DNA of 64,000 bases from Sthenelais limicola (lineage: Eukaryota; Annelida; Polychaeta; Phyllodocida; Sigalionidae). The stretch covers positions 8,523,685 to 8,587,684 of the forward strand of contig OW804097.1 of assembly GCA_942159475.1 (NCBI GenBank), in the 5' to 3' direction. The translations under genes were made by a program, and so were the position numbers. The notes beneath the pieces are model-generated. The model was not told where the DNA came from and ran no database searches. It saw only the letters and a list, made by a program, of their open reading frames with translations. Below are positions 1-64,000 of this stretch, piece after piece (the first letter of the stretch is position 1; each line of letters starts with the position of its first letter).

Positions 1-500
1 TATTTAAAGCCCAAACTTCATAGGATATAATGTATACATTTTCGAAGAGGGAGAATCATATCCATCTTGCATATGTATTTCAAGTAATACCTATGTGATA
101 AAGGAGAAGCGCTTTTACACAGACTTTGATTACAGCAGACGATGGCTATGGGCGCCGCCACCATTGGTATAAGTCATGTGATCGGTAGTGACGTAGGCGA
201 ACCACTAGGTTGTTTGTCTTTCCGACTATTGTGGTGCTCCACCTTTTTACCATTCATCAGGTGTTGCACTAACTCGACCTGTCTGTCCAACACCTGAGCA
301 CAGTTGGTGTAAGGAAAGGTCCAGTATCTTTGTTGGGGGGCGTGGCATTCACAGAGGTGCCGGAAGAACCTCTCCCTCGACCCACTATCTGCTCTGAAGT
401 GGTTTGCGGTAAGTTTAGACTCCACGGAGGACTGAATCCAATGTACTCAGATAAATAGTCTCAGCTCATACTAGTGTGTTCTGCACTGAGCGGCGCCATC
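1..500 (-). other. Possible 5' part of another LINE with an unidentified 83-aa ORF
   Basis: The minus strand has an 83-aa ORF (174-425) that I cannot assign. It is rich in charged and polar residues and has one Cys-x-Cys (CECH). About 70 bases upstream, at 484-495, the minus strand reads CAAGATGGCGCC, the same motif found at the 5' edge of LINE-A near 49,854. I therefore infer that this is the 5' UTR and first codons of a LINE running off the left edge of the window. A host first exon is the alternative. Confidence 0.25.
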
Positions 501-1463
501 TTGACTGTTTCAAGATTAACGTTCTTATATTCTTTTATCGGGCACATTCTATCTAGGATTTGTAAGATCAGGTGTTCAAAATAGTCCCAGCACTCATCGG
601 GGTCCCACATAGTATAATACTTATCCCAGTTATTATCTCGAAGGATTTCCAGGTAAATATTCTCATCAAAATTTCGATAGCTTCTTGATTCAAAGGTGGT
701 TTTTGCGTGTTTTAGCTTTAGTTTTTTTCTGATGAGGAAAGTAGGTTTATGATCAGAGATATTTAGATCAAGTACTCCTGTGGAGGAGATAAATCATGGT
801 TGGAGTAATTGTGATCGAGGATATTGTAGAGTTGGAGTAAATGTGATTAAAGATATTGGCAGTAGAGGAGGTGGTTCCGGTGGGCTCAGTGATATATTGT
901 TTAAGTTGGCTCACTTGTGACAGTTTCTTTAGCTCTTTGCTCATGGGAGAGTTGTCATTAGGATTGATGTTAAAATCACCTAAAATAAATACCTCATGGT
1001 TTGAGTGAAGGGTGTCTAAAATAGATTGAAGTGAATCCAGTGCCTGTTGGTACTGGCCACTAGGTGGATGATAGAAGTTAATGAAGATTTTGATTTTTCT
1101 TTTTTCATCATTGGTTTTTGGGATCTGTACTTCTAGATTTTTGTCACTGATATTAAGCTGTGAATATATGTTAGTGTCAATAGTCATGTTGTTTTTCACA
1201 TAGGCCGCCAGGCCACCACCTTTTGATTTGCCGCTATCTCTGTCAAGTCTAAATAAATCGTACCCCGATATAGAGAGCTAGCTATGTACTATCCTACTAG
1301 ATAGCCATGTTTCCGACAGCAGCAGCATGTCAACTTTGGTCTTATCTAATAATATTTCAATTTCCTCATAGTTCCTAATGAGGCTTCTAATATTCAGTCC
1401 AATAACCTTGAATCCCTTTGCAGTGGCTAGTCCTTCGATTTGATCTAGGGAATCTGGTGCCAT
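486..1463 (-). pseudogene. LINE ORF2 fragment: EEP endonuclease and linker to RT
   Basis: Reading right to left, 1463-1278 encodes the start of an endonuclease/exonuclease/phosphatase (EEP) domain (GFKVIGLNIRSL, then LLLSETWL). 1199-768 continues it (PPSG, then GDFNIN), with the catalytic Glu and Asp-x-Asn motifs visible. 760-490 encodes the linker toward the reverse transcriptase in another frame (NWDKYY..., ILDRMCP). The same order and motifs occur in LINE-A at 45.2-46.05 kb, so this is a related copy. The first EEP segment ends at a stop near 1278 and at least one frameshift follows. The copy stops near 486 before the RT. Loss of the 3' side is unlike ordinary 5' truncation of LINEs and points to later rearrangement or an abutting element. 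Confidence 0.8.
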
Positions 1464-2019
1464 GCGCTAGGATTCAGGGCTGTGGGGATAGGAGCATCAA
1501 TAAATGTTGATTTATATTGTTCTTAACACTAATGTATGGCTACACACATAGTGATGTGTGAGAGAGTGAATAATTTATCACAATAGAATGGTTGTATAAT
1601 AAACAATGAATCACAGTCATAATCACAGTCATAACCACATTGTATTATTACATTTTATATACTTATAGCTAGCTATCAGTTGGTAGTTATTGATTGTCCG
1701 CATGAAAATAAAAAATAAAAAATATAGCTTTATGTGCTTGTTTACTATCTCAGAGAGGAGAGATAATTTCTTGGGATTTTCAGGAATGTCAGTAGAAAAG
1801 GATGGTGAGGGTCCTTTATGTCATTCTTGGCGATTACCTATGGGTGGTAAAGTTAGTTGGTTAATCGTGTAGTATGTAGTAAAGAATCACCAACCAACCA
1901 ATCCCATGTCTAGTTGTAATGAAGACGAGAATTGTCTCCTGTTGGAATATTTGGAATATTTATTTTTCTCACCATCAACGATACTGAGTAATAAATATCA
2001 AACACTTAGGAGAAGGATT
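1464..2019. other. No gene; decayed LINE inter-ORF spacer
   Basis: AT-rich sequence between the SGNH remnant and the endonuclease fragment. It has the position and rough length of the long SGNH-to-ORF2 spacer in LINE-A. I see no coding, RNA or repeat signal in it. Confidence 0.4.
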
Positions 2020-2400
2020 TTAAAGCTTATCACAAGCTTTAGGAAGTTTGTAGGCCCATTGATCTGCACATGTATCGGAGAGATGACATCCGTCAGGTGC
2101 AAGTTGAGAATAATTATTTTGGTGGCCTTTTTTCACATTGTGGTGCACATAATCATTCACAAAGGGTGTTGGTTGCGGTTGTATTCGGTGATCACTTGGT
2201 TTACTGCATTTATTATCAAGTTTAAGGTATCTTGTTATGGGTCACAGATTGGGTTGTTGTTATAAGTAGACAGCTCCATACCGGTTACCGGGCAGAAGAT
2301 GATAGCAGATGGTATTGGTAGAGTAACATTCTCAAGAAGGTTTTGAACATGGTCCATATCAGCTTGATATTGCTGTACTGCTTTTTACCATCGAGGATAA
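2020..2400 (-). pseudogene. Remnant of LINE SGNH-hydrolase ORF
   Basis: No long ORF survives, but the minus strand lines up with the SGNH ORF of LINE-A (46968-47615). The C-terminal catalytic block (LTDGCH, the Asp-x-x-His pair) is recognisable near 2080-2100. The stretch 2281-2390 matches the LINE-A segment upstream of it, including the sequence around 47261-47360. It lies 5' of the EEP fragment at 486-1463, the same SGNH-then-EEP order as in the intact elements, so both probably belong to one decayed copy. The plus-strand ORF over 1906-2265 is a shadow. Confidence 0.6.
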
Positions 2401-2524
2401 ACTCATTTAGTACTAAATCAAATGTAAGAATTGATCTGAATAAACTCTCAAACTTTTGACATAACCATTGGGAAAGTAACCAGAACGCATCAATAGATGC
2501 ATATCAAACTCCCCAGCAACATTA

Positions 2525-2764
2525 TTAGTATGGGGCAACAAAAGTAACATGACTGTCGTTAATATCTGCAATGTCTGGAGTTACAATAACACAAATATTG
2601 TGGGGGCCGCCATCTTGGATCACGGAATACAAGATCTCGTCCTGACCCGGAAGTGTGACCCGACCAAAGTCTCGATATACAAAATCAGTATCAAAATACA
2701 TGGGGCCAGAAAAATAATCTTGACATACAACATCATTGCAAGAAATAATACCAACAACAGGCAA
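2525..2764 (-). CDS. Unidentified 79-aa ORF downstream of gag-like ORF
   Basis: A 79-aa minus-strand ORF beginning MPVVGIISCNDVV. It lies about 100 bases downstream of the zinc-knuckle ORF at 2863-3345 and in the same direction. It has no motif I recognise and is not hydrophobic. It may be a decayed continuation of the same retroelement polyprotein, or chance. Confidence 0.2.
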   Translation of the reverse strand: MPVVGIISCNDVVCQDYFSGPMYFDTDFVYRDFGRVTLPGQDEILYSVIQDGGPHNICVIVTPDIADINDSHVTFVAPY

Positions 2765-2862
2765 AACGCTACCTGAAGTTAAAGAACAGTATCTGGTACC
2801 CCAAAATCATAAGTAACTACATTCAAAACAGTAAATTCACAACTAGTATTACAAGCCCCTTC

Positions 2863-3345
2863 CTATGTGTCATGGCACCCTGCGGCACCACCGGCAGAAG
2901 TTTTACAATTCGACTTAGCATGATTGCCCGAGCACAGAGCACAAATATGGGGAAACTTGCACTCAGCGTTGCTACAATTGTCACAATTGAAATTCCAACA
3001 GTAATACGTAGGACTTTTCCTGTTCCCAGTCTTATCATTAGAACCAGAAGCGTTAGCCTTTGCTTTCGCTGGTTGTTTTCTAGCATGCTCCTGACCTAAG
3101 AAGCGTAAGGCAAACCCCATATGCCCCAACGTATAAGCTTTAGGCCCAATGGTAACATGATATAAAGACTCAGAAAAATAAGCATGGTCAAGGTATGTGA
3201 CATATTTAAAGCAAAGAATAAGGATTATAATTATTCCAACTAAAAAGGGCCTATGGACGTTAGGGTTAAATTCTGAAAACCCTTGCAAAGTTGGAAAATT
3301 TTTTACCACTGGTCCGATTTTGTTGGAATAAAGTGTCAAATTCAA
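2863..3345 (-). pseudogene. Gag-like protein with Cys/His zinc cluster, 5'-truncated
   Basis: The C-terminal half has a dense Cys/His cluster (CWNFNCDNC, AECKFPHICALC, GNHAKSNC), preceded by a basic, Ala/Lys-rich linker. This pattern is familiar from gag-like proteins of invertebrate retroelements, including tyrosine-recombinase elements, and would bind nucleic acid. The N-terminal half is partly hydrophobic (GIIIILILCFKY) and looks decayed. The apparent start codon falls in the microsatellite tail of the adjacent LINE copy (3340-3362). That start is therefore an accident and the real 5' end was probably lost when the LINE copy arrived. No RT or recombinase follows on the left. Confidence 0.45.
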
Positions 3346-3362
3346 TTCAATTCAATTCAAAA
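3340..3362 (-). repeat. LINE 3' microsatellite tail (ATTCA)n
   Basis: About four and a half copies of a pentamer (TTGAA read on the minus strand), directly after an AATAAA-like 3' end. This marks the 3' terminus of the minus-strand LINE copy at 3340-5702. Confidence 0.8.
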
Positions 3363-3861
3363 CATTTTTTATTTGCATCAATGGTGATTACAAAAAGGAG
3401 GGCCCAGTTTTGAAACCTATGTTCCAAGTCTTCCACTGGGTTCCTGGTTGGTTGGTGATTGCCGAAACAAATTCATAATAAAATACTAGAATAGAAATTT
3501 CATGGCTATTTCATTTGATATTCAAGGGCTACTTACTACTTGTCTAGGTTTAGGTTTAGCTGTTTCTTCATGTGTAGGCTTAGTTGAATATTATATATGA
3601 TAATTAGCTAACACTAAGTTGTACTAACTAGAGCATGAGGTTAAAATTAGGGTACAATAACAACAGTGTAATTAATGGTTGGTAGTTTGTGTGGTCGGTC
3701 CAGACCAAGAAGTATTATACAGACATAACAAAATATGTATACGTATTAAAAATACAATAGCGATAAAAATAGAATAAAATAAGATGAAAGATCTGCAATA
3801 GATCATGAGATAGGCATAGTAATATACATATACAGAGTTTGGTACAATGGTAGGGGATGAT

Positions 3862-4230
3862 CTACAGTATTTCAATTGTATTTAAACAGGTATCAATAAT
3901 TTTGCTAAAAGTTTTCCGGTCCTGTACCTGGTGAGCATGAGTTTCAAGGGAATTCCAATATTTCGCTGATTTATAAGGGAAAGAATTTAGAATTTTTGCA
4001 GATATTGGTTGTAATAATTTTAAATTACGTCTGCCTTGGGCATGACTTCTAGTTGAAATTTTTCTGTTATCCAAATTGGTTCCATTGGGCCGATGAATGA
4101 AGGTAAATCGTTGAGCATTATGATAGAAATAAAGAAAATAAGTTTTAGTACATTTAAATTTAGGCGATCCTATGACCACCCATTTCTGCAATTTAGCACA
4201 ATTGAAAAATCTACCCCATAGGTGAGTGAG
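3862..4230 (-). pseudogene. LINE reverse transcriptase C-terminal tail
   Basis: The minus-strand frame ends with a typical post-RT tail (HAQGRRNLKLLQ, YKSAKYWNSLETH) and a stop at 3862. The same pattern (FAEGRKTLKQ, YSWNRLQT) is present at the end of the plus-strand fragment at 62446-63461. The catalytic RT motifs are absent, so this is only the last 120 or so residues, fused to the ORF1 part upstream. Confidence 0.75.
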
Positions 4231-4389
4231 TGAGATTGGTTGCTTTACGCCCTTATCAACACTTTGAAGTGTTATATCAAGGGCGGGAGAGCTGAGAGGG
4301 AGGCCGTTTATGATCATACCCAGGAAATAAGAGATAGAGAAGAAGGGAGAGAGAGACAGAGGAAAGAGACAGAAAGGCACTGTCTCAGA

Positions 4390-5647
4390 TTTGATATCTT
4401 GGGGTCTGGCCCCCTCTGGCAATTTTGGGAGGTCGGCCCATTTGTATCGTGTACCCTCAAGATCGATGTGTGTGGTAGAAAGTGTAGGTTTGCTTTTGGG
4501 TTGAGAGTTTTTAATTTATTGTGACATTTGTGGAGAAGTTGAAATTTTCTTCTTGTGTCGTCAGGTGTGTCTTTGTTTATCCATATGTCAGGCATGGGGC
4601 TATTTTGCTTGATTAGTTTTGCTTGGCTGATTATGATGTCTTTATTCCTCAACGAAGAGATAAGGACCATAACTGTTTGCGTTTTGTTTGGGCGAAACTT
4701 GTCAAGATCATAATTTGGGATTATAGTTGTGAGAATATTGGCCAGTATTTCACGAAGATTTTCGTTGCTTGTCTCTGGGATTCCATCAATCACGATGGTG
4801 TTTTTCCTCGATTTTGTGTCGAGAATCTCAACCTTTTCCAGTTAGAATGTCAGTTTTCCAATTTTCTAAGTCATCGAAGAAGGAGGTTTGGCTTGCAGCC
4901 ACATCAGCTTTAATTTTGTCTGCTTCCATTACTAATTTAGCATCGATAGTGGTTTTGATAGTATTTCTGATTTTATGTCTGCTTGAGGGACTTGGTTATC
5001 TTCAACAGCTTTTACTCTTACTTCAAGGGCATTGAGTTGTGAACTTAGATTGGAGTCAAGTGACTGTAGGTCGGTTGCGATTTTGCTTACAGATTCTTGC
5101 TGGATTAGATGTAATTCAAGGTTGTACGATTTTTGGGGGGTGGGGTTGGGCAGGGTCGTGGTCGGTAGGTTTAGTTAGGACAGATGTGGGATCTGTTTCA
5201 GCATCGGTAGAAATCGTTTGAGGTGGGTTTGAGGGAGAATGGTTTGTTTCAGCGTCGGTGGAAATCGCTTGAGGTGGGTTTGAGGGAGAGTGGTCTGTAT
5301 TTTTGCTCGAGGGTATAGCTTCAGGGCAGCGTTTGGTTTCAATGGATAGGCTTGGTGGGGGGGTTCAAGGTGGACGAGTGAACTGTAGGCATATTTGAGT
5401 TATCTACAGACAATGATGGTAGCAGTGGGTCTGGAAGTGGAATGGATGTTGGTGGAAGAGTTGTGGGAGAGGTTTTAGGTGGACTTGTGATGGGTGGGTC
5501 ACTAATTGGGTCATTTAGACGAGGTGATACTGTTGCTAGATCTGGTAAATTGCCAAATATTAGCCGTGTCAGGCTATTGTCTGCCAACGACGACATGATG
5601 TGATGAAAGTACTTACAGTTTGGCTTGGACATTAGTGAGATACTCAT
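4390..5647 (-). pseudogene. LINE ORF1 N-terminal part (Pro-rich region, RRM, C-terminal domain)
   Basis: 5647-5339 encodes a Pro/Ser/Thr-rich N-terminus. 5330-4800 is decayed but reads as a coiled-coil-like region in mixed frames. 4793-4390 encodes an L1-ORF1p-type RRM and basic C-terminal domain, with the run IKQNSPMPDIWINKDTPDDT closely matching LINE-A ORF1 (IKQNSPQPNIWINRDMADDT). RNA-binding ORF1 proteins of this type coat LINE RNA. At about 4420 the frame shows the PEGARPQDIKSE motif that in LINE-A lies just before the NADAR domain, but no NADAR follows here. Confidence 0.7.
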
Positions 5648-5705
5648 ATCCCAAATTGATTTGTATTCAGCACATTGAAAAGCATCCTCTCAGCGGTGGC
5701 GCCAT

Positions 5706-6746
5706 ATGTTATTAAGCAAGATCGATCTCATACGCCTCTTTGCGTTTTTCCCAGTCTTCATCGGATTTTAGTTTAGAACCCTTGCTTTTGATTTCATAAG
5801 GATCCCCAAGTTTTGCAATTCTTCTAGCTGCAGTGTTGTTGCCTGTTTTAAGGGCTTTAAAGTAGAAGAAGGCATGCTCTACAGATTCGAATGTAAGCCT
5901 GTTGATAACAATTCTGCATGGATATAGATTCGAGGGCCAGGTGTAGGAGGACTGATAGGTGAGACCCAGGGCGACTTTCTGGACTTTAATGGCAGCAGGA
6001 GCTACTGACTCAGGCAGCATTTCCAAGTCATCAACGCTATAGGTGCGTCCTTTCACTAATACCTTATCACCTTTTACCTTTGCGTTCTCATCTAAGTTTT
6101 CATTAACAGCCTTTTTGGCTATTTGTCATAGAAGCCCCCTATTTCGTCTGACTTCGGCATTTATATCATCTTCAAATGACCAGTACTGTATTGCTGGGTA
6201 ACGCTCTGGGTTAAACTTTGTATTGTCAAAGAGGGCACCTTTTCTAGACATGAATAGTTTTTTGTCTTTCAAAAATTTAAATCTTACACGATGGGATCTG
6301 GCCTTCTCCTTCTGTTGTCGCGGCTCTTTCTTGTTACAATGCGGTACGTTTCGTCTAACTGGTCATTCTTGAAATTTGGAATAACCATTCGAATGATTTG
6401 GGCAGCAGTGATATCAACGTTTTCGTCCCTCTTAGCAAGTACACCATTAAATAATGATGCACTGTTGCCTATGTTTGGTGTCAATTTCGTTATTTATAGT
6501 TTTTTGTTTTTGCAACTCAAAAGTGAGAAACTGTACCTGGTGTTGTAACTCATTCATTCTTTGTTCCTTCAAACAGGCCTTATCATCCTGCTCGTTATTC
6601 CTGATTATCTCGTCTGTGAGATTAGACGCCAATTCAGAACATAACTTGTTTGTGTCCTCCAATGAAGATTTCGTCTCAACTTGGGTGGCTTGGACAGAAG
6701 CAACAGTTGGATTTTCTCGCATCGGTTTGAAGAGCTTCCTGATCAC
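5706..6746 (-). pseudogene. LINE ORF1 fragment: coiled coil, RRM-like domain, NADAR
   Basis: 6746-6447 is a Gln/Glu/Lys-rich coiled coil. 6484-6284 carries the RRM region (IIRMVIPNFKN, YRIVTRKSR, PDPIV). 6280-6110 encodes the C-terminal domain up to a stop near 6120. 6056-5706 encodes a NADAR-like domain (PSNLYPCRIVI, FESVEHAFFYFKAL) that keeps the conserved Glu of the SVEHA motif. The C-terminal FWG half is missing because the copy is cut near 5706, next to the GGCGCC edge of the neighbouring LINE. NADAR proteins hydrolyse ADP-ribose from guanosine. The order of domains matches LINE-A ORF1. At least two frame breaks make it non-functional as a whole. Confidence 0.75.
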
Positions 6747-6776
6747 GTAAGGGTAACCTAAGTGTCATATAGTTAA

Positions 6777-6965
6777 TTGAGGAAGTTAAAAATTCCCCAT
6801 CCGAAAAATGAGGTGTTTAAAAAATCCTTCCTATATACAATGCCTACTCTCTGGAACGAACTACCAGATGAGAGACAGGTAATAAAAGATAGAAAAGAGT
6901 TTAGGCGGTACCTAAAGCAAGAATATAGCTTGGAAACGGACCAATACCTAAAAATGGACGAATAA
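6777..6965 (+). pseudogene. Plus-strand LINE RT C-terminal tail
   Basis: A 62-aa frame has the usual end of LINE ORF2 (SFLYTMPTLWNELPDERQ, then a basic stretch ending YLKMDE). It lies on the opposite strand from its neighbours, so it is a separate, strongly 5'-truncated copy. 3' UTR-like sequence continues to about 7070. Confidence 0.65.
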
Positions 6966-7301
6966 TCTGTGTATATTGGAGAAAGATAAGCGCTATCCTC
7001 AAACTGAGCACGGTCCTACTGAATTTCATTAAAACTGTATGGAATTATTGAACGGATTACTATTACTATGTTATTGTGTTGTAAATGTATTGCAATTGAT
7101 ACAGCCTGAATAACCATTTAATTGTCCAGTGGTATCTTGCCACAATCAAACAATGGACAGAAATGTCATAGCTTACTATGTTTGCATTGAAGTGTGAATG
7201 ATGAATGTTAAAAAGAACAGGAATGTAAATCCTTAGTACAGTGAAGATCGATATAGCGATAACATGAAAATTGTTTATAAGGGGGCAAGGTAAGGGTGCT
7301 A

Positions 7302-9248
7302 CCCGACGGGCAAATGAAAGCGATTCTACACGATTTTTAATGCGCAATAATCTCGCCATAGTTCTGTGATGAGAGTGGACGCTTTTCACGCAATAATTAT
7401 TGCGCAATTATTGCGCAATGATCACGCTAAGGGTATAACGCAATATTAGTGCAAAAATCAGCAAATTCTTATGGCATTTGGGCAGGATATTTCATGCACA
7501 ATTTTCACCTTATTGTATGGGTTTTTAGTGTAGAATAATATCATTCAGAATTACTATAATTAATTCTCCATGGTAATCCATCAATTATTTAAGATCATTT
7601 TCGTTATCTCTTTCCACTTCACAAAGACAGCAGGTTTAGCTCCCTGTAGGTAAAGGTAGTGTGTATACAACGGGTACAGAGTACTCATAGCACCCATACC
7701 ATTTCTGTATGCAGTTATATGGGGTGTTTGGATTATTTACTTTTTTAAAATTAAAAACATAAATTACACTAATGAACTATCTTACGAACTATCTTGTCTA
7801 ATCAAATAGTTAGGAGCATGTATAATGTATAATTGCTACATAAGTGTATTGGCTGCACTTTCATTGTAAAAGAAATTGTAAATGCACCCCAGTTACCAGT
7901 TGCGCCACCTGCTGACAATGAAATAATGAGTATTAAGACGCGATTTTTAATGCGCATTTTATGCGCAATTTAGCTTGCACCCATATTATTGACTTTTGAA
8001 AACCAGAAATCCACCTTTTTCAATAAGACATAGGAAGAAAATTATATAAAAGATATTAATCATTTCTATACATAAAGACTTCGACATGCTGGATACATGA
8101 TTTTAGATTTAGAAAAGATTTTTGATAAAACAACTCTATCTAGCTAATTTTGTGAGGTCTGGAATAGTTGCATAATACTAGATACAAAAAAATAGAAAAA
8201 TGATGTGAAAAACTAACATACTGGTAGTTATTGGAATGTTATACTATATATTGTATTAGGTTTCTCCTTTCATGTATACTATTCATTGAAATATTTTTTT
8301 TTCTTTGTCTAGAGTAGATCTGGAACATTGTCTTGAATGTAATGTACAAATATATGAAGTAGTCTTGATTATTAATGGTTAATATGAAAGAGCATGGCGT
8401 CGATAAAACTGTATCATAATGTTTTTTAATTCTTCCTCCTCTCAAACACTCGCCATTGATAAGGTGAAATGAGTTGGAATCCTTGTTTTTAACTTTCTTC
8501 TTTCATTTTATTTTGATTATACCTTACCTAACATGAGTATTATATAAATTTAACTTATTGAGTTCATGTAAACGTATCATGTACTGTTCTCAGTAGAGTT
8601 GATGTATATAAATCTCTTGTCACCATCTGTTATTTCGATCAGGCTGTCCTGAAAATATTCATACTATATACGTGTGGAAATGTTGTAGACCTCAATAAAA
8701 TATTTTCTAAATCTAAAAAAATAATCTATATGAGTAATTCTCCCCATCGTTTAGCTTTCTGTACAGGGGCTTCTTTTACTTGGTCTCAGAGTGTGAGTAT
8801 GTGTCACAGAGAATGGAGCATCAGATGCGCCACAGTATGTGTGAATGCTAGGTGAGTGAGCAGTGCCAGGTATGGGGTCCTGTTGTGGCTTCATTATAAT
8901 GAGTATTTAGGCGCGATTTTGAATGCGCATTATATGTGCAATTGCTATCACACCCATAGGCCTATTATTGACTTTTGAAGAAAACATGTATTTGCAGATA
9001 AAATTGATTGAGTAACACATGTTTAATTTGAACATAAATAAATATGAATGAGAACTTGATCCAACACAAGTGTGAGACCACCAACAACATAGGAGGAAAT
9101 AGACGCAATGGATTTCACATAATGATGGCTAATGAGATGTCCATTTCAATGTGATTCAAAGCTATAAGTATCACACTTCACTATTTTGCGGCCAATCACA
9201 AAATGATTGCAGTGCTATCACATTCAATTGCACTCAGTGCCCGTCGGG
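7302..9248. mobile_element. Non-autonomous TA-flanked DNA transposon, copy 1 (1,947 bp)
   Basis: The ends are perfect 11-bp inverted repeats, CCCGACGGGCA at 7302-7312 and TGCCCGTCGGG at 9238-9248, each flanked by TA (7300-7301 and 9249-9250). A second, inverted copy with the same ends sits at 27450-29341 and matches along much of its length. Examples are 7340-7500 versus 29100-29320, 7880-7970 versus 28650-28770, and 8885-9235 versus 27460-27760. The interior holds no transposase-like ORF. A TA duplication fits the Tc1/mariner group, but the family is unassigned. Internal sequences rich in TGCGCAAT and AATGCGCATT recur several times and form palindromes. Confidence 0.85.
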
Positions 9249-9740
9249 TACGGGGATTCTGTGGAGGGGGAAGGGATCGGGGGGTTATGTATTAAGCATA
9301 ACAAGTCTTGATTATCGAATTGAAATTGATGTTCTCACTATTGATGTATAAAGTATAAAATATTAATAGACAGTAGGAACAAGTCTCTACTATCATACAC
9401 ATTGCATTGTTTATTAATGTACAAATAAGGTCAAATTGTTGGACTAAGTCCCAAACAATGGATTAGGTTATAAGATGAAACAACGTGTCAACCTCACAAT
9501 TTAGAACTCAGAGAAATACAACTTATCCTGAACCGTCCATTGAAACATAGTGAATTGAAATATACTGTAATGTAATGTTATGTATTATGTAGGATGAATG
9601 ATTAAGTGTGTATTATATTTAGTTAGGGCGGTCGTGGAAGAACTGCGAGGGGGCAGAGGACAAAAACCTTTTCCATTCTTTTTTATGTGATATTGTAATT
9701 GTATATCATGAATGAATAAAAGCATTATATATATATATAA

Positions 9741-9792
9741 GTGAAACACAAACACAGGATGGCACTGGAAAGTGACGGCCTAGTGTACCACC
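9741..9792 (-). repeat. Split direct repeat B2
   Basis: Begins GTGAAACACAAACACAGG and matches 9979-10028 with only a few substitutions. It is the outer 3' repeat of the tyrosine-recombinase element. Confidence 0.85.
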
Positions 9793-9818
9793 CATTTATT
9801 AACTCTTTTTCAAAAAAA

Positions 9819-9960
9819 AAAATTCCGTCCGCACACCTGGATACTGAGGCTCAGAATGGCTAGCGCGGGGGAAACCTAGCAACCACGGGAAACAAACAAT
9901 TTAGGTTCCGCAGCAACAAATATATATACATTATATCTTACAATAAACATATAAGGTGAC
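9819..9960 (-). repeat. Split direct repeat A2
   Basis: About 142 bases nearly identical to 12721-12868, including the CTGAGGCTCAGAATGGCTAG core and the ATATATACATTATATC end. It lies between B1 and B2. Confidence 0.85.
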
Positions 9961-9978
9961 ATATAGTTAGTTGAGGAA

Positions 9979-10028
9979 GTGAAACACAAACATGGGATGG
10001 CACTGGAAAGTGACGGCCTAGTGTACTG
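9979..10028 (-). repeat. Split direct repeat B1
   Basis: Matches B2 at 9741-9792. It lies just downstream of the recombinase stop codon, as expected for B1. Confidence 0.85.
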
Positions 10029-10043
10029 CCCAACACCCATCAA

Positions 10044-11102
10044 TCAATATGAAGCAAGTCCAGATGCAACACAACTGTTAATGTCCATAAGGCGATTCAG
10101 TGGCGAGGACAAATAAACAAGAACAGACATTGACTTCCAATGTCCCATGTATTTTATGTCCTGAAGGGACACACCTAACTCTTGTAGATACATTGCTCCA
10201 CTGCGCCTTAATGAGTGTAACCCAGTATATTTAGTGGCCAATCCAACATTGTCCAATAATGCTTTAAGGTATTTAAGTAACTCCGAATATTTCACCGGAA
10301 TTAAACCTTTGGATGACAGACGCATCATCAGAGGAGCACTGTCCGCAGCTGGGTATAAGAGAACATATTATTGCAATCTAGTAAACACATCAAAAACATT
10401 ATTGTCGCACTGGTGAACAGGCAGAAATAGTGAATTGTTGTCTTGGGCATGTGTCTTTGATGAACGCACTGTAAACAGCACATAATCTTGATAGAACTTG
10501 ACATCTGAACGAAGAAGAACATGTCCATCTGCCGACCCACTACTAACAATATTACTCTTACGTAATAATGTCCTGAAGCATATTATGCAGCACAGCCAAT
10601 AGATCTCACTCAATGGATCTTTGAAGAAATGTACATTTCAATTAGCTGAGATGGTGTGAGGAACAACCGCTGTACATGTCCGGGAGCAAGAATCTTTTTC
10701 AACCCAGATAGCACAACTTTAATCAGATAAATGTCCCTGAAGGCTGTTGGATGTCCCAGCATATTGTGTAGAGATATTATGCTGCTCAGGTAATTATTTA
10801 CAGTGGTAAAAGTACATGATTTACTAAGATCCACCAAGAATCTAGCAAAAGATCCACCAAGAATCTAGCATCTAGTCTGCCGGGCACGAAATAAGACCAA
10901 GCTCACTGCAGAAGGTGGTATATCTCCGCCACTGTGAACCCCTCGTCGACATTGTATTCTGGGCCCAAGCCGAGCATATCGCTTCAGTAACCCGTTTATC
11001 AATCAGAGGTAGATGTATGGCTGCAACACAACGAGATCGTTGTAAAAAATCGAAATCGTCAATACACTCATGAAATTCTATCAGCACAGACATTATCAAC
11101 AC
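10044..11102 (-). pseudogene. Tyrosine recombinase of the Ngaro/PAT-like element
   Basis: Four overlapping frames (11102-10872, 10837-10610, 10613-10368, 10328-10044) together read as a phage-integrase-type tyrosine recombinase. The N-terminal part has the SAM-like core-binding region (WAQNTMSTRGSQWRRYTTFC). The catalytic half has the first Arg (LRKSNIV), the SKT beta-hairpin, the His-x-x-Arg box (LHSLRRSG), GHW and the final Tyr (VLVYLSS). This R-H-R-H/W-Y set defines the enzyme that inserts DIRS/Ngaro-type cDNA circles. Frameshifts near 10,860, 10,610 and 10,350 inactivate it. It follows RNase H and precedes repeat B1. Confidence 0.85.
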
Positions 11103-11775
11103 CTTTTACATGCCTGGCAATAATATAAATGTTGTGGAGGACTGACGTCCAGAATATCTGGCGGATTAACCTCATGCAAGATAAGTTTGAGCTACGACCA
11201 GTATTGATCATAGACAAAACTTGGGTATTGTCTGAGTATATGACCACATGTTTGTTGACAAGCTGACATGCAAACACTGAAAGACCAACCGATATGGGAA
11301 TTAACTCCCAGAAGTTAATGTTATCATCTTCCTCACATACCAAGGGTTGATTTATCCAATGGCCATGAACATCGAAAGATTGTATATACACAGGTATAGT
11401 GTCTACATCCAAGAAACCGCCAAGCCATTGGTTACCCATGACAAAACCATAGCCTGTACCGCTAGCATCAGTGAAGCATGGGCCGGCACCGAAGTTAAAC
11501 CTGATAATAGAAGCAACACCATTGAATATTGATGCAAATTCTAACCACCATTGTATATCTTCTTTGAAACCAGCTGACAGTCTCACTCTACACCTATCAG
11601 GTAAACCTTTTAGCTGACATAATATTCTATGTGAGAAGGTGCTACCTCCTCTAACAATGCCTGAACAATGCCTAAAATACCTCCTAAACGTTGTAGTTGT
11701 TTTTTGGTGGCCCTGGTCTTGGTTGCGAACAACTCAATCTCATGTTGAAATTGACTCAATTTATCAGAGGGTAGT
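11068..11775 (-). pseudogene. RT thumb/connection and RNase H domain of the same element
   Basis: From about 11,775 the frame reads as the end of an RT (LFATKTRATKKQLQRLGGIL, FKEDIQWWLEF). It continues into an RNase H domain with its acidic residues in order: Asp in CFTDASGTGYG, Glu in FWELIPI, Asp in IYSDNTQVLS and Asp in VCADRIS. The last 172 aa are an open frame (11586-11068). The palm with its catalytic Tyr-x-Asp-Asp motif is not found between here and gag, so it is deleted. RNase H would degrade template RNA during cDNA synthesis. Confidence 0.8.
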
Positions 11776-11788
11776 CGCAAAACCATAT

Positions 11789-12673
11789 CTACCGTGTCCT
11801 ATTCAACACCAAGATATCTCGTGCATAATTCTTCTGCTTGTTGGATGCATTACCCCAGGAGTTCCCACTGTGGCCTTGACCTTGGTCTCGTTGATCCCTG
11901 TGCTTTGACAAGGCTGCACCATGAAAGCAGTAGTTGCAGCCCCGGTTATCACAATCAGGGAACCCAGATGCAGGATTCTTCAGGAATGTATCTACAACAT
12001 GATGATCATAATTGGCATATGCACTATCAATATAATCACCTTCTGTGGCGTGTCTAGTTACAAACTCCATATGTGATAAGTAGGACTTGACGTCTCCGCC
12101 AGTTGACAAAAATTCAGATCAAAATACCATACCCGCATTCCGTTTTATGGTCTCTGGATCTACTGCTGAGTTGATCTGATGATGGGCAGACGCTACTGGG
12201 TCAGCAAGCCAGGCCATAGTCAGAGTAGACACTGGTGCGGGAGGAGGTGGTGGCAGCACGGCCGGAGGAGGCGGAGGTGGAAGCCCGGCCTGGGCCGTAG
12301 TGACAGTGGAAGACAACGATGAGTGTACGGGAGTAGTGGCTGCAGCCACGGTATGACCCGCCAACTGTTGACGTGAAGAAGCACTCATAGTAGAAGCAGC
12401 CATCTATCAACATAGAGTCCATACAAGCACTTTGATCAACTTCTGTCCCCACGCTGCCAAAGCATCCGATTCTGATTCTGATTTAACCTCAGTCTTTGCG
12501 TCAGCTCTTGGGAAGGCCGACAAGGAGTCTAAGTCTAAGTAGGAACGCCAATCGTCAATGTTGCCTACTGCATCTTTTGACTGTTTACAGGCGTCTCGGT
12601 AATAACGACAAGTAGACTTTACTGTAGTTCCAGGGTGTGGATGTGCATAACCACATGCAGTACAGACAACCAT
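11789..12673 (-). pseudogene. Gag-like region of the Ngaro/PAT-like element
   Basis: Three frames in a row. 12673-12407 starts MVVCTACGYAHPHPGT and continues to a Cys-x(n)-Cys pair, probably a zinc site, followed by an acidic linker. 12403-12119 is Ala/Pro-rich with two runs of six and five prolines. 12109-11789 carries another Cys/His group (FPDCDNRGCNYCFHG) and a basic tail. First position after repeat A1 and this composition fit the structural protein of DIRS/Ngaro elements. It is broken by frameshifts near 12,405 and 12,115. Confidence 0.6.
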
Positions 12674-12720
12674 ATTGAAGGTTCCAATAACTGCAGGTAA
12701 GGGAAAACTAATTCAAGTCC

Positions 12721-12868
12721 AAAGAAAAAATTTTGTCCGTACACCTGGACACTGAGGCTCAGAATGGCTAGCATGGGGGAAACCTAGCAACCACGGGCAA
12801 CAAACAATTCAGGTTCTGCAGCAACAAATATATATACATTATATCTTAGAGTAAACATATAAGGTGAC
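12721..12868 (-). repeat. Split direct repeat A1 (5' end of element)
   Basis: The near-identical partner of A2. It marks the 5' end of the minus-strand tyrosine-recombinase element, upstream of the gag-like ORFs. Confidence 0.85.
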
Positions 12869-13129
12869 TATTGTTTCTTTGCATCAATCACTAACCATTG
12901 GAAATCAATCTTTAGCCATCAGTGATAGATATCAGGTGAACATTGTGCCCACTATAGATGAAGTGCAAAGATTAGGAAGTTGTATTTATTTGCTTAAAGT
13001 TATTTTAAACCTTGATTTTCTGTCGGATCATTTCCCGTTTAGATATTGCTGGCCTTGTTATCTGTCTGGGAATGTTTGATGGTCTTACTGCTATCGTGAG
13101 TCCCTTGTCCCCCATTCTATGTGTTCCAA
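12869..13129. other. No gene seen
   Basis: Short AT-rich spacer between repeat A1 and the transposase-like gene. The 71-aa plus-strand ORF here has no recognisable features. Confidence 0.5.
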
Positions 13130-14200
13130 TTATGTTTCCCACATTACTTTGAGGTAATCATGTGACTTGTGCTCCATGATTGGCACAAGAACATGGTAGC
13201 CTTGGTTCCGTTTAAATGATTGGGTAAACATCAATTCTCCCTTCTTTCCAGCCCCATTCTTGGGATTCCTCATCATTCTCTGTTTTCGTCCCAAATTCAT
13301 GTTGTGGTCCATTGCGGCTAATTTCACCCGTGCATCCATTTGACACCAGTCAAATTCTAGTCGCTTGGGAGCGTACCGCAGAATAAGACTATGGTATGTC
13401 TCAAGTGCTCCAGTGTGGCAGAAATTGGCAAGGTGACAAATGTCCTTCAGTAACCGTTTATCCTCTACAACTTGCTTGAGGGCCTTGTGCACATCTGAAT
13501 CCTTTTTCATCCACATTTTGCATCTCCCATGTGTCGTACTTGGCAATATTGGATGAGGGCATTTCTTATATGTCTGGTTGTCTGGGAATGAATGCACATC
13601 CGTGATGTGAAATGGGAGGGATTTCCACATTTCCACTAATAAATCAGCATCACCACCACAGGTCGCAGAGCACCACCAGAGGTGGTTTGTAATGGCTTTT
13701 TGCCATTCAGCCAATTTCTCATAGCCCTTTCCTTTTGCCTTTGCTTTGATCTTTTTTTTATGGAATTCGCTAGATGGTAGACATCAAACTCATGGGCTAT
13801 GCCCTTTGATTGGTACGTCTCACGATGCAATTAGGTGATGTCCAAAGGGGCACTTAGCTTTAACTCTTAGGTTATATCCACAGGTCTTGAATGAGATGTC
13901 ATCAGCAGTAGACTTGCAGGACTTTTCTTTACACCTTATCTCCCTGATCAGATCTACAAGACAACTTTTGAAAACAATAAATTTGTCTTCACATATGTAA
14001 CCTATATCATCTGTGTCAACCTGTCTTGGTGTGTGTATTACCGTGTCATCTGTAGCTAGTCCACTCTTATTCACTGAACATTCATGTGGTACAAAAGTCT
14101 CATCTCTAGGGTCATTGTGGAAGCTAAAACTAGAGTCAAGAGTTATGTTTGGTGTTGAGCATCTAGGACCAGTTTCCTCATTCAGAATTATGTCATTCAT
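13130..14200 (-). pseudogene. Transposase-like protein, broken into three frames
   Basis: 14200-13820 ends with a Cys-rich segment (KFIVFKSCLVDLI, CKEKSCKS, GYNLRVKAKCPFGHH). 13830-13636 bridges it. 13714-13130 has a strongly patterned region (NHLWWCSATCGGDADLLVEM, FCHTGALETYHSLILRYAPK, AAMDHNMNLGR). This arrangement is familiar from multicopy transposon-derived proteins of cnidarians and fishes: a Cys pair domain, an acidic site, then the HTG-LE-YHS block. I lean to a DDE-type DNA transposase of the Kolobok kind, but that is from memory. The coding sequence needs two frameshifts and shows no terminal repeats, so it is probably a dead fragment. Confidence 0.5.
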
Positions 14201-14465
14201 ACTGGGTACATCGATTGTATGTACTTTAACTGACTCTAAAGGCCCTGGAATTATACTTTTAAATAATATTAAATAATATTATGTTCTGTAAGGAACTGAG
14301 AATTTCCGAACATTGGAAGGCCGTAGTTGATTTTGAAAAGGGGATGGCGCGCCACTAGCTTGGCGGTGGCTGTTGGCCGGGAAGTCTGTAGTGGATTTGC
14401 TCTTGAGGAGGGAGGCAGGAAGCAGTGACATCTAGGAAAAAGTTCCTTATCACTGTTATTTAAGG

Positions 14466-14584
14466 AATAATTTTCGAGGTTTTTTCTGGTCGCGGTCTCT
14501 ATAGCGTCAGGGAGTTCGAGGGCGAAGCCCGAGAATTCCCTGACGCTATAGAGACCGCGACCAGAAAAAACCTCGAAAATTATT
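14466..14584. repeat. 119-bp near-perfect palindrome (foldback)
   Basis: Arms 14466-14523 and 14527-14584 are inverted repeats centred on 14525. Positions 14466-14513 pair without a mismatch, then come a G:T and two mismatches near the top, then GGGC/GCCC closing a GAA loop. As RNA or cruciform it would form a very long hairpin. It has no ORF and no obvious target duplication. Confidence 0.9.
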
Positions 14585-14699
14585 GCTTTTAGAAGAGAAT
14601 TGATGAGATTCCCTTAATGTTAGAGCAAAAACGATAGACAAACCTTCTTTATTCCGTCCAAAAGCATCCAAAAACATCCAAAATATCATGCAAAGCCAT

Positions 14700-15000
14700 G
14701 CGAGTCGTCAGCCTTTCTATGAGACCGGAAGTGATTTCCCTATTTTACTGAAAACGATTCTTTGGATAGCAAGCAGCGGAACCTTGTGAAAACACGCCGG
14801 CTGGCTGAACGTAAACATTAGCGAATACGCACACCTGATTGGCTGTTTCTCCGCTAAGCCCCGCCCACTTCACTCGGCCAGATCGTGGTATCATACAGTT
14901 TCCGACTAACGCGGCAAGCATCGGACACTTCCGGTTCTCGAATGCCGTGTTGCGTGTGTCTAGGGACTTAAAAAAGAAATAAATAAAAGATTTGAATCGG
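14700..15000. promoter_or_regulatory. Promoter-like sequence with ETS, CCAAT and GC-box motifs
   Basis: GC-richer than its surroundings. It contains ACCGGAAGTG near 14,734 and ACTTCCGGTT near 14,927 (ETS-type sites on both strands), GATTGGCT near 14,838 (CCAAT on the minus strand) and CCCCGCCC near 14,858 (GC box). I cannot see a clear first exon on either side, so the gene it would serve is unknown. Confidence 0.35.
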
Positions 15001-15529
15001 TAGAAATGATTTAAATAGTGTTTGAGCCCGATAGCGAAGATTTAGTCGACGGGAATCAAGCAATAAATGAATGGCGAGTTCAGAAGCTATACGTGCGACC
15101 AGAAGAGATGTGGAGACCCTTCGGCATACCCACTCATGTGCACATTCACTTGGCGTTGCATTGTGTACGGTGGCCTATATAGCGCACGGAAGATTTCATT
15201 CGAAAGTGACCCGCACGTCAACTAACGAAGCATCAGACTTCCGGTTCTCGAATGCCGTGTCCGTGTGTCTAGGGACTTAAAAAAGAAATAAATAAAAGAT
15301 TTGAATCGGTAGAAATGTTTTAAATAGTGTTTGAGCCCGATAGCGAAGATTTAGTCGACGGGAATCGAGTAATAAATGAATGGCGGCTTCAGAAGCTATA
15401 CGTGCTTACGTTATAGACCGGAAGAGATGTGGAGATCCTTCGGCATACCCACTCATGTGCATGTTCACTTGGCGTTGCATTGTGTATGGTAGTCTATATA
15501 GCGCACAGAGGATTTCATTCGAAAGTTGA
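14902..15529. repeat. Tandem duplication, period about 310 bp
   Basis: The sequence beginning CTTCCGGTTCTCGAATGCCG at 14928 recurs at 15238 and the similarity runs to about 15,529, with small indels such as an extra TTACGTTATAG near 15,406. Both units contain ATGAATGGCG followed by TTCAGAAGCTATACGTGC. The short plus-strand ORF 15071-15280 spans the junction and is probably not real. Confidence 0.85.
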
Positions 15530-15539
15530 CTGGGTTGGG

Positions 15540-15770
15540 TTGATCTATGGAGACGGAAGTCTTGATCTATGGAGACGGAAGTCTTGATCTATGGAGACGG
15601 AAGTCTTGATCTATGGAGACGGAAGTCTTGATACTGATCTATAGGCTTGATACTGATCTCTTGATCTATGGAGACGGAAGTCTTGATCTATGGAGACGGA
15701 AGTCTTGATACTGATCTATAGGCTTGATACTGATCTATAGGGACTGATTTATGGGGACGGAAGTGGTTTG
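15540..15770. repeat. 22-bp tandem array with ETS-like core
   Basis: Four perfect 22-bp units at 15540-15627, each containing GATCTATGGAGACGGAAGTC. Then come shorter units built on TTGATACTGATCTATAGGC, two more full units near 15,660-15,703, and degenerate copies to about 15,770. Each full unit has ACGGAAGT, close to the ETS core. Confidence 0.85.
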
Positions 15771-18105
15771 AGGGAATCTATAGAGAAAAAAAACCTCCCA
15801 GAATCTCATCAGATCGATTCTAATGCGTAATACTTCTCTACCCTTTAGCATCACTGGGCTATTTGAATACGTAGGTCTGGTTGGCGCTTTAGTTGGCTGA
15901 GATCTATAGCCTTATTTCTGATTGCCGATGGCACAGTCTGTGATTGGTCTGTTAGCCTGTGAATGTACATTCTGATTGGATAATAATCTCATTGAGTGTC
16001 CCAGCAACAGCAGTTATTATTCAGTTGGTTTGGTCAAGTGGCGTTAGTCTAAGTTGTACTTCCAACCAAGAATTAGTCTGTTCTGTAAGTCTAATCCAGG
16101 GATTACCTTTTAGTCCATAGTTATGGATTTCGGTTCTAACTTCTTCTACCTTCTTGAGTGTGATAGACTGCGCCATAAGATACAATTGTCCAGTGAACAG
16201 TATTGCATTTTGAAAGAAAAGATGAAACCATTGGAAATTTGACTGGTTCGTGCGAAAGGTAGTGGTGGGGCCGGTCTGGAGTATCTACTTGGGTTGCGGC
16301 TCGATATTCTTCAGCCTATGGCGCTGTACTATGCGGAGTATTTGGACCGACTGGCTGAAAAGATCGAATCGCTACACAACAGGGAAATTGGCAGTGCCGA
16401 CAATTAGGCTCCAGACAATTTACAAAGATGGTATAATGCCACAATTTTCTTCATCGCCTATGACCAATTCCCAAATCAGGTCCTTTTAAGGACCGCACAT
16501 CTGCCCAAGAGTTTTTATATTATCCTGTAATTGTTCTTGCCCGAATTGTTTCTCAAACCAACGAGTTGAAAGTGTAAGGAATTGGTGGCCCATTACATTC
16601 CTTAGGTTGTATTTTTATAGGCAATTCGCAACAACTAAATTCTTTTTAAAAGATCAATTACATCTGACCGCTTTATTTTTATTCTTGTTGCATTTCTTCT
16701 TCTTATAGTGAAATTGTAAATAATGTATCCTTTAGTTAACAAATGGAAGGGTATATAATACAATCGAGAAACAATTAATGCACAAATAACATAACTCTTT
16801 TTATTCAACCCATTCTCATCTTTGTTTTTGGTGAAAGGATGTTACAAATGGAAAACAGTTCATCAAAGCCTATGAAAAAGTATAAATTAGTGCCTCCAAT
16901 GAACATATCTCGAACTTATGGTCTAAAATTGTGTCAACATTCTGTGATAATTGGCGTATGGTGATCTGATGAAATGGCAAATTGCGTTGCATTACATAAT
17001 TTGTTTAGTTAAAGCGAGTTTTCAATTGGAAATGGTTAAAGAGTTAAACCACAGTTCAACTGGGAAAAAAAACTGAAGATAACATTTTGTTTAAACTTTG
17101 CCTCGTGAAAGAACAAGGTTATGTGAATTCAAAAAGCCAATAAAAACAATATGTCACCAGGTTAGTTTTCATTTCAGGGAGCCTTGAAATTTATGGTTGT
17201 TCACTATAGAAGTCTATGAGGAAAGGACAATTTTTTCGTTTTTTCAGTATTAAAAAAATACTGAAAATAACTTTTTCCTAAAAATCTCTATAGACATAGC
17301 TAACATATTGCTTTACCCTTTCAAGCAATAAAAAATGGGGGTCACCGACTTTTTAAAAAAGTTATTCAACTGAATCTGCATCCCGGTGAATTAAAAACAG
17401 GAATATTGAAGATTTTCAATGCTAAATAATATATTTCAAAATACCCTGTTCTTTCATACATGAGGGTAAACATCTATAGTGGTTATGTTTAGAAGACATT
17501 TCAATTGAAAAATGTTATTTGTCTGTCTGAAATCTTGTAAAAACTGAGAAAATATCCATTTTCCCCACATACTTCAATACTAAACTTTGGTGCTCTAGAA
17601 TGAAAATAAATATGCTGAGATCCATTTCTTTTTTGCTTTTTGTTATCCTCCAACCATGTACTTTCTCAAGACAAAGTTTGAAAAAATTACTGTCAATCCT
17701 TATTTTTCATGCATTAGTTCCTTTAACTCCCGCCTGCAGCAGTGCGTATGACAGTGGTTTATCTCTTTAAGTCTTAAAGATGCATTACCAGCTGTGGAAG
17801 ATTTTGAAATGAAACGACTATCCTTGAGATAAACACCCTAAAGATATCATATGTCCTGGAGATACGCTTTAAATGAATAAAAACTGATTAAAAGTAACAA
17901 ATTCGGTATCGGTTTTTGCTCTGCATACAACTGTATGAGTGGCCTGTACATGCCCATTTAAGACAGCAGGGGTAATGGGGAACCCCTAGTCAAGTACATG
18001 GTGTGTGCAGGGCCTATTTTTATATAGCTTTAGATGATTGTACCTCATACTAAAGACTTCTGCACTGCTGAGGTTATATGCTAGGTTTTCAGTATAACTG
18101 GTTGT
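15771..18105. other. No supported gene
   Basis: Mostly AT-rich unique sequence. An open stretch at about 16,240-16,405 on the plus strand (reading GLEYLLGLRLDILQPMALYY) has some coding character but no match I recognise. It could be a decayed exon. Nothing else is supported. Confidence 0.5.
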
Positions 18106-18480
18106 TCAGGCTATAATTGGTTGTATTCGGAATTCTGTATGCACTGAGGCTAAGTTCTTACAGTGGTCTTGCATTGAGAATATTATTTGGTTATTTCTCT
18201 TACATAAGAATCCTTCACCGTTTGTTTTAACATTGAGATACTCTAGCTCATAGACCCATTCAAGGAGAGAAATCCATAATCTTTTAGTTTTTATATAGTT
18301 TACCAAGAAGTGGCCAAGATTGTCCTCTTCCGAACAAAAATCACACTAAGGATTCTCCTTTATACCTATATCAGATAAAAGTTTGTTAGTTGTTATAGCA
18401 CCATGAAGGATTTTATATAAATACACTCTGGTGCATATAGTGTGTGTATGCATCAGAATTCTAAATGTAATGTCGAATGT
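18106..18480 (-). pseudogene. LINE ORF2 C-terminal fragment with zf-RVT-like Cys motif
   Basis: Reading leftward from about 18,450 the frame gives a helix (RVYLYKILHGAITTNKLL), then CDFCSEEDNLGHFLVNYIKT, then KRLWISLLEW. The Cys-x-x-Cys...His-x(4-5)-Cys-like arrangement before a Trp-containing helix is typical of the zinc-binding region after the RT in L1/Tx1-type LINEs. The second Cys pair is partly lost (NYI in place of a NC-type motif). The copy is cut on both sides. Confidence 0.6.
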
Positions 18481-19406
18481 AAAGTAAATGTGTCTACTTC
18501 TTCAATGATTGTAAAATTAATTAACTCTCTCTTGGTATTTTTTTTATGTTGACTTAAAATGTAATAATTTAAATTGTACCTATAATGATTCTGCTTTGCA
18601 ATGGGTTCCATGAGATTACCCTTGTACCGCACAATGGAAATGGAAATGAAAAAAATGGGAGTACCAAACATAGCCAACTGACCAACTGAATTCCATAAAG
18701 GTCACACAGCATTATATCGTCCACCCTCATTTCCAATATATGATGCATGCTAACAAGAGGGAAATCCCTGTGAAATCTCTGGTTGACAGATGTTTCAATG
18801 GTTGTCCATTCGGTGCGCACTGATTGAATAATGCGCCACTTCTTTGGTTATATACATGCATTTAATGGATTCGGAATTCTTAGATATTCAGGGATATATG
18901 TTTGGGTATGTCATATACTTGGTATATGTGACAAAAGGAAAAATTGCGCAGATTTGCGCATGTATAGCTGGTAGTGCATTTTTAAACTTTTCACTCTTTT
19001 CCACTATCGCATTGTCTCTGATGCAATATCTGGGTGCTTCACTTTATGTATTGTTCCTTTGACTATCATATACAGTTGTCAACTTTATCTGTCCAGCTGG
19101 CTGTAACAATTTTTTCTTATGTGAAGTTGTTTCGGTTGAAGTGTGTTGGCATCTAGTCAGGAAACTGTTAAAGCATCCTGTTTGTTGTCTTCACCCGGAG
19201 TAACATATGATTCTGTGGCATGTTATTATCTTGTAAAGTGTCAATATGTGTCGAGAACTGGTTGAACTTGATGAAAGAATATATTCTGAAAATATCTCTA
19301 TACTTTCTGAGGGTTGTCAAGCGAAGTCTTAAATTGGAGACAAAAGATCATCTATCTGCTCTCACAGCTCGAGCCAACCGTCTTCTGACCATTCATATTT
19401 CTCTGT
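18481..19406. other. No gene seen
   Basis: AT-rich sequence. The short ORFs on both strands lack conserved composition or motifs. Confidence 0.5.
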
Positions 19407-19991
19407 TTATCTTATCCACTTGTTGACTTGATCGCCTTTTGGACGTGTGTAATCCTTGTCAGCACCCTCCTTCACCGCATTTTTGGCAAGCAATCCCATC
19501 AGGGATTTCTTTTGCCTGGTCTCAACGGTGTCGTACTCATGGAAAAACATCCTTGACTTGTTAGGCCACATACTAGTTGGGAACTGATTATCATCTCCGA
19601 ACGGATCATCCTTATGTGTCAGCTCTTCTTTCAGACCCTTGTACAGGAGTTTGATAACTATTGGATGAGGTGAATTACGGTTGCTAGGTCTGATTTCTCT
19701 ATAGGCTGTGTCAACTGTTCCCTCCCAGATCTTAGGGTACATGGTACGAAGGATCCGTTTAACTAACATAACAGTGTTCTCACTTTTTGCTTGCGGACAC
19801 CCTTCCAGAACTATATGAGATTCCCTGTGTTGCTGCTGGATTATTTCAACCTCATCTTTTACCTTGCTGATTTGGGATTTAACATTTGCGGACTTACGAT
19901 CCTGCATCTTAATGTCCTTGTCTAGCGAGAACAAATATTTCAACGCTCCTGACCTCAAAACACTTTCATAAACACTTTCATACAAAACCAA
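19407..19991 (-). pseudogene. LINE ORF1 fragment: coiled coil, RRM and C-terminal domain
   Basis: A 194-aa frame. Residues 25-55 form a charged heptad-like coiled coil (KSQISKVKDEVEIIQQQ). Residues 57-125 form an RRM of the L1 ORF1p kind (SHIVLEGCPQ, AYREIRPSNRN, PHPIVIKLLYK), and residues 125-190 a basic C-terminal domain. The NADAR domain expected next is absent because the frame stops at 19407. The N-terminal extension is an artefact of the open frame. RNA coating and chaperoning are the known roles of this protein class. The same domain order is seen in LINE-A and in the fragment at 5.7-6.75 kb. Confidence 0.7.
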
Positions 19992-20120
19992 ACTTTCATT
20001 ATTATTATATCCATTTTATTTTTTGTTTTATTTGTTTGTGTTATTTACAGCTGGACTGTAAACTAAATCACTTTGCTCATCTCATCCCACCTCACTATCT
20101 CTCATTGCCATGAATATGAC

Positions 20121-20170
20121 TCCACATGGATGTTGTCATGGCATTAAGCAACCATTACTCACTCACTCTT
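20121..20170. repeat. 50-bp sequence shared with 25368-25418
   Basis: TCCACATGGATGTTGTCATG to AACCATTACTCACTCACTC here, against TCCACATGGATGTCGTCATG at 25,369, in the same orientation. On the minus strand both begin with GTGAGTGAGT(GAG). Confidence 0.75.
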
Positions 20171-20395
20171 AGATTTAGAGTCAGATCTGGGTCTAAGATA
20201 GTTTGGAGATATCTTCTCAGCATACAAAGGCATACTCATGTGAACTGCACCTGTTGTTGTTCTCAGGGCACCTTTGCCTGAAGAAGGCGGGGAGGGAGGG
20301 GGCATAGTTGGACGTATGTGGCCAGCTGGTCCCAATACAGATTGATCATTCATTCGATTGTAACCTAGTGATTGGCTAGGTGTAGGGCCAGGCAA
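20159..20395 (-). pseudogene. Fragment resembling the Pro/Ser-rich tail after NADAR in ORF1
   Basis: A 78-aa frame rich in Pro, Ser and Gly (PTMPPPSPPSSGK, then MPLYAEKISPN and a basic end SDSKSKSE). A similar tail follows NADAR in LINE-C ORF1 (61100-61594, with TPLYSERASKSD). It runs into the shared sequence at 20121-20170. I regard it as a displaced ORF1 tail. Confidence is modest because such regions are low in complexity. Confidence 0.4.
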
Positions 20396-20438
20396 TTCTG
20401 CTTCAAAGAGGTCATCTTGATTGTCCTGTTAGTTGCTT

Positions 20439-20483
20439 GCGGACCAATTCTGGCGGACCAATTCTGGCGGACCAATTCTGGCG
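20439..20483. repeat. 15-bp unit repeated three times
   Basis: GCGGACCAATTCTGG is repeated perfectly at 20439, 20454 and 20469. Confidence 0.9.
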
Positions 20484-20510
20484 TTGTCTTCTACCTCCAG
20501 ATGCAGTTTC

Positions 20511-21524
20511 TTACTTGTTTATTTCAGATCTGGTTGGATATTGTTTCCTGGTGGCTTTGGGGGATCCACTGTTAGTGGGTTTTGGTTTCTCTCCGTCATG
20601 GCCTATGAACTTCTTCTTAAGTCGTTCTTCAATAGGGGTATAGTGGTTAATTGATGAGCGGATATTTTTCTTCTCAGTCGGTCTGTTTTCTGTGTATTTC
20701 GTTTCTGGCTTACTATCTGAGCGCAGCTTAGTTTGAGATAGTTGCCTGGTGCCACTCAAGGCGACCTTCAGCATTTCGCATGCAAATCTCCTCCGACCAA
20801 TTACACACACATGGAAAATCATAGAGTATTGCGTCTTCCGTTATGTGTTCTATATGCTCAATAATATAGCCACTGTTTCTATCGGCGTGAATCTTTGCGA
20901 CCTGGAATAGTCCCCATGAATATTCTGATACATTTAACTCACCCAGAGCTGTCTTAGTACGTTTATGCCCTCGAACCACGTCCACATGCACAAAGTATTT
21001 CTTACCCTTCGCTGCTTGTGAGAGAGGATTCAGTGACATCGAGATGGCTTTGGTGACTTTCTGTTAGACGTCTTCATTGTCCTGGATTTCCCCGTACGCT
21101 GATGGTGGGTTCAAGTTGGCCCATGGTAGGTATATGGGCTCTGCAAACCGTCTGTCAAGGCTACTGGTGCGCGTGAACTCGTCCCCCAAGTTCCACGTTT
21201 TGCCTCTGGGCCTCCTTTCTCGTCTGAGGCTCTCATGTCTCGTTTCAGGCTCTCATGTCTCGTTTCAGGAGATGGTGACTTAGTTGTAGACCTATGTTGC
21301 CTCGTTGGACTCTCAGACCCCTTGTGCGCGAAGCCAGTATCGTCTGACTGGCCCTTCTTCTTTCCCTCCCTAGTGTCTAAGAGCTGTATCATAGTCTTTA
21401 AGTCTGATATTTCACTACATAAATCTCCTTCTTTGGCGTTAGTGGCCACTGTACTCTTCTTTGCATTTGCGCCTGCCGTTCTAGCTTTTCTTTGCTTCTC
21501 ATGCCAGTCTTTAAGTCTGGTCAT
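20511..21524 (-). pseudogene. Unidentified basic protein, three overlapping frames
   Basis: 21524-21111 encodes a Lys/Arg-rich start with a short coiled coil (EISDLKTMIQLLDTREG) and a Ser/Pro/Arg-rich middle. 21039-20728 encodes a folded-looking segment (KKYFVHVDVVRGHKRTK, WGLFQVAKIHADRNSGYI). 20822-20511 continues it with a basic tail. The region lies between NADAR (21727-22107) and the Pro-rich tail (20159-20395), so it could be an inserted piece of another ORF1 or the middle of this ORF1's tail. I do not recognise the fold. Confidence 0.35.
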
Positions 21525-21726
21525 GCTGTGTTACACGTTTGTTATAGTACCGGTGCCCAACGGGGCGGAGAGAAAGCTCTTACTCGAATCTGTGCATTGA
21601 GACAACTGAAGTTTGAAAGAGCGTTTGGTCAGCACGAGTAAAATGTGTTATGTAACATAAGAGTGGTTGTGGTCGGTTCTTCAAGTACATTGTAATGCTT
21701 GGCTGTTTTAGAATTTCGTGCAATTT

Positions 21727-22107
21727 TCAATTACTGCTCATGTGTTCCGAATAAAGGTTACACCCAATGGCCCAGAACTGATCGTTTGTAGCCTCATATA
21801 ACAGAGTGTTTCCAGTTTGGAAGAGATATTCTGCAAGTTCTTTGTTCTGTATAATCTTTTCCTCGGCCACAGCTCTCATTACAGAAATTTTAAGCTTGTT
21901 CCATTTTTCTGTTGATTGAATTTCAGAGGTGAGACGTTTAATTTTCTTTGGATCTTTCTCCACTTCTCTATCTCCTAGGAGGTTGGCCCTCGCATAGTGA
22001 TAGGCCTGCTCGCCTGAGTTAAATGTCATATCTTCTACTCTTATCGGGGAGGGAAAGAAATTACTCAAAGGTGAGAATTCCGATTGGAAGAAAATGCCAC
22101 TATCCAT
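21727..22107 (-). pseudogene. NADAR domain of a LINE ORF1
   Basis: A 126-aa frame that is almost entirely a NADAR domain. The N-terminal strand is FFQSEFSPLSNFFPSPIRV. The conserved Glu lies in FNSGEQAYHYARAN. The helical middle contains STEKWNKLKISVMRAV and the C-terminal part LFQTGNTLLYEATNDQFWAI. It is among the clearest NADAR reads in the window, and about as long as the minimal domain. It ends with a stop before the downstream helix seen in LINE-A. Upstream lies an SGNH fragment (22110-22457), which is the reverse of the usual NADAR-then-SGNH order, so the locus has been rearranged. Confidence 0.8.
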
Positions 22108-22109
22108 CT

Positions 22110-22457
22110 TAGCATCGCTTATTTGTTGTACATTCGTTTACATCTTTTGTGCAGAAGTCACATATGCCTCAGGTAATGGTAATTCTATTGGGACTTTTGG
22201 AATAAAATAGATCGATACATTTCTCAGTTAGATTTCGCACCACTGAATGAGAAGCATTCAATGTCTAGGTCTTGTGGAATAAACAATTGCAGATGCCTGC
22301 CCCTTGAGTCCGTGATTACAATGGTTCTATAGGCGATTGCTGAGACATTATTAGCAGTTCCAAGATCACTGATAACTTGTCTTGTCTTCCCCTGTTCCTG
22401 CAACAAAGCATAACTGATCTGAGAGGTGGTATCCAACTTATTTCTCAGTTTTAACAT
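22110..22457 (-). pseudogene. LINE SGNH-hydrolase N-terminal fragment
   Basis: The frame starting 22457 reaches TIVITDSRGRHLQLF, the block-I motif with the catalytic Ser (DSRGR, as in LINE-C). After a stop near 22,224, decayed sequence gives ITITCGICDFCTKD, the Gly block (compare GGICDFSDKD in LINE-C). It is cut before the Asp-x-x-His block, by the junction with NADAR at 22107. The enzyme class hydrolyses esters. In CR1/L2-type LINEs such esterase ORFs are known, with unclear function. Confidence 0.65.
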
Positions 22458-24290
22458 TGAGCTGTCACCATTATGATGTCAACGTTCATGATGTGGTTGC
22501 GACGTTCTGTAATCATATCAATTTGTCACTGTCATTGTCATTGAAGTATTCATATAATATATATTGGTATTATTAGCCACTAGAACATTGTCTTTGTGCC
22601 TCTTTATCAAATGGAAATCTGACAGTCTCTGATTATGTAAATGAATGTTCCTTGATTGTTGTGAAAGGAAATTCATATCCTACTGCCCTTTCTTAGTCAG
22701 CGGGGTTATTTTTGCCCTCCAAATACTATCACAAGGGCACTTTACAGGAATATTTCATATACAAATTCAAGTTTCTAAAATGGTCTTATGACACCTTGCA
22801 CTCACCTATCAGACAAAAGGCCATATTTTAACAATATTCCTCAGCCTGTAAACACAAACCCAAGGAATTTACTGATTTACTTAGTGAGCCGATGTGTTCT
22901 ACCCCTTGGGGCGACGCGGCCTAAGCCTTGGGGCGACACGGCCTAAGCCTGGGGCCGAAGACGCTCAAGTGCCTGGGCCGAAGCATTTGGGTACCGTGAA
23001 GCTTAGTTGCTTTCTTTTTTACATCAACACATATAATATGTAATATATAAACTATACTTCTACTATTTCTACATCGCAAGACATGGAGCCCTGTCCAGTA
23101 GATATCAAGGTATCTATATCACCCATTGTGTGGATAGGGTTTCTAAAGGCAATTTGTCAAATATTTTCTTGGACACATCAACATCCACTGACCTGTAAAT
23201 AAGAACGGAAAAATAAATAACCATTGTATAGTATTGTAATGTTTCTGAATAGATAGTTGCAATGTTTCTAAATGAATTAAAAAATTGATGGAAAAGCAAC
23301 TCAACAAAAACAGTCATGGGAACGAGTCAAGTTGGTATTTTGAAATTTCTAAATGAATAATTATCAGTAATATAACAAAATATATTTCAAATGAATAGCT
23401 AGTAAGTAGTAACTAGAAATGAACATGAACTTTTGTTATATATTCTATGGTATAGGTATCATTCAAATCGAACACATGGATACTCACGTGGGCACGTGGG
23501 CAATATACAAAGTTCAAGAAATTCATTTGGGCACAAAACCTATAACAAATATAACACACAGTTCAAATGTTTTTAAAAAGTTTCTACTTACAAAGCTATT
23601 ATACTGTTTTCGGTTAGACATAGTTCTGCTCCTTTGTATACCTTGAAATTCGTTATCCAATAAGACTTGTTCAAAACCAAGTTATTTTTGTTTGCTTCGG
23701 TGCAGTATTTGAAATATCCCACCAGGAATGTAGTATTATCTGCTAATACCAGTTTGCAACGGTGAGGTCTTGGTCATGGATCCTTTGATTGTCTAACCTC
23801 TTCTAGTGCTATTACCTTAGCATAGAAAGAATGGCGGCACGTTTCAATAGCGAACACTAATTTCTTGATTTTTTTGTTAGCGGAGTCACAACTTTTGGAA
23901 TTTGTTTCCCCACGTGGCTCTGGGGTTTTCGATACTTAATATATTTTAGATATGAGCAACATTTTCTTGGGTTTCTGATTGGCTAATCAAGAATACGGCA
24001 ACAGATATTATTTTTTTGTAAATGGATATAATTTGTAGTATACATGAGTCTCTCCAAGTAAAATTAAGTTTCAATATGATTTTAATTACACATATGAAAT
24101 ATAAATAATGTTTAATACATTTTAGAATTAGGTAACATTTTCTTTGGTTTCTGACTGGTTAATCAAGAATCCCGAAGTACATCTGCAACAAAGTAAAAGT
24201 GTAATTTAGAATGGTTGTAGATTTTCTGAATCAAAATATCAGTTTGTTTTCGTTTTTAGTATAAGATTATTTCTTAGAATACAGCTTACA
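22458..24290. other. No gene seen
   Basis: AT-rich sequence with no convincing ORF. It contains the small GC-rich tandem repeat at 22904-22960 and duplicated TGAATCAAGAAT-type phrases near 23,985 and 24,160 (GGTTTCTGATTGGCTAATCA versus GGTTTCTGACTGGTTAATCA). Confidence 0.5.
22904..22947. repeat. 22-bp GC-rich unit, two copies
   Basis: Units 22904-22925 and 22926-22947 differ at one position (GACGCGG versus GACACGG). A partial third unit follows. It is a local GC peak in AT-rich sequence. Confidence 0.85.
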
Positions 24291-25306
24291 CTGCGAAGTC
24301 GGGCCCATCATCCAGTTGAACTCCCCCGTTCCTTGAACACCGAACTGCTAAGTCGGACCCCTCATCAGGTGGAACTCCCTTTCATTGACCGTTTCGGCGC
24401 CTACCACTACGGTCTCCGGGGGCGCACCGACTGAGGTGATCAGACTCAGCCAGGGTCCGACTAGCTCTTCCATGGCTCCTCCCTCTTCCTCCATATCCAG
24501 CAGGATGCCTCTTCTGCCTTCTGTCCTACTACGCCAACTAGCTTCTTTCTGTCTGTTCCAGTGAGGCCCAGGAAGCCCAGTGATTTCCAGAGGGAGTTGG
24601 ATGCGAAGCCTCAGCAGCCTACCTCAACTGGGAAGTTCCAAGCCTTCCAGCTGTTTCCTAGGCACGCCTCAACCAATCCTTGGTACTTCTCCCCTCTTTC
24701 TTTCATGGGCTTCCTCCAGTCTGGTCTCCCATGGCACTGTTAACTCCACTAGAACCACTTGCCTCTTACTTAGAGACCACAGCGCAATGTCAGGTCGCAG
24801 TGTTGTTATTGCAACTTGTCTTGGGAATGTTGATCTCCCAGAGACATCAGCTTGCATCTGCCAGTCATTGGCTGTTGCCAGGATGCCGCTTGGTGGTCTT
24901 GTTTGAGCTGCCTTTTGTTCCGCCTCTTACAAAGTTGATAAACTTGGGCCCTTTCTCGATCTTTCTTTTCTTTCTCCGATGTAAATCCAGGGCTGCGCAG
25001 ATCTCCCGCATGTCGCCATGTGTAGCGCCCTCCTGTTAGCGCGACATTGCATGATGACAGCACATGCTCCAGATTAGCTGGTCTTCCACACAACTTGCAG
25101 TTTGGATCCTCAGCTAATCCCCAGATCCTGAGATTGCTTGGTGAAGGCAGCACGTCGTAGACCGATTGGAGCAGGAATGATAGCCTATACCCGTCCATCT
25201 TGTTGTCGGTTGTTACGGATGCACTGGCATATACCTCATATCCAAGGTGGTTGTCACACTGCCTTACAAGAACTTGGAGAAGTTCTCCAAAATTTGCTTG
25301 CAACAT
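24290..25306 (-). pseudogene. Retroelement ORF C-terminal part with zinc motif and PD-(D/E)XK-like segment
   Basis: 25306-25060 reads LSFLLQSVYDVLPSPSNLRIWGL followed by CKLCGRPANLEHVLSSCNVAL. This is a Cys-x-x-Cys...His-x(4)-Cys zinc motif in the post-RT region of a widespread invertebrate LINE type. After a basic linker, 24857-24669 reads LRPDIALWSLSKRQVVLVEL and then TVPWE, an order that looks like a PD-(D/E)XK nuclease core. The C-terminus decays toward 24,290. Several frame breaks are present. The catalytic RT is not in the window. An alternative is that the PD...VELT segment is purely structural. Confidence 0.6.
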
Positions 25307-25408
25307 ATCTGCAATAATATAACCCCCAACAGGGCTGAAAAAGATAGGGCCATGGGGTCTGAAGAGTCCACATGGATGTCGTCATGGCATTTAGCAACCA
25401 TTACTCAC

Positions 25409-25954
25409 TCACTCACCTTGTCTCCCCAAGGAATTCATTTCCCTGGAGAAGGCGTTTTGCATTGAGCTAAGTTTTTCCTTCGCCTTTTGGTAAAATGGAG
25501 TCATCTCTAAGATGTTAACATCCCTCATGGTGAATCTCAACCACTCACTGGTGACTTTCTTGCGATGCCTTACCATGTCATGAAAGATGGCATGGGTGAG
25601 TTGATTTCCTGGTAAAACTGAAGTGGCGACAAAATAGTTCATTCTACAGATGATATGTTGAGGCAGCTTTGTGGAAGAGGATGGGAAAACGCTCCCCAAT
25701 AGCATGGTAAATTTGGTGTGAAGGGTTTATCTCTTTATTCACCATATAAGTTTGCCTGAACTGTTCTTTTGACATAACTTGTCAACTGAACTGTTCTTTT
25801 GACATAACTTGTCAACTGAACTGTTCTTTTGACATAACTTGTCAATAGCAAAGAGCAAAGCTTGTGATCTACTGCTCTTCTGATGTATAAAGGAGTTGAT
25901 ATCTACATCTACCTTGAAGAGGACATTTAGGAGGTTCTCTAATGTTTGATTCAT
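25409..25954 (-). pseudogene. Unidentified ORF with three 10-aa repeats, followed by a donor-like site
   Basis: 25954-25739 encodes MNQTLENLLNVLFKVD and then three copies of the 10-residue unit VDKLCQKNSS. A stop or frameshift near 25,735 separates it from 25705-25409. That part reads as mainly helical sequence (FHDMVRHRKKVTSEWLRFTM, FYQKAKEKLSSMQNAFSREM) and ends at GTGAGTGAGTGAG, which could be a splice donor. I do not recognise the family. A host exon or an exon of an unknown transposon is possible. Confidence 0.35.
25756..25845. repeat. 30-bp unit repeated three times
   Basis: Three identical 30-bp units at 25756, 25786 and 25816, each containing CTGAACTGTTCTTTTGACAT. They keep the reading frame and give the 10-aa repeat of the minus-strand ORF. 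Confidence 0.95.
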
Positions 25955-27129
25955 GCGTAATGACCCGGGATAAGTATGAGGAGAAGTATTACAAATAAGA
26001 AAACAAGTTCAGTTTGTGTCAACTCTGTTCTTTTATTTAACAGAAAGGTTTAATATGATATCATATGTTTAATATGATATGAATACAACATTCATGAACA
26101 TTACAAGAATGCTGTCTGTACTCTAAAATGGAAGATACAAATGAAATAGTAACAGAAGTAATATGTGAATAATAACCCCAACTAGTGGAGAATTAAATGC
26201 GCATAATCAAGCACAGATAATGTTATATAATCACATTTGTGTGTGCGAAATTACACATGGAATCTTACAGAGTAGTATATAATTAAATTTTATAATGTCA
26301 TTAATATAAAAGTTGCTGTTTCTTGTGGCACTCTCCTGGGGTTATACAAATTAATCTTTGAAAAATACAAATGGCTTCCACGTTGTTGTTGTGTCAAGTG
26401 ATATATATAGAGAATTTTTTTTTTTTAAAGAAATTTTATTGAGCTGGTTTCAGTGTTTTACACAGATAATCTCACAGACTCAAGGGAAAAAAATGTTAAC
26501 TTTCAATGATACAGTATAATTTTATAATAGTTTAAATTTTAACATTTATATAGCAGCTTGAACCGACGTAAATTACACATTAATTAATACACATTAATTA
26601 AGAATAAATAAAGCTGAATAAACATAGCGTATGTATCACAATGACAATAATATACACATCGCCGAATATAACAGTATAGTATAAAAAATACCATCATATT
26701 GATCCTTTTCCTAGCATCTGATTCTCGAACGTCGAGGTATTCTTTACCATTTACCACTCAAAGAAAGTGACACATCGAAACATCAACAAGTAATTCAAGG
26801 TTTTTTGTTCCTTTTTTTAACCAGGTATTATAAACTGGGTTAGTACCTGCCCATTTTTTTTTTATTTATTTTATTTTTCCAGGTATTACAAAAGGGTTTG
26901 GCCTTGGCCATCCCTGTTCTAACGAGGATCATGCACATATAATATATGGATGATTTTCACCTCGCACCTGGCTTGAAGTGACATTACATTAGTTCCGGAA
27001 AAAGTTGGGATAAAAAAGTGATATATATAAATAGTGAGGTGGAGTGAGATGAGAGGAGATGTTAGTTTATACATGATCATTATATATGAATCAGTTCAGA
27101 TCTAGCTTATTTATTTTCTACTTTCTACT
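25955..27129. other. No gene; includes the 3' UTR of LINE-B
   Basis: AT-rich. The right part (about 26,800-27,129) is the minus-strand 3' UTR of LINE-B and holds two phrases CCAGGTATTATAAA and CCAGGTATTACAAA about 60 bases apart. A T-run lies at 26,406-26,418. Nothing else is supported. Confidence 0.5.
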
Positions 27130-27447
27130 TTAGTACAGCAGTTTTAATTTTCTTTTAAAGATTATATTTGTTTGTCTTAAATTTATTTGTAGGTTATTCC
27201 ATAAGTTAGCTCCCTGGTATAAGAAAGCTTTTCTATATAATTCGTATTTTGGCATTTTTTGCTGTAAAACGATTTCATCATGCCTCCAGGTGTTGCCTGG
27301 AGTTTTTTGTTGGAAGATTTTATCTTGTCTATTGTGATGTACATCAAAGTGAATTTGTTTCAGTAGGTTGAATTCCATTTTCTTAGTAAATAGTAGTGTT
27401 TTCGTATTTTCATGTAATTGAGTTGTGGGATATAATTTAGGTAACTT
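27130..27447 (-). pseudogene. LINE-B RT C-terminal tail (part after TA-element insertion)
   Basis: The frame has LPKLYPTTQLHENTKTLL, then FHVHHNRQDK-like and AFLYQGANLWNNLQINLRQT, the usual RT tail, with a stop at 27130. It is cut at 27448 by the TA-flanked transposon. If the transposon and one TA are removed, the RT frame at 29,343 (RALKLAL) runs straight into KLPKLYP without a shift. Confidence 0.8.
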
Positions 27448-27449
27448 TA

Positions 27450-29341
27450 CCCGACGGGCACTGAGTGCAATTGAATGTGATAGCACTGCAATCATTTTGT
27501 GATAGGCCGCAAACTAGTGAAGTGTGATACTTATGGCTATGAATCACAGTGAAATGAACATGCCATTAGCAACGATTATGTGAAATCCATTGCGTCTATT
27601 TCCTCCCATGTTGTTGGTGGTCTCACACTTGTGTTGGATCAAATTCTCATTCATATTCATTTTTGTTTGTATTAAACATGTGTTACTCAACAAATTTTAT
27701 CTGTGAATACATGTTTTCTTCAAAAGTCAATATTACGAAGACAATGAAGCCACACAACAGGCCACAATACCTGGCACTGTACACTCACCTGACATTCACA
27801 GCTCACTGTCGCACATCTGACACTCTAGGCTCACACTCAACACTCTAACACTGAATCACAGAAACCCCTACACCTAAACGATATAATGCTACCTCCATAT
27901 TAGCCAAAAAATTATTACTTCTCAATTTCTCCCACAGATTTAATTCACCCTTTTATAATTCCCTCCATGTTTTACATCTGACATTAAATGACTTCTGCCC
28001 CCGCTCAAAAGTCTCCAACATTTATATATAAATATGAATTATGTGTAGTATGAGCGTCATCCCGGGAACGCATTTTAACAGCCTATAAATAAGTAACAAA
28101 TTGATTTTGAGTATAGATAATTTAGCAAAATATATAAGGATATAAGGGACATATGAAAAAAACCCCAAGAAAATGAAACTTATACATACAAATAGTATGT
28201 ATGTATTCCTGAGAACACCCTCTTCATTTCTAGATAAGTCTAAAGATTATATGAATATTGTTTTAACTGATTGTCATAATCGTTGCTATTACACAATTGC
28301 AATTTATACTTGACAAGGCTGTAATAGTCCACCTTTCGGCGAAATAATATATTTGTACCAGAATGCAGTAAATTACATATGCTTATACCTCAGCGAATAT
28401 TTATGATTTTTACAAAATTTCAAAAACATTGAATACCCCAACATGTCCATCTGACTTTCCTGAATGGTTATACAAGTATTCTATCTACTAAAAGAGGTAT
28501 GACGCTTAGACATTGATATTCTGTTTCCACATGTAAATAAAGCACTTGTCGACGTTTCATGGGATCTGCCCATTATATAACACCACGACAAACAGAACAA
28601 CATCAGAATAATACTTCTCTGATATAGATATTCACTGTCATGTGTGATCTCAATCGCGCATATAATGCGCATTTAAAATCACGTCTAAATACACTCAAGC
28701 AATTGTCACACTCATTATTATTGAAAGACAGGTGGCGCAACTGGTAACTGGGGTGCATTTACAATTTGTTTTACAATGAAAGTGCTGCTAATACACTTGT
28801 GTTGCATTCATACTACTGAAGATATTCTACATCATTTATACAGGGATGTTATAAGTGATGTACCTCTATAGTTTATTTGTGTAATTCAGTTGTTTGATAT
28901 GGAAAATCGTTTTGATCAAAATACCCCCCATCATTGCATACTTCATTAGGTGGTCTAGACTGAGCCAACCAGATTTCAAGTAGAACTGGAATAAACCTTC
29001 CCAGCAATGCGGATGCCTAACAGGATGGAAATAATGATGAAACAATTGATGTATTACCATGAAGAATTAATCATGAGTAATTCCGAATGATATTATTCTG
29101 AATATGAAACTAATAAAACAAGGTGAAAATTGCGCATAATTTACACAACAAATATCCCACTCAAAATGTCATAAGAATTTGCTGATGTTTGCACTGATAT
29201 TGCGTCATACCATTAGCGTGCCCATCTCGCAATCATAGCGCAATAATTATTGCGCAAAAAGCGTCCACTCTCATCACAGAACTATGGCGAGATGATTGCG
29301 CATTCAAAATCGCGTAGAATCGCGTCCATTTGCCCGTTGGG
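27450..29341. mobile_element. Non-autonomous TA-flanked DNA transposon, copy 2 (1,892 bp, inverted)
   Basis: The ends are CCCGACGGGCA (27450-27460) and TGCCCGTTGGG (29331-29341), differing at one position, with TA on each side (27448-27449 and 29342-29343). It is in inverted orientation to copy 1 at 7302-9248. It contains an 18-nt perfect palindrome GCGCAATAATTATTGCGC at 29238-29255 and no transposase ORF. It interrupts the RT of LINE-B and so is younger than that LINE. Confidence 0.88.
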
Positions 29342-29342
29342 T

Positions 29343-30724
29343 AGAGCTAGTTTCAGGGCTCTATTTTGAATGGTTTGAATTTTATCAAGTTGATTTTTAT
29401 TGAGAGACAAGTTAATATAGTCTAGGTAACATAAGACCATTGATTTTACTAGTTTCATGGCACAGTTTTTAGTTAAGCTATCTCTTATAATCTGAATTGT
29501 TTTTAGTCTTGCTGAAACCTGGCCAATCATAGAGTTAAAGCTCTTTTCAAATTTCAGGTCCTCTTGTATAGTTATGCCAAGATATCTGAAATATGGTACC
29601 CATTCTATCTGTGCTTCATTTTCAAGTTTGATAGGTATTTTCAGTTGTGCATTTGAAGTTGGCTTCTGTTTCCTATTAGCATAGACTTAGTTTTCTTGGT
29701 ATTCACACTGAGTTTGTTATAGTTACTCCACTTCATTATTCTAATTGCATTAATTCTCTCAAGTCCTCATAACTGTCTTCAATGTTTACCAATGCTATAT
29801 CATCAGCATATAACTTGATTATACCTTTTGTTTCTAGGTTATTGATGTCATTTAGATATATAATAAACATGGAAGGTCCCAGTATTGACCCTTGTGGAAC
29901 TCCTGTAACTAGGCTAGATTTTTGTTATATATGTTTTCTGAGATCCTTACCTGTTGGCTTCTGCCATTCAGGTAGCTTGTCATAATATTTGTCATGCTGG
30001 TACTTATATTATACATTTTCAATTTATCTATAAGGAGTTTATGGGGGACACAATCAAAAGCTTTTCTGTAATCGAAGAATGTACATGCAATACATTTTTT
30101 GTCATTAAACCCTTATAAGATAGGGCTGAGTAGGGATGCTACACAGGCTGTTGTGGACTTCTGCTTTCTATATCCATATTGATTATTGGAGATAAACTTT
30201 TCTTCTTCCATATGAGTCATCAACGCTTTGTTTATGATTTTTTCAAGGATTTTTCCACAGATTTTTCCACAGATATGAGTTAGAGAGATCGGTCGAATAT
30301 TCACTACAAGAGTAGAGTTTCCCTTTTTGGGGAGTGGGGTTACAATTGCCCCTTTCCACATATTTAGCAATACATTATTATTTATTGATAGTTCAATCAC
30401 GTGATGGAATAGATCTGTTATTGCCATTAATGCATTTTTTTACACTCTAGAATTTATACTTAGACATCCAGACGATTTGTTGATGTCTATCCCTTTTATT
30501 AATGTTACCATTTCTTCTAAGGTTGGTACTTGTAGCTTCAGTGGTTGTTTTATAGATACTTTATTTTCAAGTGTGTTTGGGTTTTCCTCATTAGGTGTAT
30601 TATTATTAATCTCAGTGCCTATAGAGGTGAAGAAATTATTAATAACATCAGGAGTTTCTTCTCTAGTTGCAAGTTTTAGTGTTTTAGGGTCTATCACCTG
30701 CGTGATTCCTTTGCTTTTTTCATT
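29343..30724 (-). pseudogene. LINE-B reverse transcriptase core
   Basis: 30724-30440 holds the RT N-terminal region (TREETPDVINNFFTSIG, SSGCLSINSRV). 30427-30113 continues it (NMWKGAIVTPLPKKGNS, IRPISLTHICGKI, QYGYRKQKSTT). In mixed frames, 30,110-29,540 gives the palm with [13 protein letters not shown] and [10 protein letters not shown], so the catalytic YADD is intact. 29530-29343 starts the thumb (IQNRALKLAL). Several frameshifts break it. The left edge is cut by TA-element copy 2, and the right edge by the MULE at the 8-bp target ATTTGGAG. The class is CR1/L2-like, an RNA-templated DNA polymerase for target-primed reverse transcription. Confidence 0.85.
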
Positions 30725-30732
30725 ATTTGGAG

Positions 30733-30840
30733 GGGGGCCGACCTTTCCGCGCCAAGACCTAACCGCACCCAGACCTTGCCGCGTACCGACCCTACCGCGA
30801 CCAGACCCTTCCGCGAACAAGCGTTGCGCGCTTGCCTTCC
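30733..30840. repeat. MULE left terminal region with repeated CCGCG motif
   Basis: Reads GACCTTTCCGCGCC, AGACCTAACCGCACC, AGACCTTGCCGCGTACC, GACCCTACCGCGACC and AGACCCTTCCGCGAAC in succession, five near-tandem copies of a 15-17-bp motif. These probably serve as transposase-binding sites. Confidence 0.75.
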
Positions 30841-33770
30841 ACAAGGCACCCGGCCTTCCCGTGACCTGTAGACCGAGGCAGGGTCTCCTAGCTCCCGCCC
30901 ACAGTCATCCTGAAGCAAGGTGCATACTACGTCAGGTTGTAATGCCCACATTAACGCGCTTCTAGGGTCATGACACATAGCCCATATTTGAACATGGGAG
31001 GAGTTAAATTACGGGACACATTTAAATGAGCCCATGCAGGGGCGGTACCAGAAGAGGGGTCTAGGGGATTTTAAGCCAATGTCCTTACATGTAAATGCAA
31101 AAAAAGAGATGGTCAATTATGAAAAGTTTCTCTTTATAGCAGTGTGTAAGTTTGAACTACTTAAATTGACAATGTTATTGAAAAAAACATCAAAATCGCA
31201 CTAATATTTCTGGAATCGATGTATATAAATAAATATGGTATTTTCACTGTTGATTTTTCACCAGAAAAAGAGTATCTCTAGACCACATGCAGTAAATCCC
31301 TATGAGGTCTATCCTTTAGCCGGTTTTAGGCGTTATCCCTGCTTCATTGTTATTGTTATTAGACTTAAACTATTGGTTGTAACAGGTAACACCTTTTTCA
31401 TTTTATATGGTATATCAACAAGGACTATCAAATAGTGGATACATCTTGTCAATCTTATGAAGGCCCTGGGCAAGTCGCAGAAACCAGGTTCCCGCCTATT
31501 CCTCTCAATATGACACAGATCCGGGTCTGATAAACCACAGAATTTCCTGGAGTTATAAGGCTAAACACGTGTTGCATTGGAGGAAGATTTCCCTCACTCA
31601 TCTACTGTTATTCTACTGGATTAACACGGAATATTTAATCATTCTCCAAGGTAAGCAAATCCTTATTAAGTTTATGATTACGGTTATTACGGTTTTTGAT
31701 TTGAAGAGTAGCATCAAGTGAGAAAAGTATATCAGAAGACGGGAAATTAGGACTGTATGAAGTCTGAACTATTTCATTAGAAGCTATTAGAGAGAAATGG
31801 TGTTAAGAATAAGATAATGAAACCGGGCATTCTGGAAAGTATTTGGTTGCTCTAAATACTAATCCTTGGAAGCTAGGCGTATACATAATAGTGTGTTTAA
31901 CTTTAAGAAAGTTCAGAATCAAAACCCATATTTTTAAAATGTAATTTCTAGAAAAGTATTCTGCAAAAAACAAAAATTGCCTTAGGGTGATTTTAAGGTT
32001 ATTTAGAACTTTTACTATTGTCGATTTAAGTTTTGAAATATGTTTATTTGCCTGCTACAGACGATTTCCTTTCAGTTCTTATCCTTTGCAAAAAGGTTAA
32101 CGAAATCTGCAGTATATTATGCCTCTGTAAATATGGGTTTGACATTGCCAACTTAAGTAATAGAATACCATATCTGTTCTCTGCCCTTTCTTTCTTGTGT
32201 CGCACTATCCTCTCTCTTTCTCCCTATGATCTTTCTCTCTCCCCTATCTCAATCCATTTATTGATACATGGCAACTGTTATATAGCTGTATTTTATTCTT
32301 TACAGAACTGGCAGGAAGAAGTACACCAAGAAAATGATGAATCAATTGATGAACTCTTTGAGCCAGATATTATGTTAATAAAACATGTATGAGTCCCCCA
32401 AATAAAATCTATATCATCCGCACAGCATTAAAGAAACATTAAACTAGAGTTAAAATAGAAACGTTAAGTTCATGTGAATAAGATTCACCTATATTTTACT
32501 TGAGAAGGTGCACGTTAATTTAACCTTAATCTTAATGTTAATCTAAACATTAATCTGAATGTTAAAACGAGGTTAATATTAACGTTTATGTTAACGTCAA
32601 TATTAACATCAATGTTACTTTAAATTTCACGTTGATTTCACGTTAAAATTGACGTTAAGTTTGCGCAAAATTGAGTCCACACATTCACGTATATATTGAC
32701 GTAAAGTTGCCCTTTATATTGACGTGAATTGCCATAAAGTTAACCTCAATTTGTTACCTGGGTATAGTGTATACTAGTCATGACCATGGCTTTCGTACCT
32801 CCCGCCCCCAAATATTCAAAATCGGGAGATCTCCTGAATTCCACTTCCCTCTTTTTGACAAATCTGCCCTAGCGATCTTTACCCTTAATCTTTTTATGAT
32901 ATTAAATGTTTATTGTTTATTGTTTCTATATTTGTTGTGACGTCGGGTTATGGTATCCTCCTGTCCAACCAATGGGATAGACGAAATTGGGAAAGTTAAT
33001 GATGAATATTGTAGTCATGGCAGCTTGGTAGAGTCTGTGTCGATAATGCTGATGATAAGGGCACTGAAGAATGGTATATATTTCTACATATATGAGGATT
33101 TAAATTAGAAATAAATGAAACAAATAATTATGCACATAATACTTTGAATTATTGTGTAACTCATAGGTCCCGACAAAAGAGTCGTAATGCTTTTTAATTT
33201 GTGGAAATATTCCAACCAGAAAAAAAGTTTTATAGTCATATGTCGATCAATTGGTGGAATTACTCATATGTGAAACTACATATGACTACTCAATTGTTCT
33301 TCATTTTTATACATTATAAGTAACAAAAGTGTCATTTTATAACAGCTTATTTTGTATTCAAAAACAATCATCATTCTTTAGCACATCACAATGGTATTCC
33401 AGCTGTCACAATTATCTAGATAGAGATTGTAAAGAATTTAACACTATTTTCTACCGCATATCATCATGTTAGACTCATGCAACATATATACATATAAGAT
33501 CATATCACTATATCATTCCCTAACATTTCTTTCGGAATGTAACATTGATCATTAATTAAAGCCAGTCAGGAACTGATATTATAACATGGTATGTATTATC
33601 ACATAAATGAATGATAAATGATATCACTGAATAGTTCCATTTCAAAGGCGGGGTCCATTCAAATAGCGCACGTTTTGAAGAAGTTCAAATGCTGAACATC
33701 TGCGCTGTTTGTAAGAATCCCATGCAGCATGGATTCTGCGGTTATTTGCTACATACTTCTTTTTCTGGTG
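30841..33770. other. MULE interior, no gene; GTTAA-rich stretch
   Basis: AT-rich and without credible ORFs. 30967-31027 matches 37835-37887 in direct orientation (GTCATGACACATAGCCC and GGGAGGAGTTAAA). At 32,450-32,760 the sequence is unusually dense in TTAACGT/ACGTTAA hexamers. Confidence 0.5.
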
Positions 33771-34946
33771 TCAGTAGAGCATTCTTTCAGAAACCAAGGC
33801 CATGTTGATCTCTGCCTGGCGGGAGTCTTTGAACAGCTCGTTTGATAGGCGGTACAATCCCATCCGGTGTCTAGCTGCATTCTTGTTTAAGCCTGAATGC
33901 CATCCTTCGACATCATTATTTGTTCTAATGGCCCGATCATATCCAGACCAGCAGCTAGGTGGACACCACTGGCTAGAGACCCAATTTCTCTGCACATAAG
34001 CAACAACTCTCTGTACCTTTGTACCATAGGTTGCAGCCATTCCCTCCAGGATCTCCATCGCTTCAGTGATTTCATCGGCAGGAATGAGTGGAAGGGCTAA
34101 TATGAGCTGCAAGAACCGATATGTTCTATTCTTGTGTTGGTACTTGCTCTGCAGCCCATATTTCTGTATCTTCCTGTACACCGCCTGAGTCCAATGAAAG
34201 GTACAGCCCTTAAGCGTTACTGTAGGAAACACCTTCCTAAAGGCAGACCATGCAGCCCGTTCAAAGTCAGAGATAATTACACTAACTTTTGGAGATGTCA
34301 ACTTCTTTTGTAACTCACTCAGAACCTTAGCATAATCCTTTGTACGTCTCCGTGACATCAGAACATAGGCAACAGGTACTTGTTTCAAGGAATCCTCATT
34401 TTGGATGAACACATGAATAGACCATAACTGGATGAAGGGGCGTCCAATCACTTTAAATGTCCCATCCACATACCAACATGAGGCATTAGATAGTGTAGCC
34501 AGTTGAAAATTAGTAGCCAGGATTACATGTCGTTCATCATCAAAACATATGTCTTTACACAAAAAGTTGGTTGGTAGGGCATCCTGCTGGATGATGAAAT
34601 CCTTAGTGATAGGTTCCTTTGGCTGATGTTTATTTCTTTTCCTGTTGATCACACGCTTGAGTGAGGACTTAAGACACAGACCATGTGCTCTAGGAGCCCC
34701 CAGGTCGCTGTACTGGTTACTCACAGTAGTGCTTATCTGGGAAGCAGGGGCATGTGGCTGGTTGAGAGCCTCCCTCCGACACGCTGCATGCATTTTCTTC
34801 TTATTGAGAAGGCCAGGCTTTCCTACATGGTTGTGGATGCTTGGACCTCTCTGAAAGTCCTGACCACGCTGATAGATGCAAGCATTGCACCGCATACGAC
34901 CTTGCCGGGTAGTGCAATCCCATCGTACAACACTCTCACCAGCTCG
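33771..34946 (-). CDS. MULE transposase, exon 3 (FLYWCH finger end and DDE domain)
   Basis: Acceptor CTATCCTACAG precedes codon CGA at 34946, and the stop is at 33771. The exon encodes 391 aa. It finishes a FLYWCH zinc finger begun in exon 2 (VVRWDCTTRQGRMRCNACIY, then HNHVGK). It then gives the MULE catalytic domain: first Asp in CWYVDGTFKVIG, second Asp in VSVIISDFERAAW, the Cys-x-x-His in LKGCTFHWTQAVY, and Glu in RTNNDVEGWHSGLN. All key residues are present and there is no internal stop or shift, so the gene may still be functional. The product would bind the element ends and catalyse cut-and-paste transposition in the nucleus. Confidence 0.88.
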   Translation of the reverse strand, partial: RAGESVVRWDCTTRQGRMRCNACIYQRGQDFQRGPSIHNHVGKPGLLNKKKMHAACRREALNQPHAPASQISTTVSNQYSDLGAPRAHGLCLKSSLKRVINRKRNKHQPKEPITKDFIIQQDALPTNFLCKDICFDDERHVILATNFQLATLSNASCWYVDGTFKVIGRPFIQLWSIHVFIQNEDSLKQVPVAYVLMSRRRTKDYAKVLSELQKKLTSPKVSVIISDFERAAWSAFRKVFPTVTLKGCTFHWTQAVYRKIQKYGLQSKYQHKNRTYRFLQLILALPLIPADEITEAMEILEGMAATYGTKVQRVVAYVQRNWVSSQWCPPSCWSGYDRAIRTNNDVEGWHSGLNKNAARHRMGLYRLSNELFKDSRQAEINMALVSERMLY

Positions 34947-35216
34947 CTGTAGGATAGAATAAAATCACAGATTAGGAATAATCTAATCACAAAGCCATAC
35001 TAACATACATATCTAGGCAGAACGAAAAACATCAGTGAATTGCTAACATAACAAATCCAAAGAGAAAATCATAATTATCAGTAATATTTATAGTTGTAAA
35101 AGAAATAAGCTGTCATTCGGTATATGAATTATTTCTATTTGTACATGTTCACTGTTAGACTACAATTTGTACATATGGTACATAACATACAAGGCATGCA
35201 ATATGAATCAATTTAC

Positions 35217-35604
35217 CTTAATCCCATATGCATAGCCAGCACTATCCACGAGTAGATCCTTCCCTGCCCTTGAGCCATTTTTAACAATGGTGTAGGATAT
35301 AGAGTCGCCAATCATGTCATCATCGTCACTTGAATCATTCCCTGACTCTGATTCAGGAAGGTCATGACTAGGTTGCAGGTGGTTTTCATCCATGTCAGCA
35401 GACTCAGCATCACTGTCCATGTGTTGTTCTACATACTGGAGTAAGTGGTTGGGTAGCTCTTGGGTAAGGATGGATGATAGATAATGATCGTCTTCCACAA
35501 TCATTGATTCCTCAGCATCACTCTCGGGCATGTTGTGCGAAAAGTTGTCCTGAATGTAGACCTCCTCAGATAGGGATTCTTCTAGTACGGGACAGGGTGA
35601 AATG
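35217..35604 (-). CDS. MULE transposase, exon 2 (acidic linker and start of FLYWCH)
   Basis: 388 bases between acceptor TTATTTTGCAG and donor AAG/GTAAAT. The codon split with exon 1 (two bases plus one) and the phase-0 exit to exon 3 keep the frame. It encodes an Asp/Glu/Ser-rich linker (SDAEESMIVEDD, ESGNDSSDDDDMIGD), then AGKDLLVDSAGYAYGIK, the first strand of the FLYWCH finger. Read alone, the ORF would appear to start at Met 35531, but the splice signals show that it continues upstream. Confidence 0.8.
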
Positions 35605-35971
35605 CTGCAAAATAAAATATATATTTATATACACAATCGTGGAGAGGGACAGGTGGGACAATAAGAGTATTACTGGTTATATTGGGACTGAGGCTGATGT
35701 TATTCATTTTAATATCTGTATGTCTATTGCTGTACATAATGCACCCCATGTTACACAGACATACTATAAAAAACTTAAAGCTTTGCCAATATACAGGGAT
35801 ATAGCTCTAGCTAGACAAGGCTATAATCCTGATCTATTCTTACTAATGATATTCTTACTAATAATACTGAAGGCAGGAGTATTCCAACCCCACCAACCTC
35901 CCACTTACATACCCCTGCTGTCATTGTGTATCCATGTTAATAACTTATAGCTTATATTTAAAGTTTCTTAC

Positions 35972-36414
35972 CTAGGAGAATAAATGATGGGTTTGCAGGT
36001 ACGTTTGGACTGATCAATATAATCTATGTAGCTTTCCAGGGCCCTTGGTGGGTTGAATCGGTCCACAAGCTGTTCAATAGTGGGAGAAGGGATTGGAGTG
36101 GATGTTTCCCTCACATTACTAACGTCCGACGCATGGTTGTATTGATCCACTGCTGCATGGTCTATTGGTGACCAACAATCTATATCTACTTGCTTCCCCC
36201 GCTCCATATCTTGGGAAACTAGCTGATCCACCATTTCTTGGTCGTTGTGGCACTGATGGCATACCCAATCAAGAAGAACATGTGTGAGGCTTCGAAACTC
36301 AGTAGCAGAAAAACCTGTGCCACATGTTCTATGGCGGGATTCTTTGCAGATAGAGCAGGTGAGTGATTGCTGCCGTGGAAGAATGGCCTTCTTGCAACTA
36401 CAGCAGGAAGGCAT
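35972..36414 (-). CDS. MULE transposase, exon 1 (PHD-like zinc finger)
   Basis: I chose ATG at 36414 (context ACCACCATGC) over the in-frame Met at 36570, because the finger starts directly after it. The exon has 443 bases and ends at CCTAG/GTAAGA. The sequence CCSCKKAI, LTCSICKESRHRTC, LLDWVCHQCHND gives a Cys4-His-Cys3-like PHD-type finger at residues 4-55. A Ser/Pro linker follows. The total protein from three exons is 668 aa. A PHD-like finger plus FLYWCH plus MULE fits a transposon protein that reads chromatin or DNA for targeting, but that role is inference. Confidence 0.75.
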
Positions 36415-38629
36415 GGTGGTTGTGGTGCGATGTACGTCAGCATGTGTTCTGATTTCATAGTGCCGAGCCTGGCAGTATATATATGCCCACCCTACTCCAC
36501 ACCAAGCAATGAGTCGATCACCCTTTTTCTTTTTATCTCGAAGTTCAGAGGTACATCCTACTCCACACATACCATTTTGAGTTGGTAAGGTGTTACCAGA
36601 GTTTTGAGTTGATTCTATAATGCCTTTGATGTCGCGCGGTAGACCTGAAATATCAAGCTAAGTCCTGTTGATTGACCGGTTCCAGCCCTTTGATTGTCGC
36701 GCGCTAGAAACAACGCTAGGAACGATGCTCTTTGTGGCCCATGATATTTGTGCTATAGATAAAGTTCTGGCGATTCATAATGTGCGCATCAATATTGGGC
36801 TTAACCAAAGATTTCCATTTCATAATGCTTCAGCAAATTTGTATGTAGCACATGTTAATGAACAACTATTGTGGTTAATCAACGCAATGCAGACATTGTT
36901 ACTATAGCGGGGAATTTTTCATTTACTTATCATTAATATTATTATTATTAATCTAATCGTTGCAGGATATCATCTAAAAAGTTACTAATGTAAGCTTTAG
37001 TAATTTATCTCAGTACCAGGAAGAAAAATCACCATTTATCGGCAAATTTAGTAATTTTTGGGGTTGGAAATAAATCTCTATACATTAAAATGGAAATGTC
37101 CTGTGCCATAACGCAAGGTAAAACCCATGTGTAAAAAGGATATTTTTAAATGACTTTATTTCGCAACAAATATGAAACTAAATGAGAATTTTAATGATTA
37201 ACTAATTTAGTTGTTTCACCATGCCTGTATTAAAGCTAAAGGATTAGCGCTGGTGAGCGACCAGGGGTAGCTAACATATTTAGGTTTGCTGGGCTTTCTC
37301 CATGTTAAAAAGCTTGTTGCTATATTGTCATTGGTTGCCCTGACTGATCAATGAACTAATCAACCCTTCCTTCTAAACAAGTTGAATAATCGATTGTTAC
37401 AAAAGTTAGTAACTATAGTAAATTATAGGAAGTTATAAACTGAATACATGAATGCGTATTTATTTCCTCTGTAATTTCTTTGTAAGAACCTTATGAAAAG
37501 AGCTATATCACTCTGACATTGTGAGATATGATTTTAAGCTTAAATTCGTTCAAGCATCTGTTAATTCCTACTTTTAGATACAAATTCAACGAATCTGTCT
37601 TTCTGAAATGTTAAACTGTAAAGACCAGCAGAGGGTATTGAATTCAGTTGCCCCTAGCAACGGGGCTTTTTAAAGCATGTGGAAGACTTGAAACATACAG
37701 GTACATTTGGAGAAAATGTGGGTCTAAATTAAACAAAAAGATTTATTCAAATCGGTGCATTCTGAGTGGAGCTAGGGGGCATTAGAACCATTCCCTCTGG
37801 CATTCAGAGTCAAAAACCCTGCAAATCGCAGTGGAGTCATGACGCATAGCCCTTATTTGGACATTACGTCTCCATGGGAGGAGCTAAAGTTCGGAAGCAT
37901 TATATTAGACTCCACCTTCCACTGTCTAACTCAAGCACGTTTTGAAATGAAACCATGCAACTCCCTCACGTGTTTCTCTCTGTTTTTAACCAGGCGGCGA
38001 AAACGACCATTGCTAGACTACTCACAAGAATTGTACCAGTGTATGAATAACTTGATATTTGACACATATATGTACAGATCGTATTGAATTGGTAACAGGT
38101 AGTAAGAAGGTCGGTAAACGACCCATACAAAGTGTAAAGGTAATTATCCATTTGTATAACAACCTGACAATTGGAAAACAATGTTCTTTTCAAGAGCTCT
38201 TTTCAAGAGAGGGCAACGCATGAAATATAACAGCGCTGTTTGTTATGCGTGTTTTGAATTGAAGATGAGTTAACATGTAATGCAATGTGGCCAATAAAAA
38301 TATTTTAAAAAAAAATGTATTTGCGCTGAAAAGAATCCCATGCCAAGGCCATCTGTGGCGGCCTCCCTTCCCAATTCAACTCCACCCTGACGTTGATTTT
38401 TCAATCAGCCAATGCCGATTCCAGGCTCTTGATGTCCGTTATTTAGCCCCACCCTCATTAGTTCCTATGAACACCATGGTGATAAATTAAGTCGACACAA
38501 CACCAATTTAAGTGTGGTTAAGGGGTGTGGGTAACAAGAGAGAGTGGGGGAGAAAGGAGAGAAAGAGAGGGATGGAGTGGTGAGTCTATGACAGTATACG
38601 GTAACACAGGCGCTGACTGGGCAGTGAGG
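36415..38629. other. MULE region upstream of the transposase gene, no second gene seen
   Basis: Must contain the transposase promoter. I see no strong TATA-initiator pair. At 37647-37661 is GTTGCCCCTAGCAAC, an inverted repeat that resembles an RFX X-box. 38,540-38,570 is purine-rich. The short ORFs lack motifs. Confidence 0.5.
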
Positions 38630-38736
38630 CCGGGTCGCGGTGGGGTCAGGCCGCCCAGGCCCATAGAGCGCGTAGCGGTAAGGTGGGCGCGAAGAGGACG
38701 TCGCGAGAAGGGATTGGCGCGACTAGGTATAGGACC
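38630..38736. repeat. MULE right terminal region
   Basis: In reverse complement it begins GGTCCTATACCTAGTCGCGC and continues with CCCTTCTCGCG, CCTCTTCGCGCC and CCTTACCGCTACGCG, the same motif as at the left end. Overall identity to the left end is low, except around CGCGCCAA. Confidence 0.7.
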
Positions 38737-38744
38737 ATTTGGAG

Positions 38745-39790
38745 TCACACCTTTAACAACTTTCCAGAACTTTTTTGGGTTTCCTTTATTTTCTTGTAAT
38801 TTCCCTTTTATAAATTCATTTTTCACTCTTTTAAAAGCTCTGTTTACTGTGTTTCTTAGTTGGTTAGCCCATAGTTTGTCTTCCTCCATGTTATGTTTAG
38901 AATACTTGTCCAAGTGGTATTCTCTTTCATGCTTAAGATCTATAAGTTCCTGCTTGACCCATGGTGTGGGTTTCACTTTTACATAGAAGCTTTTTATGGG
39001 ACATATTTCATTTAGAATTTCAAGTAAGTTTAGATATATGATTTCCCACGCTTTATCAGGATTTTGTTCTGTCCAGAAGGTATCCCAGTTTTTCTCTAAA
39101 AGTTTTTCTTTTAATATTTGGGGTGTATACCTCCTGTATGACCTGCTTTTCTGTAGAGTCTTTTTTAATCTAACTTTTGCCTTCTTGTACACAAAGTATA
39201 TATATATATAGGCAGATGGTCACTTATCCCATAACATATGGTTCCTACTGACTTGATGTTAACATTTGAGTTGCTTATTACATGATCAATTAGACTTGGA
39301 TTTCACTATGTCTGGTTGCTTTTTTTATGGGCTGACTCAGCCCATTTATTTTCAATATTTCTTTTAGATATTTGCTGCTGGCATCATTCTTAAGAAGATT
39401 AATATTTAGGTCTCCCAGCATGACAATTTTAGCATTCTTATATTCATCACTCAGCTCTCTATAGGTTTGGATTATTCTATCAACAGCGATTTTAGAATTT
39501 GCTGACGGAGGTCGATAGATATTCATTTGTATGATGTCACTCATCTTATCATATTTTATTCTAACCACCTGAAGTTCTAAATTATTGTCACTGTGATTGT
39601 ATTTTTCACAACTTTCAAAGTCATTTTCTTTGTTGATATACCATACTATTCCTCCTCCTCTTTTATTTATTTTTCTATCCCATCTTACTTGATTATAACC
39701 TTCTATCATTATCATTGAGTCTTCTATGTCTTGGCTTAGCCAAGATTCAGTACATACAATTGATTCGAAATCACTATTGATTCGAAATCA
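38745..39790 (-). pseudogene. LINE-B ORF2: EEP endonuclease and linker
   Basis: 39,760-39,715 gives CTESWLSQDI with the catalytic Glu. 39715-39290 gives the middle of the EEP domain (KRGGGIVWYINKEN, IYRPPSANSK, MLGDLNINLL). 39,270-39,200 gives a decayed Ser-Asp-His block (ISDHLPIYIY). The linker to RT (39190-38745) ends KFWKVVKGVTPN exactly at the MULE insertion. The remaining RT is at 29.3-30.7 kb. The EEP nicks target DNA to prime reverse transcription. Frameshifts near 39,285 and 39,200 break it. Confidence 0.82.
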
Positions 39791-39812
39791 ATATTTGCAA
39801 AATCCGCTTGCA

Positions 39813-40371
39813 TTACATTATTCCCTTATAGACGTGCCATGACAATAGTTGCAGATTGATCATATTGACAATCTGGTTTAGATTGGCTTGCCAGATATAT
39901 CTGTTCGTATCGTTGTTGTATTTCGCAACATTCATTCCACATATTCCGGCAAAGGAAAAAAGAATATCAGGGAATTGGTTTTCCGCCTCTAGCCATATAT
40001 CTCGAATAGTATTGAGCACTCTATTTGCCGTGTTGGCTACTCCAATATCTCTCAATACCACTTTTCTTTACCATCATCAAATCGTTTCTTTGTGATATCG
40101 CATATCCCACCCATAATAAGAATTATTTTGGGAGAGACTCTTTCATTAAGGAGATTAGCCAAGCACCAGGAAAAACATAAACTATTGCATTCGTCATACG
40201 CAGAAAACGATCGAGATTTCTCCCTTTGGAATCTGAGAATATTAGAAAATCTATCTCATCTGTTGGATTAGCCATCTTCTGTTTCTGCTTCTTTATCCTC
40301 GAAATCCTGTTGATTTTCTCCTTGGAAAACTTCTCTTTCTCTTCCAAATTCGTCTTGATCGTCTTTATCAT
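39813..40371 (-). pseudogene. LINE-B SGNH-hydrolase ORF fragment
   Basis: 40371-40123 has a Lys-rich start then EIDFLIFSDSKGRNLDRF, the Ser-containing block I. 40061-39813 gives FPDILFSFAGICGMNVAKYN, the Gly block. The Asp-x-x-His block at the C-terminus is missing, so the ORF is cut at about 39,813. SGNH before EEP is the order of LINE-A and LINE-C. No NADAR ORF1 is visible upstream (40,372-40,640 holds only a small tandem duplication at 40,361-40,402). Confidence 0.65.
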
Positions 40372-40639
40372 TGGGGATCAAGTCTTTATCATTGGGGATC
40401 AAGCGATTTGCCTGATTTACACCTCAACCCTGGCATTTTACATGCACAAAGTACATTTATATATTAGTTAGTTTGGGGATTATGTTGTGGAAGTGGAATG
40501 ATATGAGATGACATGAGAGTAGTAGATATGAGTAAAATTATGAAAAAAACGCTTTGCACATTCAAAAGTTAAGCATAAAATATTGCCATAATAGTAAAAG
40601 TATTTAGAGGAAGGTATGTTTAATCAATTTTTGGAAACC

Positions 40640-41540
40640 TAGTGGATCATGGGTTTGTGTGATGTTCCGTCTGATATTCCGAATTCCAGCCCCATGGTAT
40701 AAATTATACCTTGGGATGTCCTGCATTAATACAATACCATCAAATCTTCTAGTGACTCCATGTGGGACTTGAGTGAAGGTTTTAGTATGCTCATTTATGA
40801 AAATGTCATTATGAACAAGTTAAAATACCAGAAAGATCAATGTTAGGGTGTAACCTGTGGAGACCCATAGCTATTTTGAGAGCTCTATTTTGGATGGTCT
40901 GGATTTAGTCTCTTAGATTCTTATTTAGTGATGAATAGCAAAAATTGATGTAATCGAAATAACATGGACTTTGTTAGTAGGAGTAGACAGCTTTTTGTTA
41001 AACAGGATCTGATTAACTGAATAGTTCTTAGACGTGTAGAAGCGTGGGAGACCAGTTCTTTGAAACTGCTGTAAAATCCCAAGTCTTGTTGCAAAGTAAT
41101 ACCTAGGTATTTAAATTTTGTTACCCATTCGATTTTTGTGACTCTCATTAATTAGTATTGGTGTCTCAGTATTATGTATCTTAAGCTGAGCCCTATTACC
41201 TATGAACATACTGTTGGTCTTCCTTATATTGATACTGAGTTTGTTGAAATTGCTCCAATGAAAAATTTTTGGATTCCATCAACTTGTCATAGGACTTTTC
41301 AATATTAAGCAAAACAATATCATTGGCATACAGTTTGATATCTCCATCAAGTACAAGGTTATAAACATCATTTATAAATAAAATGAACAGGGATGACCCT
41401 AATATGGAGCCTTGTGGTACACCAGTGGTTATCTTACTTGTTAGCTAGCATCTGTCATTCAAGTAACACAAGGCACACAATCAAACGCCTTGCAATAGTC
41501 AAAGAAAGTGCAGGATATATAAGTGTAGTGATTTGCAGTT
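40640..41540 (-). pseudogene. LINE RT fragment with mutated active site
   Basis: In broken frames 41,440-41,280 reads [20 protein letters not shown] and then KLYANDIVLL, where the YADD motif has become YAND. 41148-40921 reads the thumb region (FKYLGITLQQDLGF). 40,880-40,700 reads the tail. The EEP and ORF1 are missing. It is a separate copy of LINE-B type, 5'-truncated near 41,520. Confidence 0.7.
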
Positions 41541-41757
41541 TCTCAACACCAATAAACAAGTAAAAAATGCAACTCCTTATCCGTCTGTTTATTCTCAGTC
41601 CGTAAAACGGCCCCTTGTCCATGTTAACCAGTCAGGGTAGATCATATAAAATGACGGCATTCACAGGAAGACCTGGCTGTAAAGTCAGACCTGACCAACC
41701 AAGTTGTAACAACATCATCGATTACAATAAAAGAATTTTTGAATTTGAATTTGAATA
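41541..41757 (+). mobile_element. Plus-strand LINE 3' end with (TTTGAA)n tail
   Basis: The last 200 or so bases end with TACAATAAAAGAATTTTTGA, an AATAAA-type signal followed by TTTGAA repeats to 41,757. The orientation is opposite to nearby copies. It has no coding part. Confidence 0.5.
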
Positions 41758-41758
41758 T

Positions 41759-42215
41759 AGATTACTGAACAAACAAAGGGTGAAAGTTGGCGCTCTTTCT
41801 TGAGCAGGGCTGAATAAATTCAAGTTTTATTCAATATAACAAAATATGCCCCTAAAAAAAATCTTCCAGTCAATGTTCTTTATGCTCCCACAGCAAGCTT
41901 GGCTGCCTGAATCCTCTCTGCCTCGATTGGCGAACGGAGCAGTATATATATGTCTACCTATATGACAAAGGCCTATAGGGATATATCGCTCACCTGTACC
42001 GGAAGTATCAACCCCTGACCTTGGCGGCAGTCACCCAGGCGACGGCAAGCTACACACATTCATATTGCTCTGGCGCTGCAGACGTGAAAGCGTCTCCGGA
42101 CAATATGATTAATTTTTTTAAAAATTACTGAACAAAAAAAGGGTGAAAGTTGGCGCTCTTCCTTGAGCAGGGCTGAATAAATTTAAGTTTTATTCAATAT
42201 AACGAAATATGCCCA
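41759..42215. repeat. Pair of about 93-bp direct repeats flanking 270 bp
   Basis: 41759-41852 and 42123-42215 match over TTACTGAACAAA and GGGTGAAAGTTGGCGCTCTT to ATATGCCC, with few differences. The spacer 41853-42122 is GC-richer and has no ORF. A miniature terminal-repeat element or a duplicated LINE 3' end could give this. Confidence 0.7.
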
Positions 42216-42359
42216 GCCAACAAAATAATAAAGTTAATTTGGAATGAATTGGAAGATAATTCAGATAGAGGCGAAGGAAGATGCAAGAGTTTTTTCCACT
42301 GATACACGATGATCCAAGGGAGGCGTCAGATATTGCAACACACTTAAAGATTTCCAGTC

Positions 42360-42660
42360 CCCTGCTGGAATTGACAAGTCTGTAATGCTCTTAAGTCTAA
42401 GTACTCGGGTCAAATTTTTAATCTATTGGCCTGTTGAAAGATGTGTAACCTCCGCCTCTGTTTTAGTGGTAGAAGGTTGAATTGGGTATGAAAGTGATCC
42501 ACATTCTGATATCTGTTTGATTTCGTTATGATTCTGAGAGCTTTATTTTGATAGGTTTGGAAGAATTTTAAATTTGTCACTGGTGCCAAATCATAAAAAT
42601 GTCTCATTGGTCTATTAACGGTAGTATGGTGGATTTGTTGTTGTTGAAACTTTTAATAGC
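42360..42660 (-). pseudogene. LINE RT C-terminal fragment
   Basis: The frame at 42607-42410 reads FFQTYQNKALRIITKSNRYQ and LLPLKQRRRLHIFQQ, the thumb and tail of a LINE-A-type RT. The stretch 42,560-42,640 is nearly identical to 51,005-51,080. The copy ends near 42,645. Confidence 0.75.
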
Positions 42661-43029
42661 CATAATATATACAGAGACGACAATATCGGTGGGAACTTAT
42701 CTCCCTACTTAGGGAGGATCTCAAGCCCTACCGTAAAATATTGTTTTTATAAGCAAAGGTAACAGTACTCCCTAAGGTCGACGACAGTAGGGAGGCCTTT
42801 GCGAAATTGGGTTTAATAACTTTAGGTTTGTGCAAGCAGCACTACGCGCAAGAAAACAACGATTAATCATTTAATACATTTAATACAATACAATTGCTAA
42901 ATCTTAATTTGATTTAATTTTTAACTAATTTACTCATACAAGTCAATCTTGAGATGCGATTTTAAGGTTGTTAATTATGCATTATCGAGGGTATGAGCAA
43001 AATATGCTAGCATGAATTTGATAAGATAA
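42661..43029. other. No gene seen
   Basis: AT-rich sequence between a RT fragment and the LINE-A tail, with no ORF or repeat of note. Confidence 0.5.
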
Positions 43030-43030
43030 T

Positions 43031-43060
43031 TAATAAATAAATAAATAAATAGATAGATAG
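43031..43060 (-). repeat. LINE-A 3' microsatellite tail
   Basis: Plus strand AATAAATAAATAAATAAAT followed by AGATAGATAG. On the minus strand this is CTAT repeats followed by TTTA repeats. The related plus-strand fragment at 62446-63461 ends in TATC repeats. Confidence 0.8.
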
Positions 43061-43246
43061 TAAAGTCTGACAGAATGCATTTGGCACTAAGGATAAATTA
43101 CAGGCGCAATCATAATCAGTTTAAGCAGAACACACATTTAAATAAGAGGTAATAAGATTGTGAAGAGGGGAGTTTCTATACCTTATGCAGTAATTTCATT
43201 TGTTAGTATAAGAAGTGTTGGTCAATCTTGATGGCTGCTTCTTTTG

Positions 43247-46054
43247 CTAAATTTTGAAAGCTTTGGGAGTATCGGCTTCATGCAGATTAGTATCAAGAGA
43301 GTTCCAATAATATGGTATTTTATAATAAATCGATTTCCGTATCTGCTCAAGTCTGGGAATGGGGCATTTAAAGACGATTCTACCTTGTCTGTGTTGCCTA
43401 GTATCCCTACTTTTCAGGGCGATGGCTTTTTCATTAAACCTTAAACGATATCCCTGTTGCAATATGTGCAGTCGCCTCCTTTCTTTCAGTGGGAGCAGGC
43501 TGAATTGTTGATGATAATCATCCATATTTTGGAATCTATTGCTTCTAGTTATAATTCTCAATGCTCGATTTAGAAGGATTTGAAGGGATGAGAGTTTAGT
43601 TTTATTTGCCGAATCGTAAAAAATATCTGATTGATCGAATAATGGTAAAATAGCTGTTTTGTAGATCTGGGCACTTAAGTTCACATTCAGCCTGCTCCTA
43701 AGATGCCTAAAGAGCCACAATTTGTGTACAACCTTTCATCTAATATTCACAAGATGTTTCTTAAAAGTAAGGGGGCCGTCGACGACCGTCCCCAAATACT
43801 TATAGTCTTCCACATCTTCAAGAACTTTAGGCCCCAATAGCAGGTTGTGGAGATGGGATTCCATTTTCCATTTTGTCCTCCAGGAAGGCCCCCCATGGAA
43901 TATCATAGATTTGGATTTGTCCTCATTTAAGGAGATCTTATTTTTGCGGCACCAGAGCATGATATTGTCAAGGTCCTGTTGTAGGTGTTTTGTGGTAGCA
44001 TTAATGTTGTTATCTACTCTGCTGATAATAGTGTCGTCAGCAAAAAGCTGCATATCTGAATTTTTAGAATGATTATGTAAGTCGTTAATATATATTGAAA
44101 ACAGGATAGGACCAAGAGTGGTTCCCTGAGGGACTCCACAGGTAACTGGTTGTTCAGAGGAGGTTATGTTATTTGCTACAACATGTTGGTGCCTGCCTTG
44201 AAGATAGTTTCTAAACCATTCAAGTTTGTTACCCATGATTCCAATTGTACCTAGTTTTCCCAGCAAAATATGGTGATCAACAGTGTCGAAGGCCTTCCTG
44301 AAGTCCAAAAATACAGCTCTACAGACTAGTTTCTCATTTATAGCACTATATACTTTATTCAGAAAGGAGACAACGGCATCACTTGTACCAATATATTATT
44401 GGTTTTGAGATGGACCATAAGTTTTTTCTGTATGACTTTTTCCAGGACCTTTGCAGGCAAACAGATACTCGTGATGGGTCTGTAGTTGCCAGGATTTTTC
44501 AAACTTCCAGCCTTAAATAATGGGGTCACCTTACCAAGTTTCCACTTTTCGGGGATAAGGGCAGTGGTCATGGATAATTCTATTAGATACTTGAATTGCT
44601 CGATGAGTGTGAGCAGGATCTTTTTTAGAAGTGGAGTTTTCAAGTGTATAAGGCCAGAAGATTTATGTTGAGGAAGGGAAGATATTATTTTCTGTAAGTC
44701 ATTCAAGGCGATTCCATCAAACTGAAAGTTAGGAAAATTGGTCGCAGGTCCTTTGTTATCATCATACATAGTTAATTCATCCTGTGAGAGTGGATCGATG
44801 TTATCAGCTAATTTTGAACCAATTGTGGCAAAATACTCATTAAAAACGTTTGGGACCTCTTTGGTACTAACTGCATCTCCATTTTCAGATTCTAATTGGA
44901 TGTGTTCCATATTACAAGCTTTTTCAGGGCTTATCATAGGTTTTACTTTCTCCCAAAATTTATGAGGATTATCAGAACATTCTAGCAAAGTGTTCTTTAT
45001 ATATTCATTTTTGAGGGTTTTAGCCATTTTATTTACTTGTCTACGGAGTGCTTTGTCCTGATCTAGGAGGTCAGTAGATTTATATTTCTTAGCCATTTTA
45101 AAAAACTTGTCCCTTTGCTTCATCAGTGAGAATAATTCGCCGTCTATCCACTCACAACGAGCACGAACGTTTTTGAACTCTCTGACAGGACACATTCTGT
45201 CGAGGATTTGATAAATGAGGGATTCCATATAGTCCCAGTAAGTGGTGGGATTACGAGAAGTGTAATAGTTAGTCCAGTCATGGTCTTTTAGTATTTGAAG
45301 GAATATATGTTCAAAGTGGGTGAAGCTTCTAGCTTCAAAGGATGTATTAGAGAATACATTTTTCAATTTTTTTCTGACAATATAGATCGGATTATGGTCC
45401 GATATATTGATGTTTAAGACGCCAGATAGTGTAATATGTTTCGAGTTGGAATAGGCATGATCAATAATGGAAGCGGAGGAAGAGGTGGATCTGGTAGGTA
45501 AATTTAGATAGCTCATTAGAGGGGAGCGTACCATCATTGTAATTTATGTTCAGGTCACTAAGCAGATAAATTTCATGGTTGGTTGGTAATTTAGAGAGAA
45601 TCTCGCGAATGAGTTCTATAGCCTCTGCATAGCGGCCACTAGGTGGCCTATAAGCATTGAGGACCATCTTGGTTTTATGATTGTCATCTTCAAGTAATAG
45701 GACTTGAATTTCCAAATTAATATTACTTGTGTTGAGATCCTTATATTTCTCACAATCGACACTTATATTGTCTTTTATGTAAGCAGCCAGCCCACCCCCT
45801 CTCGACTTCCCACTAGCCCTGTCCAAACGGTAAAGTTTGTACAGGGCAATGTTCAATTGGCTAGTGTGTGTCCTGTCAGAGAGCCAGGTTTCGCCCAATA
45901 ATAGTACATCCACCCCAGACCTGAGGAGAAAGGTCTCCACCTCTTCACAATTTCTCAAAAGACTGCGTATATTCAAGCTTACAATCTTGAATCCTTTTGC
46001 ACATGCTAGAGTATTTAGTAGTTGAGTTTGGTCATTGTCAACTGACATGATCAA
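43247..46054 (-). pseudogene. LINE-A ORF2: EEP endonuclease plus reverse transcriptase
   Basis: Starts at ATG 46054. The EEP domain (46,010-45,400) has IVSLNIRSLLRN, LLLGETWLSD, SRGGGLAAYIKD, NAYRPPSGRY, a DLNIN-type motif and ISDHNPI. The linker (45,350-44,900) has NPHKFWEKVKP. The RT has FKAGSLKNPGNYRPITSICL, FLDFRKAFDTVDHHIL, CGVPQGTTLGPILFSIYIND and QLFADDTIIS (the catalytic FADD). The tail has RRRLHILQQGYRL and YYWNSLDTNLHEAD, with a stop at 43247. Lesions are a frameshift near 45,515, another near 44,390, and a TGA at 43736-43738 that interrupts an otherwise continuous frame. The product nicks target DNA and copies the LINE RNA. Confidence 0.9.
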
Positions 46055-46967
46055 TTCAATTCAATTAATGAACGTTTTAAAACGAAAGAGAGAAATAGCG
46101 GAAATAACAATCAATAAAGTGATTTTATTTAATATTGACCACCAATATAGACATCAGATTAATTAGTAAAGTAGTGCAAGTCAGTGTTCTTGATTCTGAT
46201 GCTCTAGTTAGTCAAGATGAGTACATGTCGGTATTTGAGATAATCATTCGCTTCAATAAGTCAATGCCCATTTGAGGTGGAAACAACTGAGACATAAATG
46301 AGAAAAATAAAAATTAGGAAAGAAGGAACAGGAAAATGAGAATATCGAAATATGGGTACAAATAATAAGAAAGATTGTAAGAGGTTGCAAGAAAGATTGT
46401 AAGAGGTTCGATTTGGTGGGGGATTTGCCAGGTTATATTATTTATCATATTAAATTTGTTAGACCTGGTTAAAGTAGAAGTGTCACACTTGAGTAGTCCA
46501 TTCTGAAGTAAAAAGTCAGATGAGGAGAGTTTTATGTTTTCATCGGTCGAAACAACTTAATGTAGGTGAGTGTTAGATTATAAAGTATGTTTTGACCGAC
46601 CTCAGTTCTTGGATAATTAATCCTCGATGGTTTTCTTGCGTAGAGAGGAGGTAATAATGTATAGGAGGAAATCAATTACCATCGATGACAACAATCGCAC
46701 CATATACAATAGTTCATTCACTAGAAGTGAGAATTAAACACAAACACAGACACATTGGGCGATGGTTGCAACTTCTCTCGTAAAGATGTATGATTTGAGA
46801 GGCAAGAACTTGGTACACTTGTTATGAAATAGCTGTGAAGAGAAGATTGGTCTGGATACAAGACAATGGCGAAGTTTTGGGGTCAATATATGTGACAATA
46901 GCGCCAGTCCCTTAGCACCGCCACTATCGACGATAGAGGCAGAGGGATAACTAGCTATATCACAATT
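46055..46967 (-). other. LINE-A spacer between SGNH ORF and ORF2
   Basis: A 913-bp non-coding spacer, unusually long for a LINE. It has an ATTCA-like run at 46,053-46,066 next to the ORF2 start and a direct repeat (GAAAGATTGTAAGAGGTT at 46,371 and 46,391). It could carry a ribosome-entry function, since ORF2 must be translated far from the cap. Confidence 0.5.
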
Positions 46968-47615
46968 TCACCATAAATTTATCTTCTGTATTGCCTTCGA
47001 TATTGTCCATGCCCAGTCGTCCAATACAGTCGGGGTTAGGTGACAGCCATCATTGGATAATCGGGTGTAGGCGTTTCTATGGTGCCCATTATCATTCGGA
47101 TGAATGATTGAGTTGGTGAATGGGGTAGGGAGTAGGTTGATCTCATTCCTGTTAAAGATAGCCTTGTTTATGGCGGTGATGGTATCATTCAGTAGACTTT
47201 GATCGGGGTGAGGATTTGATTGCTGGTTATACACCATCAAATCCATACCAACCAGGGGGCAGAATATAATTTCAGTAGGATATGGAAAGACGGCATGCTC
47301 CATCCTTGTCTTAATATATTCCATATCAGCGGTATATGCTTGCTGTGCTGCGATTGTAGAACTGTAAGCGAGTGATACAATTTTGGTGCTTTTGTCCTTT
47401 TTTGTGATAGAACAAAGGCCAGCAGTAAAGAAGATGTACTGTGGCCTAAATCTCGCGACTACGTCTTGGGCTAGATAAGCAGCAAGTTTTAGGGAAGCCC
47501 CTGGATACGAGTGGGTTGTGAATAATTCCGGATTTAGATAATTCTCAAGGTATTGGTTTAGAGAACGGATCCTGGAATCCCCCACTATGCAGTAGTCCTG
47601 GCGTAGAGGTGCCAT
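46968..47615 (-). CDS. LINE-A SGNH/GDSL-like hydrolase ORF
   Basis: 215 aa, intact. Block I is DYCIVGDSRIRSLNQYL with the nucleophile Ser. The Gly block is YIFFTAGLCSITKK. The middle has EIIFCPLVGMDLMVYN. Block V is LSNDGCHLTPTVLDDW, with Asp-x-x-His. The fold is that of SGNH esterases, known as esterase domains in ORF1 of several CR1/L2/Rex-type LINEs, where they may act on lipids or aid membrane association. Its ATG is only two bases after the ORF1 stop (TGA-AT-ATG), which suggests coupled termination and reinitiation. A canonical Asn block is not obvious. Confidence 0.82.
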   Translation of the reverse strand: MAPLRQDYCIVGDSRIRSLNQYLENYLNPELFTTHSYPGASLKLAAYLAQDVVARFRPQYIFFTAGLCSITKKDKSTKIVSLAYSSTIAAQQAYTADMEYIKTRMEHAVFPYPTEIIFCPLVGMDLMVYNQQSNPHPDQSLLNDTITAINKAIFNRNEINLLPTPFTNSIIHPNDNGHHRNAYTRLSNDGCHLTPTVLDDWAWTISKAIQKINLW

Positions 47616-47617
47616 AT

Positions 47618-49378
47618 TCAGCCACGTCTAGCCAACTCGTCCTTGATACTTAGAAGTAACTTACCCTGTTGGTTTTCACCGTCGAATTGCCGAGGATTGA
47701 ATTTTGTATCGCCTAACCTATGACCGGTACCCCAGAACTTAGAAGCGGTCATTTCATAATAGGCCGTGTGTGGCGTAGAAATGAGCCTTCGTTTGAGATC
47801 GCTATGTTGACTAAATTTAGCAAACATAAGGGCTTTCAGAGTGGCTATACGGTTGTTGGTCCATTCAGGACAATCAGCTACCTTGTCGGCGATTTCCTTT
47901 ATCTTGTAAGGGTTGTCGACTAACAATAGGGCAGCTGTTTGGTCTGCTTGTTTTGCGGCCATGAATTTATGATATTGGAACGCTTGTTCCACAGAAGTAA
48001 ATAGGCGACTTTCGTGCCAGAATTTGACTGGAAAAAAGTTAGATGCAAAGTGATGTTCACCTTGGTAACCTAGTGCTAAGCCACCATTAAATTCCTGTGA
48101 CTTCACATCTTCAGGACGGGCCCCTTTTGGTAGGTTAGGAAGATCGCTCCAGTAATATCTAGCTTTATTGAAAATGATGTAGTTAGAGCTCAGGATAGGT
48201 TTTGCGTCAGGCTCAATTTTCTCCAGTTTCTTGAAGCATTTTCTTAGCAAGGCGGATCTTCGTCTCGTATCGTCAGCCATGTCTCTATTAATCCAAATAT
48301 TGGGTTGGGGACTATTTTGTTTAATCTGCTTTGATAACTGTAGGATTTGATCCCTAAGTTTGGAGGATGTAAGAATAACAAGGATGGGGCGTGTTTTGCC
48401 AGCCTTGAACCTGCCCAGGCGATACATAACATTTATGTTGTTTGAACTAAAGTTATGCAACATGGGGGAGATAATACCAACCACAATTTCAGGGAGATTA
48501 TCGTTTTTGTTTTCGGGTACACTATCAATGTGTATGTTGCAATTTCTAGACTTAGAGTCGAGATTTCCAACTTGCTCATTTGTGGTATCTAGAGATTTTT
48601 CGGCTTTCGTAATTGCTATGGTGTTTTGTGAGACGATTGCAAAAGTGTGGGCTTGCCATGCTTGTGCCGAATCCATTTTGTTTTTCAAATCAGCTAGATC
48701 GTCAATTAACCCTGTGAGCTTATCATTTTGTATATCCAATTCAGTTTTAACTGTATTGGAAGAGGTGGTTAACCATGACCCAACCTGAGCCTCAGTAGAC
48801 TGCTTAAATGTGTCAAAATTGGATTTGAATTGAGTATCAATCTCTACCGATTTACCCTTAACTGCAATATTTACTGAATCGGTAATCTTTGCATCGATAT
48901 CTACAGAGGGGATATGGTCATCTTCAACCGCTTTCAATCGCTTTTCTATCGACGATAGTCGCAGATTGAGATTTGTTTGAAGTTGGGTTACTACAGCACA
49001 TAAGTTTTCAACCTTTTTTTCCACTACAGAGGTGGATTGTTGTTGTTTTGTATGAAGCGAAGTATGAAATAGTTTCATCTCATTTGCAAGATCATTAAAA
49101 GAAGAAAGATGCTTGGTAGTGGAAGCAGAAGAAGAGTCGGAAGAAATGGGTGGTTTCACCGGCAACTCGGATGGATCAGATTCAGAGAGTTGTTGGGAAT
49201 CGGTAGAGTCCAACGAAACATTGATAGAATTTGGGGGTAACTCTATAGAGGATACCAGTTCCAGATTTGGAGTGTGTGTTAGTTCAGAATTATTTAGATC
49301 GCCAGAACTATTGGAGAGAGGGACGGATTCACAGTTGGGGGTTGGAGATTTCAATCCTACAATTTCTGTGGAGGCCAT
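47618..49378 (-). CDS. LINE-A ORF1: coiled coil, RRM, C-terminal domain and NADAR domain
   Basis: 586 aa, intact. Residues 1-85 are Ser/Pro/Glu-rich and disordered. Residues 86-275 form a long coiled coil (KKVENLCAVVTQLQTNLNLR, LTGLIDDLADLKNKMDSAQA), expected to trimerise. Residues 279-355 are an RRM (NCNIHIDSVPEN, YRLGRFKAGKTRPILVILTS). Residues 356-425 are a basic C-terminal domain (NIWINRDMADDTRRR), as in L1 ORF1p. Residues 440-586 are a NADAR domain: NFFPVKF, SVEQAFQYHKFM with the conserved Glu near 460, CPEWTNNRIATLKALMFAKF, AYYEMTASKFWGTGHRLGD with FWG near 544-546, and GKLLLSIKDELA. NADAR enzymes remove ADP-ribose from guanosine. The active-site pattern looks preserved. Here it would act on the element's RNA or cDNA, which is inference. 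Confidence 0.88.
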   Translation of the reverse strand: MASTEIVGLKSPTPNCESVPLSNSSGDLNNSELTHTPNLELVSSIELPPNSINVSLDSTDSQQLSESDPSELPVKPPISSDSSSASTTKHLSSFNDLANEMKLFHTSLHTKQQQSTSVVEKKVENLCAVVTQLQTNLNLRLSSIEKRLKAVEDDHIPSVDIDAKITDSVNIAVKGKSVEIDTQFKSNFDTFKQSTEAQVGSWLTTSSNTVKTELDIQNDKLTGLIDDLADLKNKMDSAQAWQAHTFAIVSQNTIAITKAEKSLDTTNEQVGNLDSKSRNCNIHIDSVPENKNDNLPEIVVGIISPMLHNFSSNNINVMYRLGRFKAGKTRPILVILTSSKLRDQILQLSKQIKQNSPQPNIWINRDMADDTRRRSALLRKCFKKLEKIEPDAKPILSSNYIIFNKARYYWSDLPNLPKGARPEDVKSQEFNGGLALGYQGEHHFASNFFPVKFWHESRLFTSVEQAFQYHKFMAAKQADQTAALLLVDNPYKIKEIADKVADCPEWTNNRIATLKALMFAKFSQHSDLKRRLISTPHTAYYEMTASKFWGTGHRLGDTKFNPRQFDGENQQGKLLLSIKDELARRG

Positions 49379-49424
49379 GTCAATTTCAGTTAAAGTGGCA
49401 ATAGTATCAGAATCGTTGTTGGAT

Positions 49425-49694
49425 TTAGTAGTTTATGTCAGAGTCAGAATTTATTGTACCGACATCTGAAGGGAGTAAGTCATGTACAGGCATTTTGGGG
49501 ATAGTAGAGTTAGAGTCAACAGATATTTTTGAGTGTACCGATACCTTAGGTTTGAAACTAGAAATATGCCGATTGCCCCGGTTGTTGAGGACGCGAAGGT
49601 TGTAGATTCTATTGGGAATGGGTGATGTTACAGGTTTGAACATTGCGCGGGAACAACAGAATCCAATATACACCAATTTTAGTCCATAAATCAA
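49425..49694 (-). CDS. Small ORF in LINE-A 5' UTR
   Basis: 89 aa, ending 47 bases before the ORF1 start. It is basic in the middle (PNRIYNLRVLNNRGNRH) and acidic at the end. It has no motif I recognise. It may be a regulatory upstream ORF or simply open 5' UTR. Confidence 0.3.
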   Translation of the reverse strand: MIYGLKLVYIGFCCSRAMFKPVTSPIPNRIYNLRVLNNRGNRHISSFKPKVSVHSKISVDSNSTIPKMPVHDLLPSDVGTINSDSDINY

Positions 49695-49842
49695 TCCTTT
49701 GAGTTTTAGAAATATCGTATAAGTGATCTAGATGGGTTTACACAGTAGATCAACGAAATCAGTTTTGGTGGTAAGTCCAATAATTGTATAGTTAAATCTG
49801 CTATTTGGTTATTACAGTTTGACGGTCCCACTTGCACGTAGT

Positions 49843-49854
49843 GGCGCCATCTTG
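49843..49854 (-). promoter_or_regulatory. CAAGATGGCGCC motif at LINE-A 5' edge
   Basis: Minus strand CAAGATGGCGCC, close to the YY1 site AAGATGGCGGC that sets the start of mammalian L1 transcription. The same or similar motif occurs at 484-495 and at 5696-5703, also next to LINE 5' regions. Confidence 0.4.
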
Positions 49855-49855
49855 C

Positions 49856-50360
49856 CAATGAAAACTTGTAAACTTGTGCACTGAGATGAACTGAACTTGT
49901 GCACCTGTTCAACCGACTTCTCAAATGTCTAAAAAGCCAGATTTTATGAGAAAACTGTCTCTTTATTGAATTTAAGTGCTTGCTGAATAGTAGGGAGCTG
50001 TCAATGACAGTCCCCAGGCATTTGTATTCAGCTACTTCTTCCAATTGGTTTTTGTCAAGGTAAAGTTTAAACGCAGAGGCTTCAGTTTTCCTCTTAGACC
50101 TCGGGGAGGGCTTACTCATAACTTTTGATTTATCTTCGTTTCATGATATCTTGTTTGCTTTACACCAAGTGGTAATATTGTTTAGATCTGATTGTTTATC
50201 CTTGGTGATCGAGTTTATATCTTTGCCTGATTTACAAATGATGGTGTCATCAGCAAATAATTGAGTAATTGAATTTTTTACTTGGATTGGAAGATCGTTT
50301 ATGTAAATAGAAAATAGGATAGGGCCTAGGGCCTGTGGTACTCTGCAGGTTATCAAGTTA
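49856..50360 (-). pseudogene. LINE RT fragment, duplicate unit A
   Basis: 50356-50141 reads LGPILFSIYINDLPIQVKNS, then QLFADDTIICK (FADD intact). 50119-49880 reads FKLYLDKNQLEEVAEYKCLG and FSHKIWLFRHLRSRLN, the thumb. The fragment ends where LINE-A begins. A near copy is at 51,087-51,500. Confidence 0.8.
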
Positions 50361-50599
50361 AGGTTCGAAGTGTAATTACTTGTTGATATCTATTGGATAA
50401 ATCATTTTTGAATCATTCTATTTCACCCAGGCCTATTTTTGACAGTTTTTGAAATAGATTCGTCTGGAAGACAAATATCTCATTCTAACTAATGTGTTTG
50501 TCTTAGGCTGTTTTCAAGGCCGTAATTCTGACCTCGAATCCACATCGGGGCCGACCTCAGAGCTGCTATTTTGGCCGTCGATGGGTGACCAAAATGGGT

Positions 50600-50950
50600 A
50601 GGCCAATCCACTTTATGCCACTTAATTCCCAATTCCATGTACTACTACATATTTGTCCTATTGCCTCTATACTGGGTGTCAAAATTCTTTGACATCAGAT
50701 TCAAAATTGCTACTTCTCCCCTTTTTCTGAATGTTACAATACTGAGGTCGGTACATATATCTTCTAGGCTTTTATCTTCATTACGATATACCAAGCAAAC
50801 TGCTCTATGTAAAACACTTTGGATTTTCCTTATGCAGCTAGTATTTGCCATATTATGGAAAATATTTCCATACTCTGCAAGAGAATGTACATGGCTCTTT
50901 ACAATGACTAGAACCAAGAATCTGAAGCTGACATTTATCAGCATTCAGCT
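50600..50950 (-). pseudogene. RT C-terminal fragment of a second LINE type, unit A
   Basis: The frame 50944-50645 reads SLAEYGNIFHNMANTSCIRK and IQSVLHRAVCLVYRNEDKSL, the thumb region of a LINE distinct from LINE-A. It is nearly identical to 51543-51815. Confidence 0.75.
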
Positions 50951-51086
50951 TTAGTTTATTGTCAGTCATCCATTTACTAATGGCATTCATGGTTAATTTG
51001 AAGGAGTTTTAAATTTGTCACTGGTGCCGAATCATAAAAATGTCTCATTGGTCTATTAACGGTAGTATGGTGGATTAGTAAACTTG

Positions 51087-51500
51087 TGCACTGAGATACC
51101 TGTTCAACCGACTTCTTGTATGTCTAAAAAGCCAGATTTTATGAGAAACCTTTCTCTTTATAGAATTTTAGTGCTTGCTGAATTTTAGTGCTTGCTGTCA
51201 ATGACAGTCCCCAGGTATTTGTATTTATCTACTTCTTGCAATTGGTTTTTGTCAAGGTAAAGTTTAAATGCAGAGGCTTCAGTTTTCCTCTTAGACCTCC
51301 GGGAGGGCTTACTCATAACTTTTGATTTATCTTCGTTTAATATCTTGTTTGCTTTACACCAAGTGGTAATATTGTTTAGATCTGATTGTATATTCTTGGT
51401 GATCGAGTTTATATCTTTGCCTGATTTACAAATGATGGTGTCATCAGCAAATAATTGAGTAATTGATTTTTTTACTTGGATTGGAAGATTGTTTAATAGG
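51087..51500 (-). pseudogene. LINE RT fragment, duplicate unit B
   Basis: Repeats the reading of unit A (QLFADDTIICK, NKILNEDKSKVM, FKLYLDKNQLQEVDKYKYLG), with a small deletion that removes the region present at 50,360-50,600 in unit A. Confidence 0.75.
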
Positions 51501-51970
51501 CCAATCCACTTTACGCCACTTAATTCCCAATTCCATGTACTACTACATACTTGTCCAATTGCCTCTATACTGGGAGTCAAAATTCTTTGACATCAGATTC
51601 AAAATTGCTACTTCTCCCCTTTTTCTGAATGTTACAATATTGAGGTCAGTACATATATCTTCCAGGCTTTTATCTTCATTACGATATACCAAGTGAACTG
51701 CTCTAATTAAAACACTTTGGATTTTCCTTATGCCGCTAGTATTTGCCATATTATGGAAAATATTTCCATACTCTGCAAGAGAATATACATGGCTCTTTAC
51801 AATGACTAGAACCAAGAATCTGAAGCATTCAGCTTAAGTTTATTATAAGTCATCCATTTACTAATGGCATTCATGGTTAATTGAGAGGCAGCAATACAAT
51901 TGTTTATATTCCGTCCTGTTACCATTACCGCGGTGTCATCCGCATAAATTGTATATAAATCTATCTAGAT
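51501..51970 (-). pseudogene. RT core-to-thumb fragment of the second LINE type, unit B
   Basis: 51,960-51,870 reads YTIYADDTAVMVTGRNINN, with the catalytic YADD. 51815-51543 continues with VKSHVYSLAEYGNIFHNMAN and the thumb. It is longer than unit A on its 5' side. No EEP is attached. Confidence 0.75.
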
Positions 51971-52199
51971 TTACAGAATTTAATTTTAAGCCATTCAGCT
52001 AGTAAGTCATAACATTGTTGATTGCCCACATTGGATGTATATGTACAATAAATTGACCCACTAGGGGCCTTGTTGAAACACCTGATTCTTATTTGTTGTG
52101 ATGTACTTGTGAAAAAAAACAAATAGTAAAATACAAGTATGATTGAGAAAACCAACAAGGTTTCTCAGGCAATTTATTTCAAGGATATTTTCATTTCGA

Positions 52200-53107
52200 T
52201 AATTATTTACCATGTAGTTCGGGAAACAATTTAATCATTTCATCTAGGTCATTATTAGCTACAAGAAAGCGTTTTTAGGTCTTCCAGTCTGCATTCATAT
52301 ATGTAAAAACTACTAATCTTTTTGAATCTCTCCTCTGCTTCAGCTAGATTTTTGGCAGTAGCCATTACCTGCTATTTTTTCCCAATACCTGTCAGTTTAA
52401 TCCTATTCCTAGCCTTGTGATCTTTTGTCCTCAAGTTTCAGTACATCGGAACATAGTTCTTGAAAGAACTTAAGGTCATGCTCCTTTTTCTTTGTGCTAA
52501 TGGCATCCTCAGACTCATCTGCTCTGAATGATATTTGTCATCATCTTTTTTCTTCTCCTCGGAATTTGGGCTGTTTTGAGTCCTTTGCTGGCGACGATGT
52601 TCCACAGTTTCTGGGCGAGAGCCCCATCATGTTTCTGGGCGACTGCACCTTCATTGTTGGTATTCAGGGTGACTCCTCCTTTCTGGACTTCTTCAGTGCC
52701 AAGGATCCTTCCCATCTTGCTGATTAACTTTCTATTTTTCTATTTCTATTTAAGTCCTTCGCTACGCTGTAATAGTTGGAGTATTAGCTGGTCATCCCTT
52801 GTTGTTGTTGGTTGTTTTTCGGTGAGGCAGTCATGGCATGGTCCCCCACATACCCACAACCAATCATCCCTTGAAGGTTACATACTGTGTGTTACTCACC
52901 TTCACACATTAGGCAACAGTCACACTCAAGGATCTTAGCATCTGGTCCAGAGAACATTTCATGGCAGATCTTGCACACCCACTCTTCATTCTGAGCATTT
53001 TTCTCAGCCATTTTGTTTAACTTGTTACTTATATGCCTTACCATTCCTCTGGCGCTAAGCTGGTCCAACTCTCTTTGACAATTGTTGCTTCTGCTCTTGT
53101 GGGGCAT
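52200..53107 (-). pseudogene. Decayed LINE ORF1-like gene with PHD-type finger
   Basis: 53107-52892 starts MPHKSRSNNC and reads EEWVCKICHEMFSGPDAKIL then ECDCC, a PHD-like half finger. It ends at CTGTTGCCTAATGTGTGAAG/GTGAGT, which could be a splice donor or simply decay. 52,880-52,200 in mixed frames is Lys/Arg/Gln-rich with coiled-coil character. PHD fingers occur in ORF1 of CR1-type LINEs, and the RT fragments at 51.5-52 and 53.4 kb fit that. A host exon is possible but less likely. Confidence 0.4.
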
Positions 53108-53359
53108 GTCACCGTCCTAATGCAATGTAAACAAACAATATGGCAGACCGCATCCTTGGCAACCAGCCAAGACTGGTGAGAAAGTGTCAAAATCTCAGTC
53201 CTACCTCTGTTTTTCCCTCGGTAACTTCGGAATATAGGTCCAGGCTTCTGTGTGATCGTTTACCAAAATTGTTCAGATTGTTGGTAGATTCCTAGAGATT
53301 GAAAATGGCGCTGACTGAAATTAGAACCTCCAGCTCGTCGCACATGCACATATGGATTC

Positions 53360-53540
53360 TAATCAATGTAGATTAAAAACAAAATCGGACCAAGATGGCT
53401 TCCTTGAGGAACGGCTCTATTGATAGCAACAGTGTAAAATGGTTCAAAATAGACCTTTGTTTCCTATCTTTCAGATAATCCATGATTGGATTTATATAAT
53501 ATCCCAATTTGTACCTTAAGATATCATAGTTTAAGCAATT
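53360..53540 (-). pseudogene. Short LINE RT fragment
   Basis: The minus strand reads KAFNCLNYDILRYKLGYYI and KDRKQR, the Phe-Asp block region of the palm (Asp replaced by Asn in AFN). It is cut on both sides. Confidence 0.55.
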
Positions 53541-53547
53541 AAAGGCT

Positions 53548-55553
53548 TTAGAAATATAAATATAATATTATGAGGATATGAGGTAGACCTACCAATGTTT
53601 TTTCTTTATCCTCAGTAGATGCTGGATTTGGAACAGGTTTCTTGGCCGGTTGATCAGTTTGTTGCAATAACTGATCAAATTGTGTTCTAAGCCCCTTTTG
53701 ACTACCAGATCTTGATCTAGTCCCGTCGGACACTGTAAGCGATTCTGATGGCCTTATGAGTGCACGGCCACAGGAGGATTGTTGACAATCCATTGGAGTA
53801 GGCATGGAATTCTTACATAACTCCGACTTTGTGACTTGGGGGGGGGATTAGAATTAGAGTTGGTATTGGCCAGTGCCCAGGAAGCACTTTGTTTGTCCTT
53901 CGGGGCTTGGGAGAGCATTTATTTATTGTTTACTGGGGCGGGCCAGTTTTCGTTATTGCCTAGATCTAATCCATTGGCATTTGGTCTTTTGGGATCGGGT
54001 TTTTTTGGTTTGTTTTGTCTAGGCTTAGGGGACAAGGTAGATGTAGGCTATTGAGCTGCTGGCCTGAGAAAAGTCAATATCTGTAGTGTGGGAGGTATAG
54101 CCTGGGTTTATGTGTAGGCGAATATCTAACAATATCTTCCCAACAACATTGGCTCCAGTGTAATTTCCTTCTACCAATTCTGAGGAGTTGAGATAGGCTT
54201 CACATGCCCAAAATTGGCATGTGGTAGCCTCATAAAGTGACATATTGCCAGTTTGCATTAAAAAGTGGCGAATGTTGATGTTTCGTGCGAATTTTTCTTC
54301 AAGAGATCAGCTGTTTAGCAAGCATTTTTGCTTCTCTAGGATCTATCTTATGATCTATAACATCCCTGTTTCCAAGAAAGTTTGCACAAGCGTATTGGTA
54401 TCCATGTTCAACAGATGGGAACGATAATGTACCCATATGTAATTTGCAGATTTTGAAGTTACTCAATATACTCAAATCGCTTTGGAAGAATATGGAGTCC
54501 CCAATGACTTTCGTCATAGCATCACAGTATCACTAGGTCGGAAACCATCATCAGCGTACTCTAGGTTGGCGTGTATAGGTTATTCCATTAAGAACTATCG
54601 AATTGTCGGCATTGTATGAACTTAGAATGAGATGTAGGGTGGTGTTGTATTCTCTTAGAATTCAGCCTGTACATGAAGGAGAAAGAGCCTTATGGCGAAG
54701 ACTGCAAGACAATATAGCAGAATGTGTAACATACCATAAGTCTTAGGTCAACAATGTACCATATTTTTTAATTCCATAAGGACAAGTCATTACTGCAAGA
54801 TCTTAGCAAAACTTCATTTATATTGACGAGTACATGAACATATGTTTAGCATTGTAGAAGCCAAGATGGCAGGTATCGAAAATAAAGTCGTTGCAAAAAC
54901 AAAAAAAAGAACTATCAAATCATTTGTGATTCTTCCTACTTCTTGAGTTTTTCGTCTTTGCTCGAAAGTTTGCACCATTTGTATCTTACGCTTATGTTTA
55001 ACAAGTTTGTCTGGTATGTCAGCATTTAGAAAAATAGTCACTGAGTTTGAGCCTTTGTTGTCTGCCGTATATTATATCTCTGACCTTTTCGGAAACAAAT
55101 TTGACGATGATTTGTCTAGCACCTCTGCTCTTACTAGGTAATCGTAAATGAAGTTATCAGGACCTACTGGAGGATCTACTGATCTAAAACAACCCAAAAC
55201 TTTCTCAATTGTATTTTCTTTACGCGTTTCATAAATGCCTGAAACGATAATACGGGCGCGATTGTTCTCTATCTGAGATTTAAGAAAATTGTCTCCTAAG
55301 TCAAAGTGACTTCGTTTGAGTAGAGCATTTTCTTCCTGTAATGTTGAAATACATGGACAATATTTTTTTCGTTATCAGCTAAGGTAGAGACTCTAGTCAG
55401 TAATTCATGTTGGTTTTCTAGGGTGGCGTTCAGTGTGTTTTGTAGATCCCCAATGCCAATTTCACTTGGATCTTTTTTTAGAGCAATATGATCAGGGTGT
55501 CTCTCAATAGGAATGTGAACGGGCGGGGTATATTGAATATTCACACGTTCCAT
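53548..55553 (-). pseudogene. LINE ORF1 with coiled coil, RRM-like region and NADAR
   Basis: 55553-55296 gives the start and a short coiled coil (GDLQNTLNATLENQHELL). 55,295-54,814 gives decayed RRM and C-terminal domain (VTIFLNADIPDKLVK). 54517-54299 gives the N-terminal half of NADAR (DSIFFQSDLSILSNFKI, PSVEHGYQYACANFLGN), keeping the conserved Glu. 54258-54100 gives the second half (GNMSLYEATTCQFWACEA, GANVVGKILLDIRL). 54,020-53,548 is a Pro/Ser/Gln-rich tail. At least four frame breaks are present. The order is the same as LINE-A ORF1 but closer in sequence to the 21.7-kb and LINE-C copies. Confidence 0.75.
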
Positions 55554-56496
55554 CGATTGATCTAGTTATATAGGGCAATACAGGTTCCTGAAAAACTCTG
55601 TCGGACGTGGGCAATGAGAGAAAACTATGGGGATGTGCCTCTTCCATAGCAGAATCTCTAGTCAAGCGGCTCAATCACAGCAATAATAAAGTTCAGACAT
55701 AGATATGTAATGACCCTTTGGATTCGTTCGAGGAGGAGAAATAATAACTAAGAAAAAGTCTTTTGTTAATAGTCTGATCTTTAGTACCATAGGAAGGCAT
55801 GTAGGGTAAAACTGTTACAATATAAAAGCGATGTGTACAAGTAGAATATATGGAAGTATACTATAGAATATGGCAACATATTGGGTGATGATTTGTAGCT
55901 CCATCTAGTGTCTATAAACACTACCCGACAGGTGGCGGTGATCGTAGGTGCTTCCCAAGGTCAGCTCAGCTCATGGTAGTAGTATAGAAATGTTCATTTG
56001 TAGACGACATTACATTACCCTCTTGGGGGTTTTAGAGTAATTCATATGATTACTCGATTAAGGTATAACTTCTCATAAGAATACTTTTCAAATAATATAA
56101 TATCACATCATTCTTTAGTAAATGGACTCCTGTTTATCAGAAGTAAATAATAAAATAAACATAAGCTTCTTTTGTCATATAAGAACCAATCATTGGTAAA
56201 TGAAATGTTTTCTGTTCAATATTAAAAAATCTAACATTTATTATGCGATAGCAATATATACACGCTTTCATTTTTATTTTTTTTCGGCAGTAAGTACAAT
56301 CCGGCGTCGCTTTGGCGATATTCTTACCACCTGCCTTAAACATCAAGGCTACTTATTGTTATGTTAGTACAATTGTTATTTTCTTACATTAGTAATTGTC
56401 TCTGTAGTCGAGGGGGGTGTGGAGATACAAGGGTGATCGTGGGATACACTATATTACATCAATAGTGTGTGACTTTCTCCTAGTATATGTATTGTT
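55554..56496. other. No clear gene; includes LINE-C 3' UTR
   Basis: AT-rich. A 69-aa minus frame at 56137-56346 has CTYCRKKIKMKACIYCY, a possible zinc pair, but no wider pattern. The 3' UTR of LINE-C should lie just below 56,497. I could not find its tail. Confidence 0.4.
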
Positions 56497-59348
56497 TCAA
56501 TCAAATTCTTCCCCGTGATACCTTAGCATGATTTGGGTTTTTAGTTCTCGTTTTAGTGTAATATCGTCTAAGTTTCTCAATCTGACTTGTAAGCCGTTCC
56601 AGTTTGTTGCCAACTGATAGCTCAGAGATTTCCTATCTGTTTCGGTTTTCGGTCTAAATTGTCTTATGGTTCTACCTTCATTCTGCCTTGTTGCCCTCCC
56701 GTTCTCATTAATCGCAATCTTCCTACCCATCTTTGCGAGCAGGAAGTATTGTCTGTTTGATACCGACATAATCTTGCATCTGTTATGCAGGTTCTTCCTG
56801 GGTGTCAGCCGGTCCGCTTTGAGGGCAATACGGATCGCTTTATTTTGCAATCTTTGTGTCTTATTTAGATTACTTTTTCCTACTGGTGTCAAAAAGGGTA
56901 GGCTATAATCAATTATTGATAAAATGAATGATTTTACGATTGTCACTGCTGCGTTCTGGGTAAGCATTGGACGCATCAATGATAACTGATGGATTCTGAA
57001 ATTAAGATTTTGGTGTAGCCTGTCAAGCTGCCTCAGCATATTCAACTTGGTATCTAATCTAATTCCGAGATAGTCATAATACTCCGTATGTGATAGCTCA
57101 AAGGATCTAAACTTTATCTCAGGGGGTCTTCCTCTTTTCTTCCTGCTAAAAAGCATAAATTTCGTTTTCTTCATGTTCATTTTAATTTTGTTACATACTG
57201 ACCAGTCGTAAAAGGTTTCTAAATCTTTCTGCATTTTCGCCACAAGCTCAGGCAGTTGCGTCCCTCTGATGAATAATACCGTGTCATCAGCGTATAGCAC
57301 AAATTTACAATTTAAGTCCAAATTCTTTAAATCATTAGTATATAGCAAATACATGAGCAGCCCTAAAACTGAGCCCTGCGGTATGCCGCAGTCAATCGTC
57401 GCTTCCTCAGATATGTTACCTTCTATTATAACTCGCTGTTTTCTATTTTCTAGATACGATGCTAGCCAATTCATATAATTGTCTCTGACGCCTATCTTCT
57501 CAAATTTCTCTAGTAATATGTCATGATTAACGCTATTGAATGCCTTGCTAAAATCGATAAAAACTGCCAATACCTGTTCATTGTTATTCAGCGCCTCATT
57601 TATCGGCATAATAAGGGTGGCAAGCGCATCCGCAGTACCCCTTTCCGGCAGGTATCCGAACTGTGTATTACAAATAATGTCGTTTGCCAGAAAATGTGTC
57701 TGTAACCGAGCCGCTATAATTTTTTCAAGAAGTTTCCCTACTAAATGTATTAGTGTAATAGGCCTAATATCGTCAACTGTCCTAGGTATGGCTATCTTAG
57801 GGATTGGTTTGCATAGACTATCTTTCCAGTCCTTTGGAAACACGCCTGCTCCTATGGATTCATTAAATAAGTAAGTAATTTGGGTAGAGACACCACCTAG
57901 TGCGTCCTTATAAATCCTACTATTAATGTCTATACATCCGGAGGGTTTTTTAGTGTCAATTTCCTGTGTCAGTCGTAGGACTTCATCTTCACTGACTGGG
58001 CCTATCTCAAAAGCAGATCTTATTGGCTCTGGTCTAACATCATAGGTTTTATCTGGAATTGATTTTTGTATGTTGTCTCCGATCAAACTGAAAAATTCAT
58101 TAATGTAATCTGCTAGGTTCGAACCAGTTAAACGTATGTTCTCGCTGTTACTCAGGAATTTTATTTCGCTGTTCTTTTTTCCCTGTATTTCTGTTATGAT
58201 CCTCCAAAATTTGCTACTATCTTTCCTGTTATTGTCTAGCAGGGTTGTGTAGTACCTCTCTTTAGCTCTTTTTCTCTTTTTAGACTGAGGTTAAATTTGT
58301 TGCGGGATCGCCTGGCGATGCTCACATTTACCACAGATTTCTGTTTATGTGCTTTTTTGCAGTCCCTATCTATTATTTTGCCTAGCTCCACTAATTCCTC
58401 ATCATACCATTTACGTCTTTCTGATCTAATTCTAAAGGTTTTTTTCGGTGCCAGGAGGTCAGCAGTCCTTTTTATTCTGTCAAATATAAATTTCCAAATA
58501 CAATTAACATCATTCTCTGCATACAAGTCGGTCCAATCTAACTCTTTCAATTTCTTCACTAGTTCTTCTTTGCTATAGTTGCTGTATTTCCTACCTTCAA
58601 ATGAGGTAACATACTTATATCTTTTGCCTGCCTTGATGTTCAGATGTATTCCCTGATGATCCGATATGTTATAGTTAACCGCCCCATATGTGAATTCAAT
58701 CTTTATTTGTACCAGATAAAAATCTAGAATCGTATCTTTATTTAATCCATATCTAGTGATCTCATTCATTCTAATTTCAAGGTCATGTTTATCACTGAAT
58801 TCCGATAGCAGCTTATATTTCCTATCCTTCCTATCCATTAGGTTGATGTTTAAGTCTCCGCATATCACTATGTCATAATTGCCCTCCCCATAAATACTCT
58901 TGGTTTCATCTAATATTCGTCCTAGCTCAGCTAGACCCTCTGCAACATTCAGTGACGGTGGCCGATATACGCAAATTACCAACTTTTTTCTGACCTTTTC
59001 TTTACTGACCCAGAGAGTCAGGGTCTCAATGAAGCTGTTATTATTTGCGTCCAACAGGCCATCATTAACCTCTTCAACGTTCAGGTCTTTTCTTATGTAT
59101 GTGCATATACCTTCCCCATGTTTCTTTGCCATCCTATCCTTTCTAACACAGTTATAGTCGTTATGGTTAATTAAATCTGTTGGGATACTTTCCTTCAGCC
59201 ATGTTTCCGAGAGGCATAGAATTTCAGGGCCTCCCATCAAAATGTCAGTTCTAATTTGATCTATTTTCTGTATCAGTGATCTTACATTTAGATGTAGGAT
59301 TTTGAATCCCTTCTTCTTCAGAATGTCGGACCATTTGTTCAGAGTCAT
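56497..59348 (-). pseudogene. LINE-C ORF2: EEP endonuclease plus reverse transcriptase, one frameshift
   Basis: Start ATG 59348. EEP: GFKILHLNVRSLIQK, ILCLSETWLKES, GEGICTYIRKDL, VYRPPSLNVAE, ICGDLNINLMD, NISDHQGIHL. The linker then runs to 58,240. RT (58086-56497, 529 aa open) has KDWKDSLCKPIPKIAIPRTV, FIDFSKAFNSVNHDIL, CGIPQGSVLGLLMYLLYTND, KFVLYADDTVLFI (catalytic YADD), and a tail with ATNWNGLQVRLRNLDD. A single frameshift near 58,270 separates the halves, since the frame before it (LSLKREKE) continues as RAKERYYTTLLDN in the next frame. So about 950 codons are otherwise intact, and the element was active recently. Confidence 0.9.
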
Positions 59349-60317
59349 CTCCGTTAGTGGCTTACTTCTATGTTAATTAGAGTCTAGAAGTAGCTAGTGT
59401 GATCACTTGGTGGTGCACACTTGTTAGCTTGAGATAGGGGAGGAAGAACAGCCTGACTTTTAAGAAATAGTAGAGTTACAAGTGACATCATCGTGTTATT
59501 ACGCACTATTTTTGGTAGAGTCCTCAGGAGTATCAGGAGTTTGGAGTACTTAGGAGTATCTGGATGGTGGTGAAGGGCTTATTGTAAGCGCCATCACAGT
59601 TCCGACAACCAATTCATTAATCAAAGATTATTCAAATAATGCTAGGCTATATTTCTATCACAAAATCAAGTAGCCACCGACTGACCACTATCACCCCTAA
59701 CTAAAGGCTTATTGTAAGCGCAGCAGTGATTCAGGGCAAGAGCAGTATCGCATCTAGTAGGGGTAATAATAATGATAATAATAGACATGCTCTTAAGTTC
59801 TAAATTCTTAATTTATTATAGTTAGACATTCCATTCAGGGGGTGGGGGTTAGCAACATGAAAGCAAAGCAAATCTCACAAATAATAGATAATAATAATAA
59901 TGATAATATGCACAGGTGGCTTATTGTAAGCGCTCTTTATAAACTCCTGTAAACAAAACATACATCTCAGACAGACAGTATCAAGCAAAGAAATGAAGTA
60001 ATAATAATGTAGATAACGCTCAATAGACACATATTAACCAGACAAACCATTACGACTGCTATAGTGATATGCAAAACCGGCTTATTGTAAGCGCTGTCAT
60101 GCAGTAATTTCACCATATAGTTACAACATGCGAAATAGAACAGTCAAAAATGAGTAATAGCCCAATAGCGGTATACAGCAGAGTTCGTCCCAACTAATAC
60201 CAGTCCCAGGGTTCTCATAAGGCACAGTTACACGTGTCGATTCCGCACAGGTGAGAGGACATAAACAAATAGACTGGCCTATGCTGGCGCAATCCCCGCC
60301 ATCCGATCACACACTAA
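59349..60317 (-). other. LINE-C spacer with four hairpin repeats
   Basis: A 969-bp spacer between SGNH and ORF2. It has four perfect copies of GGCTTATTGTAAGCGC, at 59576-59591, 59706-59721, 59918-59933 and 60079-60094. Each contains GCTTA-TTG-TAAGC, a small stem-loop. AAT/ATA-rich microsatellite-like stretches lie between (59,768-59,790 and 59,881-59,910). Confidence 0.85.
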
Positions 60318-60985
60318 TCAACACCCGTCCCCACATGGGTTTCCCCTAGCACCACTATATATAGATACAGGGTCTTCATGGAATCTTGAGATCTGTTTGG
60401 CCCATTCTCTAATCACCGGTGCAGTAAGATGCACTCCGTCGTATAGCTTATTTAAATAATGCCTCGGCTTGCCCTGTTGATAACAGTGTAGTGATTTGCT
60501 TTGTAGGTATATATGGCGGATTCCCCTTTTTTCGTTCAGCATGCGTATGTCCTCATTTACGGTCATGACCGCATTATTTATCATGATCTGCTTTTCTGAT
60601 TCGCCTTCCAGCTTGTTAGCGCTGTTAAATTCTAATCCAATAAATCCGCCAATCGTTATGTATGACTTTTCCTGTTCAGCAGCTAGGATGGTCAATGCAT
60701 CTACATATCTGTCAAACATTAACCTCACAAGATCCCCTTCGTTTGGGGCAGCCAGGGTTATTTCTTTAGTGATTGGGTCTTTATCGCTGAAGTCACAGAT
60801 ACCTCCTATGAGAACAATACCAGAAGGGATTAACTCCCTGAATATCTCCTTTGCCTTGTACGCCAAGTCGACGATCCCCCAACCTGGGTATGAGTATGTT
60901 ACAAACTCCATGCTATTTTCAATATGATCAATTAAATGTCTCCCCCTTGAGTCCGATAGGACCAGTGTTAGGCGTTCTATATCTA
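60318..60985 (-). pseudogene. LINE-C SGNH-hydrolase ORF
   Basis: From Met 60911 the frame is open for 197 aa. In the same frame it continues upstream to about 60,985 (LTLVLSDSRGRHLIDHIENS) before a TAG, so the true start lies upstream and is lost or is not an ATG. Block I Ser is in SDSRGRH. The Gly block is GIVLIGGICDFSDKDP. Block V is KLYDGVHLTAPVIREW with Asp-x-x-His. It is similar in plan to the LINE-A SGNH ORF but diverged in sequence. It sits 3' of ORF1 by about 110 bases, unlike the two-base spacing in LINE-A. Confidence 0.75.
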
Positions 60986-61099
60986 CTTTCTAACCTTCGA
61001 TGCCTGTGGAAATCAATAAGCATTCTGTAGAAAACCGTTCAGACATCAAACATTGAATATTAATATGCAATAACGACCAGTTCATGAACATTGCTTATA

Positions 61100-61594
61100 T
61101 TACATTATTTCCAATTCATCTTTGCATATGCCTAGTGACTCCTCCTCAAAGCCTTTGAATCTATCTGAGTGGCGTAGTCCCATAACACTACAAGGCATAT
61201 TGCCCATGATATTGGGTGCCGGTAGCGAAAGTCTACTATTGCCATCTATATTACTACTTTTGTTTAGTGGCACCATGCTTGCACGCCAATTATGATCAGA
61301 TTTGCTTGCTCTTTCAGAATATAATGGAGTAGGGTTTCTAATATTGTCATTACTCACTTGACTCGTTATGTCTGGAGATCCAGCTCTTTTCACTGACGGG
61401 GAGCGGTGAGAAGCGTTCTGAGCGAAGCGTTGTCCAGGTCTGGGACCTCTAGCCGGAGTGCGACCTACACGTTCAGCACCCGCGTCACCTAGCTGGGCGC
61501 CGGGAGCTTGTATTTGTTCCGCCTCATTGCCCTGAGTACCATTCTCAGTTACGTCACCGGTGTTGTTGTCAGTTCCCACCTGATTAGTCTCCAT
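61100..61594 (-). pseudogene. LINE-C ORF1 C-terminal low-complexity tail
   Basis: 164 aa, rich in Gly, Asn, Arg and Pro (GARTPARGPRPGQ-like, then NPTPLYSERASKSDHNW and LSLPAPNIMG). It follows NADAR in the ORF1 frame after a frame break near 61,600. A similar tail fragment is at 20159-20395. This disordered, partly basic tail could add nucleic-acid affinity. Confidence 0.6.
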
Positions 61595-61599
61595 CTGTT

Positions 61600-62188
61600 C
61601 ATGTGCTACTGGTCTATTCTTTTCTGTCCTCTGTCGAGTAGCAGTTTTCCTCCTTGGCGAGCCAATTCAATTTGTAAGCGATCGACCAAGTCGGTGCCAT
61701 ATACGTGGTGTCTCCTAATTTCCTCCAGGAGTTGCCCTACTAAGTTGGCTCCCTTGTGCTTGTTGCTCTCCATGAGATCCGATCCAAGTCTACACCCTGC
61801 AGCCCAGAATTTGTCGTTGGTGGCTTCATAGTCTTTTTTCTCCAGTTCTAATTAGACAGTCCAGGACTCTATCATTTTGTTTGAACTTTTCGTCCAATAT
61901 TCCTCTCATAATATCTACTTTAATTGCGTCCCATTTTGGTGTCGACTCAATTTCACTTCCTATCTTTTTGGCTTCTCTGGCCTCGGTACAATTGAAGATT
62001 CTTGCCGCTCTGTTCCTATCCCCCAGCATATTAGCCCTACAATATTGGTAGGCCTGTTCGACACTGTAGTAGACTTGCCCCTTTATTCTGATGTCGCAAT
62101 GAAAAAAATTACTTAGGGGACTGTGATGGGATTGGAAGACCATGATTGTTTGTCTGTGTCTTTGCGTCCTCCAGCGTGTAGCCTTCAC
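61600..62188 (-). pseudogene. LINE-C ORF1 NADAR domain
   Basis: 62188-61826 gives the first half: MVFQSHHSPLSNFFHCDIRI, YYSVEQAYQYCRANMLGD with the conserved Glu, and STPKWDAIKVDIMRGIL. A frameshift near 61,850 leads to the second half in another frame: DYEATNDKFWAAGCRLGSD (FWA in place of FWG) and GANLVGQLLEEIRRH. It continues with DLVDRLQIELARQGG to about 61,640. This is a complete domain apart from the frameshift. Confidence 0.8.
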
Positions 62189-62441
62189 CTAAGTTGCACA
62201 ATTGGTCATGTGAGTAGGTAATATTATCTACGACTATCGTGTCTTTAATAATCTTCCCCACCTGTCTGCCACCAATACGGTTGATGTGTGATTGGATTGT
62301 TCTCAGATCGGTCTTTTTTTCTACGATTTTTTCCGGCAAATCAGCATTAATGTAAATATTGTAGCAATCTCTGGTCTTCTCCTTCTATTGTAGATGTAAT
62401 CGCGCTTTTGAACGTCCTTGAACTTTACTAGTACCTGTTTG
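62189..62441 (-). pseudogene. LINE-C ORF1 RRM end and C-terminal domain
   Basis: Before the insert the frame reads IKQVLVKFKDVQKRDYIY, the last RRM strand. After it come RRPEIATIFTLMLICRKKS and RTIQSHINRIGGRQVGKIIK, the C-terminal domain. It joins the coiled coil on the other side of the plus-strand insert when one ATAC is removed (SARR followed by IKQVLV). Confidence 0.7.
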
Positions 62442-62445
62442 ATAC

Positions 62446-63461
62446 CCATGGATTTGCTCTGTAGAAACAAAATATCCATTAATCTAGATAAGACAAAAGT
62501 ACAAACCTTCTTTCACAGGCCGCTCCTCAGATCGAGGTGGGTAAATCCACCTACTACCCCATTATGTAATGAATACCCATTGACCCTTGACGGTAAAAAG
62601 CTTGAAGACATAGAGGTATACAAATACCTAGGAGTCGAAATAGACAATTCGCTAAAATTCGGAACAGCAATGAAAAAATTAATGAACAAGTTAAATCACA
62701 AAAGTTGGCAAATCCGTCAACTAAGAGATAAAGTCCCCCAAAATACTCTCCTATTAATATATAAAGTTATGATCCTCCCACTTATTGACCAAACTGATAT
62801 ACTACATGACTCCCATAGCACCACCCAAACTCACAAATTCCAAATTATCCAAAATAAGATTCTTCGAACAATATATAAACTACCCTCTCGGGCCAATGTG
62901 GATGACCTACACATACAGAAAAGGCTGTTGCCCCTCAAACATAGACGTAGACTTCACCTCCTACAACTGGGCCACCGTCTGGCACAGGATCCAGGAAATC
63001 TAGACCTGCGACAAGTAAACACCAGAAATTTTGCCGAGGGAAGGAAAACCCTGAAACAAATTACCCCAAAATCTGAACAAATCCGTAAATCAGTGCTAAA
63101 TAGAACCACCTACTCCTGGAACCGCCTCCAGACGGTGGCCCATAAAATCATAGACCCAAATGTATTTAAAAATCATGTCAGGACCAATGCTATATGGATT
63201 GATAATAATTTCATAGATTAACAATGTATATTATCAGTTGAGATCAATATAGAAGATAAATGTACTATGTTAACATCTTGCCTATTGAAAAATCGCTAAT
63301 GAAGAAAGAGCAGCGAGCCATCCTTCAGTCAATGACAAAGGTGGCATTGTCCGCTAGCTGAATGAATGTAAGATATTGAAAGGAGGGCGTGCAGACCTGC
63401 TAAACCAAGGAGAATTGCCCCCCCGACTCAATAAAAAGTTTATCTATCTATCTATCTATCT
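62446..63461 (+). mobile_element. 5'-truncated plus-strand LINE inserted in LINE-C ORF1
   Basis: 1,016 bases, flanked by ATAC (62442-62445 and 63462-63465). Removing the insert and one ATAC restores the LINE-C ORF1 frame. It starts within the RT and ends with AATAAAAAG and TATC repeats (63440-63461). The insertion is younger than LINE-C. Its RT tail is of LINE-A type, so a LINE-A relative was active later than LINE-C. Confidence 0.85.
62448..63221 (+). pseudogene. RT thumb and tail of LINE-A type (plus strand)
   Basis: Reads MDLLCRNKISINLDKTKVQ (just after the catalytic motif), YKYLGVEIDNSLKFG, KFQIIQNKILRTIYKLPSRA, RRRLHLLQLGHRL and YSWNRLQTVAHK, with a stop at 63221. The frame is open along its whole length, which supports recent insertion. 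The catalytic FADD is missing because of 5' truncation. Confidence 0.85.
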
Positions 63462-63465
63462 ATAC

Positions 63466-63969
63466 GCCTGGCTGATATAATACTGTCTTCAGTTAACGAG
63501 GGGTCTAGATTTCTCAGGACATCCAGGCACACTTCATCAGTATTTTCCGCACGATACTGTGTGACACCACTCATAATAAAATTACATCATCTCCTATCCA
63601 GATCGAGCTCAGTGCATTTGTTTTCAAGTGCATTGTTATGTAATAGCACTCTATTCAAGTCCTCTCTAAGACTCAGAATTTCCCTACGATTGTCAATGTC
63701 ATTCATGATCAAATGTTCCATCTTATTTCTATGCGCCTCAATGTTGCTATGAGCCATTCTCAAAGAAGATTTTAGAGTTTCTACCGAAGGCGAATCCTCC
63801 GCAATATCATAATCAGTTTTTTCAAGCAGATCACTTCATATGGGGCTACACACTCGAGTAGGTAATAGGGTTTGTTGTCAGCCGTGCGAGGATTAGCTGT
63901 CGCCGCGAAAGCCACGTCCCCGTCGGCTACACGGACCAATTGATTGAGTAAACAATTTCCACTCTCCAT
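63466..63969 (-). pseudogene. LINE-C ORF1 N-terminal part: coiled coil and first RRM half
   Basis: 63969-63781 gives a 62-aa start (MESGNCLLNQLVRVADGD). A frameshift leads to a coiled coil in another frame (HRNKMEHLIMNDIDNRREIL, LREDLNRVLLHNNALENK). The RRM begins NFIMSGVTQYRAENTDEV and runs to DSIISARR at the insert. This is the same layout as LINE-A ORF1. 63,970-64,000 would be 5' UTR. Confidence 0.65.
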
Positions 63970-64000
63970 TATCGCTCACTATTGTGCATATAACATAGGA

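Follow-up and report, generated by a model that had tools for sequence, protein, structure and literature searches.

We identified a LINE whose intact first open reading frame (ORF1, 586 aa) encodes a C-terminal NADAR domain fused to what looks like an RNA chaperone of the LINE-1 type, with a coiled coil, an RRM and a CTD. The element lies in a 64,000-nucleotide stretch of DNA that was analysed as a whole (the window). The original prediction, made from the same DNA, had known of no described LINE with such a fusion; this part did not survive, since PMC12477816 describes several Tx1 LINEs of Crassostrea gigas from Repbase whose ORF1 contains NADAR, and the fusion as a kind is thus already in print. 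Our preferred reading, to which we give a probability of about 0.45, is that the NADAR domain, carried on the RNP by the ORF1 protein (ORF1p), would remove guanine-linked ADP-ribose from the element's RNA or cDNA.

A LINE insertion with a NADAR domain in ORF1

Element A is a single LINE insertion of ~7.2 kb (42639..49867, ends +/- ~10 bp), bounded by a copy of the empty target; it and all its features described below lie on the minus strand. In a repeat copy at 50997-51495 its two flanks join without interruption, and they match that copy at 100% (49868-49887), 93.5% (49903-50301) and 94-95% (42556-42638). With the junctions aligned side by side, 15 nt at 49888-49902 were absent from the empty-site copy, and no clear target-site duplication was seen at the junctions. 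An older LINE fragment surrounds the insertion, and its reverse transcriptase (RT) piece is 53% identical to the RT of element A. The order within the element is 5′ region, ORF1-NADAR, 215-aa ORF, 0.9-kb spacer, APE-type endonuclease, RT and a (CAA)n end, the 3′ end reading CAACAACAACAA. Having an EEP endonuclease followed by an RT, in a bounded insertion with a 3′ tail, element A is an APE-type LINE.

ORF1 (47618..49378) is intact, and the chance of 586 open codons at its base composition is 3.6e-17. The next ATG, which begins the 215-aa ORF, stands 2 nt past its stop. The predicted fusion of NADAR to the ORF1 of a LINE was borne out: PF08719 (NADAR) matched residues 441-582 (E 8.9e-19) in this intact frame, with endonuclease-RT downstream, and the score in this search, a check set beforehand, was 68.8 bits against a cut-off of 35.1. 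A Foldseek search with an AlphaFold2 model of residues 268-586 returned five PDB matches at E <= 1e-3, two of them NADAR-family proteins, as expected of the NADAR fold, and three human LINE-1 ORF1p. From the PF08719 score and the YbiA fold of the model, we place the domain (residues ~432-586, 47618..48085; Pfam, AlphaFold2 model, Foldseek and VIA-align) in the NADAR superfamily.

The claim that a coiled coil, an RRM and a CTD precede NADAR held in part. In the predicted model, the RRM of the RRM-CTD region (48095..48571) matched the LINE-1 ORF1p structures 2ykp, 2ykq and 2ldy by Foldseek and VIA-align, and we consider a LINE-1-type (type II) RRM to be present in the modelled protein. The CTD, also of LINE-1 ORF1p type, is less well supported: structure alignments covering both RRM and CTD had rmsd values of 9.6-14.9. 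Pfam gave no match to the RRM/CTD region. The coiled-coil-like stretch (approximately residues 213-276, 48551..48742) is suggested by a heptad heuristic; the alignment to the public protein P0001, described below, begins at residue 214.

An SGNH-like ORF and a broken ORF2

Three features go beyond the original prediction: an SGNH-like ORF, four further NADAR copies in the window and a broken ORF2. The 215-aa ORF (46968..47615) has GDSR near its N-terminus and DGCHLT near its C-terminus. Related segments occur in two other elements of the window, B (27%; SDSRGRHL and DGVHLT at the corresponding sites) and C (DGCHLS at the C-terminal site). Both GDS and DxxH, which we take to be blocks I and V of SGNH hydrolases, are thus represented, and a Cys occupies the position expected for the Asn of block III. 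The 215-aa ORF had no Pfam match, and tblastn against plasmids gave none either. Because its single-sequence AlphaFold2 model reached a pLDDT of 34, and HHalign against E. coli TesA aligned block V alone at a non-significant probability of 0.5%, the label SGNH-hydrolase-like stays at motif level. The regions 39353-39787 and 39846-40186 together hold another LINE endonuclease and, upstream of it, weak SGNH-like scraps (E 0.019 and 0.024).

ORF2 is spread over four parts: the N-terminal part of the APE-type endonuclease (45461..46054; PF03372, E 1e-5); the endonuclease end, linker and RT start (44359..45537), with frame changes at either end; the RT core with FADD (43736..44395; PF00078, E 4.4e-24), which terminates at an in-frame stop; and the RT C-terminal region (43250..43735). 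ORF2 contains an in-frame stop and changes frame no fewer than two times, so this copy of element A is not autonomous. At the site where L1 has GTRQGCPLSPLLF, the RT motif reads GVPQGTTLGPILF in A and GIPQGSVLGLLMY in B. Tx1 belongs to the L1 group. From these differing motifs, the RT clade of elements A and B is likely unlike that of the oyster Tx1 LINEs; going by its motifs, the RT of element A looks non-L1, and our impression is of the Jockey superfamily (CR1/L2). Sequence matches in the PDB ranked group II intron RTs ahead of R2, and R2 ahead of L1, for element A, and L1 ahead of R2 for element B, an order that does not settle the clade.

Recurrence of the fusion within and outside the window

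The window was searched with element A and P0001 by tblastn, and with profiles. Five NADAR copies were found, all on the minus strand: A, B (61.7-62.2 kb), D1 (21.7-22.1 kb), E (54.1-54.5 kb) and F (5.7-6.0 kb); the same profile search found no NADAR in 20 shuffled windows. PF08719 scores were 66.7 bits for the first fragment of B, 68.9 for D1 and 84.1 for P0001. E-values quoted for copies other than A come from profiles of A (and P0001 for the RRM) only, since iterated-profile scores for those copies are inflated by B rows or first-round hits inside the profiles; the few exceptions are named where they occur.

Element B repeats the gene order of A across CTD, NADAR, SGNH-like ORF, endonuclease and RT. 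Its CTD segment (62151-62363; E 3.7e-8 with the profile built from A and P0001 alone) precedes a NADAR in two fragments separated by a frame change (61705..62170), followed by a segment like the 215-aa ORF (60384..60965; E 1.2e-13 against A alone, tblastn 5.7e-16), an endonuclease (58236-59348; PF03372, E 3.9e-22 against the profile of A) and an RT (56497-58086; PF00078, E 4.9e-30 likewise), which is 34% identical to that of A; the last two together span 56497..59348. The ORF1 of B appears to be split by a LINE fragment on the opposite strand (RT fragment 62448-63170, plus strand). A low-complexity open stretch follows the NADAR of B (60960-61720), and P0001 has a low-complexity tail (residues 414-571); A has none.

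Element C (903..4838, minus strand) is a diverged relative of A, with an RRM-CTD segment (4384-4838), SGNH-like pieces (2026-2381) and an endonuclease (903-1448). Against A-based profiles, E-values were 1.8e-21 for the RRM, 7.8e-13 and 1.4e-10 for the SGNH-like pieces and 1.1e-36 for the endonuclease; profile search found no NADAR in C. The NADAR of D1 (21739..22098; PF08719, E 8e-19) had no RRM that we could find upstream, and the RRM segment D2 (19458..19850, minus strand; E 4.1e-6) was followed by no NADAR in the profile search. Frames at 22080-22400, upstream of the D1 NADAR, read TDSRGRHLQLF and GICDF, which by eye resemble the start of the SGNH-like ORF. Because this start lies upstream of NADAR, the order in D1 looks reversed relative to A and B, pointing to a rearrangement or another element type.

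Copy E (54106..55050) has NADAR pieces at 54308-54493 and 54106-54303 and a very weak RRM segment at 54910-55050, which appeared after iteration only (E 0.0074) and was absent from the first pass at 0.1. Copy F (5733..6451) has the first half of a NADAR (5733-5966; PF08719 30.7 bits, below the cut-off, and E 1.2e-15 with a profile of 87 non-LINE NADAR rows), preceded by a CTD segment (5973-6122; E 0.001) and a very weak RRM piece reaching 6451 (E 0.053). An RRM or CTD segment therefore lies upstream of NADAR in three of the five copies (A, B and F), and a very weak one in a fourth (E). Codon identity between copies fell in the order position 2 > 1 > 3 in all 11 comparisons (NADAR, RRM, SGNH-like ORF, endonuclease and RT), a pattern that alignment as protein itself favours and that had no control set; it is consistent with protein-level constraint in the lineage, as distinct from the decayed copies themselves. 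The window also holds a MULE transposase ORF (33771-34895; PF10551, 1.5e-12) and, upstream of it, an ORF in which a C1-like zinc finger matched below its cut-off (35968-36570).

Outside the window, a protein search with the whole of ORF1, in which the best 8000 candidates were scored, gave P0001 as the sole match. This public protein of 571 aa, from a 5.5-kb contig in ENA, aligns to ORF1 residues 214 to 584 at 25% identity and is collinear across RRM, CTD and NADAR. A protein search with residues 276-586 returned nothing, a weak negative since it missed P0001 too, and one with NADAR alone returned nothing within a length range that excluded P0001. Among viral contigs no ORF1 relative and none with the LINE motif pattern was found; searching them with P0001 gave 10 pattern matches but no relative, and two further searches gave 7 and 4 NADAR loci. 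In genome contigs, one search gave 75 pattern matches and no relative; another gave 168, of which we retained the best 80. NADAR matches in phages (566 records) and plasmids (33 records) were all below 60% identity. One IMG/VR contig (L004, 187-7023) carries a 2278-aa ORF with a NADAR-like stretch containing SVEQAFQYYK, a motif close to the LINE versions.

These data bear on whether the fusion is an accident, in which a gene of the host or of a bacterium came to lie beside a LINE fragment, or in which the assembly is chimeric. Of the NADAR copies, A alone has its ORF1 intact, and no RRM was found ahead of the NADAR of D1, as such an accident might produce. Against this stand the five NADAR copies, the gene order common to two families, the collinear P0001 and the oyster elements (PMC12477816), on the strength of which we rejected a chimera or chance fusion as very improbable.

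Active-site residues of the NADAR domains

The NADAR domains were compared with the ADP-ribose contacts of the structure 8bau (P. nicotianae NADAR), as given in PMC11543638. Element A retains E43 (E464), K50 (K471), K75 (K494), W89 (W506), R93 (R510), E125 (E542) and W133 (W549), with S546 in place of D130 and D498 in place of R79. Read by eye, the E43 equivalent is present in all five window copies, E125 and W133 in each of the four copies that extend over these sites, and a basic residue (Lys or Arg) at K50 in four of five. The K50 position is Lys in A, F and P0001, Arg in B and D1 and Cys in E. At E125, A, B, D1, E and P0001 have Glu, the YbiA-subfamily state, and F stops short of the site; the Asp found there in the DarT1-paired BC4488 NADAR was not seen in element A. 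The step from E125 to W133 is 7 in A, B, D1, E and P0001 versus 8 in 8bau and YbiA.

The D130 position is Asp in B, D1 and P0001, Ser in A and Cys in E, and F ends before it. In a comparison set of 87 non-LINE NADAR rows (85 different) from prokaryotes and viral contigs, this column held Asp in 63, Asn in 22, Lys in 1 and a gap in 1; E43 and K50 were present in 87 of 87 rows, largely forced by the search patterns. By spacing, D130 and W133 were equated with the D..W pair tested in SNA-3 (PMC9303266). In a tree with these rows, A and P0001 grouped together (100/81) beside L003 and L004. We claim no origin for the NADAR domain, because A and P0001 each sit on an end branch of ~4 changes per site, bootstrap values had yet to stabilise and the rows are prokaryotic or viral, with no eukaryote NADAR among them.

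Such substitutions could mean that the domain has little or no catalytic activity and binds ADP-ribose or nucleic acid, helping ORF1p to hold RNA or to locate insertion sites at DNA breaks through their ADP-ribosylated chromatin. Element A without the conserved Asp/Asn, copy E without both this residue and the basic one, and the adjoining predicted RNA-binding region all suit a binder. We nevertheless think it unlikely: P0001, B and D1 keep equivalents of E43, Lys/Arg50, W89, E125, D130 and W133 by eye, and a pure binder would not need these active-site residues.

Proposed role of the domain

The preferred reading, removal of guanine-linked ADP-ribose, starts from what is observed: the domains, their order, their recurrence in more than one family and the coding pattern of divergence. 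It is favoured by published work. LINE-1-type ORF1p packages element RNA (PMC3905857, PMC4120745); a YbiA-type NADAR, that of P. nicotianae, hydrolyses guanine-linked ADP-ribose (PMC11543638); and clam CARP-1 and butterfly pierisins place ADP-ribose on guanine N2, with NADARs as assumed, unconfirmed erasers (PMC11543638). The presence of NADAR in polyproteins of animal RNA viruses (PMC9503650) fits as well, as does the E. coli C7 NADAR, in which a Lys-to-Arg change at K50, the state seen in B and D1, leaves in vitro hydrolysis intact (PMC11543638). By homology with LINE-1 ORF1p, the protein of element A would coat the element's own RNA, and the fused NADAR would thereby sit on the retrotransposition RNP, within reach of element RNA and nascent cDNA. 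There it could strip ADP-ribose from guanine bases of the RNA or first-strand cDNA, an activity suggested by the chemistry of the family, so that the bases would stay readable for the element's RT when the host modifies them. We infer both the substrate and the host transferase.

Several observations count against an eraser. One caveat is the apparent loss of the D130 residue in A (Ser) and in copy E (Cys). C and D2 have an RRM with no NADAR found, and D1 has the converse. In addition, the K50 Lys-to-Arg mutant of the E. coli C7 NADAR did not rescue cells from DarT1 (PMC11543638).

The target might instead be a small molecule, either an ADP-ribose signal or a riboflavin intermediate, so that the domain would dampen NAD-based signalling and leave element nucleic acid aside. 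YbiA and its plant relatives hydrolyse riboflavin intermediates (PMC9303266), and removal of small ADP-ribose derivatives has been proposed for phage NADARs (PMC9503650). A nucleic-acid target, however, is favoured by the fusion to an ORF1p of the RNA-packaging type, and NADARs of eukaryotic RNA viruses are argued to act mainly on macromolecules (PMC9503650), making this reading rather unlikely. Processing or repair of the element transcript, as opposed to counter-defence, has been suggested for the Ectocarpus and oyster elements (PMC12477816), and SNA-3, which has NADAR domains, acts in nematode trans-splicing (PMC9303266); but no ligase, KptA or 2H was recognised among the 11 Pfam-scanned ORFs, and we regard this role as improbable.

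If removal of ADP-ribose from nucleic acid is correct, host defence against jumping genes might include the ADP-ribosylation of nucleic acids, as the ORF1-NADAR fusion hints. An active NADAR here would, to our knowledge, be the first enzyme to connect LINE retrotransposition directly with this modification of nucleic acid. A bolder and doubtful extension is that animal hosts hold retrotransposons in check by modifying RNA or cDNA with guanine-specific ADP-ribosylation, CARP-1/pierisin-like transferases being the missing host factor, and that this is why a LINE lineage of long standing carries two enzymes, the RNP-borne NADAR and the SGNH-like protein. The significance of nucleic-acid ADP-ribosylation in higher organisms has been called largely unknown (PMC11125620).

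Comparison with known systems

Repbase aside, PMC12477816 is alone among the matches listed in our search of the published literature in speaking of NADAR in LINEs. The main text of a survey of 448 Jockey-superfamily elements (PMC4120745) has no NADAR, DUF1768 or YbiA. In that literature we did not encounter the anatomy described here, its probable non-L1 RT setting or, as in two families here, an SGNH-like ORF accompanying the fusion. Like element A, the oyster Tx1 LINEs have a NADAR (YbiA family) in the ORF1 of a non-LTR retrotransposon; they differ in likely RT clade, and the portions of PMC12477816 available to us mention no SGNH-like ORF for Tx1.

An RRM, and probably a coiled coil and CTD, is shared with the type II ORF1p of LINE-1, CR1 and L2 lineages (PMC4120745), to which A adds NADAR. 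SGNH-like motifs in a LINE-borne protein are shared with the esterase ORF1p of ZfL2-1 and others (PMC3905857), whereas here they occur, at motif level, in a separate ORF next to an ORF1 with an RRM. The 2013 Repbase survey reports no esterase ORF1p with an RRM (PMC3905857). The present element offers a test of the suggestion there that LINE ORF1 proteins do not combine an esterase with an RRM; if the 215-aa ORF is an SGNH hydrolase, an RRM ORF1 and an esterase would be joined within one transposon.

Compared with the NADARs of P. nicotianae (8bau) and E. coli (YbiA, 2b3w), that of A is fused to ORF1p and, by eye, does not keep the R79, Y84, D86 and D130 contacts; phage-type NADARs have His at the E125 position, where A has Glu. 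Gypsy elements of Ectocarpus also bear a NADAR, for which, as for that of the oyster LINEs, a role on RNA intermediates has been suggested, but they are LTR elements with NADAR N-terminal in Pol, outside an RNA-binding ORF1 (PMC12477816). NADARs also occur in polyproteins of animal RNA viruses, and those of animal nidoviruses, hepe-like viruses and picornaviruses resemble A in lying within a protein of an RNA-based replicator (PMC9503650), A being a retrotransposon and not a virus. If the domain is active, RNA-based replicators would appear to have captured NADAR more than once, the cases being animal RNA viruses, Gypsy, Tx1 LINEs and the present lineage.
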